Source: Nemopilema nomurai (Eukaryota > Cnidaria > Scyphozoa > Rhizostomeae > Rhizostomatidae). From it: DNA of 64,000 nucleotides. A program made the position numbers and the translations under genes. Where the stretch lies: NCBI GenBank assembly GCA_003864495.1, contig ML133383.1:3431560-3495559 (forward strand), written 5' to 3'. Numbering within the stretch: position 1 is the stretch's first letter; each line of letters begins with the position of its first letter. Shown here one piece after another: positions 1-64,000 of the stretch. The notes under the pieces were generated by a model. The model made no database searches. It was not told the DNA's origin and saw nothing but the letters and a program-made list of their open reading frames with translations.

Positions 1-140
1 ATTCGTACGCCGCATCCCCTTCCCCTAGGTGGAGTTTTACCCCTGGCGGGGCTTTACTGCTTCTTTGCTAATGACTGCTCACCCTTTGCCAAATGCTTAA
101 TCATCATCCGAGTAATTACACTAGTTGCCACAACTGACAG

Positions 141-1186
141 CAATGTATTCTGAATCGGCGCTAGGCTCATCCTCCCTGGGGATTGGCAATGGCGGCGTCG
201 CTCTGAATGCGGCTGCTGGCGCTGGCGGACTGTCCGGCGATCTGTTGGCCAGCATCCTGGGAACAAACAAAGCAGACGGCGGTGTCGGAGGTACATTAAA
301 ATTAATAAACATTTCATTGGCAAACAGCTGATACACCAAACTTGGTGTCTGAAACTATGTGTAGGTCTTTGATGCTGGCTATAGTCATCTGCAGACATTA
401 TGAGCTTGCCTCGTTGTGAATGTTGAGTCTTTTGCTTATAATGGACGAGGCGGACGTTCTTATTCAATTGTCTTCAGGGATATTTAGGAGTCCTTCTTGA
501 TATATCAATGTATTCGTAGGGTACGTACAGCCACTTTGGGTCCATAAAAAGGAGAGCTTGTTTATATGTTGTTCGTCATTAACTTTCACATCATTGAAAT
601 ATTATTTGATTGCTTTATTCTCACGATCACCATATAGCAGTGAATTGCTCAATTGTACTACTTCATATATGTTTGATATTGACTGAATTGGCGTGTATGT
701 AAACAAATGACTGGCATGTATTTACTGAACTATTTTTCAACCGCAAAGGTGTTGGAGGTGCTTTGGGTGGAGCACTAGGCGTCGGCGGCGGCGGAGCAGG
801 ACTCGGTGGCGGCATTGCTGGACCAGGCGGCGTCGGCGGAGGGCAGGGTATTGGTGCTGGCGGAGCCTTGGCTGAAGCCTTGGGAATCGGCACAGGAGGA
901 GCACTTGGTGGCAATGTTGGTGGAGGGGCTGGCTCTCTTGGAGGTGCAGGTACTGGTGGGGCTGCAGCGGCCCTAGCCGGCGGTGCCTCTGGCCTTCTCA
1001 CTGCGGGCGGCGGCACCACTGGTGCAGGTAATTCCACCAATTCCTTTCTAACTTCGCTAGATTTCCTGCTTTATTTTGAATGCTTATTCTGAAATATCTG
1101 TAAATTCCTTAACCCTCTATTGTCTTCTTGTTTGAAAGGTGGACTCATTGAAGGAGGAAAGGATGGCGAATTGTCTGCTCTTGGAG
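141..1186 (+). CDS. Gly-rich exons at the visible start of the giant gene
   Basis: Three exons (141-290, 749-1027, 1139-1186) encode glycine-dominated sequence with alanine and leucine, such as GGALGVGGGGAGLGGG. Every border is phase 1 and splits a codon beginning with G (usually Gly), so each exon can be duplicated or skipped without breaking frame, as in collagen and other repetitive matrix genes. The acceptor at 131-140 ends in gacag and the donors read GAG or CAG then GTA. Bases 1-140 read as intron. No catalytic motif is present. The role is probably as a flexible or beta-forming structural block. Confidence 0.7.
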
Positions 1187-4100
1187 GTACCATAGTTCCT
1201 ATTATTTTTCATATTTTATTGAGATCCAACATCTGTAAGTTTACCTTTAACCACTAACCATACTTACCTTGCCACTCAATGGTACTTACCTTTCGGCCAA
1301 ATTGTATCCATCTTACCACACAAACGTGCTTGCCTCACCACCTCTACCTCGCACCCAACCTTATTCACCTTACCACCCATTCGTATTCACCTTACCACGT
1401 GACAGTGCTATCCTCACCGCTACTCACACCTGGCCTCGTTTTGGCATGTTATCTGAACAATGAAGCGGGTCGCATGGCTCTTGTTAAAGTTCTTAAATCT
1501 CTGTTTGAGATACACTTTACAACGACTGACGGAGCCATTCTTTCTGGCTAGGAAAACTTCTTTCCAAACTGAAAACGGTGAAAATGAAGGACAAGAGCGT
1601 TGCTCTTCCTAAGACAAGACAAATCGACATCGCAGAAATACATCCTACCCATACCATTCCCTCTGTTGCCGCAATTGTTCCTGAAGAAGTACCAAGTTCC
1701 AAGAAAACGGTGCTTGAATCGGGAGAAGACTTGACTAATACAAGAACCTTCTACGACAGACCGACTAAAAGTACCATTGAAAAGCATAAGAAAACTGCAC
1801 TGCAGAAAAGACGAATTCACGGAAGGAAGTACATAACACATCCTACTGACCATGTGACGTCACGTGACACGACCATGACAGTTGGTGCTAACAAGAGATA
1901 CATTTTGAAAATTACCTCTGACAATGTTAGCATTGTACCAAAGAGTAAGCACGTTAAAAATCAAGTGACCGGGGAAGGCAGGCGTAAGATCTCACGGAAA
2001 AGATATAAGAGCCACAGGGAAACCAGCGGTGCATCGAAGTCACCCGGATTTGTGGGATCACTTGGTGGCCCGGTTTCGCTTCAGCAAGAGCAGGGTTATA
2101 TACAGGACCGGGGAACAAGTAGTGCGTTATTGCCTCTTGCTAATTTGCTAGGCAAACAGCAGTCGGATCTGAACGTCGTCCCAATGAATTTATTGCGGTT
2201 TCCATTGGGAGCGCAGAAATCTGTTGTGGACTTTGCAGCGCTCAGCAATGCAATGGCGTACAATTCAAGAATAGCCCCGCAGAGGTTTGTCTTACTAACG
2301 CCAAACGTACGACAGACGCTGGGTCCACAGATAAAGCGATGGGAGCGCAATAGGTATAACCACAAGGCACCGAAGCACGACCATAATGAAACGGAGGAAT
2401 ACCGTCATCATTTTGGTAAAGAAGCACCTTTATAGATCATGCCCAGCGACTAATTGACCTCTGACTGTTGACCTTTCACATTAACACAATTGACACGGTT
2501 AAAATTTAATGTCGTGATTGACCCCTTTTCAAACTAGGCTTTGTTGGATTCATCTTACAAATAGGTCAAATAAGCTATCAATCGTAGGCTAGATTAAAAT
2601 CAGTCATTTTCAGTTTTTAAAGTTGAGACGATCTTTGATGCTTTCTCGTTGGGTGTTTAGAATTGATTTGTTGGAAGGTAAAGGTTATTACAAAACGCCA
2701 TTTTTTCTCTCAGGAATATCAAAACTAAATACATTATTTTGCTGATTTCGCTTTGCACTGACTGGCTGCATTTCAACTTTTCAAAATTATTTGTTTGGCT
2801 TATGCACAATTGGCAATTATGGACCTTTACCCTCGGAATTGTAAAAGTCATGGCATAAGTTGCACTGCCCAGTGGCTAATTGACAGTATTTGGCCATCTT
2901 TTCTTAGACGAGGATGTCACTAACTCGCTGCAAAAGCTTGAAAATGCAGTTAACACAATCAACTCCCGGCTGGAGCAGGCATCGAGGCCCCAGGGACCAT
3001 CCGCAGCAGAACTGGCATTGGCGCAGCAGCTGGCTGCGCAGCAGCAGACTGCGCAGGCACAGCAGGTAATCTAATTAAAAGTTCTGGAATGTAAAATTTG
3101 AAAAATTGGAACACGATGCTTGAAGTAGCATTTTGATTCGAGATTGTAACAAGGTTATATGTGAAAGAAATACCTCATGCTCTTTTAAAGAACCATTGGT
3201 ATAATTTATGGTATATTGCTTTATTATTACAATGGAAGTTGCAATCTGAAATGACTTTAAAACATCCTTCAGATCAAGCAAGGAGCATTACTTGGCGCTA
3301 CCCTTGATCGCTTGAACTCAGCAATAAGCGACATGGCGAAAGAAAAGGCTGGAAAGGCTCTTGGAGGAGGTGGGGGAGGTACGACTCCCGAAGACGCCAT
3401 GTTAGAGGCAGCAAAGATGAAAGGTCAAAACCGACTAGAGGATGGGATCAAGAGCTTGCAGGAACAGCTGGCCAATGTTGCGGCGAAGGTTGAAAAGGGT
3501 GGTGCTGGGGGAGGAGCAGGTGCTGGGGGTGCTGGAGGGGGTGCTGGAGGAAGTGCTGGAGGAGGTGCTGGAGGAGGTGCTGGAGGAGGTGCCGGCGGTG
3601 GTGGTGCCGCCGGGGGTGGCGGTGCCATGGCCCCTGCAATGGCTGCAACTCAGCAAAAAGTGGCCGATCAACTTGGGAGTCTTGGTGAAACTGTCGGGAA
3701 GCTTGCTGGGGAAGTGCAAGCAATGAAGGACAATTCAAAGATGCTGGCTGCAGCTGGCATAAGTGGAGGAGGAGGTGGAGGCGGTGCCGCCGCAGGAGGG
3801 GGCGGAGGAGCCGGTGATGGTGGTGCATCCAACGCGCTTATCGGGCAAATGGCTGGAACTGCTCTAGGCAGCGCACTGAAAGCGGCTGAAGGTGTCTCTC
3901 AAGCAACTCAGATGCTGAACTCTGCAAACCTGGCAGCAAAAATGGCGGGCGGCGGAGGAGGTCTTGCTGGGGGAGGATTGGCTGGAGGCGGCATCGCAGG
4001 TATCCTTCCCGGAGGAGCGTTGGCTAATGCCGGTGCTGGATTGGCACTTGGCGGCTTAGGGTTAGGTGGCGGCGGCGGTGCTGGCGGTGCTGGATTGGCA

Positions 4101-7100
4101 CTTGGTGGCTTAGGGTTAGGTGGCGGCGGTGGTGCTGGCGGTGGTGCTGGTGGTGGCTTGAATGCATTGCTAGGACTGGGAGGGAGCAGTCTGACAGCTG
4201 ATAGTGGCAGCTCTGATGATTCAGAAGTGACGTCACAACAGAAGACTATGAATAACATTCTAGGAATTGCTTCAAAGCGTGAAGAGACTAAAGAGGCGCG
4301 TGATGATCATTTAAAGTCGGATAATGATGATTCGGAAAATAAGAAGCAGAGCTTGAAGAAAGAGAATGCAGTGCAAAGAGATGTGCTGTTCAGTCGACCT
4401 ACCGGAGGAGAAATTACTGGTTTGTTGATTCCGATTGTGAAAAGGCACAAAGTGTCAGTTCTGGTCCCAAGAGGGAGAAACCGGGCAACATTCAACTATA
4501 CCTCTGGGAATAAGTTCATGCCGAAGGAGGATGCCGGGAAGAAGAGACCGCTAACCGGCGAGAAGGCAATCAAGCAGGCGCAAGAAGGCACGGCAGCCGC
4601 ATCATTGCCCGCTGCAGGTCAGTAAAGTTGTATTACGGCGCCAGTCGTAGAACACGGCCATGTCTGTCTATTGTGTGTCGTGTGTTAAATAGAACGCGCT
4701 TTTCTGTGTTTGATTTTGACGCCAAGCAGAAGTAGCATAGAGGCAATGTTCTATGCTTCCAAAGTAAGATCACAGACGTAATAGGTTAAACAGAGTTGTT
4801 AATCGGCAAGCATTCTTACGCTTACGATCTGGTTTACAGGATATCGTCTATGCTTATCAATCAGAAGCGGAATATGGTAATCAATGCTTAAGCTGATTAA
4901 TGCAATCACATACACATACCAGAGACGCGAGTATTGGATTTTATGCAAGTTGCCGGGACTCTGCTTTTTTGTGCCTCTTTATTCTGCTGAAATAAGGCAA
5001 TATACGACATGCGAGAGTCAGCTTTTCTCCAATAGTATGGCCTTTCTAACTTCTAACTGGAAAATTCCAGTCAGCTGGATCTTGATGCGGCTAGATGCGG
5101 CGTCATTCAACATGTTGGGCCATATCAAGCCTTTCCAGTACATACATCATGCTTCTCCGTAATGACGTGTAAATAGCCTTGCACTGAAATGATTCAATAC
5201 CATGCAATCTCAGTTTATGCCACTGTAACATGAAGCCAAGCTTTTTTAACACAGGTGCTTCTACGTGGGACGTAAGCAAACTTCCCCACTGTCTCTGCAA
5301 AGTAATCATCAATTACACCTGCCTCTACACTTTCTTTCAGTTTTCCCATTCTGCATTCTTAATGCAGCAAATATTTTTTCCTTCGATCCTTCTCCCTACC
5401 TTAGACTAATGGCAGAACCTATCTACTTCATTCTAAAAGGAAATTTTGAAAATTAGGAGGCTTGCTGGTAGTCTTCCAATTTCTGCCGCCTGTTTCCTCT
5501 TTTTGCAATTGCATCATCAATAGTGTTCTGTGTATTGCAGCATCCCAATTGCATCGCCAGAATGTCCCCCCTCTGCTATTGTTTCGACTCACTAGGCAAT
5601 CTATTATTAGAGAATTCCTGCGAATCGTCATAAGAAATCGTATTGCAATCTGTAATTAGAGTCATATAGATTTATTGTAATGGAGATAGCGGTATTGTAA
5701 TGCAGCCAAGTGCTATGTATTTATTCCAAGTTGAAAACTAGTGATAGTTAGGAGTGGTTCTGGCTGTTTTGCACTAATTTACTAACATTATACTAACATT
5801 TTATTTGCAGCCGGTGGACTAGCTGTCCCTGGATATGGCGGCCTGGGCGGAGCTGGCGGCATTGGTGGTGCAGGTGGAGTTGGTGGTGCTGGCGGCCTGG
5901 GTGGTGCTAATGGCCTTGGTGGTGCTGGCGGCCTGGGTGGTGCTAATGGCCTTGGTGGTGCTGGCGGCCTGGGTGGTGCTGGCGGTCTTGGTGGCACTGC
6001 AGGGGACGCATTTGGTGGTGCCGGATTGACTGGCGGTGCTGCTGGATCGGCAGGTGGTGGTGCTGGCGGGGCGGCTGGTGCTGGCGGGGCGGCTGGTGCT
6101 GGCGGGGCGGCTGGTGCTGGCGGGTCGGCTGGTGCTGGCGGGTCGGCTGGTGCTGGTGGTGCTGGAGGAGGAGGTAAAGGGCCAGGCGCAAATGGTGCCA
6201 ATGTAGGAGGGGCTGGTGGCGGAGGAGGTGCTAACCAGCAAGTTAATGCGAATGACATGGCCTCCAGTCTGGCTGCTGGTATTGCAGCTGGGATTTTGTC
6301 AGGGGGTAAGGCTCTGGTGGGTCAGATGGAGTCGACAGGTGTTTTGGATGCTGTAGTAGCAGGGCTGCGAAGCTTAGGGGATACAGGCGCTGCTGCTAAT
6401 AATCCGAACGCCGGAAAGGGTGCAAGCGGAGGTGCAGGGGGTAATGACGGAAATGGAGCGGGCGCTAGTGGTGGGGGTAGTAATGGTGGTGGTAGTAGTG
6501 GCAACGCTGGCGTCAATGGTAATAATGATGCTAGTGGTGGGGCCCAAGGAGGGGCCGCAGGGGCTGGTGGTGCGGGTGGGGGCAGTGGTAAAAGTACAAA
6601 GGAAGAGCTTGGGGCGCTGATTGCCACGTCTGCATCGGAGGCCGCCGGAAACGCAGCTAAAGCCGGGCTATCACCTCAGGCAGCAGCGCGGCAAGCTGCG
6701 GAGGCGGCGTTTCACGCAGCGTCACTGTTTGCTACGAAGAATGGAATCCATGGAGGCCATCAGGAGCACGAAGGAACGATTCACGCCATCCCAACAGTGG
6801 CGATGCATCACCACGATGATCACCACGATTCACATCACATGTTTGATCATCACGATTCGCATCACCTGTTTGATGATGACTCTGATGATCACGACAGTCA
6901 CGATTCCGACGATTACCATGATCATGATTCAGATGATCACCATGAACATGCTGATGCAATGGAAGACCATATGCCGATTCATCACCATTCGCACCCACAT
7001 GCTGCCGAAGACATTCACGACACATTGTCACATGACCATGCGCGCCCGCCTGAAATTTTCGGGACTGACGCCATGGGCAACCCCGCTGTTTATAATCTTG

Positions 7101-10100
7101 GAGAAAATGGTCACATTAAAATGTCCACATACAATCCAGTGCAAGAAAATGTAGTGGCAATGGGGTTTGCAGGACACGGTGGGGGAGTGTATTCCCATGA
7201 TTTCTTGGATGCTCTACACACGGACCCAACTTTTAGAGAGACGGGCTCTTACGAAATGTCTGGCGTGCACAAAGGCATGTTCTTTGGGAACGGACATGGG
7301 GGTGGTGGTGGGGGTCATGGGGGAGATATGAACGACGAGAGAAGAGAGGGTCACGAGGAGGGTGGTGGTGGTCAGTTTGACCATGCAGATGAAGGGGAGC
7401 AACATTATGGGCCCCATGCGGCTCTCAGCCATCATGTCCAGCCGTGGTATTCGAAGACACATGGTGGAGGGATGGATCACGCGTCCTCACACGGAGACAA
7501 GCATTTCTTTGGTCACCAAGACTATGGAAATGTGTGGGGTAACCAGTACCACGATTTTGAGAACGGATTGCAAGATTCTGGTCACAATGAAGGAGGTCAC
7601 GGCGGAGGTGGCGGCCATGGAGGTGGTTTAAGTGGCGGTCATGGAGGTGGTTTTGGTGGCGGCCATGGAGGTGGTGGCGGCCATGGAGATGGTTTTGGTG
7701 GCGGCCATGGAGATGGTGGTGGTCATGGAGGTGGTTTTGGTGGCGGCCATGGAGATGGTGGTGGCCATGGAGGTGGTTTTGGTGGCGGCCATGGAGGTGG
7801 TTTTAGTGGCGGTCATGGTGGTGGTTTTAGTGGCGGCCATGGAGATGGCTTTGGTGGCGGTCATGGAGATGGTGGTGGCCATAGTGGATTTGACGGTCAT
7901 GGTGGATTTGGCGGCCATGGTGAATTTGGCGGCCATGGTGGATTTGGTGGCACTGGTGCATCTGGAGGGTATTCGGTCACGGTGGAGATGGAGGTGGCCA
8001 TGGCGGAACTGGTACTCATGCTTTTGGAAATATGTTTGGTCCATTTGGATTTGGGGCTCAAAATTTGCTTGGGCATGGCGAAGACAATAATGTTGGTCAT
8101 GGTGGAGAACATGGTGAAGGGTTTGGAGGTCACGGGCTGGGGCATGCCTTTGGGGGTCATGGTCTGCTTGATGGTGATGAAGGCAATGGCGGAGGGCATG
8201 GCGGAGGGCATGGCGGAGGGCATGGTGGAGGACATGGCGGAGGGCATGGCGGAGGGCATGGATTTGCCGGTGGGATGGGTTTTGCCGGCCATGGGGGCTT
8301 TGGAGAACACGGGGGTGAACATGCTGATGAAATTGAGGGACTGAATAGTGGTTTTGGTCATGGCTTTGGTGGTGGACACGAAGGTGGTCATGATGGAGGC
8401 TCTTTTGGCGGACTGCACGGAGGAGCAGACGGAGGGAGCCACGAAGGAGGTGGACACGGAATGGAAGGGCATGGTGTGGCCTCATTTGAACACGGGTTTG
8501 ATAGTGGAAAAGACGGCCATTACGGGAATGCATTTGGTCACATGTTTGAAGAAAATATAAACGACCTTGGAGATCACACGTGGAATCACGAGCAAGGGAA
8601 CGGACGGCATAACATTCAGAATGCGGGGCATTCCGCAGAGGAAGCACCTGGAGGTGCAGAGGAGCACCACGAAGGAGACATGGGAGGCGGCGATGATTAT
8701 CACGTGGGTGCCGATGCGCACGAGGGTGAGCACCAGGATGCGGAGACGCATCACCTGATTGACAGGCTAGCCAATCCCCAGGGCTTTAATCACGATGACA
8801 ACGGGTTCCACAATCACGACATTTCCGGTGGCAATGAAGGCCCTCACGGGGCACGCCACGAGGTCTTTCCCGACCCCCATGAGAAGGACAGCGAAGTAGA
8901 CGTCGTCTCTGATGACCATAGCAACCTCGATGACCATAGCAACCTCGATGACTCCGAGCGCAAGATGGTGGACGACTTTGTGCACAAGCAAGGTGTGACA
9001 GAAAATTTTATGGCCCCGCGTGTCGTCCAAGGACAACAGTTCGATCAGCCTGAAGATTTTCGCGCAAGGATTCTTATTGAACGGGATGTAATTGGCGCTC
9101 GGAATGCCAAGACTAGAGATAAAGGTCATGCCTTGAAATTTGCTGGTATTCCATTCAAGCGCAATGTTTACTTGAGAAAGCACCAGTATATAGACAACGG
9201 CTATGGGGACATAGATTACCAACACAACTGCAAGCCCTTCATTGTTTATGTCCCAGAGAGGTTTCGGGGGGCTGCTGATTCAGGGTACGAAAGAAGAAGG
9301 CCTGAGGGGGCCACGGAAAACCATTTTGTCAAGCAGGAAACTCCAGACTATGCGACAATTCAAGAGCTTTCTGATTCGCTGTTTCCCGCAAAGCTCCTGC
9401 AATTTTTACAGTCAAAGGTATCCACACCTTCAGGGCCAGAGGTTTCAGAGACGAAAGGCAGTGAAAAGGTTAATCCCCAAATGCTTGATATGTTGCAGAC
9501 AATGGCACAAATGATGAACACGGGGAAGACAACATTTAATAACAAGGTCTCGAGCAACTTGATTTCAAAGCCAGTCATGGAGGGGAGCCCGGGGAACAGG
9601 TCATCTGATGCTTCCCCTGCCATAGGGAACTTAGAGAAACAAGTGAAAAATACGACCGAGGGCGACTCAAGGGAAGGAGTCGTACCTGTGTGGAAAGAGA
9701 CGATGAATGTCCAAGATAAACCTGAGAGCGGAACCTTCCTTCAAGGAATGATCGACGCAGTAGCATCTGGAGAGAAGTCGGGGGCTGGTCTCTCCCCCGG
9801 AATGATCTCTGGACTGCTAGCTGAAGCCAAGGAAGGGCACGATCCACAATTAATGGCGAGGCTGAAAGCCGCCCTTCTCAATAATAAACCAGATGATGAG
9901 AAGAGTGGGTCCGCAGGCATATCTCTGACGCCAGCATCCATAGGGAGCCCTCCACCAACCAAACCCCCTCTTGGGGGCCCGGCAAAGCCACCTGTTCCTC
10001 CTCCGCAGACTGACAGCCAGCTGCATGCTGCGCAAGGCTCCCAGTATGTCACTCCGACGGGCGCATCTCCTGTTGGCTCCTCCACAAACGTTCTATCTTC

Positions 10101-13100
10101 AACGCTGTCAGATAAAGGCAAGTCATACAATCTTGTTGGTGATGGAGTGAAACCCCCTGACATAGTGAAGGCACCGTCCCCCGTCTCACAAGCAGGACCG
10201 GCGGCCTCAACCCCTGGCGGCAGTGGGCCTGCCGGGTCCGCCTCATCCTCCCCAACTATGCCGGCCAATAATGGCCAGCCTCCTGCGCAGCCTCCAGGCA
10301 AACCAGGCCAGTCCAGTAATACTGGATTCCCGCAGTACAATGTGCCGATTCCGGATGCTGCCGCACCTCTGCCACCAAGCTACTTCAAGCCCCCACCCCC
10401 GTCCAAAGGCCCTAATCCGTATGAAGTCCTTATATCTGATCAACTGTTTCCGGGGAACTACGCAGGCAAGAAAAAGTCGGCGAAAGGCAAGAGCAATGGG
10501 GATGAGATGGTATCCGAGCTTTTTGATGAGTTGAAAGCACATGAAGAGCCGAAGCCAATAACGTCAATGTATAAAGTGAAGAGAGTTGGGGCGAGCAAGA
10601 AACATGAAACCGTCAAGCCTGTCAAGAAGAAGGACGCGAAGGAGCAGGCAGCTCTGCGAACTATGATCATCAGCAAGAGCTCACCTGCAGACGAAAGGGA
10701 CTGGGTAGTGGACGAAGAAGGAGGCGATCAGAATATCATATCAGATCAGGGTAGGGCTCTGAAAAACCACGAGTCTCTCAGAAATAGTTCTAAGATAGCC
10801 GAGAAAGCAACTGATGCCTTGAACGCTACGGTAGAGAGCTACAACTTTCCAACAATCTCCACATTTCATGAGACTTCTTCAGTAGCAAAAGAAGCGTATT
10901 TGAATGAGCCTGGAGAGGTCCAGTCCAGACAAAGAATGACTTATCCAGTGAACTGGCTGAAATATGACTGGGGATTTTCACCAAAACAGCTATCGAAGTT
11001 CAAAGAAACCATGGAAATAAAGCGAAATGGGCCAGGAAAAGGAAAGAAAAGCAAAGAGAAGTCGGACAGCACGGGAAGAAGTCTTCTACGAAAGGCATTG
11101 AAAAGCCGGACATCAGAAGAGGGGAAGACATACGATTCTGGGCCCCAAAACAAGAGCATATCTAACTCAAAGAGCTTTGGAAGTGGCAAAAGAGGCCAAG
11201 CAGGTGAGGGAAAAGCTACGTCCAGGTTAGGCAAAGATAGGCTGGGCGAAAAATTGTTCATTGCTGCACAGAGAACAAATGAAAATGTGCGGCCATTGGC
11301 ATCGAGTCTTCTGTCCAGGAGACTGGAGCAAGGGTCAGAAAAGGGGGGCTTTGTCGTGGAAGATGACCCCCATTTAGTAGTGATCCCAGGAAGTTCAATC
11401 TTGAATTCGAAGAGCAAGATTCTTGAGCTGAGCAAGGTTAGCAACACTCGAGACAACTCAACTAAACGAAATATATTGGACAGCTTCAAAGAGGACGGCA
11501 ACCATCTTGTTATCGTACCTGCGGCAGATGAATTGGATGACTCCCCAGTTAAGAACATTGAGGCAAACGATTTAGCCGACTGGAATGTGGGAGCAAACAA
11601 GTTTGAAACGGAAGGAGAACGTAGATGGAGCATTCCAGATGTGACAAGCAATTACGAAAGAAGCAGTGTTAATAAGTCAAGGAATGGCAGTAGTCAAACC
11701 ACTGGGGCGATGGTTTGGAGCAAAATGAAGAGCAGAAAAACAGCCGAAGCCTTCAAAGTGGCAGGTAATCAGGGCCAGCTTGTTGCTGTTGTTGCAATCT
11801 GCTTTCACTAAGGCCACTTCTACAATATCCCGGAAATCATATGCTTCGTTGTCTAACCAAAAAATAGTCACAAATGCTTTAAGTTGTTTTGAATATCCTT
11901 CAAGGCTGAATCAATGAACCATTCATCTCTTCCCAACTTAGAATTCCCTTTTCATATTCTAGCTCATTTATATTCCTCATTTCTCTAACTCTTTTCCAAC
12001 ACTGCCAAACGATACAATCGACAATGCTCGTGTTATTTGAACCTGGTATTTAGAGCATGGACTTAGCCCCTTTTCAACTTTCGAAGCAGCCATCCTCTGC
12101 CATCTCCATTTGGCTTTTCAAATGAGTTTGTTCAGCATCTGAATGCTTCTTTGCTAGATCCAACCCTCCATCTTTTCGGCGCCACGACCACTTCTCTCCT
12201 CACGTCTGCTTCCATTTATCTTATGACACGTATCAAGATCTGTAGTCAAACTGAAAAAGACTTGAGTCATTGCTGGCTTTAACTTATTCTATGTTAAGCA
12301 CTTTCTTAGTTCCTCGCATGAAATTATGAACTTGTCATAATAATAACCATTGAAACATTTTTTGCAAGAGGCTTTTGGCTTTGAATATAAGAGTGGAAAT
12401 TTTTTGCACTTTAGAGGCATACCATCATCCTATGTTCTCTGTCAATGTCAATGTCATAATCATGTGTTTTCTGTCAATGTCAATGTCATAATCATATGCT
12501 CTCTGTCAATGTCAATGTCATAATCATATATTTGCCGTCAATGTCATAATCATATGCTCTCTGTCAATGCCAATGTCATAATCATATGCTCTCTGTCAAT
12601 GTCATAATCATATGCTCTCTGTCAATGTCAATGTCATAATCATGTGTTTTCTGTCAATGTCAATGTCATAATCATATGCTCTCTGTCAATGTCAATGTCA
12701 TAATCATGTGTTTTCTGTCAATGTCAATGTCATAATCATATGCTCTCTATCAATGTCAATGTCATAATCATATGCTCTCTGTCAATGTCATAATCATATG
12801 CTCTCTGTCAATGTCAATGTCATAATCATATGCTCTCTGTCAATGTCAATGTCATAATCATATGCTCTCTGTCAATGTCAATGTCATAATCATATATTTG
12901 CCGTCAATGTCATAATCATATGCTCTCTGTCAATGTCATAATCATATGCTCTCTATCAATGTCAATGTCATAATCATATGCTCTCTGTCAATGTCAATGT
13001 CATAATCATATGCTCTTTATCAATGTCAATGTCATAATCATATGCTCTCTATCAATGTCAATGTCATAATCATATGCTCTCTGTCAATGTCATAATCATA

Positions 13101-16100
13101 TGCTCTCTATCAATGTCAATGTCATAATCATATGCTCTCTGTCAATGTCAGTGTCATAATCATATGCTCTCTGTCAATGTTATGAACTTCTTACAACTGA
13201 TTATTGTCGCTTGCAATTATATCAAATATTTTACCATTTGAACTGCAAGTAAGTTGTCCGTAAGTGAGGTGTGACCAGCAAATGTTTTATTTTATTGTTC
13301 TTAATTATTTTTCTTTAAGCTCTTCATATGCGGGATTTTCAGGTGTCTTATATTTTTTCTTCAAACTTGCATCTGGTTAACAGCGCAAAAGCTACTTCTG
13401 TCCCCAAAGATAATCATGACTTGCCCTTGAATAAACTATTTAAATGGCTGAACAGAAGTTACTGATTTTTTTGGCGCAATGGATCAAATGTTATCAATTC
13501 TTTAGTCGCGTAAAGCATCACAGCTTGTAGTAACTCTCTCATGTGCCATCTAACATCGTAAACTTTTTTTCTAGATGAAAGAATTGCAATCGTCGTGGAT
13601 GCATCCTCCAACATAAAGAATTCTTCTGTTTTCGAGAAACTCAAAAATTCTCTTCTATTGTTTACTTCACTGCACACGTCGCCCAAGAAACACAAGCTTG
13701 GCCTTATCTCGTATGGAAAGGAACCAAGCCTCGATTTGAGTTTTCAAGACGAGCAAGATGAAGAAAGCATAAAAGAGGCTATAAGAGACATGACGTAATT
13801 GAAATTCCCCATTGCATCTTACTATAATCTCAAAACAAAGTCTGCTTATTGTAAAATTCTGCTTATTTTTATTTTATGTGTCAAAATTTTGTGGCCTGGA
13901 AGCGTAGAGCTGATGGCTCTGCAAAAATGTGATTTTCATTAACAATATTGTCTTTTCCATTCATCATGCCGAATTATATGTGGAGAATATTATTGATAGG
14001 TAAAAATACACGATTTTTCACGAACGCTGTCATGGTTTGCTGTTATTGTGAAGCTTGAACTGGAATATGTTTCTAATATACTTGATGGTTTATAATCATG
14101 CTAGAAGTCTTATGCAAATATTCGAAAAGGAGCATACGCGCCAACGCAGCGGTTACATCTGGGTTCGACCCCTCAAGCCTAACCTTTATAAATGCAAAAT
14201 GAAGTAAGATCTTTTGCCACCTTTTCAAACAGTTGCTTAAACTGTTTGTAGTTATTCAATGTCTTTATCTAGTTTATCATTCAAAGTACTTCAATTTTCA
14301 GATATACTGGTACAGAACCCAACTTAACAAAAGCTATTGAATTTGCTGGAGAAAAGCTATTTGATACTGGTTTGGGGAAGAGGCAGCATCTAAAAGAAGT
14401 GTTGGTACTTTTGATAGGAGGAGATCATGAAATAACGGAAAGAGTGCGTCTAATGATTGGGTATATGAAAATGAGAGGTTTGTTACTTTTTCAACGTAGC
14501 TTTTATAAAAGATAAACCTAGCCTACTATAATGCAAAATTCGACTTTTTTGATAATTCCAGAGCGACGAAACTCTATTAGCGAAGCTCCTAAAAGAAGGG
14601 GAGCTATAGGGAAGGAAAATCTTCAAATTTAATCTATAGGAGACAGCATCAATTCAAAGAGATTTAACCAACTTTTCTTGTGGCCGCTATGGTAATATTG
14701 TAATATACAGGCAGTAGAAATCCAGTTCCATGTAACTCGTCTATTTCCAAAAAAGCATCCTGTTGCATCATACCATGTCCACGTGTAGGGTTCTAATAAG
14801 ACTGGTTTTCGCTTAAGGGATCAAGGTGTACTGCGTTGGCATTTCGAAGAAGCCGATGTTCGATGCCACGCAACAGAAACTGCTAGCGTCCAGTCCCAGC
14901 GCGATTCACGTCCTGTCCCTGACCTACCCAAGCTTGAGTCAGATGCCAGCACTCCTGGAGCGCATGCTGCAAGGAGGTATGCTTTCTGCACTGTGTTGCC
15001 TGTAGAGAAATGCTCTTTCATGGCCATATACAAATTTTTATTCTAGTTGCTTGCTTGCAAAATTGCATTCATTATTCAAACTATAGGGACATTTGCTCCA
15101 AAGTAGTGAGTCGTTGATTGGCTCATCTTAAAAGTTTTCATCATGTACTGGCTTTGGAGTTTGTTCATCTGAATCCATAACTGGCGTTCTATTTGGCAAT
15201 TATTCTATTTCAATTGTTAATCTTGTGTTAGCACATTGAATAAGCTCTAGCATTTTCTTGTTACTAAGGAAGTATTCTGCCACTTTAGAAACGCCTTCAG
15301 ATCATACTTTATTTCCCTCATAGACCCACGTCAGTATTTATACCGCTCTCTTTCAATTGAATCATTTTTATTGTGATATGGATTGGGAACAATGTTCATT
15401 TGCACTTTATTTAATATCAACACAAGTAGTTTTGCACGTAGCCTTGCGTTTGTATTGAGTTTACTGCAGCTAATGGCCATGAAAAAAGATGAAATAATAT
15501 ATTATAAAGCTGTTCAAGTGCTCGATTGCTAAGGTTTAAAAATGACATATATTATTTCTTTACATCGTTGTGTTTTAGAAGTTGAAGTGGTTTCAAACTC
15601 ACGAAAGTTAGGAGCTGGTATTTTGACAAAAGAGGACAAGAGCAAAGCGGACAGAATTAAGGAAAATAAAGAGGAAGAAAAGGAAAAGAGAAAGAAAGAA
15701 AAGGAGAAGGAGAAAGAAAAGGAAAAAGAAGAAGAGAAAAAGGAAGAGCAAAGGAAAAAGAAGGAACGAGAAGAAAAGAAAGAAGAGCAAGAGAAGAAAA
15801 AAGAGGATCAAGAAAAGAAGAGAAAAGAGAAAGCAAAGATGCAACAAAAGGCAAAAGATAAGAAGAAAAGGAAGAAGGAAAGGAAGAAACCAACAAACAG
15901 TCTTACAACTGAGAGGTTTCGAACGCAGCCGCGGCAAAATCCGACTCAAATACCTCAACCCGGTTGGCCTTGGGGTATTTCAGTGAAGCATCAGCCGAGT
16001 CAGAGCAGCAGGGGTAGGTCAAATATTGTAGAGGAGGATGCGCAGTACATTAGTCCAGTTGAAGCAAGCTATGACAGAGACAGAGAGAAACGCGTTCGTA

Positions 16101-16636
16101 TAGCAGCTCCATATGAGGGTGGCTTAGAAAGGAGGCATGGCGAAAGAGAACTGTACACAGATCCTTTGTACGAAGAAGACTCACAAATTGTGGTACGTGG
16201 AGCTGAAGTTGCTTTGGCAAATGCCACCCGTCGATCCTTGCTGTTTCTATGATCTATGCGTTGCTATAATTTGCTTTTTGCATGAGTAACATAAGAGTTG
16301 TCTTATGAGCCGAATAATTCAACAATTGCCCTAATCAGGTGTCTTTTATTTCAATTCACCGACATTTTGAATGGTTGGTGCAGCAAAAGTTACCCTACTT
16401 GAAGTCTAAGTTCAGGAATATTCTAATAATGTATTTTCTTGTTTTTATTGTTGATCGTCACTGCCCGAGAGTGTCTGTGGGACTTTGAATACTAGTTTGT
16501 GATTATATGATGCATTGTTGATTGAAGCCAAGAATCACAGAGAAGCCCCATCGTGGCTAGATAACCTGCTTTGCTTGCTGATCCTTTACTCATCCAAAAT
16601 GATTTGCTTGTTTCTTTGCAGAATGACACAAGGTAA
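141..16636 (+). CDS. Giant Gly/His-rich silk-like protein with vWA domain and K/E tail (5' incomplete)
   Basis: Spliced gene of which twelve exons are visible: 141-290, 749-1027, 1139-1186, 1552-2415, 2908-3065, 3273-4617, 5811-11764, 13575-13794, 14302-14477, 14818-14976, 15579-16192, 16622-16636. All have AG/GT borders and their phases agree throughout if one base is missing near 7960-7975. Together they give about 3,330 codons; the start lies left of the window. Order of parts: Gly-rich, basic, helical, Gly-rich, charged, Gly/Ala repeats, Ala-rich helix, His/Asp-rich, GGH repeats, acidic/His-rich, Pro-rich, Lys-rich, vWA, Lys/Glu coiled coil, and a short last exon ending in NDTR. Composition suggests an extracellular, self-assembling, metal-binding structural protein (capsule, spine, thread or skeletal matrix); this is inference, since the signal peptide is not in the window. 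I do not recognise the family. Confidence 0.8.
1552..2415 (+). CDS. Basic, non-repetitive exon of the giant gene
   Basis: A single 864-base exon, phase 1 to phase 1, rich in Lys, Arg, Thr and Ser, with several dibasic runs such as SRKR and QKRR. It carries no glycine runs, unlike its neighbours. The donor is TTTG/GTAAAG at 2415. If the intron is retained, the frame continues only six codons to a stop at 2435, so an alternative C-terminus is possible. The acceptor at 1549-1551 reads ctag. The dibasic runs could be processing sites or polyanion-binding patches; that is speculation. Confidence 0.65.
2908..4617 (+). CDS. Helical segment followed by Gly-rich block and charged tail, giant gene exons 5-6
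   Basis: Exon 2908-3065 encodes a heptad-like helix (NSLQKLENAVNTINSRLEQ) running into a Gln/Ala-rich stretch. Exon 3273-4617 continues the helix (LDRLNSAISDMAKEKA, then IKSLQEQLANVAAKVEK), then gives Gly/Ala repeats including two near-identical copies of ALGGLGLGGGGGAGG, and ends in an Asp/Glu/Lys-rich segment and a basic segment. The paired helices could drive oligomerisation, with Gly-rich blocks as elastic or beta domains. The donor at 4617 is phase 1. Confidence 0.7.
5811..11764 (+). CDS. 5.95-kb exon: Gly/Ala repeats, His/Asp block, GGH repeats, Pro-rich and Lys-rich regions
   Basis: Very large internal exon, with acceptor ttatttgcag at 5801-5810 and donor GTGGCAG/GTAATC at 11764. In order it encodes GGLGGAN and GGAAGAG repeats (5811-6170), an Ala-rich helix (about 6600-6740), a His/Asp-rich block with clusters such as HHDDHHDSHH (about 6800-7000), GGHGGGFGGGHGG repeats (about 7590-7960) and GGHGGGH repeats (about 8190-8265). 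A mixed His/acidic region follows, then a Pro-rich stretch (about 9940-10400), then Lys/Arg/Ser-rich sequence. The reading frame changes by one base between 7921 and 7975. Histidine clusters of this density bind Zn, Cu or Ni in known proteins; here that is inferred from composition alone. Confidence 0.8.
5886..6170 (+). repeat. Coding tandem repeats (36-base GGLGGANGLGGA units and 18-base GGAAGA units)
   Basis: From about 5886 to 5995 the unit GGCGGCCTGGGTGGTGCTAA recurs with variation, encoding GGLGGAN/GLGGA. From about 6056 to 6160 the 18-base unit GGTGCTGGCGGGGCGGCT recurs, encoding GAGGAA and later GAGGSA. Period is a multiple of three, so length changes keep frame. Confidence 0.8.
7590..7965 (+). 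repeat. Coding GGH/GGF tandem repeat array
   Basis: About twenty imperfect 18-24-base units related to GGTGGCGGCCATGGAGGTGG, encoding GGGHGG with interspersed GGF, GGD and SGG. A second cluster with a 12-base unit GGCGGAGGGCAT lies at about 8188-8262. Such arrays are prone to assembly collapse, and the frame break lies at the end of this one. Confidence 0.85.
7921..7975 (+). other. Apparent one-base frame break inside the GGH repeat exon
   Basis: The repeat frame is open and glycine/histidine-rich up to GGTGASGG at about 7970. After that the sensible frame (FGHGGDGGGHGG and onward, more than 1,200 codons open) lies one base earlier. The downstream frame has a TGA at about 7919-7921, so the switch must occur after that point, most likely in the run GGAGGG at 7969-7974. 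Exon length also requires one extra base for the 11764 donor to fit the next exon's phase. A lost G in the assembly, or a real frameshift allele, explains it. Confidence 0.75.
12436..13190 (+). repeat. Intronic minisatellite, 24 copies of a 26/32-base unit
   Basis: In the intron between exons ending 11764 and starting 13575. Unit: CTCTCT, then GTCAAT once or twice, then GTCATAATCATATG. Copies with two GTCAAT are 32 bases and copies with one are 26. I count 24 copies of the CATAATCAT core between 12453 and 13164. Tail variants CATATGCTCTCT, CATGTGTTTT and CATATATTTGCC are interspersed, and a block with the TATTTGCC variant recurs at about 12530 and 12895, so whole blocks were duplicated. Confidence 0.92.
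13575..14976 (+). CDS. von Willebrand factor A domain of the giant gene (three exons)
   Basis: Exons 13575-13794, 14302-14477 and 14818-14976 together encode about 185 residues of vWA fold. Seen in order: first strand and metal motif (IAIVVDASSNIKN), a second strand HKLGLISYG, helix and loop TGTEPNLTKAIEFAG carrying the conserved Thr, strand VLVLLIGGDHE with the conserved Asp, and strand IKVYCVGISKK. vWA domains mediate protein-protein adhesion through a metal site. The first MIDAS motif is normally DxSxS but reads DASSN here, so coordination may be altered. Junction phases 2 and 1 match across the introns. Confidence 0.82.
15579..16636 (+). CDS. Lys/Glu-rich helical tail and last exon of the giant gene
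   Basis: Exon 15579-16192 starts EVEVVSNSRKLGAG, then has about 90 residues made almost only of Lys, Glu, Arg and Gln (predicted single alpha-helix or coiled coil), then a Pro/Gln-rich and an acidic/Tyr-containing end. Acceptor tgttttag at 15571-15578; donor ATTGTG/GTACGT at 16192. The last exon, 16622-16636, adds NDTR and a TAA stop. If the last intron is retained, the protein ends at a stop at about 16252. Charged single helices act as rigid spacers in other proteins; the role here is unknown. Confidence 0.65.
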
Positions 16637-17720
16637 CACTTCCAATCGTCCGGTGCTTAAACACGCGAGAACTCCTTCCCTGCGGCAGCAACGCGAGTCC
16701 TCCGCACACCAAACGTCCAATTACTAATTGGTCAGATGTAATGTGACTTGAATTGGCCACATCGACCAGCAGGGAAGATTCGTGGATAAAGACATTGACA
16801 GTAAAGAAACGGATGCATGCGCGAGCAAGCGTTATAGAGTTACGGCAATAACCCGTCCAGGTGCCTGCCAGAAAGACATAGAGTGGACTGGACACTAGGC
16901 AGATGCGCTCAACTTTGTAGTTCTCATGGTATGCTTAGGAATCTAATGCGCCTTCTTAGTTCTCCGCAATTCAATTGAACACCCATTAGGAGTCTTGAAT
17001 AGTCAAGAAAAAGTTTGTCTGATGGTACGATTCGCAGTGCTTACCATCAGTTCAAGCATTTAAGGGTTTCCGTTCCATTTTGTTATTGGATAATTATTGG
17101 AATGGGTTATTGGATAATTATTTCGCTCTGACTCCGACCTCCTATGTTCTCCGTAAATGAAGGCTAGGGGAAATTTCAGTTTTAGGTTGGAGCTTAAACT
17201 GTAAATTAATGAATTTTAGGGCTTTGAGTTATTTTAGTTATTTGAGTTATTTCTTAACTTAACTGACATAAAAGTCTAATTTCGTTTTAGAAAGTGTAAA
17301 TTTAATTTTCTTCTTCTTTTGTTTGTGCTCTGTCCTCAACCTGAACTCCTTATGAAAACTTTCAAGTTGTGTGCCTCTTGTGATTTTAAGTAAACTGGTT
17401 TTCTCAGAACTTTGAATGGGCTAGCTCAGCAATAGTCCTGACTCAAGACTACACTTCCTGCTACTCTACGTTCAGTGCTAGCGGTGTTATTAGCAAGATC
17501 AGTAAATATGTTTCAGAAAACCCATGTCATTCCACGTTGGGTGCAATGAAATTCCAAAATGAAATATGACGCTGCATAGAGCAGATTTCTAACAGGAAAC
17601 AACAACAACACGTTGACAACTGTGCCTCATTTTGACTCTCCTAATTACACTGCCGATCACCTCAAAATGAATTATTATCGCTAAATTAACAAATCCCTTG
17701 TAGTGCTTATTTGCAGATCT

Positions 17721-17763
17721 GTTGTTGTTGCGGTTGTCTTTGTTGTTGTTGTTGTTGTTGTTG
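17721..17763. repeat. (GTT)n microsatellite
   Basis: GTT units interrupted once by CGGTTGTCT, in intergenic DNA. Confidence 0.9.
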
Positions 17764-18355
17764 CTTTTGATGGTGAGATTAGCAGTTTCCTCGTATCATT
17801 GGACAGGGCACAAAAATGATCAATCTTTGTATTCCCTCGTGCATTCCATAAATCAAAAGTAGCATTGCTACAGCAAGTAAACATATTCACTGCAACAGCT
17901 AGGCAACAACGACATCAAGCAAATTGCGATTCGCGGAATAACTCCATTGAGCGCGGGTTTTCCCAACAGAAAGTAATCCGATACAAGATATGTAATCCGA
18001 TACCTGTGCTTGGGCTTAAACTAAGCTCAAAGTATTCGCTTCCGGCTCATATGCGGAATGGATAAAACTGTGGAGACTCCATGGTAAGGTATTGCTGTTT
18101 AGTTGTCACATTTGGAGTACGGCTGGCACTTACAACATTTGAACCATTTTGTACCGTATTTTGACTGGTTTAGAAGCGCGTTGTGTAGGTTTCATACACT
18201 TGCATTCAGACTGTTGGACTCTTGCAACAAGGAAGTGATGTGGCCTTATTACAACAAACCGACAGAAGAGCCAGCTATGCACATTTTGGGGTATACGAAA
18301 GGTCTAAATGGCCTTCAACGATCTCCACAAACCAGAGTAGGTTGATGATTGAATA

Positions 18356-18388
18356 TTCTAATGAATGTATGATACACATTCATTAGAA
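18356..18388. repeat. Perfect 13-base hairpin
   Basis: TTCTAATGAATGT at 18356-18368 is the exact reverse complement of 18376-18388, with a 7-base loop. It lies between genes and is followed by no T-run. Confidence 0.8.
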
Positions 18389-19375
18389 ACAACGAAACGC
18401 GTCCTTGATACTACCCAGAGAGGCACTCGGTGATTCTAGCGAGTTGTATTGCGGGGTTGGATGAGGGAGCTGGGGTGAGTAGTATTGGATGCTGTTTAAT
18501 GACATATTTTTGTTTCTTGTGTTACCATTTGGGGGTTATTGTAAATAAGGCTACCATTTTAAGTTGCAGGTTTTAGCATTTTAGCGTTGGCCTTCTTTGA
18601 CCGTGACTGAACCTCGTTAGGCCTTGATGGGAGTTCTCCGAGGTTGATCCCCGAGGGTGACAACCAAGTGTCCCACCCCCCTAACCTTGAATCTTTGAGC
18701 ATTGAAGCGAAAATTGAATTGACATTTCCTCTCAATGATGGTATACTGAAGCATCCCTGAATATGATTGCTTGATTTTGCTTCCCAATTGAAAGCACGTC
18801 AGCATTGGCGCGCCGAAGGTTGATTAAAGATAGTTAATCATAGCGTGCAAATTTTACACTCTAGTACCATAGTGGTTTCTTTGTAACTACTGACCGCTGT
18901 TATAGTTGTTTCAACTTTTACCGACAGGCACACCCCCTACTTCGGCATGCCTCTGGTCGTCATCATGCGGTTTCCCATGTCACAAGTACGGAGATTGCAT
19001 GTTTGGCCAACTGTTTAAAAGGAGGAATGAATAAATCAATACTAGAAGAATGGCACCGCAACGAATCTACTGTGAAAGCCAAGCAATTTGAAGCGGGTCG
19101 ATTTCACACTATTCTTGAACCGCAGCTGTGCTTGGAAACAACGATCGTCTCCAGAAAAGTTTCCAATTTCAATAAAAAAAGTTCCTGATACGAACTATAC
19201 TGAAGATTGCGGTAAGAAAGTGATGAATTTCAATTCTATGGGTAACTTTTTCAAAATATCTGGCTCTTTGGTTACATCGAGACTTTGTACCAGTGTGCCA
19301 GTAGAGTGGTTTAGTCACGCCCACGAATGGCCTAATAATGTTTCAAACGAGGCAATTTAAACATTGCCGAAAGCA

Positions 19376-20780
19376 ATGGAGGACAAAGGTCGTAATTCAA
19401 ACACTTGTGTCTTCGAGTTAGCGATAGAAAGGATGGAGAAAGACGAAGGGCAAGAGAACGAAGCATTTGTTCGCGACGACGAATTCACTTGTGAATCACA
19501 CGTAGTTGGAAAAGATTGCAATAATGCTGGAAGCTGCGAGGCAAAGGCAACTAAACCAAAGAAATATAATCTCGACCGCCTGTTCCTCAAAAGGTTTTTC
19601 CTTTGCAGCAAAATAATTTTCCCTAAGGTGATCTGCAAGCCTACGATTTTATTCATTCTCCTGCTTGTTGCATCGGTTTTCCAACAGTATATAATTTACA
19701 ATGTCGGGCTTATTCCAAGCAGATTCTTCAAAGTTCTTGGCGCTAAAGACAAGAAGGGCTTCAGGCCGCTGGTCTTTACAGCTGTTTACTTTATCGTCGC
19801 TATCGCCTTGGGCAACAGCACAGTAAAGTATATCTCAGGAGTGCTATACGTACAGTGGAGAGATGCTATTACAACCAGATTGCACAGGAAATACTTTTTT
19901 CTTGAAACTTTCTTCCACATCAACACGAAAGAGCAAAGGATCGACAATGCAGATCAGAGAATGACACAAGATGTCGACAAGTTTAGTCAACAGTTCAGCG
20001 AGATTAGCTCCAAGCTTATAATATCGCCGTTCACGATTGCATATTATTCATATCAATGTTTTTCGAGCACTGGTTACTTTGGACCAGTGAGCATTTATGT
20101 TTATTTTGTCCTTGGGTCTATCATTAATCGCGTCATCATGTCACCAATTGTGTCACTGGTTGTGCAGCAGGAGAAGAATGAGGGTGATTTCCGTTTCAAG
20201 CATGTCAATATAAGGACGAATTCCGAATCCATTGCTTTCTTGCAAGGGTCGAAAATTGAGGGGGAAAAAGTGAACACCAAACTACAGCAGCTTTTGAAGA
20301 TTCAGCAGACGATAGTTAATTTTGAGTTCTGGTTGAACCTCAGTGTTAATTTGTTTGATTACCTTGGCTCTGTTCTGAGCTATTTTGTGATTGCTATTCC
20401 GATTTTTGCTGGAAGCTACGATGACCTGAACTCTGTTCAGCTGAGTTCACTGATAAGTAAAAATGCATTTGTTTCCATGTATCTCATAAACTGTTTCAGC
20501 ACATTGATGGACCTAGCTAGTAAGATCACTGATATTGCTGGGTACACACATCGTATTGGAGAGTTTCATGAGCAGCTGGACAGTCAAAGCAAAGAATGCA
20601 AGAATAGTAATGATTGCTTTGAACGCAAATGTGAAGCCAATGCAGAATCTCATGGACAAAGTATTTTTTATGACTTGCGATCAGTAACATACTCACCAAC
20701 TGGCTCCTCCAAGAATTTAATGGAAAATATGAATATGACCATTATAAGCGGCAAGAGCATCCTCATAATGGGGGCAACTG
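19376..20780 (+). CDS. ABCD4: ABCD4 exon 1: transmembrane domain to start of Walker A
   Basis: One 1,405-base exon holds the whole membrane domain, beginning RLFLKRFFLCSKIIFPKV and running to MGATG at the donor GGGGCAACTG/GTAAGT. The intron cuts Walker A between its first and second glycines. The N-terminal 50 residues are charged and do not match the usual short ABCD4 leader. Confidence 0.88.
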
Positions 20781-21772
20781 GTAAGTCTGCTTTCTTCAAC
20801 AACTGCTGCCTGTTTTGTGGGACTGTGCAGGGTGGAATTGAAAAGGAGGGGGTGGGGTGTTGGATGCTGATCTGTCAAGTGCATTTCTCAAAATGATATT
20901 CTCCTGAATGAATTATTGGGGTGCAACTATCATCCTAGATTTTCTTGCATGCACTTATCATTCTTGTTCTAATCCCTTCATGGACTATTTTACATTTAAT
21001 ATTCTCAAATGGAGACATCCTTGCAATTACTTGCTCAATGAAATAGATCTAAATGAACATTGTTTTTTAGAAATGCATAAAAATTTTGTCCTTATTTTTG
21101 TGCTGACATGCTGCCATAATTAATTGCATTGAAGGCAAAGTTATTAGCGTTAGCTGCTGAAAATGTAATGTATTTTATTCACCAAGCCTAGTACATTGTA
21201 ATTTCTATCTTAGGAACAGGAAAGAGCTCTTTGCTACGACTTCTCAGGAATCTTTGGCAGCCAGAATCTGGAGAGGTGAACTTATTTTTGAGAATCGACC
21301 CAAGGAATATCTATTTCCTACCTCAGAGATGTTTCCTTACATCAGGCTCATTATTTGATCAGGTATGGACTCTAAATATGATCATTCAATATTTCAGACA
21401 CCATATCTAACTTATGGGGTATTACACTAATATGATTTCATGGACGGTGTTTCTGCTTTGTACAACATTTCTGTTATTAAAGTATTTTAGACAAATGAAC
21501 ATCAATTACTTTTGAGAAGGGGCATTATTTTTTTCATGTTAATAAAGACTTACCTTGAGCAGGTTAAATAGAAAATGGATCAGCCTAGAGATGCATTGTG
21601 GATAGTTTTTGCCATATTGTCTCATGTTTTGTTTCTTTATTTACTTTGGTTACATTTTCTTTTCTCTATAGATCATAAGATCTTAAGATTATTATCTGTG
21701 CTTATGTTTAGAATCCTATAATTTATTCCTTTGACTGATTGATTGGTTTGTTTGGTTGTTTTCTCTATTTTA

Positions 21773-21851
<79 letters not shown>

Positions 21852-22673
21852 AATTCACTCTATTGTCACATTTCAAAGAGATGTCTGCAACCTTTTCAAG
21901 TAATTTCACTCTTTTGAACAGCCAATTTCTATTTTCTTTTTAGGTCATGTATCCACTTGAAGTTGATAAAGGTTCTGACACAGTATACATTGAAAAGCAG
22001 AAAGCACAAGCACTTCAGTGTATCAAAGATGTTGGCCTTGGGTCACTTGTTGATAGAATCAATGGCTTGGAAACAAATTTTGGTAATGAATGGTACAGTG
22101 TGTTGTCCCCTGGAGAAATGCAAAGGCTTTCATTTGCAAGAATTTTCTTCCACAAGCCAAAACTAGCAAGTAAGGACAGGCTTTTTAGGCAAATTGCCTA
22201 ATTTTTGTTTAAAGGAATTTTACTACTTTTTTTTTGATTTTACAATTCTTGTCTTGCAAGATCACACTATTGCATTGCAATTTTTCCAACCCTACTGAAC
22301 ATAGAACATAGCTAAATACTCCAAATTTTGATGTTTATTGTTTAGGGTGTGAATATTTTGAGATGCAAACGCTTTCATGGCATTTATGTGGTTTTGCTAA
22401 AAGTATATATTTATATTATGTTTTAAACTTAATGAAAGAGTAGGTTTGTTGTTGGGTAAGTTTTGTGTCAAAGCAGTGAATTCAATTTCAGTTCTTGATG
22501 AGCCAACAAGTGCCCTTGGGGAAGAAGAAGAGGAGTGTTTTTACTTGTTCTGCAAACAGTTGAATATAACATTGATAAGTGTTGGACATAGAGAAAGTCT
22601 GATGTCATACCATGAACATCTGCTGATGCTAAAAGGTGATGGCACTTGGCAATTTAAAGAGTTGCAGCCATAA
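19376..22673 (+). CDS. ABCD4: ABC transporter D4-type half transporter
   Basis: Four exons: 19376-20780, 21214-21362, 21944-22169, 22492-22673, with phases agreeing at all junctions; 653 residues (family about 606). ABCD4 exports cobalamin from the lysosome with LMBD1; this role is family knowledge. The membrane half has about six hydrophobic segments and the ABCD4-like motif NADQRMTQDVDKF, then EGDFRFKH and SKNAFVSMYLINCF. The ATP-binding half has Walker A GATGTGKSS across the first junction, signature LSPGEMQR, Walker B ILDEPTSAL and switch SVGHR. ATG at 19376 is the first in frame; it gives a 50-residue hydrophilic N-terminal extension. A polyadenylation hexamer AATAAA lies at 22788-22793. 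ABCD1-3 paralogues fit less well. Confidence 0.9.
21776..21850. repeat. (GAT)25 microsatellite in an ABCD4 intron
   Basis: Seventy-five bases of uninterrupted GAT trinucleotides, in the intron between exons ending 21362 and starting 21944. Perfect runs of this length usually vary between individuals. Confidence 0.97.
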
Positions 22674-22793
22674 TTAGACATCAAATGACTGCAATGGGCA
22701 GAAATTACTGGTATGAAGTATTTCTCTATTTTGTTGTAGTTTTCAGTGACTTTGATTTACTCAAATCAAATTTTTAAATATATATAGAATAAA

Positions 22794-24119
22794 TTTATAT
22801 TAAAAGAATGAACTAGGCTTTGGAAAGAAGTAAGCCCAAAAGCGTCCTGATAACAAGAAGTCAATCTACCACAGCCAAGCTTATGCAACACAAATAGATC
22901 TACAACTATTCACCAACTCAGAATTTCAAGCTTAAGGTTTTTAAACTTAATTCTTTTCCAAGACCTTGCTTGCCAGATGTATGTGACATTTCACATTTGT
23001 CTATAAATGGTGCCTATGGTTTTCCAAAGTAAAAGTCAAGCAAAGATTGTTACACGCCCATGGCTATACCTACTAAAATACATAAATATTGTCTTTAGAG
23101 TGTTGTTGTTGTGTTTTCAAGATTCTTTCAGGATATCACTTATGGCGATTTCTTATTATTAGAGTATTTTGCTATAAAAATAGATTGGATTGTTTTCCTA
23201 TATGTGTACAAAGAATTGCTGCAGATGGACCATTATGGTTTTATTGATCGCTCATTGCAGTTTAAATTGCAGAAATCCATTGCTTTTAAATATCCATAGC
23301 TATTCGTCTAGTTTTTAATGGGGCAAATGTTTATGAAACTATATAAATAGATTTATCACAAAGTTATGAAATTTCTATCTCAGGATTTCAAATATATTCT
23401 GTATTCAATAAAGATTTGGAACGAATAATTTTTTAGTTTGGACGCTGTGAAAATTCAAGATTTTGCAATATTATGATCTATTGAAAATTAAACTCAATCG
23501 AAAGCCATTATTTTTTCTTCTGCGACCTGTTCTTTAATTGCAAATATGTACTTTAATCCACCTAAAGCATTTGATTTCTTTATCAGGATTTTTCGATGGC
23601 CCTCAGGGGACGTGCAGCATATAAAAAGTTCGCACGCACACAAAAAAATTTATAAAATGAATTTCACATGCACAAATGCATGGTTGCTGCGTACAAATTC
23701 TTTACATGGTCACAGAATATAACTGCATCACACAAACCTGTAACGCAGCGCACACAAAGTAAGACTTGCACCATACACTAAGTTTGACCTGCAGCACAGA
23801 GTGTATATGCATGTCACTTGTGGGCCATCGTAGATTGCAGTGGGACAGATTACAAAGGCGATCTTGCCCGGAAGGAAACCAGAAGAACGGGAAAACGGGA
23901 ACATAATTTTTGCATACTTAAATCACTTTTTGTCCGACTCTCTTCATGTAAATGTCCGAAGCTGTTCAAAGGCTGACAAATTAGATCCCCCCATTCTTTT
24001 TAAAAACCAGTCAAAGAGTACTCATAAGTAATCATATTTCCTTTGAAGTTACCATTCTCGTACAAATGCTTTCCTAACTCCAAATTAATTACAACAAAGT
24101 TTACTACAGACATCCTTTC
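22794..24119. other. Convergent intergenic region between ABCD4 and the Kv gene
   Basis: Follows the ABCD4 AATAAA signal and precedes the Kv stop codon on the other strand, so it holds the Kv 3' UTR at its right end. AT-rich, with no open frame of coding character. Confidence 0.6.
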
Positions 24120-24995
24120 TCAAACTAGATCTTGTAATGGGTTTATCGTATTTGCGGGTTTGATTGTAGACCTCCTGTGGCGATAGAAGGATACCCTTCT
24201 CGCCCTGTCAACTGCTTCTGGTAGATAGTCTTCGAACCCTTCTTGTACTTTGTTCTCTGTTTTGTGAAGCTCAATCTTCTGTTTGTTTCGATGCTCGCTG
24301 TAAAACTTTGAGAAGTTACCAACAATAGTGGGAATCGGAAGAGCAATGAACAGGATTCCAGATACGCAGCAAAGGCAGCCAATTATCTTGCCAAACGTTG
24401 TCACTGGGTTGATGTCGCCATACCCAACTGTTGTGATTGAAATGGTCGCCCACCAGAAGCCTTCTAGGATGCTCTTGAACGGAGTCCCGGGCACCTGCTC
24501 CTCCGCATAGTATACCAAGGTTGCAAACAGCGTCACTCCCATCATCAACAGCAAGGCAAGAAGGCCGAGTTCTTCGCAACTTTCTTTCAGTGTGTAGCCC
24601 AGAACCTGCAGTCCAATGGAATGTCGCGCTAGCTTGAATATCCTGACAATTCGTATAGTCCTCAGGATCTGGATGAATCTGCGTGTGTTTCTGAAGTTGA
24701 GTGAGATTCCGCCGGTTGCTGCAGCAATTATTTTTCCGATATAGTATGGCAGAACTGTGAGAAGGTCGATTGCATTCAAGCCTCCTGTGAGGAACTTCTT
24801 TTTGTCCGGGCAGGAAACCAGGCGGGCAATATACTCTACCGTGAACCATATGATGCAAACTAGCTCGATCGTGGCAAGGTTGGGGTTGTCTTCCTTTGTC
24901 CCATCTGCAGCAATGGTTTGCAGGCCAGGGTGGGTGTTGAGGCACAAGATGACAGTCGAAAGCACCACGACCAAGTTGGATATGACTGACACCAC
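24120..24995 (-). CDS. Kv channel pore exon, S1 to C-terminus
   Basis: One 876-base exon after acceptor atatttcag. S1 VVSVISNLVVVLSTVILCLN; S2 with VEYIARL; S3 NAIDLLTVLPYYI; S4 with basic residues every third position; S4-S5 linker and S5 LGLLALLLMMGVTLFATLVY; pore helix GFWWATISITTVGYGD; S6 ILFIALPIPTIVGNF. The cytoplasmic tail after S6 is only about 65 residues, shorter than in vertebrate Kv2. Confidence 0.92.
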   Translation of the reverse strand: MVSVISNLVVVLSTVILCLNTHPGLQTIAADGTKEDNPNLATIELVCIIWFTVEYIARLVSCPDKKKFLTGGLNAIDLLTVLPYYIGKIIAAATGGISLNFRNTRRFIQILRTIRIVRIFKLARHSIGLQVLGYTLKESCEELGLLALLLMMGVTLFATLVYYAEEQVPGTPFKSILEGFWWATISITTVGYGDINPVTTFGKIIGCLCCVSGILFIALPIPTIVGNFSKFYSEHRNKQKIELHKTENKVQEGFEDYLPEAVDRARRVSFYRHRRSTIKPANTINPLQDLV

Positions 24996-26752
24996 CTGAA
25001 ATATGGATTCACCGGTCGACTATTCAGGGCCTCTAGATTCAAGATTAGATCCCATCCCAAAGGGGTCGCTTCTAAAATGCTCAAGAATGCTGTCGTGGTG
25101 ACAATTCTACGTTCTCGATACCACGCTTTCGTGAAATGGATTTACTTTCTATCAATGCTGCTCACGTTTGAAGCTTCCTTCTGAGCAAGAGCATTATGTG
25201 GCTGTTTTGCCTGTTTTTTGCAGATCTACGTTGCTTGACAGCCTTGGCAGAAAATGCCCCAGCAATTATTGAAACATTGAATGAGCTTGGTTCTCAGGAA
25301 GCATGTCCTCCAAGAAAAGGTACAGGAGATTTTCCACAAGGGTCTGAAACTCCAGCTAATTTTCCTCTAGCACATCACACCACAAAGAACACTATGTGCC
25401 TTGAGTTTGCCAAGTATTGGATCGTATCTACACGAGGCCTACTGTTCATTTCGGTTTTTCCTTCCAAGGGCTTAATTTGCATTCTATAGTAACCCCCTTA
25501 TTCAGACAGTACCCGACCCCAAATCTAACCGAATGTTTTGTAGGGTACGAATAAATTGGGGTAGACGTTCTTCTTACCATTATGCAATAGTCTTGTGGGA
25601 AGAACAAAGTATTTAAGACAAACAATAAATGAATTGTGTTTGCACGAAAGTCGAATAATTTATTCATGAATACCTTTGCAGCCAGTGATGTTTCTGGGTT
25701 TTCAAATAAATTCCAAATTTTCCCCTGCATTGTCTTCCATTTTGACATCTCATCTACGACTGCTATTCAGCTGATTTCTTTTCCTTCTTCTTCAAACTGT
25801 TTTCAAGCTGGTCAGACTTTTTAATTGCTTCCGCGCATGCCCATTCTTCGAAGTAGTAAGAGTCACAGCAAGGCCCCATGTCGAACGGAATGCCCCAAAA
25901 TGTAGCCTCATCCTCGAAGGATTTCACGCAAACACTTCTGGGAATGTGTAGATTCCCGGATTTGTAGTAGTTTAGAATGGCAGAGAATGCAACTGGATCT
26001 CTTTCGAAGAAGATTTCACCCGTTGCCATGTCATAATCGTCGCACAAGCTGAGTACCTAGGGCAAAAGGTTTGTAAAGCTCTATAGTGTACCAGTTTAAG
26101 ATGACTATTGGATAGTTTATTTTAGTGTCAAGTTAACGTTCTCATTTTATTTATATTTACATTGATTTTTGAAAAGGTTTTGTCTGGGTAGGAGAGCGTA
26201 ATATTGCTCTTTCACGATGTCACGGATGCGTTTGCTACAAAGCATTAGGAGAATCTGAAAGTATGGAGAGGTATGTTTTCTCAATCTATAGACGTAATTG
26301 TTATCACAAAACTTTTGTTGTTTTTCTAGGCAACTAAAATTGATGTTTTCTATTCCTCTTGCTGTTAATTCTGTGATTTAAAGATTGCTTTCCTTATTCT
26401 TGGCGACAAAAATATCTGTTACAAAGCTGCTCGAGTTTCCAAATTAAGTCGGCTTCGAAATTTTCAGGGTTTGTGGGCGGGAAAACTGCCTAGATGATTT
26501 GAACTGTGCTACAATGCTTAAAAACAAAAAGCAGGTGGAAAACTTTAATGAAACTGCATCTTATCAACAAAGTTGAGTACATACCAATGTCCAGTCAACT
26601 GTCTTTTTCCGTATTTCACTGATGAGTCGCCCCAGCCTTGTCTGTGGATATCTAAGTAAGGTTTTCAGTTGAGTTTCATACACGACTCCTGCAACATTAA
26701 GCTTTGCTCTTTCGTGAATTTTTCTCTCTACTGAAACAAATGAGGTCTCCAT
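24120..26752 (-). CDS. Voltage-gated potassium channel, Shab/Shaw-like (zinc T1 class)
   Basis: Minus strand exons 26752-26585, 26056-about 25798, about 25762-25674 and 24995-24120, about 463 residues. The first two encode the T1 tetramerisation domain (AKLNVAGVVYET, SLCDDYD, FERDPVAFSAILNYYKSG) with zinc motif HX5CX19CC, found in Kv2-4 but not Kv1. The short third exon gives the T1-S1 linker (GKIWNLFENPETSLAAK). The last holds S1-S6: S4 FIQILRTIRIVRIFKLARH, filter TVGYGD, and S6 LPIPTIVGNF (PIP, as in Shab, not PVP). Tetrameric plasma-membrane K+ channel for repolarisation (family knowledge). Exon 2 to exon 3 does not read through. Assignment to Shab or Shaw needs a tree. Confidence 0.88.
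25674..26752 (-). CDS. Kv channel T1 domain and linker exons, with a frame break
   Basis: ATG at 26752 begins METSFVSVERK. Exon 1 ends WTL at donor TTG/GTATGT (26585); exon 2 starts VLSLCDDYD at 26056 after ccctag, phase 0 on both sides. Reading on through exon 2 gives a stop at 25763-25765, just before the linker WKTMQGKIWNLF, which lies in another frame. A 35-base intron (25797-25763, GT...AG) would restore the frame exactly, as would one inserted base. The linker exon ends AAAG/GTATTC at 25674, phase 0, and joins VVSVISNLVVVL of S1. Confidence 0.8.
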
Positions 26753-28510
26753 TTCTTCTTCTTTAACTTCTAGTCTATTTGAAATTCCTTTCTCTATGAC
26801 AATCTATTCTCTGTCGGCCAGTGTTTCTTTTGCGTTTCAACTATAATGCATGACGTACTTATTTGACGTCAAAATTTTTGCTTCGTTCCCAGGCCTTTAA
26901 TGTTGATCAAGAAAAGCTTCGGTGAAATTTAGCCCGATGCCGGAGTTCCCTTTGCAAGAAAATTACATACATATTTATGCTGAAAAACAAAAGTTTTTTT
27001 CTTAAAGAAATAATGTCATTATTATTATATACACGTCTGTAGAAAGGTTTTCTGACTTCAATTTTTAAAAATTCTCTCATGTTGCATTCTTCAAACAAAA
27101 AGCAAGTTTTTCAAAACACAATGGTATTGGCTTTTTAATTGAGATTTTCCTCAAAAGATCTTTCACTAATCGTTTATCTTCTATTATAAGTATTTCTGTA
27201 ATCTTCAGATTAGAAAATGAAAATAATCGCCAAAAAGAGATATTTCTTGGCCACGTTATAGGCCTTTGTCACAAAAATACTTGAGTTTCTTCTGTAGAAG
27301 ATCAGGATCATAGTAAAATGGGAAGATAGCCAAACAAATAAAAACAAGAATAAAACACTGCCTTCAAATTGGTTTTAACAACGATGAAGTGGAAATACTG
27401 AAGCAGAATTTTTTACAATTAACTAATCAATCTGCAAATAAATATACAAAACATCATAACATCTATTAAAAGTTCAAACTTTACGAAGATCAATTAATCA
27501 CATGCACAAATTTATTGTTAAGACGCTACGTTCCTTAGTTTTATATTCGTAGATACTTTGGATTTCTTTAGTAAGGTAACCTGCAGAACGCACTCAGAGT
27601 AAAGTACTTTCCAGCATTGGCAAAATCACATCATAAGAGGAACAGCTTCTAATATTTCTAAACACTAGCGGGCTCAGCAAAAACAAAGAGAGGATTAAGG
27701 CTAAATATATTGTGTAACTAACAAAGGGGTTATCAATGGAAAATTATCAAATCAATCTTGGAATGTTTACAGGAACTGTTCACCCCCAGAACCACATTTT
27801 AAAAGCATAAGCAACTTTACACCAATTCGAATAGTTTCATACACCAGCGGAAAAATATTGCTAGCCTTTAGCTAACACCTTTTATTCCATTTAAAAATTG
27901 GTCATTGACCTTAATTCACGGAGATTATGGACGACGGTCATCTGATTCTAATTTCAAAATTAATCTAAATTAATCTAATTTCGCAGGTTATTAGCTTGCA
28001 TGAGTATGACAAATAATAAAAAATTAATGTTTACGATTGTGGATAGAAAAATAAATAAAGTTGACCTTAATCTAAAATACAACACGACGTAGATATACAA
28101 TAAATGAACAAGCATTAAAAAGCATAATAAATCACAAACGAACTCATGAAATGTACAAGCAGAAAAACAACAGAAAATATGACCTCCTTCAACCAGACAC
28201 GGATAAGTATGACGAACAATTGATTTTCATAGACGGCTGGCATGCATTTACTGCATTTTAGCTCAAAAATAATCAGTTGTCAAATTAAAAATTACAAAAA
28301 CCATTTATCGTTTATAATCGGCTAACAAAATACTCTACAAAAACTCTAAACATCGTTGTGGCAGAAATTCACTTAGAGTGAAGCATACCTTCAATACCAT
28401 TGACTGTAGTTGCCAATTAACCTCTAACACTTTTGAATATGTTTACATGACTATCAGACGGTTTTATATATTACGAAAATCTAGCAGATCGCAGCTAACG
28501 AGAGCATCTC
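26753..28510. other. Intergenic region between DNMBP and Kv genes
   Basis: Both flanking genes are on the minus strand, so this holds the DNMBP 3' UTR at its right side and the Kv promoter/5' UTR at its left. AT-rich, with no frame of coding character. Confidence 0.6.
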
Positions 28511-30150
28511 TCAAGACGCAAAGCCATTCAAGGGTTCTAGATAGTTAAAGGGCACATATCCAAGCTTTCCTTTGCATTCGACGTAAGACCATTCCCAATT
28601 GCCATTATCATCGCCAATTTTCAAAACATTGGCGACATCCCCTTCGATGATTGACAGTTCTTCTCTTTCAGTCGCTTTGAAGTCATACAAAGCTCTGTAT
28701 AGCGTCTTCGCATTGTTTCCCTGTGTTGCATTACTTTGTGGGTCATGTTCATGACTTTGAGACAGCCAGTCTGTTGCAAGGGGATTCCCCTCTTCGATAA
28801 TTCTATCCTTAGAATGGAGCCCTTGATGACCAGTAGAAACAACGTCGGTGCTGCCTTGCACACGCATCCTTGCCTTGTCTGTGTTATCGAATTCTCTGTT
28901 TTCATTATCCTGTTGCACTGCAGATGGCGATGTAGCCTGCTTCTCCTGAGTTGTCGTATTGCTGATTCCGCCTTCCCAAGGGCTGAGGTAAGCAGAAGGA
29001 ACATACCCCCTTCCTAGAGATGTTTCTACCAACCACCATTCTGGATTAGCCTCTTTGTCGTGTTTTCTTAGCACCCGAACCACTGCTCCCTCGTCTACAG
29101 AAATCTCCGCAGCGTCCTCCCTTTCGAAACTATATTCAACCAGGTACCACTCGAAATTCTGTTCCTCTGACAAAGAAACTCGATGTCTTCTTGTTGGCTG
29201 GATTAGAAATAAACAAGAATTTCTTTGAGCTCTAAATGATAAAACCGACAAGATGAAAATTCGTGTCAAAATATGGTCAAACTAGCAATTCGTGGCACAC
29301 GCATGCAAAAACAGGCTCCCCTGCTTCCCCACTTCGGAACTGAAAATTGCGGGACGTCTAGTGGAGACGTTACCTATCCATTCAAAGGAAATATAGGGTT
29401 ACGACCCTAAAGAAACTTGATTTACAATTGGCTTGAACAAGATTTTAAATCTCCCAACAAAGCGTTAATATGATTGTAAGAATGTTAAGTTTTCCCCTCT
29501 TACAGCTGAGAATGGGACAAGCTAGTTCCGAAACTTTCTGATTATGTCGTCTTAACTGATTTTGTTGTCTTGAGCCTGACATTTCGTTCTAACCCGGTTA
29601 TGTCTTAAGTTCACGCATGTGTCGATGAAATGAAACAATGGCAGATCAACAAATGACTATTTGTCCGGATTTATCTGTCATGTGGTTCGCTGTGGCTATC
29701 ATCCAAAATTTATAATTAAGCTGCGCTTCTATTCTGATGTCTCAATTGCTAGCTTTATTGATGAGTCATGTTTGTTCCAGTCTATGGCTCCATGTCATGT
29801 TAGGTGAAAGACTTTCTCAATCTGATGCTTCCATTGGAGACATTAGGACGTCAGTCTAAGAGTTCCAGGAGACAAGAAGCACCTGAGCCGCAAAATTGTC
29901 CAAAGAAATGATTAAAGTGAAAGCTTCGTATACATACGCTAAAATTGCCTTCCATTGAGAATCCTGGCGATTTCACGGGACTACAACTTGGGCTGCGACT
30001 GCTAGAGCTCCTTCGCAGGCTTTTTCTTCGCGGTAACGGTACTGGCTTCGGTTCACTTGCATCTATCGATCCTCCCTTGTTACCCGCAGGCTTGATTGGT
30101 GATGTGGGATCCCCGTCGTTTGAGTCGAACAACATGTCTACGTAGAAATT
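28511..30150 (-). CDS. DNMBP: DNMBP C-terminal exons: Ser/Pro linker and two SH3 domains
   Basis: Exon 30150-29938 encodes a Ser/Arg/Pro linker with PKPVPLPRRKSLRRSSSSR, a likely phosphorylated SH3-binding site. Exon 29197-28511 encodes SH3-5 (EYSFEREDAAEISVDEGAVV, NPEWWLVETSLGRGYVPSAY) and SH3-6 (LYRALYDFKATEREELSIIE, WSYVECKGKLGYVPFNYLEP) with a polar linker of about 85 residues between, and stops nine codons after the last strand. In vertebrates the last SH3 binds N-WASP. Confidence 0.92.
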
Positions 30151-33100
30151 CTAAACGGGAATTTTGTAAGTTATGGACGAAAAGAGCAGGCGAAAAAAGA
30201 AAAAAAGCTGTAATTAATTAGAAAAAGAGCAAAAAATTAGCAGAATACGCAGAAAGAAAGCTTCTAAACGTTAAACAAGGCTATGTCTCTTTGCTTCACG
30301 ATTGTTTTCATGCTTCAAAGGATGAACAAGCCTAAAACTCACAGAAAAGGTCTCCCGTGACAACGTGAGTGGCTCAAGCTTGGATGAGCCATCGTTGTTT
30401 GCGATTCTGTCTGGGTAAAATAACAGCTGCGAGATCCTCTCTGCAACAGCAACCACGGATTCCCCATGTCTCTGAACTATTTCAGTGCTATTGCATCGCT
30501 CTATTAGGTTGAGCTAGGGCAAATGAAATCATTATAAGCATGATGCTTGAATATTTTCACAGTCAGTTGAAGTATTCATCGTGCGGTATTTGTCGGCCTA
30601 AGAACACGAAACCGGCAACCGGCTAAACAGGCTAAACAGGTTGTCCCACAGAAACCTGATCTTTTAAAACTATTTCAACAATATCACTGTTTATGGATTT
30701 TCTGAATACACTCCTGGTTGAAACCGGAAGATTTTAATGACACATGATGATACAGTTTAATCATCAGAAGAGTTGCAGGAGCCACTACTACAATTTAAGG
30801 GAGGCTGGTTGAGAGTAGTAGAAAATAATACAAACAAATAGAAGTGATCACAAGTGAGTGCAAATGAACATAAATGAGTACAAAGGAATACAGAGTGAGT
30901 TTAAATGAGTAGAAAGGAATACAGAATGAGTTTAAATAAGCATAAATGTTTATAAACAAAGGTCGTCAGCACTGCAAGGCAATCGAAGAAGTTGTTAAAT
31001 GAAATGACAAAACTGCAAACAGCTGAAGTAAGTACCTGAAAAGTGAGGGTAAGTTCATCGGTTATTTCAGTGAAGTATCGGTATCGTGCCTTGACGAAGT
31101 TTGACAGGCAAAAGTGAAAAAAGTGTAGACACTTCTTTGAGAGTCTTGGGAGTTCTTCCAGCAACTGAGAATTCAATGCTGCGTAATTTTTCTTGGCCAT
31201 TGTCAGTTCATCTATGGCCTTGAATGGAAGAAGACTGAGTTCAAAAAGAAAATTCAAAATTCACTGAGCAATGAAATTTCAATTTATGAACATGATGCAA
31301 TGACCCTTTACAGAAAATACAACTTGGAGGAAACTGAGATCCAATCAGACAGAAAAATGTCCCGGAAAATAGTTGCGTTTTTAAAACCTTTAAATTAATA
31401 CTTTCTTTTGTTTTGGAATAAACAATTCAATCTGATACACCATAGCTGTTTAAAGCCTCGTGCTATTTACTTAAGCCGAAGTTAAAGGTTGGCTTATAAA
31501 TAGCGATTTCGCATCGACCAAGACCTAAGGTACTAAAGCACTGTTTGTGTGAAAGAGAGGTGGTGGCCCTCCTAAGAAGGTCGGACCTCTCTGATAAGCT
31601 AAAACTTCGCCGAGTTCAAATGAGTAGGGCTGGCTTCTAAAATGTGCCTTCAGTTTTGGCGAAAAAGGGAAACTACAAAACATTCTTTAGGCTTCGTTGC
31701 TTTTTCGACTTATCGTTCTTCTTTGCTCATTCAACTCTGGTTCATAAGTCTGAATGTTCCTCCTTTTATATTTCCTACTTATCCAATTATACTGATTCCT
31801 TAAATGCTTCATGCACGCGTCATACTACTAAAGAAAACCTAACTTAAATACTAAAACTGCAACCTTTAACTACATTTGTTAAAATCTTTTGGCCATATTA
31901 TCGGGAACAACTCCCTTCACTGTATTTATAAGAGCTAGCCCTCCTCTTAATTACAGAAAACCAGGTAAATTATATAGGAGATTATACCAGGAAGTGAGGT
32001 ATCGGTGAATTGTCTCCCATATAAACGCCACAAAGGCACAATACGAACCTGTTTGCTTCTTTCTGCTTCTTTTGTCTTCTGCACTCGGTTAAGCATCCTG
32101 TCGTAATCGAGGCATTTGTCTTCTCTTTTTTCAATCAACTTCAGTGGGCAGACAAACAACTGAAGCAAGCGTTCCAGTGGATCCATCACACGTGTCTTGA
32201 CAACAAACATCTTTGAGGAGAGAGAGTTGGTTACGATAGCAAAACACATTTAGATACTGATGGTTATTGTCGTAAAAGTGCTAGGTTTTTTTTGTTCTTG
32301 TTCGGATCTCCCCTAGGTCTCACTCGAATCTAACCCCCAATCCAGTCCTCGGGTCTCTGATTCACCTCAGGTCCTCCTCTTTGATCTCCTGAAAATTTCC
32401 CACGATTCTCTAACGGGTCTCTCTTCTGGATACCCTCAGCCTTTTTGTCAGGTTTTTGTCAGGAATCTTCCTCGGGCCTTTTTCCGGTTTCCCCTAAGTC
32501 GCTCTCTCCGGTCTTCCCCATTTTTTCTTTTGGTCTTTCCCAGTTTTCTCGAGGTTTTCCTAAAGGACCTTTCTCTCTCCCCTCTTGTCTCGTTTGGGTC
32601 ACCCTCTTTCTCTTTGAACAACCAAAAGGGTGTTATTAAGAAATTATGGTTTATTTGAAATCCTTTACTTTGACAAATGAATAAAACTTAACTTACAAAC
32701 TTCGGACATATGACATCTTTCAGCTTTAATACTGCGCTATAAAAGGACAACACTTCGACTTCCATAGGAGACTCTTCGCAAAGATTTTTTATGTTTTCAG
32801 CAACAATCTTCTGCAAATGGTTTGATTCCTATATTTGAAAGCGTAATGACGTCATTAAAAAGTTGAAGCATACAAGAAAAAAGAGACCTTTACGTCATGT
32901 TATGCATTTGGGTATTAAACATGGCAATGGTATCCAGTTAGCATAAATGCAGAACGACGGAATGACAGAAGAACTGACGAAAATCTGGGTAATCCAAAAG
33001 GCATGGAAACTAGGGTCGGCGAATGCTCACAAAAAGAAATCAGAAAATTTTCAATAAATTGGTGTCTTTATGTGCACTTCCAGGGAATCTTTTACATCAT

Positions 33101-36100
33101 AAGTATTTCATCAGCTAGATGTTTTCATACACTCAGATAGTGTACAAAAGGGTCATTTTAATCTTCCTTATTAAACTTGGAGGTTATACCTGGAAGCATT
33201 CCAAATATGAACCCAAACTTCTTATGAAATTTTTTATAATTTTCTCGATTGCCCTGAACCGCCTCTCTTCTTCCACGAATTGCTCATCTACGGTCTGAAA
33301 AAGGAAATCGCTGGTAAATCATGGACACAAAAGTGGATACTAACAGATCACTTTTTACTGAAGATTGCACTTTTCACAAGTAGCTATAGGATAGACGGAG
33401 GTCGACAGTGACTACTTTTTGGTACACAATACAAGCAGGACTACTTAGCCAATAATAATACTAGAAATACCTGAGAGACCAGTCCAGTGCGCTGATTAAT
33501 TTTCTGATTTATTCTTGACGACTTCTTTCGCACAGAATGCCAGTTCAGTCGTTGTATTTTATTCCCGATGCTTTCATTTCCGATATATTTTCGCACTGAA
33601 ACAAAAAATGACGTTTACTCACTTATACTGGCAATCTTCAAAACGGAAATTGTGCCTCGAACGTTCTAGTCTAGATACCTCTTAACTCGTTCTGGAAATA
33701 CCAAAAAGTGATATGCCACAAATACATTGTTTACTGTTTAAGAAGAAGGAATGGTGTTAACTTTGTCAATATCTTCTGAAATACTCCTGCAATCTTGACA
33801 CAGTACATTACAAACTACAGCTCGGCTCTAAACGAGGTCACAGGTCTTATCGCAAACAGTCCGCGGATTACCTATGTCCTTCCGTCTTTTAAACTCGTTG
33901 ATTGCCGTGGCAACATCGAGCAGTGCCGTGATGGCCTCTTGGATGCTTTCTCTGTCAGCCTCGTCTTCAGGAGAAAACTGTGATAAAAAGTTCATTGATT
34001 ATTGGATTACATACACTGCACTCAAATGTACTACATTAGATTTGAACAGTTTTGATACATCATATAGACTTTGGACAATAAAGTTTTTCCCTCAGAACAA
34101 AACATTTCAGAAGCAGGTAATTGATGTAATCTTTAAAGTCTTCAAACCATGACTCGCTAACAACGCGTGCACACACTACGAACCTTGTAAATTTCTTTCA
34201 GCAGCAGTGGATATTTGAGAATCCTCTGAACAGGTTTGATCAGGTATGAAGACAAGTCCCAAAGTCGAGTTTCATCCCTAAAATGAGGCCAAAACATCAG
34301 GCGGCCTTGATCAGAAACCTTCGATGTCAAGCCCATACAATTCTGAATAGACCCCATAAACAAAACATAGTAAGAGATAAGTATATTAAGCATTGCAAGG
34401 ATCCATTTAAAAAACGTGCAACTAACCTTGATTCATTCACTGCATTGAATATCTCGTCTTTAATCTCATTGTCCTGCTCCAACTAATTGAAGGGTCAAGG
34501 GTCAAAGGTCAATTAGAGAGGTATCATTATGAACATTTGTTAGCTTAATAATAAGCAAGACATGCTAATAACATTGACGCAGGCAAACTGTTTCAAGTCA
34601 TTTTCATCCTTTAATAAAATTGCTATGAGTTGAGATGTAGGTCATCATAAAAATATTGACAAATGACCATCAAAAAGGCACCAGCTCTCTCTAATGAAAG
34701 ACAGCTAGCAAAAAATCGCTCTAGATGAGTCGATTAGAATTACTTGTTTACATAATTCATTTATCGCTACGTCTCTGTGCATTGGTATGAATATAGACAT
34801 TTTGACGTAGGAAATGCTCACTTTCCATGCCCACTAACAAGTTTGCATGAATTGACCAGGTGTAAAGAAGTTATGGAAAAAAGAAGGCCCTCCTTGCCTA
34901 CCTTCTCAAGCAGCATTTGGGACTCGTCGTAACTACGGCAATAACTCGAATACTCCTTCGTGAGGTCGATGGTGACGTCAACAAAGCATTTGCCTTTAAA
35001 AATACAGTATAGGAACAGTTTCAGCCAAATAGCATGAGCAAGAATGAAGATGGCATGTTTTGTCATCAGAGCAATTAATATACTGAGAAGAAGCTGAAGT
35101 TTAACAAATTCACAAATTAGCAGACATTTAGAGTTCTAGTTATTGGACTGTATATTATATTAAAATATAAAAGTTACGAAGATTAAATCAAAAGAAAATT
35201 TGAGAGAATCAAGAAAAGGTTCAAAGAAACACTTTCAAAAAGACAAATAAACATTATCATCAATTGTTATGAAACATTAAGGCTAAATGTCGAGGAAACA
35301 ACGTTTTGTTTCTTACCAAGTTTTTTCCCGATACTATCGACATCAGCGATGTTAACCTTTTCTAAAGAAGCAAGCAGTCTTTTTGAAACTTTACATATTT
35401 CTTCCAAATTTCCAAAAATTTTGTCACCATCGAAACCCTAGAAAAACAGTCGTAGACTTTGCTCGAAATAAGAATCAAATCGTGACACTACCTATAAAAA
35501 CAGCGAGCATTTCAAAACAAATTGAAGAAGCACCCTACTTTAAACTTCCCCTGCACGTTTGAATTTCCAGATAAATTATACGCGTGCTTTTGATAACTAA
35601 GTGGCAAAGTAACAACAAAACAATCACATAATCATTATCATATATTAATTTAAAATGAGAGTATAGAGATAGCTACAGAATCATAGCTAATTAATGCAAT
35701 GCATGAGCAGCGTTAATGAGACAGCCAATCTCTCCTCACCTTGAGCGCCACAAGCCTTGGAAAAATCTTCGTTGCACACACATCAATATCGCGGATATAA
35801 TCTCGCTCTGTCTTGATGAGCTCCTCGACAGCCTTTTCTCGTTGACAAAGAAGCTTCTTCCGTCGCTCAGCTGGGTCTTGCTTTTGGCGTTCTTGGTCAT
35901 CCTTTTCTAATTTTTCTACAATAGAAGCAATGTTAGCTATAAGGCCTAAATATCTTCATGCAAATTTGTGCGAAATTAAACACCCACATGTTAGCTAAGC
36001 TCTTTACCAGCCATGGAACAGAGAAATTAATAACATCCTAGCATGTCCAAAGACTGTGGCACACACAAAAAATCACAACCAGGAAGGTCCAATACTATTC

Positions 36101-39100
36101 AATACAAGCTGTCTTCTATCTTTAGGGGGTACAATACAAGGCTACATATATTTCATGAACCTCTGAAGCAAACATATAAGATTCGTTTCTTGTCTTTGAA
36201 GCTTAAGAAAGGCTCGAAACGAGAAACATTTTAAAGAAATCATTAATAGGCCAAAGCCCCTTGATTGGAGCACGAACTTAAAGAATTGGATCGAAATTTG
36301 AAGTAATTTGCTTGGAGCCTCTCAAGTATTGAACGGTTGGTATTTTGGGCTACTTTAAGCCACGCTAAAGATGTAAAAGCAATGCGCAGCTTCCAATTAG
36401 CTTTTAACCATTCAGGATAAATTTACCTTAAAAATATCCTTATTAATTTTTTATTTCAATTGAACCTATATTCAGCCTTGAAAGGGTTAACGAGACATTC
36501 ACAGACAGCCATTACATCTTAGCATATAAGTTGTGATTAGCCAAACTTTAGTAATTGCAACATCAGTCATTAAGATGTGACCCCCCACCCCCTATAAACA
36601 GTACAGGGCGTTAAAATAATTCCTGCGAGTGTCCTACAAAGAGAGCTCTTTTCTTCGTCGTGATAAAAGCTGCAGCGCCACTTAAGCCATAAATCGTTCT
36701 TAAGTCTCTACGCAGTCATAAACTAAAAAAGAAATACAGGTCCCTTAAAGCTTCTTGGATCCAATTCATTTGCTTGAAAATTAATTTCGTGGTTTTACGT
36801 CAGCGCACTCCAGACACAGATAAGGAGCTATCGAAACAAAATAAGCTAGTCTGAGTGAAGATTACATTTTCCAGACCTAATTACAGATGATAGTTATTGT
36901 CTATATCATCATTTGCACCTGGTGAAATCACACAAGCTAATCTTGGTTTTCACAGCCAACATACGCAGCTAAAACGTTTTAAATTACCTAATTGTCTTTT
37001 TCCTTAAAAACTGGAAAAACGTATTTTCTACTCATGTTTTTATTAAAACTCCTAAATCACGATATACATCCCATCCTTCTTGTTTTCTCGCGTTCTCTTT
37101 CATCTACTATTTGAGTGTGTATCGACTCTCTCTCATTTGCGTCCCTCTAAAGATACAGCCGCGTTCAATATCCATTCATGTGCCCTCTCCATTCTAAGCT
37201 GGTGCCTGTCAATTTATCCGCCATTTCTTCACATATACTTCCCTGTCTACTCTTGTATCGGAAGAAAAATGCCCCACCCATCTCAATCTACGCATGTCAT
37301 GACAACTCTCTAAGGTTGTTACACCCATGTACCTGTATAGCCCCCTTTGTCTCCTCTTTCCTAAGGCTTCAAAATATGTCCAAAAGAAAATACCAAAATG
37401 TGACCGATGAGTTACTTTCTGGTCAACCACCAAATATGATTGACGTCAACGATTTCTAATGGCAGACAACTTCTTCTACGTCATCATTTAATTCACTAAA
37501 AATGGAATTATCACGTGTAGGAAGGATCGAGTGCATTTGTCAACATTGGACAGCGGTTAGAGTCAGCAGGGACTTTGTGGCGAATGACCAATTATCAAGT
37601 TGGACAAATTCAGAATTCCAAATGTTTTTCCTTATTCATTTTCATTTAACAAGAACAAGTTTGGCAGTAACTTAAGGGTCACACTGCTACCCTTAGCATA
37701 GGCAATAAAAAATGCATCTGACCAGGTTCCTAATATATTTATATGATTTGATAAAAGCGACAGATTAGGCAAGGATCAGAACTCGGATCAGAGCTCGGAT
37801 CAGAAAAAAATTTGAATGGGCTAAAATTCTGACATGCATGGACAAAATCGAGCGCTTTCAGCAGGGAATCAGAGACCTGCCTGAACATGCAAATCAATAG
37901 ATTTGGCGAAATAATTGCTAAGGCTTGACATTTCCTTTTAGAAAGCTAGGAAACATCACTTTGATTTAAGAGTTGGATTTGGAATGACCTCGATCGTAAT
38001 ATTATTGATACATACGCTTCAGAAGGGCCAATTCTTCAGAAAGTGCTTCCACCATGTTTTCGCAGAATTCGATGCCATCTTTGATTTCAGCTACCTCGTC
38101 TTTAGTGGCGACGTTTTTCATTCGATGCAGTTTGGCGCAGTTGTCACGGTATGACTAAAAGGCGAAAGTGTGCATTGGAGCTCATCTTGGCACATCTTAC
38201 AAATTGGAACATTTGGGTCAGCAGGGCAAATCATGAGATGGGGATCAAATTTGGCTAATGTGGGGGTATATTGTGGCATAGGGCCAACAGGTTGCTAGAA
38301 GGGGACGATCTACTACAGTCAAAAATTGGTGCATGTATTCCACTTCCTTTGTCAACGTAATATTAACTTATCATTGATATATCTTCAGCTATTGAACACT
38401 TATTACAAAAAGATGCTTCCGAATATTACAACTGATAACTTATATACCAAACACAGAGGTCCCTGTACTTGAGACGCTCTGAATACCAAATGAAATGCAA
38501 TAATAACTCTATTATCCACAAACAGATCTTTGGCTGGTCTAGATCCTTTCTCGATCCCAGGTCTCTAATCAGCCCAAGCAAACAAAGTCGTCGGCTCCTC
38601 TTGAGCCACCCAGGTCATCCATTCTTTAAAAACACGAATCGGTTTTGTATCTGGCATATGATAATTAGTGAGCAATCCCATAATGCTCAACCAACCACAA
38701 TCTGCTGCGCAAGTTCGTCGATCCTGCTCTTGATGGCTGCGGAGTCGCCCGATGACGCAAGCAAGTACGACTTTTCATCTACGACAGGAAACGAAGAGTT
38801 GTAGCCGATTCCACACGCGGACTCGTATTAGCTTTGTATTTGAAGGTATTCGCATATATTCGCTTAGGGTTAGGGTTCTAATACGCAATGCAACTTACTC
38901 ATGAAATGCAAAATAATCTTGTAAAAGAAATATAAAAAGAGAGGTAGGACAACAACAACAGTATCAAAACAACAACAACAACAGAAGTGAAAAGTCAAGG
39001 ATAGAAGGCCAATTACATTATCTGAGTGATCTAAGAACTTCACATATGTGCGCACAAAGAATTGATAAAATGTTCCGCACTTGTAGAAAAGTCTAGAATG

Positions 39101-42100
39101 TTTACAAACAAGAAACAAATAGAAGCATGGGTCTTTGAATAAGGTAGGCAAATGTTTAGCACCATCAGCACAGCCTCGAAAAACCACTGCGAATGTTTTG
39201 CTTTGGAGCGATAGCAAACAAAAAGCGATTTGCATGTCCGCAGGTCACGAGAACTGCATCAGTTAAAAGAAAACATCGAGTTCTAATCGCAGACAGAAAA
39301 GATGGGAAATAGGCCAACAAACGCCCTATGTCACTCAAGAAGAAAACAGAAGGGTGTTCTCTGGTTTTTTCGTGTTAAAAATGTATTAAAATTGGACAAA
39401 ATCAATTTATCAATTCTTTCTACATGAAGCCATTAGCCATTTTTAGCCATCAGTTCATAAAACTAATGGCATTTTTCATAACATTGTGCAAAAGTGCTAG
39501 CCAAAGTGAAAGCAATGTGCTAGTTCATTTTTCACCTCAATTTTTACGGCCAGGATACTACTCTGACATTCTTGCAAATCTATGGTTCATGGTAAGGAAA
39601 TTGAAAAACACACTATCGTGACGTCATCACTTGGGTTACCATTTCCCACAACAGACTGATTGCTGAATTACAGGCGCCCTTGTTTTCTCAAAGCGGAAAC
39701 ACTAGCCAAAACAACCTTTGATAAGCAGCGCACAGGAAACTTGTACCTAACTTACCAAAGGCCTATTTTACGCTTGTGATTCGAATAAAATGGCGGAGCG
39801 ATCGCGCAGGAAAGTCTCTTTTCCCATAATCTAAAACTCCAAAAAAGACCCGGTGAAATACTGCTAGTTCGATGCAGCTGACGTCACTGAAATCCCTTAG
39901 AGCCTTGTCATCCGAGGCAGCTCTAGCAGTTTGATTGGGTAGAGCTGCAGGGAATCCCGATTTGGGGATACCGCGAACAGTCAATCATTATCCTGCCAAT
40001 CTAATTCTGGTGTGATGGTTTGGTGAAAATTGAGAAAAATTGCAAGCACCAGGTACATGACCTCGTAAAAAATGCTCAGCAAATCTATGGTATACTTTCT
40101 CTTAATAAGAGGAAGCCTGCGATTTGATATTGCGGAAACTCGCAATGCATAGATAACTCTAGAGTGCTAAAGCTTGCAGGGAGATATCTTTGCGAAACTC
40201 AATTGATTCAAGTAGTTCACAATTAGCTTTGCACGATCATAGACTTCTATATGAGCAGTTTTAGCAACCTTGCACAATTCACAAATGCTTGCAGATGGGA
40301 AGCACTTAGATACAACTTGTTTAGCCATACAACTCTTTCGCTTTTCATCCAGAAGGCATACAAGGAAGAAAATTCATACAAGGAAGATTCAGTAAAAAAA
40401 TTCACCTGCTCTCGTCATGATCACTGCTCCGTTGCTGACATCAAAGGATCATTAAACGGCAAAAAGCTTGCAAGTTACTTTTGTCACTCGCCTTTTCAAG
40501 ATCAAATACCTAGTGCGTAGCGCTTTGAATTTATGTCCGGGTCCAGTTGTTGTAGCGAGGCTTTCGATTCATCACGAGAGGGCGAACAAAGGATTAATGT
40601 TTTTGTCGCACTCTCTCATGTTTGCTTTTGGTCCACTCACGTGACAATTGGGGTCGCCTAAGGCCATCTGGTCGCGGGCTATTGCGGTCTCCAATCTGCA
40701 TTTTTAATAGAAAGTGTCAAGCCGTCTAACAAACATTGCCTTCGTTTCCAAGAAACGCCCACAGCGCCAAATTTTGGTTTGGATTAATGGAGACATGTGC
40801 AGAAGCTATACGAAATCCCTATGGTCAACTAGCATTTCACGTTGGCAATGCGGGATTCATATTCCAACATATTTGATTTTCGTTGTAGCGATCAGAGAGC
40901 AAAAACATGACCTTGATAATAGTCATCAAATGATGCTTACTTTTTCTGCATTATAGTTACCACATAGTGCCTACATGATTCTCATGATAGTGGTCAGAAG
41001 GAGATTGCACGATTACCATGATAGTGATTACATGGTTCTTGATACAGTAATCAGGTGGTGTTTACCTTATTCTAATCCTAGTGATCACGTTGTGATTACT
41101 TGATTCTTATTATAGAAATTCTCATCATAGAAATCAGAAGGTGATCACACGTTTACCATTACGCTGATCAGATAGTAATCACATGAAATAGTCAATGGGC
41201 GTCATCAAGTGATTTACAGATCCCGCTCCAAATCCTATGTCTTATAGAAAAATTACCTTAATTAATTTCTGAACTCCTAACGTGTCGTTATCATTCGAAT
41301 CAAGCTCTAGGGCTGTCCCCACTTCATCTCCCGTAAGTCTTATAATCGCCATAGAGTTTATTGCTAATTAGTGACAATGTCTCAGATGCCCCAAAGATTA
41401 AAAGGATAACACCAAGTAAATCCAATACAATGTACGTCATTGGCTTGATTTGTTATTCCCAAGGTGGGTCATTTTTCAGACCTTTGTTCGCTGGATCGTT
41501 GGTACTGTGGGATTTCATTAATTAAATTGCTAAGAATTAAGGAGTAATAGGCCAAAGGAGTTCTCATAATTATGCTTTTTGCAGCTTGTTATTGGGAAAG
41601 TCTCGTGTTTCACAAACCACATAGTATCATTTGTTCAAAAGCGGGGAACACTCAGAAAGCTGCTAGGATCATCCGTTAACCCTCAGCCATTGTGCCTTCG
41701 CAGAGGAGCTGAGCTTAAACGACAGGGACTCTTCTAATAAGCCTTTGAGGGAGATAAGGAGATCTTCTGCAATCAACCAAGATCACCCAATCAAGCATCC
41801 ATAACCACGTTGCCAGGAAGCACGTGGCAAAGTAGGTGGCACTCGGTGTCTACACAGAGCAATAGCAGCAAGGCTTTTAAAGCCATCAATGAGAGTTGAC
41901 CTTGCTGAGAATACCCTGACCACGAATAGCTTTGCCGTGGATATAAAAAGACACAACACGAGATGGCCCGTGTCTAGAGCCAAGGGCGTTGGCTGTCTGG
42001 AGTCAATACGGCCTGACCCAACCATAATGGCTCCTAATCTCGTTGCCAGGCAAGGATTCTCGTAAAGAGGCTTAATCTAAGGGAGTTATGCATGTGTTTC

Positions 42101-45100
42101 TGATCCCAAACCATTCTGTTCGAAATTCACAAAAGAATCTCGATTAGGGGTCATTCAAGGAATCTTTAGCGCTATAAATCTAAGTTTTGTACGTCAGAAA
42201 CGGATTGGAAGTTCTGGTAAGCTTGGTTTTATACGTGTTGATCAAACGATCAATTTTATATAATGATTCCGTTTTCGCCGGCATAGAGTTCAACAAGCCT
42301 CCCAAGTGTGACAATTTCTCTATTCAAAACTGCAAATGTTCCTCTAGAAACTAACATGTCCAGAGAATGCGCTGAAGCTGTTACAAAAAGGAACTAAACT
42401 TGACATTAACAGTACGAGTATTTGGAACCAACGGCAATGGGGGCATTTCATTTCTAATGAATGAGAAAAAATCCTAATCGAGCGCACATTTTCGACGATG
42501 AATATTGGTGTAATCCTGTATTGAAATAGGAGAAAGTGAAAGATTAAAATGAAACTAAAAGTGAAACCTTGTGCAAAGTACCTTGATAGGCAAATAGCTC
42601 TTCGTTGAGGTCCATTAAGCTGGTGGATAAACTTCTTTGTCGAAAGCGCAACTCTGTCATTTTGTCCTCATCTTCAGAACACTTAAACAAAAAAAGGACA
42701 GTTTAGCAACAGCTACGAAAATTTCACCATTTCACATCATTTTCAAAGGATATGACATGACACAAAGCTACAGATCGGCTATAATGTATGAGAATATTTT
42801 AAAAGTGCAATCATAGTGAATTCCAGTTCCGCTCTCTCTAGTTCAAATTCTTCTAGATCTTCTCCAACTAGTTGAATCATCTTTCTCGCTCTTTTCATTG
42901 CAAGATCATTAAGCATTTCTTCGTTTCTCCATTTACATTGCGTTTTTTTTAAGAAAAATATCGTAACATTTTGCCATACTCAATTGGTGTTAAAAAGACT
43001 GAAGAAGCAAATTTTTTTATGAGAGAAACGTTTTTACACATTTACAGAAACCTTCACTGGTATTTTTTGGGCCTTCTTCCTATTTTGATTATGAAACCAG
43101 TTGATAAATTTCAAGTCGTTGCGTGGTGAAGCAAAGGCTAATTCTTTATTCAAAAATACCGGCATTACGGAATATTAAAAACGATTTTCTAAAATTACTC
43201 AAAAATAACATCATTTTTTGCTAAGCTCGAAGTTTATTGGAAATGTGGGAAAAGAAATCAACTTACTGCCAACATATTCTCGATGCCTGATAGCATACTC
43301 GATTCTGACTAAAATTAGAGAAAGTTATAATTTCTTAAAATGATCGACTACAAATATGACTGTGTTCAAGTGTGGAAAACATTAGTGCGGAGGAATAGAA
43401 AATTATAAAGAATGTGATTAATTATAGATATATAACAAATTCATATTTGAAGATTTATTGATGTATTCATATTCAAGATACATAAATAACCATCCACAGT
43501 GTGATTATTGATCCCAAAAATACCAAAAACTAGAAATAAACATTAAACTGAATAAAAACCGCACGGAGGATTATGATGTAGGTGAACAGAGTTAAAGTAG
43601 AAGTTCAAACGCTTAATATGATGGATTGACCAGATTTTCGTCACTTACTTCAATTCGACCTCTGATCTGAACAATTCTCTTTTCAACCATCTCAATTTCC
43701 TTTCGAGCATTCTGACCTTGTCCATCAACTATGAAACAAAGAAACGCCTCAGGATAATCACTAAACAAAATGGTCTTATAAAAGGAAGCATGTCTGAATA
43801 CCCTTTTCTGAGAAGCAGTGTATGGATTGTAACTTAAGAAGGAGGCAAGAAAAATTTCCAAAAAATATGAGGAGCAAAAACAAGTTATTCCCCTCAGAAA
43901 CATATCTAAAGAGTCAATATAAATTGATTGTCAGTTTAAACAATTCCAGATATTTTCGAAGTCATTCTCAAATAAATAAAAAACTACCTGAGTCTTGCTC
44001 AATAAAATCAACATAAAATGTTGACATTGTTGGCTCTTTCTTCTCCTGGAAAAAAGTACAAAAATGCTTAAAAATTTAAATCAAAACCCTCCAACATATG
44101 AACACAAATAGGGGAAAATACAATTGGCATGCAAAGTGACCTTTCAATGTGCATGATATAATGATGATAAAGGGCTGACCTGTAATTCATTGACTGTATC
44201 TTCAAAACCCAGATTCACTCCTCCCATTTCTGATGCATCACATTTTGGATACCGTGGAGACACAGGTGGCTTCTTGGGAGGCTGTGGAGCTAATGGCTTT
44301 GGCAGTTGAGGGGGTCCACCTTTTGGTCTTCTTCTATTTCCAGGCTCCATTGAACGATCTTTATTAGGTCTTACTGGCATGGTTAGACTACCATTTTTAA
44401 GGCCTTTATTGGGAAGAGTGGGGGATTGCAGGGGACTGTTGCCGTTTGAAAGATTAGCAGAAGGTGGAAGCGTTTTTGAAGGTTTCAATGGTTCTTTGCT
44501 TGGTCTGGTAGGAGCTGGACGCTTAATTCTTCTTTCTTCTTGTTTTGTATCTGTCTTACCCACCAAGCCATTGACTTGCTGACCTTTAACTTTGTTATTG
44601 TCATTCTCATCAACTGTCAATGAGGACAACTCCTGCTCCAGGAGGGCCACATTAGGAGACACAGTTGCTGCTGATGACTGTGCAGTCAATTCAGGTCTTC
44701 TTGGAACCTTACTTGTGTTAAACAGTGGCATGTCTGCATCAAGGGAAGTTGCCCTTGAAGGTGGCTTTCCAGGATTTGGTTTTGGCTTTGCAGCAACTTT
44801 TGGTCTAGGCTTCAAATCTGCATTTTGACCCCCAGCTTTTGGTACTTGCCCATTTGGCAGATTAATAGCTGGAGGTCTTCCTGGAGCAGGGGGTTGCCTG
44901 CTCTTTTTAGCTTTGATTATAATGGGGGCCTCTGGTCGCTTTACAGTCTCATTTGGTTTTGTAATGGCTGAAGCATTTCCCTTTACATTACTGCCCAACT
45001 CATTAGAAGAAGAAATCTCTTCAGATGTAATTTGCTGCTTCTGTTGCTTAAGTGATGTTAAAACTGTCGGTTTTACTTTGCTGGTTAACTTTGATTCCGC

Positions 45101-46180
45101 TGGCTTTTGTTGGCTAATTTTAGGCTTATTAGAAGGCTTAGGTTTAAGGGTAGATGGCTTTTGCATCAAGGTGGCCTCATTTATTTTACCATCATCAACA
45201 TGATGGTTCTCTTTCCTCTCGATTAAGTTGGGTTTTCTGTCGTTTCCTAAACTTTTATCTCTTCTTTCTGTAGACCCACTAGGTTTAGCTTTCTCTGTAT
45301 TTATGCTTGCATCTTCATACGGCAGATCAACAAGAATATCTACATGATTAGCTGGAAACAGACCGACTGACTTCCCAATCTGCCCCTGGTACCACTGAGC
45401 ATCAATTCTGTGAAGTAAAGTAATTGTGTCACCCTTATCAAAACTCAGCTCATCTGCATTTGCACCTACATACAGAAAGAGGGCCTTTGCTTTTGGTTCA
45501 GTATCCACAGTACGCTCAACTCCAGATGACCTACTTTCTGAAAATAACAACTCTGATGGCAAAGGAATGACAGGTTTTACAAACATACTGGGAAACCTCC
45601 CCCTGGTTCCATTGTAAACGCCTTCTGTCCAAAAGGAATCAATCTCTTTGACCAGATCTATTCTGGCACCTTTTGGAAATGATAGTTCGTCACTGGTTTG
45701 AGCACTAAACTCATCAACTGACTCTCCAAATGGTGTAGTCTCTGAATCATTTTTACTAACTTTTTCAACATCATTTATACTTTGTCCTTCATTGTTTTCT
45801 TCATTAAGAAAACTTAATTCTTTAAGAAATGACTTTGGGCATAATCCACTTGATTCCTTTGATAAGCCAACAATCCAATTCTCATCTATCTCCTCTCCGA
45901 GTCCAATGATATCATCCTTTTTGAACTCTATATCCCCTTCTTCTTGTCCTTTAAAGTCTGCAATGGCAATGAATATTTGCTCCGGTGCATCCTTGAGAAC
46001 AACTTTTACAAATGCAGAAGGAAACTGGCCTGTCTCTCCATCTTTCATTCCAAAGTACCACTCTTCATTGACATGTTTAGTAACTTTGATTATGTCACCA
46101 GCAAAAAACCCTAGATCTGAAGGATCTTCTTGCTGGAAGTCGTATATTGCTTGAACAATACATCCCTCCATTTGCTCAAC
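28511..46180 (-). CDS. DNMBP: Dynamin-binding protein / Tuba, Cdc42 GEF scaffold
   Basis: About 22 coding exons on the minus strand: 46180-44180 (ATG 46171), 44045-43988, 43728-43649, 43308-43267, 42681-42582, 41363-41257, about 38821-38696, 38154-38016, 35915-35740, 35437-35317, 34993-34902, 34482-34427, 34277-34184, 33977-33872, 33595-33471, 33294-33190, 32828-32697, 32210-32049, 31218-31036, 30513-30343, 30150-29938, 29197-28511. Phases agree at every junction; only the 38.8-kb exon's 5' border is unsure. About 1,688 residues (human about 1,577). Domain order is four SH3, Pro-rich region, DH, BAR, two SH3, the complete Tuba architecture. Tuba links dynamin (N-terminal SH3s) to N-WASP actin regulators (C-terminal SH3) and activates Cdc42 through DH-BAR at junctions and endocytic sites (family knowledge). 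A tatag acceptor just before the ATG implies a non-coding first exon. Confidence 0.93.
30343..33595 (-). CDS. DNMBP: DNMBP BAR domain exons
   Basis: Exons 33595-33471, 33294-33190, 32828-32697, 32210-32049, 31218-31036 and 30513-30343. Matches include KIQRLNWHSVRKKSSRINQK, EERRFRAIEKIIKNFIRSLG, ERLLQLFVCPLKLIEKREDK and KKNYAALNSQLLEELPRLSK, the last two being classic amphiphysin-type BAR helices. The domain makes a curved dimer that binds membranes and replaces the usual PH domain of Dbl-family GEFs. Confidence 0.9.
30873..30934. repeat. Two-copy 31-base tandem repeat
   Basis: AATGAGTACAAAGGAATACA at 30873 recurs with one change at 30904. Period 31. Intronic in DNMBP. Confidence 0.75.
32285..32625. 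repeat. Pyrimidine-rich low-complexity tract in a DNMBP intron
   Basis: About 340 bases strongly biased to C and T on the plus strand, with recurring GGTCTCT, GGTTTTCC and CCTC words, between exons 32697 and 32210. On the transcribed strand it is purine-rich. Confidence 0.6.
33872..35915 (-). CDS. DNMBP: DNMBP Dbl-homology (RhoGEF) domain exons
   Basis: Six exons. The domain opens REKAVEELIKTERDYIRDID (CR1), continues IFGNLEEICKVSKRLLASLE, then KEYSSYCRSYDESQMLLEKL, and has CR3 in WDLSSYLIKPVQRILKYPLL. In the exon starting 34277, the acceptor ttttag that fits the incoming phase lies downstream of a tempting upstream AG at 34343; only the downstream one joins in frame as ESRDETRLWDL. As in Tuba, no PH domain follows; a BAR domain takes its place. 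Confidence 0.92.
37209..37433 (-). mobile_element. Possible LINE fragment (weak)
   Basis: A 74-codon open frame on the minus strand contains RRLRWVGHFSS, like the RLRWLGHVxRM word common near the C-terminus of non-LTR retrotransposon ORF2 proteins. Nothing else of the element is evident. Inside the DNMBP intron 38016-35915. Confidence 0.3.
38949..38986. repeat. (CAA)n microsatellite, interrupted
   Basis: Two ACA/CAA runs separated by GTATCAAA, in the DNMBP intron left of the exon at 41257. Confidence 0.85.
40900..41215. repeat. Diverged tandem repeat in a DNMBP intron
   Basis: Recurring words ATAGTGATCA, GTGATTAC, TTCTCAT and ACCAT return at irregular spacing of roughly 45-50 bases from about 40915 to 41190. 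It looks like an old, heavily mutated satellite, in the intron between exons at 41257 and 38821. Confidence 0.5.
44180..46180 (-). CDS. DNMBP: DNMBP exon with four N-terminal SH3 domains and Pro-rich region
   Basis: 664 codons. SH3-1 (residues about 2-59) has AIYDFQQEDPSDLGFFAGD and EEWYFGMKDGETGQFPS. SH3-2 is about 63-119. SH3-3 is about 150-205 (DELSFPKGARIDLVKEID, GRFPSMFV). SH3-4 is about 225-285 (ALFLYVGANADELSFDKGD, GLFPANHVDIL). A low-complexity Lys/Pro/Ser region follows, with PxxP motifs (APIIIKAKKSRQPPAPGRPP and PQLPKPLAPQPPKKPP), which could bind SH3 domains in cis or trans. Putting four SH3s in one exon is unusual beside the finely split 3' half. Confidence 0.93.
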
Positions 46181-47273
46181 CTATAATAAAAAACTCTGAT
46201 TTAGTTCTACTCTTCATTAGATAATAAAAAGTCTTTAGATTTCCAATAGCATCTCCTGAATTGATGACACCCAGCAAATTTGTGAAACATTCACAAAAAC
46301 TGAACAATGAAGATATGGAATTTTGCTTCAACTTTCTTTCTTAATCCCAAAGATAAAAGTATGAATGCATCATCTATTTAAAATTCAGTTAGTGTAAAAA
46401 CTTTACTGAGAAGCAGCAAATGTTATTCTCGCCAACTGGAGAACCAAACTGTGAACAAGAACCAAGCCACTTTTTGGTGATTAGATTTATAGGGATATCA
46501 TAAATTCAGAACAGTTTTCAATGATAAAACATTATACTAATAACTTAAAGGTTAAAGACTTTAGCCATATCAGGACATGATGTGTACCAAACCTCCACTG
46601 TGTGTTCAGAAAAATATTGAAATAAAGTGCAAAAGGATGAAGTCATATAACATCTGCAGGTCGAGCACTAACCTCAAAAAGAAAGGTTTAACTAAATCAA
46701 GCATAAAGCAATTGCAACGGAAGCCATAAAACTAAAAATAAGCGAATATTGTTACGTTGCCAAAGTGGTTGTAAACTTTATATTGGCGTTGTTCCAAATA
46801 AACACGAGACGAAGGCCAGCTGCTGCTCTTTTCATATGCAAGAGGCACACTGGCCTATGTGATGAAAAACAAGCTTAACACAATTGCGGACCTAATTTTC
46901 TTTATCGAGGTCACCTTGGGAACTGCAACGAGCTACTGTGCACATGATTTCCACCATTGTATTCGGTCCCTCCACGCGATTGCGATTTCCTTGTATCGGA
47001 CCTCTGCGTGGTTAAAAGCATTAAATATCTCAGGCAAGGAGGCAAATATTTTAAAGATTTGTCTGCGTGTTTCACAACCTAAGAGCTTGTAACGTACCTC
47101 TCAAGGAAGTTTTCGGCAAGATTTCGCAACGACCTCAGTCCATCAAAACAAAATTGTACGCATTCCACAACAACCACCACTGCCCATTACGAGAAGGGGC
47201 TATTGAGTTGAATTGCGTTCTCGCGCCAAGAGTAAGCTGTGGGTCTTCCTGCACCAGCAGGGGAATGTTCGAG

Positions 47274-47322
47274 GGCGGGAAATTCAGGGGCGGGAAATTC
47301 AGGGGCGGGAAATTCAGGGGCG
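47274..47322. repeat. Three tandem copies of AAATT plus MITE end
   Basis: The 15-base unit AAATTCAGGGGCGGG recurs immediately left of the element, the last copy running into the real terminus (CAGGGGCGCA). Each unit equals the target-site duplication plus the first eight bases of the terminal repeat. Confidence 0.8.
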
Positions 47323-47479
47323 CAACTAGGATATTTTAAGAGCAGGGGTTTCGTGGCATAAAAGGGGAATGGGGCATAAAGACATTGGATTTCCATGGAA
47401 AAAGGGCAAAATTCACTTCCTTGCCAAAAAGGGCAGGGGTTGTAACCCCCACAACCCCCCCCCCTTAGATGCGCCCCTG
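47315..47479. mobile_element. MITE with CAGGGGCGCA terminal inverted repeats and AAATT target duplication
   Basis: Left end CAGGGGCGCAACTAGG (47315) matches the reverse complement of the right end, CAGGGGCGCATCTAAG, with two mismatches in 16. AAATT flanks both sides (47310-47314 and 47480-47484) as a 5-base target-site duplication. 165 bases, no coding capacity, so non-autonomous. The inside carries C-runs near the right end. Confidence 0.75.
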
Positions 47480-48814
47480 AAATTGTTGTGATTCCTATCA
47501 CTCCCATCAATTTGAATCAATGATGCCCAAAGTGTATTCTTCTTCGCATAGAACTGCAGAATGTTATGTGATGAACTTCAAACGATAACTATTCATATAT
47601 AAATAGCAAGGGTGAATAAACAGGAGAGGGAGAAAAATTGATTAAACAAAAAATTTTAAAGCTGAAAGCAGAAAAAAGAGTATGGCCAAAGACAGATGTG
47701 GAAAGTATAGGATGTGTATGCTTTTGACTCCGGGTCATTTGGTACCATATAAAGTGGTGGGAAATTCCCTACCAGCCCCTATCATTGTCCCATCAGTGGA
47801 ATGTGCTTGCCCCAACACATGGCACCCTTATGATTTAAAGACTTTTGTTTTAGTAGATCGAAACTTTTAGTGAAAAATTTGACGATCAGTCTAATTCATT
47901 GTATGGCCTAAAGCAAGGTTTAAGAAGTAACTTTTAAAGCATGTTAACTTGTAGATTCTGCATTGATCTAAGTGCCCTTTTCTCAAATGCCCCACCAGTG
48001 AAAAATCTTCAAAATGCCCTGATTTACTCCAGGTGGCAATGGAACTATTGCATCCAAGAAGAAGATAATCCAAGGAAAAAAACGTTAATTCATAAAGAAG
48101 GGAAGAGTAGACGTTGAAGTCCCTATTTGACGTTATTTCCATTGTAAAGTAATATTTCTTTGCGAGGCTTTTAACAACAGCATTGCCTGATAAGCGATTT
48201 ACTCATGAAACAGGTTCGACAATTTTCACCTATCTTCCACATTAAAGACGCATATACAACACAGCCACCCTATATGAAACTGCACGACAAATCTATTGAA
48301 TTAGTTCTCTTGTCAAACTTTATTAACAAAATTAATAACATGTCAATCTTTCACCAGCTTTAATCTTTTTGAAAGCTTAAAGCTTTTTGAAATCCTTCAC
48401 ATCATTAAAATTTTGTCTGTGGAAATCTCATGAAATTTCTGCAAAATGTCTGAGGTTACTATACTTCCAGGTATATTGACGAAAACTCTGTGAATTGGAG
48501 TATTTTTAAAAAATTTAAAAACTATATAATGTGTTTAGGTAAAAATTTTTTGCTAGAAATTATTGTGTGTTGTTCTGTTGATTTTTTAACCTCAAGAAAC
48601 GAACGAACTGATTATGACTTCACATTTTCTTTTCGGACAAAATGTTAGCTAACACATCCTCAAAAGAAGCTTCATATTTACTTGCTAAATTGTTATTCTT
48701 AGTGACTTTGAAAATTGCAGTTTGTTGAACCTTATAAAAAGAACCACGACGAATAAAAGATGCACATTGTTGAGATAGTCGACAACTTTGTGTAAAAGTC
48801 AAATAATTAGAGGA

Positions 48815-48915
48815 TATATAAATCAGGTGTTAGACAAATCCGATAAGACAAATCCATTAGGTGACATAATCCGGTATATGAATCAGGTGTTAGACATATC
48901 CAATAGGTGGCATAT
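48815..48915. repeat. 60-base-period direct repeat
   Basis: AATCAGGTGTTAGACA at 48821 recurs exactly at 48881, with flanking TATAT(A/G) and AATCC-type words shared. It lies directly beside the hammerhead-like motif. Confidence 0.75.
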
Positions 48916-48916
48916 A

Positions 48917-48950
48917 AACGTTTCGACTCTATCCAGAGTCATCTTTAGTG
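48917..48950 (-). ncRNA. Decayed hammerhead-ribozyme-like motif
   Basis: Read on the minus strand: CTAAAGA, T, a perfect 6-base stem GACTCT/AGAGTC with GGAT loop, then GAAAC. This is the layout of a hammerhead core (CUGANGA, stem II, GAAA), but the essential G of the first box is A. A possible ATA cleavage triplet follows the next bases. Such motifs occur in Penelope-like elements and retrozymes. Probably a dead copy. Confidence 0.4.
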
Positions 48951-51900
48951 TAAATTAACGGGCGAAAACGCTTTCTTTCTGATTCAAAGTTCTTTTTAAG
49001 TAAGCAAATAGTGTTTTTTATGTTGGTATTCATACTGGGAATCAACTCGCATTATGTATCCGCACGTAACTTGCAAATGTGCAAAATCCAGCTAGAAGCA
49101 CAACTTGTTGACTTCAGGCTAGTCAAACTAGCTACAGCACGGGTTCGACAGCTTTGCAAAGTTGTCAGCTTAGAAATGCCTGATGTACGAAGACCCATAA
49201 CAGATTTTGGTACATTTTGTCAAAGAGGAGATTGAAGGCTGGTAGCCAGCTTTGTCATGATAATTTTGGAACAAATCACTTCTTGTCTGCTTTACTGATG
49301 CATTGTACGGTGATAGAAAAGGCAAGTGGACCTCATCTTTCTCCAAAGTAACAATGGCATATTTGTTTACAAGCCCAAAGATACGAGACTCGTTGTATTG
49401 TTCGTTTGCAGGTTTTGCCAGTGCTGTCCTTTGTAAGCAGTCATCTTGTTTTCGTTGCTCATTGATCATGTAATACATCTTTGCCAACGGTGCACTTAAG
49501 GACGATAAAACAGTCCATGCTTTTTTCATTTTACATATCGGGATCTGTGTTACTTAGAACCATTTACTCATTATTAGCTTAACGCCAGTTTAGCGCTGAA
49601 ACTATTAATCGTGAGTGGAAGTTAATTACTTTAACAGTTGGGCTTTCTGTTGCATCAACTGTTGCAAAGCTTTGTCTTAGACGTAGCTTTTGATAGTCAA
49701 AAAGAGTGTCTCTTTTCATGGCAATGCGTTTGAGTGACTCTACACTGACTTTAGCCTCGTTTAGGGTACAACCAGTGGTGCAATCTGAAGAACATTGATA
49801 GATCCATATCACCATAAATTTATATTTAGCTTTTGATCGACCTAACTGTCCTTTTGATCGAACATCCTGAGAATACTGCCCTGGTGACGTCAGATACAAT
49901 TTGCTTCCACGTCTTCCTCAGAATCATCTTTGCATTCGATGAAACCGACACAGAGAAACAGCAATAAACATTCATGAACGTACTTAAGTGAGTGTTTAGA
50001 GTCTGAAAGTGACTTAACGGGTTCACATATCTATCAAAAGCTTCATAGTGAGAGCGGAGACAGAACTTCATATGTTAAGCATGCAGGTGTCTGGCGATAA
50101 CTAAAACTTAAGTGTCGTGAGAGAGAGTAAATGCAGTGCATCGTAATTTTGGGAATTAGGTGTGTATAGTAACATATTGAGCTCATCTGGACATGCTTCT
50201 AACTATTATAGGTGAGTGAGATCTATGGAAAGATTGATGAAAAAATTACATGTATCATCCAGTTGCCAACGAGCGTACTTAAGCAAGTCGTGCTCTGAAT
50301 AATTTTCTACCCACCGCTAATGAATGATATTTAAGGAGATACATCAGAGGACTGTTATTTCTTATTAGCATGTACTCTTGTGCAAGAGTCTTATCCCACA
50401 CCCGGCAAGTCAAAAGATTTCAACACAAAGTTCAAAACATGTTATTTTGGGAAACAAGTAATTTTTTATTTTTCGAAGTTTAATAATTAAAGCTACAAAA
50501 AGGTAAGGATAAATCGTGAAGTTTTTTTGTAAGGTGTAGTTACAAAGACCAGAAGATTTTGGACAGTTTTACTTACCTTAAACAAGATCAAAATGTCACT
50601 TTGCCAAAATCTACTTTGTTCTATAAATATCGACGTTTGAGCCACATAATGTAAGACTTTAATTTTAAGAACATGAATGCCTCTTAGCGAAACCCACACA
50701 CATTAAGAACAAACGGGCAAACTGACTTTCAAGTCTACATTGCAGTGAAGCAGATTAATACTCGATGACGATATAGTTAGTATCTGAGAAAAGAACAAAA
50801 GCTATCAACAAAGTTTAACATAAAGCCGAAGAAGGATTAATCTATTTTCCAAGTTGTTTTGGTGGGATGCATCGTGACTGAAAGGACTGCTAGACAGCTT
50901 GAGGTTAATCAATAAGAACAAAGGATATTACTCCTTTCATACAAATGTGAAAGGCTCGAATGCATTTGTGCAAAATTTGAACTGCAACATCCTTTCAATG
51001 CAGCTATGGTTGACTGCAGTAGATAAGTCTGCTGAAAACAACAACTATATGATAATATCATACAGCAATGAGGCAAAATGAGATAATTTCAATTTGAATA
51101 GCTTGATATCGACTTCAGTTTGCGAAAGTAAGACTGGAGCACAATGGTCATTAGTGCGTATTCTTGTGGAACTCGTGCGAAAGGTGTGGTCGAAGCAAGA
51201 GATAACAAAGCGATTAAGTGAGGCTAAAGTACAGTTACAACAATGTGATCCCCAACTACAAATATCAATGAAGCAATCAGTGCCAATTAGGAATGTCTCC
51301 ATCAGCTAGACAAGAAATTCAAACCTCTTTCACGTTGCTGCCTCTTGTGTATTTTATGGTTGTAGGGTCGTTGAAAATGGATATAACTCAAGAAACTTCC
51401 TGTGACAATATCGAATTTAAAGACTGTAAAAAGAGGTAACGAAGCTGAAATCAAGCTTTTTTATTAATATTCTACTTGTCGTGCAAATAAATAATGCTTC
51501 TAGATTGCACTTCAAGTGGCCTATACACACTGCGTATTCAATACAAGAAATTTTCACACCATCTTGCAAACTAGTAAGGAGAACAAGTATCCATGAAAAT
51601 TGTGCCTGCTGTCAGTTTTTATCTAGAATCTTTGTTGGAATTGGCATAAGCAAGTCTACTCTTTTATGAGATATTCAAATTTGCACGGTCAGCACAGGAC
51701 CATGATTTTCCTAGCAGCACTCCGCTGTGAGGTTGATCTGCTTCTTATCTTTGTTAGAAAATGTGATGATTGCTCTAAAACACCGTCTAACATGATGGAG
51801 CCAGCCTAACCCGGGTCAACAAGCACTCATTCTGCATTTTTGCGCGTGTCGTACCTTTTTTAACCACAAAATTTTGATTAGTCATAATACCATAAATGAT

Positions 51901-52729
51901 ACCAACCATAAGTACCAATCACAACTTTTAAAGGGGCAGCGTTAAGTTATTTTGTTCCTGAAGTGAGCTAATTTCCAAAATGAATCAGCTAAGAAAGTTA
52001 TAGCTGTCTGAAAGGCTGCTGTTTTTTTTAACTTAATAATGAAGATTCTTAATTTCGTCTTAAGCTTTTGCGTGCACATGGCCTTGATCATAGGTCACTT
52101 ATTATGACCTTGGTACTTCTTCAATGAATAACATCAGATATGAACAAGATGGAGCCACGATAAATTTGAAGTGCTTCACGCTCACAACTCAGGCAAGCGG
52201 TTTACTAATGTGTTTGCAAAAGGAGGTTGTAGTCTGGCCCTAGAAAACATTGCCGCATTTTGTATGTTCATTTGATTGTAGGCAATTGCGAAATTCTCTT
52301 AACATTTGTAAAGTTTTAAAGGTAGATAAAAATGGAGTATGTAGACTAAAGAAAGAAGGTTTAGCGACCACAAAGTAAAATGTTTGCAAAAGTGAAAGAA
52401 CATCCACGTCAATCCGGTCCAAGGATCACGTAGTTCAGTCAGGAAATACAGAGCTTGCAAAATGTGTTTCTTGTTTAATACACATTTCAAGACTTCCATA
52501 ACTTAGGCATATTGTAAAAGTTGTGACTCTGCACATTTCTGGAGGACCTTCGCGCATGAGACCAACATCGCCCCTTTCAGGAAGATCGATTTGGATTGCT
52601 GTCCCAATAATAACAGTCTTCATTACTGCAGTTTGGACTAGAGCAACGGCTTGTAAATATTAAAGTTCCACGCGGCTCCATCAAGAAATTTTGGGGAGAC
52701 AAAACATGCAAGTGGTGGATTATCCTGGA

Positions 52730-52811
52730 TACCGTAAATCCTCGAATTTATTTTTGATATTTTTGGATGGGGGCTTATTCGAGAGGGGGGCAAATTCGAG
52801 GATTTACGGTA
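52730..52811. mobile_element. 82-base MITE with perfect 20-base inverted ends and TA borders
   Basis: TACCGTAAATCCTCGAATTT at 52730-52749 is the exact reverse complement of 52792-52811. Both ends are TA, as for Tc1/mariner-type target duplication. The 42-base interior has a G-run and a partial third copy of the CGAG word. It lies 190 bases upstream of the FKBP14 start codon, so it may sit in or near that promoter. Confidence 0.82.
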
Positions 52812-53000
52812 CTGCAATTTGCTGAATGTCAATTCACTACGAGGCTATTGAATGGCGCGGCTGGTAGGGTCACGTTCGACTTTTGTTCTCTTGATGTGGC
52901 ATCATTAGATTAAAAGTTGGTAGCAAGTGTCTCATTGACCGAAGCCAAAAATACACGTGTCGCAGAGAAGGAATGCCATTCTAGCTGTTTCTTAAGTAAA

Positions 53001-53982
53001 ATGGAGAGCAAAATTGTTTTTCTTGCGTTTGTCGCCTTGTTTGTGGTAAGTTTTGCTGCTGAGGAGAGCACCGTTGAAAAAGAAGGCCTAAAGATTAATG
53101 TTATCAAAAAGGCTTCCCAATGCACTAAAAAGGCGGTGAAAGGAGACCAAGTGTCTGTTCATTATACAGGTTTTCTTATGAGTGGAAAGGAGTTTGATTC
53201 TAGTAGGAAACGAAACCAGCCATTTACCATTACTCTAGGCCAAGGAATGGTTATTCCAGGATGGGAAGAGGGACTTCTTGGAATGTGTGTTGGCGAAGAG
53301 AGGAAGCTTGTCATAGCTCCCGAATTAGGTAATTTTTGGTACTTTATAGCTTCAGCTTGCTTATAAGTATAAAGAATTCATTCATTCGACTATTCAATGC
53401 TCTATCAACAAACTTGGTGATTAAACTGGAATGGTTTCATTGATTGGTAATGAATTGATGACAGTGCTTATTTATACTTCCAAGCAAGTCACATAAGAAA
53501 GAAGGAAGTTCATGTTAATTTACTTATTATCTATGCTATTACATGCGTGTAGGTATGAGCTTGAATCTTGTTTGTCTTTCCCTTTTTAAATCAATGGAGG
53601 CTTCTTTTTAGCTTATGGAGAGCGAGGCTTTGGAGATATCATTCCTGCAGGCTCAACGCTGATATTTGATATTGAAATGCTTGAGATATCAGATCCAACT
53701 CCAGCACCAAAAACTGAAGAAGAAGAGGAGCCACATGAAATCGGCTCAACAGAAGAATCTGATGAGATATTTTCACAAATTGATGCAGATGGTGACAAAC
53801 ACATAAACATTGAGGAAATGGCAAACCACATAATGAAGCATGAAGGCAAAAGTAAAGATGATGATCAAACTGAATTGTATACAATGGTAGGGGAGATATT
53901 TCAAGAAGATGATAAAAATAAAGATGGTGTGCTAAGTTATGATGAGTTCATGGCACAAACAACAGAACATGATGAACTTTAG
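53001..53982 (+). CDS. FKBP14: ER FK506-binding prolyl isomerase with two EF-hands (FKBP14-type)
   Basis: Two exons, 53001-53328 and 53612-53982, phase 1, 232 residues (human FKBP14 211). Signal peptide MESKIVFLAFVALFVVSFAA. FKBP domain: VSVHYTGFLMSGKEFDSS, GQGMVIPGWEEGL, YGERGFGDIIPAGSTLIFDI. An acidic Glu/Pro linker follows, then EF-hand 1 DADGDKHINIEE and EF-hand 2 DKNKDGVLSYDE, both with complete calcium ligands, and the ER-retention end HDEL. The enzyme isomerises prolyl bonds in the ER lumen and assists collagen folding in vertebrates (family knowledge). The ATG sits after a short AT-rich leader; no in-frame ATG lies between it and the MITE. FKBP7 is the alternative assignment. Confidence 0.93.
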
Positions 53983-56900
53983 TATCTGTTTCTCAGTAAA
54001 ATTCTAAAGCATTAATGTTTGTTTTAATTTTTTGAAAAAATAGATTAACATAAAAAATGTTATTGTCATGTAAAATCTATATAGTTACCATCTTTGTCAT
54101 TCTTGTTATCATGCCAGGTATACAAAGATTTATAGACATAGTTTGTCCTATCACTGATAATTAATTATAGTTATGTGAATCATTTGATGGTAATCTTTTT
54201 CATTCAGACCTGCTGTATCAATGTCATTTCCATGTAAAAAATTAGGTACCATTCAAGAAAATTCAACATCTTTATTTTCAATGATGTCTCATCAATCATG
54301 GTTTTCTCCTTGTTTGGATAATTGCCAAATCTTGTAATCAACTGCCTAAATAGTTTTCCTATTTTTGAAAGAAGAATTGTTATCTTAGAAGATAAAAAAG
54401 CAGAAAAATGCAATTTTCAGTGTGTATGAAGCTTTGCCAAATACGGATTTCACACAAGTCATTTCTAGCTTAAGCATATTCTTCTAGATACATGGGCAAG
54501 AAATGATAAAGCAAACAGTGGAAATTTTTTACATACTGCTTGAGATTAAGTTCTTGATCTTATGGTTAGGCAGTAGATAATAAATTCGAAAAACAAAGAG
54601 AAACTGAGTCTCTAGTACCTTTAGAAATTGTTGCTTTTGTTACAACTGTACAGCGTTGTGAGCTCTTTTCATTCAAAGTTCTTGTATTTTCGTGATCACA
54701 CTAAGATCAAACCACCTAGAAGACTATGTACACAATCCACCTCAGTGAATGATATGCTCCTGAAGGCCTCGTCTGTACATCGCTGTTTTCAGTATGAGCT
54801 CTGATCAATGGCTCAGGGTTCCTGTTGATGCCTTCTACGTTGGCAGTACTCCCAATCACACACACGAATTGCATATATAAGCTGACACATATTAAATGGG
54901 CTTTTATTCTACTCCCATTCATCGTCATACTAGTGGTATTTCACAGCAGCAAAAGTCTTTTTTGCAGAAATACGCTTTGAGAAATATTCAATAACTTGAG
55001 CAAATAAATACGGATCCGATGCTATACTATTAGACAAATTGTTAAACTGGATGGCAAAACCAGGAGTCAGTGGGTCGTGCCCCCACCATCTTGTAGAGAA
55101 AAATACAATTCAGGCAAAGTAGGAAGAAATGGAAAGAAATAATCTTTCTGAGTAGAAAGAAAAAGAAAGTATGATACTCCTCTTTTGGGTAGAGAAGTCT
55201 TGCAATGGCAAGCTGATCACGCTCCACGAAATCCTTATTAGTTTCATCTTGAGCCCTTCCCTCTATTTAAAAAAATAAAAATCGCCAGCCCTGTCTGATC
55301 AGAGTATAAGAAATCGCGTCTTCAATTTCAAACCAACTACAATTATTAATTTGTTACATTCCAAAAAATGTTTATTTTTTACATTTTGGCAGTAATACAT
55401 GAAGCGTTACCTAGCTCTTTTGCAACCTCTGCACTCATGTCTGATAGGGCGTTATTAACAGGAGACCACTGTAGGTACAAAGGGATTTAATTCAACCTCT
55501 CCCGATCTCATTGGCCCCACCATAGCAACTCCACTGCCAAAAATATCAGGATTTGATCATTGAACATTAGTTGGTCGTATGATTCAGTAAAGCATGGATG
55601 AGGCACACAACGTCAGTACCATTTTTGCTCCTAGCTCTAACTAGGATAGTTACAACTGTCAGGCAGTGGTAAAGGACACTTGAAAACTCCTGTCATTTAG
55701 TCCTTGCCTAATCGCAGAACACTCGCTCCATTATTCGATATTAAAAAAAGAAGGGCTGCAGAAAGTTTTCCAAATGCGACCATCTCTCCAGGGATGCTGA
55801 TGTATATATTTGGCAACGGCTCCGTCCTCCCATCCTTTTTTAAATCGAACGGCCTAAAAGGGTGTTAGCTATTTTAATGTCTTTCTATTTTTTTCAACTT
55901 CGAGAAGAAAAGTCGACGCACGAAGACATTAGTTATAACGCATCTGTTGCTTCTTTATTACAGGCAGCAAAATTTGAGGGAATGCGCAAGAAAACTGTTT
56001 TCGGTCTTAGAAAAGTCTTCCTGAAATAATCAAATATTGATGAGCAATGCAGAAAAAGTAGAAAGCAGCTCCAACGATGGTTGATTACGATGCACCTCCT
56101 ACCATGTAGGCTCAATAATCAAGGTTCATCAAGGAATTCTAACAACACCCCCCAGCTAGACGTTAGCCGGGAACTGTTGACTTTGGGAGGAATGAATCGC
56201 TAATGGAGTTTGCAAGCGCGCAATGCGAATTTCGAGAAGCAAAAACGTTAGATTGCTAGTTGAATCACGGATAAGTCGCCAAAAGGATGCAATCTTTCTT
56301 ATAGTTCCGTAAAAAGCCATGCAGACTATGAGAATTCAACAGAATTTAGCAAAACGATATAGAAATAAATCTATATTTTTGGTACTCTCTAGCTTTGGCG
56401 ATTCTGCATGCCATTGCCTTGTTGCCAGGCACAAAGCCAACTTTGGAAGGATGGCGGGGCAACGGGAACGGTTAAATTGGGGGGAGGGGACAGTGGTGGT
56501 TTTAAAGCATATCTTTGACACGTTGCAGGAAGAAGAAGAAAGAGGTTCATTAGTAGAAAGAAAGGATGTCAAATATTCTATATTGACTGAGTGGCTTGTA
56601 ATCGAATTCGTAGAATGACGCGTGCCAAAAATTTTCTTACTTTCAACTCCCTCCCCCACTTTCAAATGCAAATTGGGTAGGTTGTGTTAAGTTCAAGTTG
56701 TAAACTGTGTAAGGTGTAGGAGCTCCTAGCCTCTCATCTAGAGGAACAATTCATTTTGATATCCAGCATTTTCAACAAAGTGCAACTTTAAGTTAAATTT
56801 TTTCAAAAATAGATAAGATTTGTTTGCAGGAAAACTTAAGTAACAGTAAGCTTGTCAAAAAGTCACACAAAAAGACGACGTTATACAAGTCTTATCAAAC

Positions 56901-59900
56901 TGCTATTGGTTTCCATGCATCAAATCTTTCGATCCTCCCATTGGTTTTGGACAGAAATAGATTTTTATCCTCCAAGTTTTTGGGCAGACGAAGGGGGGCA
57001 AAGTCTGTTGTTTGGTTGCCCCTACCCTTCTTTGGCTTCGTGCCTCCTTGATGCAGAACCATTAATAGCAGCATAAAAAACTATAGAAGCATATTACAAA
57101 GTTGTTTTAAAGGCATCGAAATATATCAATAAGGCACGACAAGAAATTCACAATTTGTAGTAAGACGTTTTGGTAAGAATGGTACATGGAGGCAAAGTCA
57201 CACACATTTAAAGCACATATTCATTTTTCATTTCATTTATATGTTTTATTAAGTTTCCTTTCCCCAATAAATTTAACAGACAACAATTCAATTTTCTGTC
57301 AACGGGTTTTGATGCGTTATCAATGGTCAAGGGAAGGTTTAATGGATAACTTGAGAGTTTTTCCGGGCTTTGTTTTTGCCACCAGCAGAAAGCTACTTAC
57401 TATCCCCATTAGACGTTTGCTGATTATTGACCATCATTAGCAACTATCCAAGTGCAATTAGCAAAAATTCAGTGGGTTTTCTTCATAATTACAAGAGGGT
57501 TTAAGCAATATGGGGGCATGCCCCTAGTGAATGCGTTTTCAAAGATGGACCAACACCTCCCCCATTGCTCTCATCCTCTCCAGACGACGCCTTGGGTCGC
57601 TTCGTATCTCTTCGCTGTACTCAGTTGCTTCATGCTGATGCTGATCTGGTTTGATTCACCTTTCTCTGAATGAGAGTTTACTCCTATTTTCTAGAATATT
57701 TATAAGATAAAAAGCCTCAGAAATCTCTGGTGGCTTTTGAAGCCCTGAAATATTCCATGTATTCATTCTATCAATTTAAGTTGTGCTTTAAGAATGCCTG
57801 GAACTCGACCCCCAGTAAGTTGTTTTATCTAAACACTGCTCAAAATCACAGTAGAACACAACCGTCTATTAATATCCTACTTTTAGAATTTTGCAACGGC
57901 AGGAATTTGTATGTCGCTGCAGGACCTCTGCGCTGGAGCCCAGCAATGGTATCCAGAAATAGAAATACCTTGCAGCATGGAGGTGCCGCATGCATCTGAA
58001 GAAGTCAGTCGCAGAATATGAGATTCAAAGAAAGAAAGGGTAAACTGAATTATTCCGAATATGAATGTTGACTTTATAAGCTAGCTTGATAACTTATGCC
58101 GAAGTGAACGCATATTCTTAGAGTGGAAACTTTTCACTGAACCATGTTTTGAATCTCAAACCAGTTTAATTTAAGTTGAGCTGAAAAGTATTTCTAAGAT
58201 TTGCCCACACAGCCTAAAATAACTTGCAAATATGGTGTCGTCAATTTTTTATCTAACTGTAAAATTATAGTTTTTTGGCGATGAATGATAGTGAACTATG
58301 AAAATCTGGATTTTGCGAACACTTTGAACCACACCATAATTGTACTGCAGTTTTGATTCTTATTTGAAGCAAAGTTAATGCAAGCTTTTAATAAAACTTC
58401 ACCCTCTTTAATGTTCTGAAAGATCAAATTAGATTTGTTGTTTTGAGTAGGTATAAATTGGCGGCCTTCAGAAAACCATTTAGGAATAGCGTGCCCACTT
58501 TCAAGAAAAATAACAGTTCATAGATTAAGAAATAATGAAGTAAATATGGGCTAGTTTTGGCGAATTGTCTAAATCATGCCTAGGATTAATGAAACAATAA
58601 ATTATGTCCAAAAATGCGCACTTTCAATGGTTCTAAAAATAATTACACGGACGATTTTATGTAAACTTCTATTTTCCAGGATATCAAATTATTTAAACAC
58701 ACAACATTAGTATCAGAACATTGTTTACAGTTCAAATTAGGTTTCGAACAGGATCTTTTTTGCAAGGGGGTTATGTAAGACGAACCATAAGGCTGTGCAG
58801 GTTTATTTTGCAATGACCGGTGCGATGAATGTCTTTGTATGGATCCCCCCTGAATATGTCTGACCCCAGCCGATCTCCTTTAATTCGAGCTGCCCCTTTA
58901 GGCATTTCTCTATAGCGAATCGATCCACAGTAGTTTGTGATGCCAGGGTGTTATCGCCCTGTACCACAAGGAATAACACAATAGAAAACAATTAATAATT
59001 GATAAAAGACCCACATATGGTGGTCAGCATTTTCCCACGATCATGGCACATGACTAGCTTTTCCCACGCTTATCAACGACCAACATATTGAACTTTTTTT
59101 TGTTTTGGAGAAGTACTACCCGAACATAAGGCGCTAAATGGTTTGTGTTTGTCCAAGGAAAAGAGAGAAACAGGTGCTTGGGGGATTGCTCTTTTTTGCT
59201 TCAGAGTGTTTGGGGATTGAAGTGGGCGCGAATGGGGTGGTGTGGGTAAAGAGATTGTTCTGTTCTGCCTGGCGAGAAGTCACAACATAGTATTTCGTTG
59301 CTACAATGAATTTGAAGAAATATATAAGTGTTTTTAAGTCAAGAGACGATTCATGAATGCAAAATGGCTTTCGAATGTTTTTGTTTGGCCGTGCAACTAT
59401 CGGAGGCCTTCTGGTTTCACCGCCTCTCGACGTAACCCCCTGGTTAGAGTTGTGTGAGAGTACATTGTGGATACGGTTCAGGAGGGAGCGTTTGGCGAAC
59501 ACGTGTGGTAGTGCAAGAAAGAAAACGGTGGACGGTGTGCATTTGGAATAGTCACATTGTTTCGTTACATTTACATGTGAATTGATATGTGTGGCAACAG
59601 AGCGTGTTACGAGCAGCGCTGGAAAGACCCCATTTAATTTGACTTCTAAACGCTGCTATCAGCTAGAGCTGGACACAATAGCCGAGCCTATTAACCAACA
59701 CAAGCTCAAACGCTCATATTCAGCAAACATTGAAGGCACTTGTACCGATTCCTGCCGCTTTTTTTCTGATCAGCGTAGTTAAAAGGAGCCGATGTTGTAT
59801 CGCTGGCGTATATTTTGAGCACAGAAGACAGGGTCTCCTTGCTCGCCACCCGGGCATATCGTATTTCATTGAGAGACATTAGTGGAGCAGAGATGAGCTG

Positions 59901-60116
59901 AGCCCAGTGATCGACATGTTTCGCGTCCGGGTAAAGACATGGATATGAACTGCATGTTTGGTTCCTTGATACGTCGTAACGAAATTAAAATTATTTCTCA
60001 TGGCAAAGGCTCCATTTCTTAAAGGTATGAATGAAGGGCTTTACGAATTAAATTAAGAGGTCGAAGATACGAAGCTGCACTCGGAGGACTTACAGTTTTC
60101 CTTCCTTCGGATTGAA
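53983..60116. other. Gene-poor 6-kb region between FKBP14 and RBPJ
   Basis: Holds the FKBP14 3' UTR and the RBPJ promoter. No frame has recognisable domains. The minus strand at 58803-58973 has an open frame after a fair acceptor (tggtacag) ending FIAPVIAK and could be one exon of an unknown gene, but I found no partner exons. A 100-codon plus frame at 56319-56618 and a 122-codon minus frame at 59134-59502 look like chance. Confidence 0.5.

Positions 60117-64000
<3,884 letters not shown>

What the first reader, a model, noticed from the sequence alone, without database searches (positions are those of the whole stretch)
141..16636. Undescribed giant modular protein: silk-like Gly blocks, His-rich metal block, vWA, charged helix
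The sequence shows one splice-consistent gene joining Gly/Ala repeats, a basic exon, helices, a dense His/Asp block, GGH repeats, a Pro-rich stretch, a vWA domain and a Lys/Glu helix. Gly/His-rich proteins are known from nematocyst spines (spinalin) and mussel byssal collagens, and vWA from byssal thread matrix protein, but I know none that combines these parts. Inference: a secreted, metal-hardened fibre or capsule component with a vWA adhesion module.
Basis: partly seen in the sequence, partly recalled or inferred. Interest (0 to 1): 0.85.

Follow-up and report, generated by a model that had tools for sequence, protein, structure and literature searches.

The report
Giant glycine/histidine-rich matrix protein
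A gene in what is probably a cnidarian (the jellyfish, coral and anemone group) appears to encode a very large secreted structural protein that joins silk-like, metal-binding-like, sugar-binding-like and adhesion-type parts, and related giant genes lie on the same contig.

Summary
DNA to the left continues it, same strand and frame, to a signal-peptide-like exon at -30514: 31 exons in my model, about 5,750 aa, 22% Gly, 9 Cys; the 25 exons before 5811 join without a stop. Three PA14-type domains lie just left of the window; the database relatives that carry a name are bacterial. The vWA is solid (81 bits). The frame breaks once inside the GGH repeats near 7,960. A paralogue about 350 kb away repeats the order linker, PA14, Gly, coil on one strand. 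A neighbouring gene points to a cnidarian. Best explanation: a secreted cuticle or matrix protein with extensible Gly blocks, His/Asp and GGH segments for metal or cross-links, PA14 for glycans, vWA for docking. A nematocyst role has little support: minicollagen-type Cys motifs are absent. No transcript was available; gene unity and function are inferred. New variant of the silk-like structural protein kind.

The parts
141..1186 (+). Three Gly/Ala-rich exons (141-290, 749-1027, 1139-1186). The gene model continues to the left of the window (19 exons, -30514 to about -319, on L011, L010, L009)
   Evidence: Splice sites and phases; Gly 27-49%
1552..2415 (+). Basic exon, 287 aa, no Pfam match
   Evidence: low-confidence fold, mean pLDDT 48
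2908..4617 (+). Two exons (2908-3065, 3273-4617): helix-like Ala/Gln stretch and Gly/Ala blocks
   Evidence: matches paralogue C19:3799681-3799776, 56% over 32 aa
5811..6760 (+). Start of the long exon 5811-11764: Gly/Ala silk-like repeats
6800..7040 (+). His/Asp block, 27 His and 23 Asp in 80 aa (approximate ends)
7588..8470 (+). GGH repeats; the reading frame changes once inside, near 7,955-7,970
8782..11764 (+). Rest of the long exon: charged, Ser- and Pro-rich; no Pfam match
10318..10479 (+). Family motif ..NTGFPQYNVP..KPPPPSKGPNPYEVLISDQ..
   Evidence: three places in the genome at E<=1, this one and two at C19:3780067 and 3787173
12423..13180 (+). 32-base minisatellite, 24.8 copies, inside the intron before the vWA
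13575..14976 (+). vWA domain in three exons (13575-13794, 14302-14477, 14818-14976)
   Evidence: Pfam VWA 81.1 bits; collagen VI and integrin chains in the PDB
15579..16192 (+). Lys/Glu-rich exon (20% K, 19% E)
16622..16636 (+). Last coding exon, NDTR and TAA stop

Best explanation
Window 141-16636 is the 3' part of one gene of about 47 kb (-30514 to 16636) for a secreted structural protein of about 5,750 aa in an animal that is probably a cnidarian. How it most likely works: a signal peptide sends it out of the cell; Gly/Ala-rich and GGH segments form a disordered, extensible, silk-like mass; the His/Asp block and GGH arrays are sites for metal coordination or for tanning cross-links; three PA14-type domains hold the chain to polysaccharide (chitin or glycosaminoglycan) in a cuticle, cyst wall or surface coat; the vWA domain and the charged tail dock it to partner proteins. 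Shown here: the sequence parts, the open exon chain, the vWA match, the PA14 homology, the related genes on the same contig. Inferred: one transcript, secretion, metal binding, glycan binding, the cuticle setting.
For: 25 exons join into 10,114 nt without a stop, then a 5,954-nt exon and five more exons to a TAA; by my count, 23 of 30 introns are phase 1. Signal-peptide-like exon at -30514 ending in phase 1. Gly rule for silk-like proteins met in 2166 of 5669 windows of 80 aa. vWA 81.1 bits. PA14: 19 hits of 191 candidates, best 40% identity, intron and C-x3-C pair shared with related genes. Paralogue gene C: same order linker, PA14, Gly, coil, and further on Pro-rich, vWA, charged exon, on one strand.
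Against: No transcript. One frame break. The stretch from -30436 to -24593 and the gap -18039 to -13243 are bridged without certain exons. Other signal-peptide-like starts exist to the left: -25392 and -26951, -18540 and -15202. The NPYE motif lies in paralogue gene B and the PA14/vWA parts in gene C, which look like two genes, so the window gene may itself be more than one. PA14 copies fall under Pfam's cut-off. The vWA metal site is incomplete. The cuticle setting has only weak support.
Confidence: 0.42

Rival explanations
1. Two or three adjacent matrix genes, not one: a Gly/His gene on the left, a PA14/Gly gene, and a gene ending in vWA.
For: Phase-compatible joining is built into my script. 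Other possible first exons at -18540 and -15202. In the paralogue cluster the NPYE motif and the PA14/vWA parts fall in two apparent genes, each with its own signal-peptide-like start. One AATAAA at 13430 in the intron before the vWA.
Against: No signal-peptide-like first exon between 1 and 16640 except one inside the coding frame at 6257. The vWA exon has no start codon before the domain in its frame. Gene C alone runs from linker and PA14 to vWA in the same order.
Confidence: 0.22
2. An internal (mesogleal) matrix protein, an elastic or linking fibre of the jelly, not an outer cuticle.
For: In Aurelia a vWFA transcript resembling hemicentin is among the most abundant at the medusa stage (PMC4334923, passage). 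Best vWA relatives in the PDB include collagen VI.
Against: The Gly/His-rich, Cys-poor composition differs from the collagen, fibrillin and laminin named there; no expression data.
Confidence: 0.2
3. A nematocyst capsule or spine component, as the reader suggests by spinalin.
For: Gly/His-rich parts (spinalin is recalled, not compared). vWFA proteins are among cnidocyte-specific genes in Nematostella (PMC12549020, passage). Cnidoin shows that silk-like proteins occur in nematocysts (PMC4321713, passages).
Against: No C-x3-C-x3-C motif, 9 Cys in all, no Lys-Arg pair in the first 60 aa of the model, whereas cnidoin has Cys-rich end domains and a Lys-Arg propeptide site.
Confidence: 0.13
4. A decayed gene: the frame break is real and the protein is not made whole.
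For: Net 1-nt frame change inside exon 5811-11764, stop in frame 1 at 8342.
Against: After the break the frame stays open through the vWA to the stop. The GGH array of paralogue gene B also changes frame, between about 3775587 and 3775741, which suggests assembly errors in repeats.
Confidence: 0.03

Closest known systems
Silk-like structural proteins of metazoan materials (PMC4944945, passages)
   Same: Signal-peptide-like start and Gly-rich stretches well over the published threshold; such proteins are said to evolve repeatedly and to be combined with other domains.
   Different: About 5,750 aa, with PA14, vWA and His/Asp parts; the passages seen name no such combination.
Mussel byssal preCols (PMC6477608, passages)
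   Same: Gly-rich flanks and His-rich stretches in one chain; there the His-rich ends coordinate Zn.
   Different: No collagen domain here (longest strict G-x-y run 4 triplets).
Cnidoin and minicollagens (PMC4321713, passages)
   Same: Cnidarian and silk-like.
   Different: Those have Cys-rich end domains and a Lys-Arg propeptide site; neither is found here.
PA14 domain proteins of bacteria (P0001, Pontibacter)
   Same: Three PA14 copies; 40% identity over 80% of the 170-aa query region; shared invariant columns.
   Different: The six animal copies aligned have a C-x3-C pair that the two database copies lack; the bacterial protein has a secretion-sorting tail.
Hydra PPOD cuticle lectins (PMC3531485, passages)
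   Same: Cnidarian surface proteins that bind glycans and whose nearest relatives were reported as bacterial.
   Different: Beta-trefoil fold, small, no Gly/His repeats. An analogy.
vWA proteins: collagen VI, integrin alpha, mussel thread matrix protein (the last recalled)
   Same: vWA domain.
   Different: The rest of the chain; incomplete metal site here.

Membership tests
Silk-like structural protein (SilkSlider rule, PMC4944945) | 80-aa window with at least 25% Gly | tested here: met
   2166 of 5669 windows, maximum 70% (rule)
Silk-like structural protein (SilkSlider rule, PMC4944945) | Signal peptide | tested here: inconclusive
   My own hydrophobicity scan finds MQLWYSLNLLLFFALQISTNHA at -30514; no trained predictor; link to the next exon inferred; rival starts exist
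vWA domain (PF00092) | Pfam score over cut-off | tested here: met
   81.1 bits against 23.8
vWA domain with working metal site | DxSxS, Thr and a later Asp (rule recalled) | tested here: not met
   DASSN in place of DGSGS, and no Asp at the later place in the alignment to integrin alpha-E
PA14 domain (PF07691) | Pfam score over cut-off | tested here: not met
   22.5 and 18.7 bits, cut-off 24; third copy no PA14 hit, GLEYA 14.8 bits, cut-off 26.2. A related copy on C56 reaches 36 bits
PA14 domain (PF07691) | Homology to annotated members | tested here: met
   19 hits at E<=0.01 of 191 candidates, all 19 with PF07691 precomputed; alignment
Calcium-dependent PA14 lectin | Asp-Asp pair in the binding loop (rule recalled) | tested here: inconclusive
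   DD in the third copy, DE in the second, SD in the first; DD in both database copies
Minicollagen/cnidoin type nematocyst protein | Cys-rich domain with C-x3-C repeats | tested here: not met
   0 matches of C-x3-C-x3-C in the model; 9 Cys
Byssal preCol | Collagen triple-helix repeat | tested here: not met
   Longest strict G-x-y run 4 triplets; 20 if Gly is allowed at x and y
Spinalin | Sequence homology | not tested
   No spinalin sequence was fetched
Cuticle or cyst-wall protein | Presence in the structure, binding to chitin | not testable with these tools
   Only setting: two Chitin_synth_2 matches over cut-off in the genome, a family that also rang in 4 of 14 bacterial or archaeal controls

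The most novel reading that the evidence does not exclude
A lineage-specific, clustered family of giant cuticle proteins, made by joining silk-like and His-rich repeats to a glycan-binding PA14 domain of the subtype known from bacteria, and encoded in duplicated divergent pairs of giant genes: the window gene with a leftward partner that starts near -34080, and a similar pair near 3765-3769 kb of the same contig. It would be an independent invention of a metal- or tanning-hardened protein-polysaccharide material.
Probability: 0.28. Interest if true: 0.72.

Novelty: new variant of a known kind. Interest (0 to 1): 0.55.

Why it matters
It would give a sequence to start from when asking how soft-bodied animals of this group build tough extracellular structures. 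The chitin paper seen here says it is open with what proteins chitin is complexed in cnidarian soft tissue (PMC10216261, passage). It would also be a natural design with silk-like, metal-binding-like and sugar-binding-like modules in one chain, and a case of a material evolving by duplication inside clusters of giant genes.

Tried and rejected
Silicatein-type motif (recalled): 0 matches in the genome. COX1 family: 0 matches, so no mitochondrial code test. Homologue search with the C-terminal 1388 aa, region 900-1260: 7982 candidates scored, none at E<=0.01; weak, since low-complexity words probably crowd the candidates and proteins outside 0.55-1.75 times the length are not seen. Own-genome search with the vWA: besides its own three exons, 16 matches at E 2.7e-6 to 7.9e-4; it missed the vWA of gene C that Pfam finds with 112 bits, so it does not prove the domain unique. 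PDB search with the second PA14 copy: one chance-level hit, E 0.94. Folds without alignment of 8995-9417 (mean pLDDT 31) and 1554-2413 (48): unusable. Literature search by assembly size: no match; the Nemopilema passage gives 213 Mb and 255 scaffolds against 212.9 Mb and 226 contigs here, so the species stays open. Transfer of PA14 from bacteria: considered, not claimed; no tree was built and saw only proteins of a limited length. Small exons that the script proposed (for example -17148 and -14527) were left out of the chain.
Full report
WHAT WAS CHECKED. The window is C19:3431560-3495559 of an unnamed assembly of 212.9 Mb in 226 contigs. I read 1-19000, listed open frames, fetched 60 kb to the left, built an exon chain with a small scoring script and checked boundaries and phases. 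Positions left of the window are negative window coordinates; L009:10000 is position 0.

THE GENE. In my model 19 more exons on the same strand precede 141: a signal-peptide-like exon at -30514..-30436; GGH and His/Gly exons at -24593..-21561; Gly-rich exons from -21021 to -18039 and, after a gap, Ala/Gln- and Gly-rich exons at -13243 and -12675; a basic exon at -12207; three PA14-type domains in two exons each (-10416/-9442, -4410/-3850, -2310/-1497), with a charged linker exon at -3371 before the third; and Gly exons at -1140 and -603. The 25 exons before 5811 give 10,114 nt without a stop. Of 30 introns 23 are phase 1, 4 phase 2 and 3 phase 0 (my count). The protein length, about 5,750 aa, is approximate. 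Composition: Gly 22.1%, Ala 9.2%, His 4.8%, 9 Cys, six of them in the three PA14 C-x3-C pairs. Caveats: the script joins only phase-compatible exons and no shuffled control was run; the start is uncertain, since other signal-peptide-like starts with phase-1 donors occur at -26951 and -25392 and -18540 and -15202.

THE FRAME BREAK. In exon 5811-11764 frame 1 is open to a stop at 8342 and frame 2 from 7924 on. Repeat composition places the change near 7,955-7,970. A 50-base intron at 7938-7987 would also restore the frame, but both its splice scores are below zero. The GGH array of paralogue gene B also changes frame, between about 3775587 and 3775741. Assembly errors in repeats are my reading, not shown.

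DOMAINS. The vWA has 81.1 bits in Pfam; 25 PDB sequences match at E<=0.01, collagen VI alpha 3 first and integrin alpha chains next. Its metal site is incomplete (alignment; the motif rule is recalled). The PA14-type copies fall under Pfam's cut-off, but the second copy finds 19 proteins at E<=0.01 among 191 candidates, all with PF07691 precomputed. Three of the 19 carry an organism name and all three are bacterial (two Pontibacter, one Chitinispirillaceae); the other 16 are unnamed as to organism, so a wholly bacterial origin of the hits is not established. In an alignment of six copies from this genome and two database copies (one Pontibacter, one unnamed) 14 columns are invariant, and all six copies from this genome share a C-x3-C pair that the two lack. 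Exon 1552-2415 and the 994-aa piece from 8782 have no Pfam match up to E 1.

RELATIVES IN THE SAME GENOME. One PA14 copy as query gave 39 exon matches at E<=0.001 among 61 candidates, the gene's own included. Two sites lie at C19:3796470 and 3806204. The surrounding DNA shows two apparent genes on the same strand. Gene B has a helix/Gly exon (3770211), His/Asp and GGH arrays, and the NPYE motif at 3780067 and 3787173; a signal-peptide-like start stands at 3769034, but my rule found no donor after it. Gene C starts in the frame 3792372-3795854 with a signal-peptide-like stretch and the linker, then PA14, Gly, helix/Gly, basic, helix/Gly, PA14, Gly, Pro-rich, a vWA of 112 bits, a long charged exon, and a Laminin_G_3 match of 64.6 bits at 3830311 that may or may not belong. 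Window-gene exons match gene C in one order: linker 32% over 63 aa (E 1.2e-5), third PA14 55% over 89 and 58% over 57, helix/Gly 56% over 32 (E 1.5e-6) (several Gly-only exons could not be scored). The NPYE motif search found three places at E<=1; by eye it also occurs on the opposite strand at 3763570-3765105. Left of the window gene, a leftward frame with a signal-peptide-like start lies at -34051..-37743; further left on that strand are Gly/Ala repeats and vWA-like frames, two of which I tested and Pfam confirmed. That these belong to one gene is inferred. A similar divergent arrangement stands near 3765-3769 kb.

WHICH ANIMAL. The ABCD4-like neighbour (window 19541-20700) gave 901 proteins at E<=1e-20 among 3379 candidates; the best 120 were listed. 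The best nine have no name (58-84% identity); the best named are Actinia tenebrosa and Nematostella vectensis (both 56%), then a wide range of animals near 50%. So the database does hold animals, and a cnidarian is likely. Size fits the scyphozoan Nemopilema (PMC6441219, passages), but the scaffold number differs. Scyphozoan is a guess.

FUNCTION. The Gly rule for silk-like proteins is met (rule: PMC4944945, passages; test). His-rich ends of byssal preCols coordinate Zn (PMC6477608, passages); this is an analogy. Chitin encloses nutrient reserves in scyphozoan polyps or strobilae and occurs in medusa tissue (PMC10216261, passages). The genome has two Chitin_synth_2 matches over cut-off, but that family also rang in 4 of 14 control genomes, so this is weak. 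Against my choice: a vWFA transcript resembling hemicentin is abundant in Aurelia medusae (PMC4334923, passage), and vWFA proteins are among cnidocyte-specific genes in Nematostella (PMC12549020, passage). I still put cuticle or surface matrix first, mesoglea second, nematocyst third. No step of function is shown.

NOVELTY. Ten literature searches were answered; five were aimed at this combination, and their listings show no paper that describes it. I opened nine papers and saw passages only, never a whole text. The held main text of the sea anemone matrisome paper has no PA14, silk, histidine or glycine-rich term; one Hydra mega-thrombospondin with a PA14 domain is reported (PMC6526912, passage). 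The library is open-access only. I rate the gene a new variant of a known kind.

Noticed in passing
window 12423-13180: A 32-base minisatellite of 24.8 copies in the intron before the vWA exons.
   Followed up: no
L012-L014, about -34050 leftwards to about -56000, minus strand: A leftward set of frames: a 1231-aa Lys/Glu-rich frame with a signal-peptide-like start, Gly/Ala repeats and several vWA-like frames; two were tested and confirmed by Pfam. It stands head to head with the window gene.
   Followed up: partly
L060, C19:3763570-3765983, minus strand: Frames with a signal-peptide-like start, TPTGSGPVGS stretches and two NPYE(V/L)LT motifs like those of the window gene, head to head with gene B; a weak local match to the window gene, E 0.001.
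   Followed up: partly
C73 and C60 (loci L031-L034 and listed places): Many near-identical PA14-type exon matches at E about 1e-6 to 1e-5, an array-like family.
   Followed up: no
L017 (C56:3249063-3252353): PA14 copies over Pfam's cut-off (36 bits), with a LamG-like frame nearby seen by eye.
   Followed up: partly
C142:214921-215107, C154:350371-354078 and other places: Other GH-repeat coding-like stretches: 12 matches of a GHGHGHG pattern in the genome, none of them in the window.
   Followed up: no
window 19361-20893 (+), 24123-25019 (-), 44147-46180 (-), 52914-53979 (+): Neighbour genes: ABCD4-like transporter, a voltage-gated-type ion channel (Ion_trans 153.8 bits); by eye a multi-SH3 protein and an FKBP with EF-hands.
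   Followed up: partly
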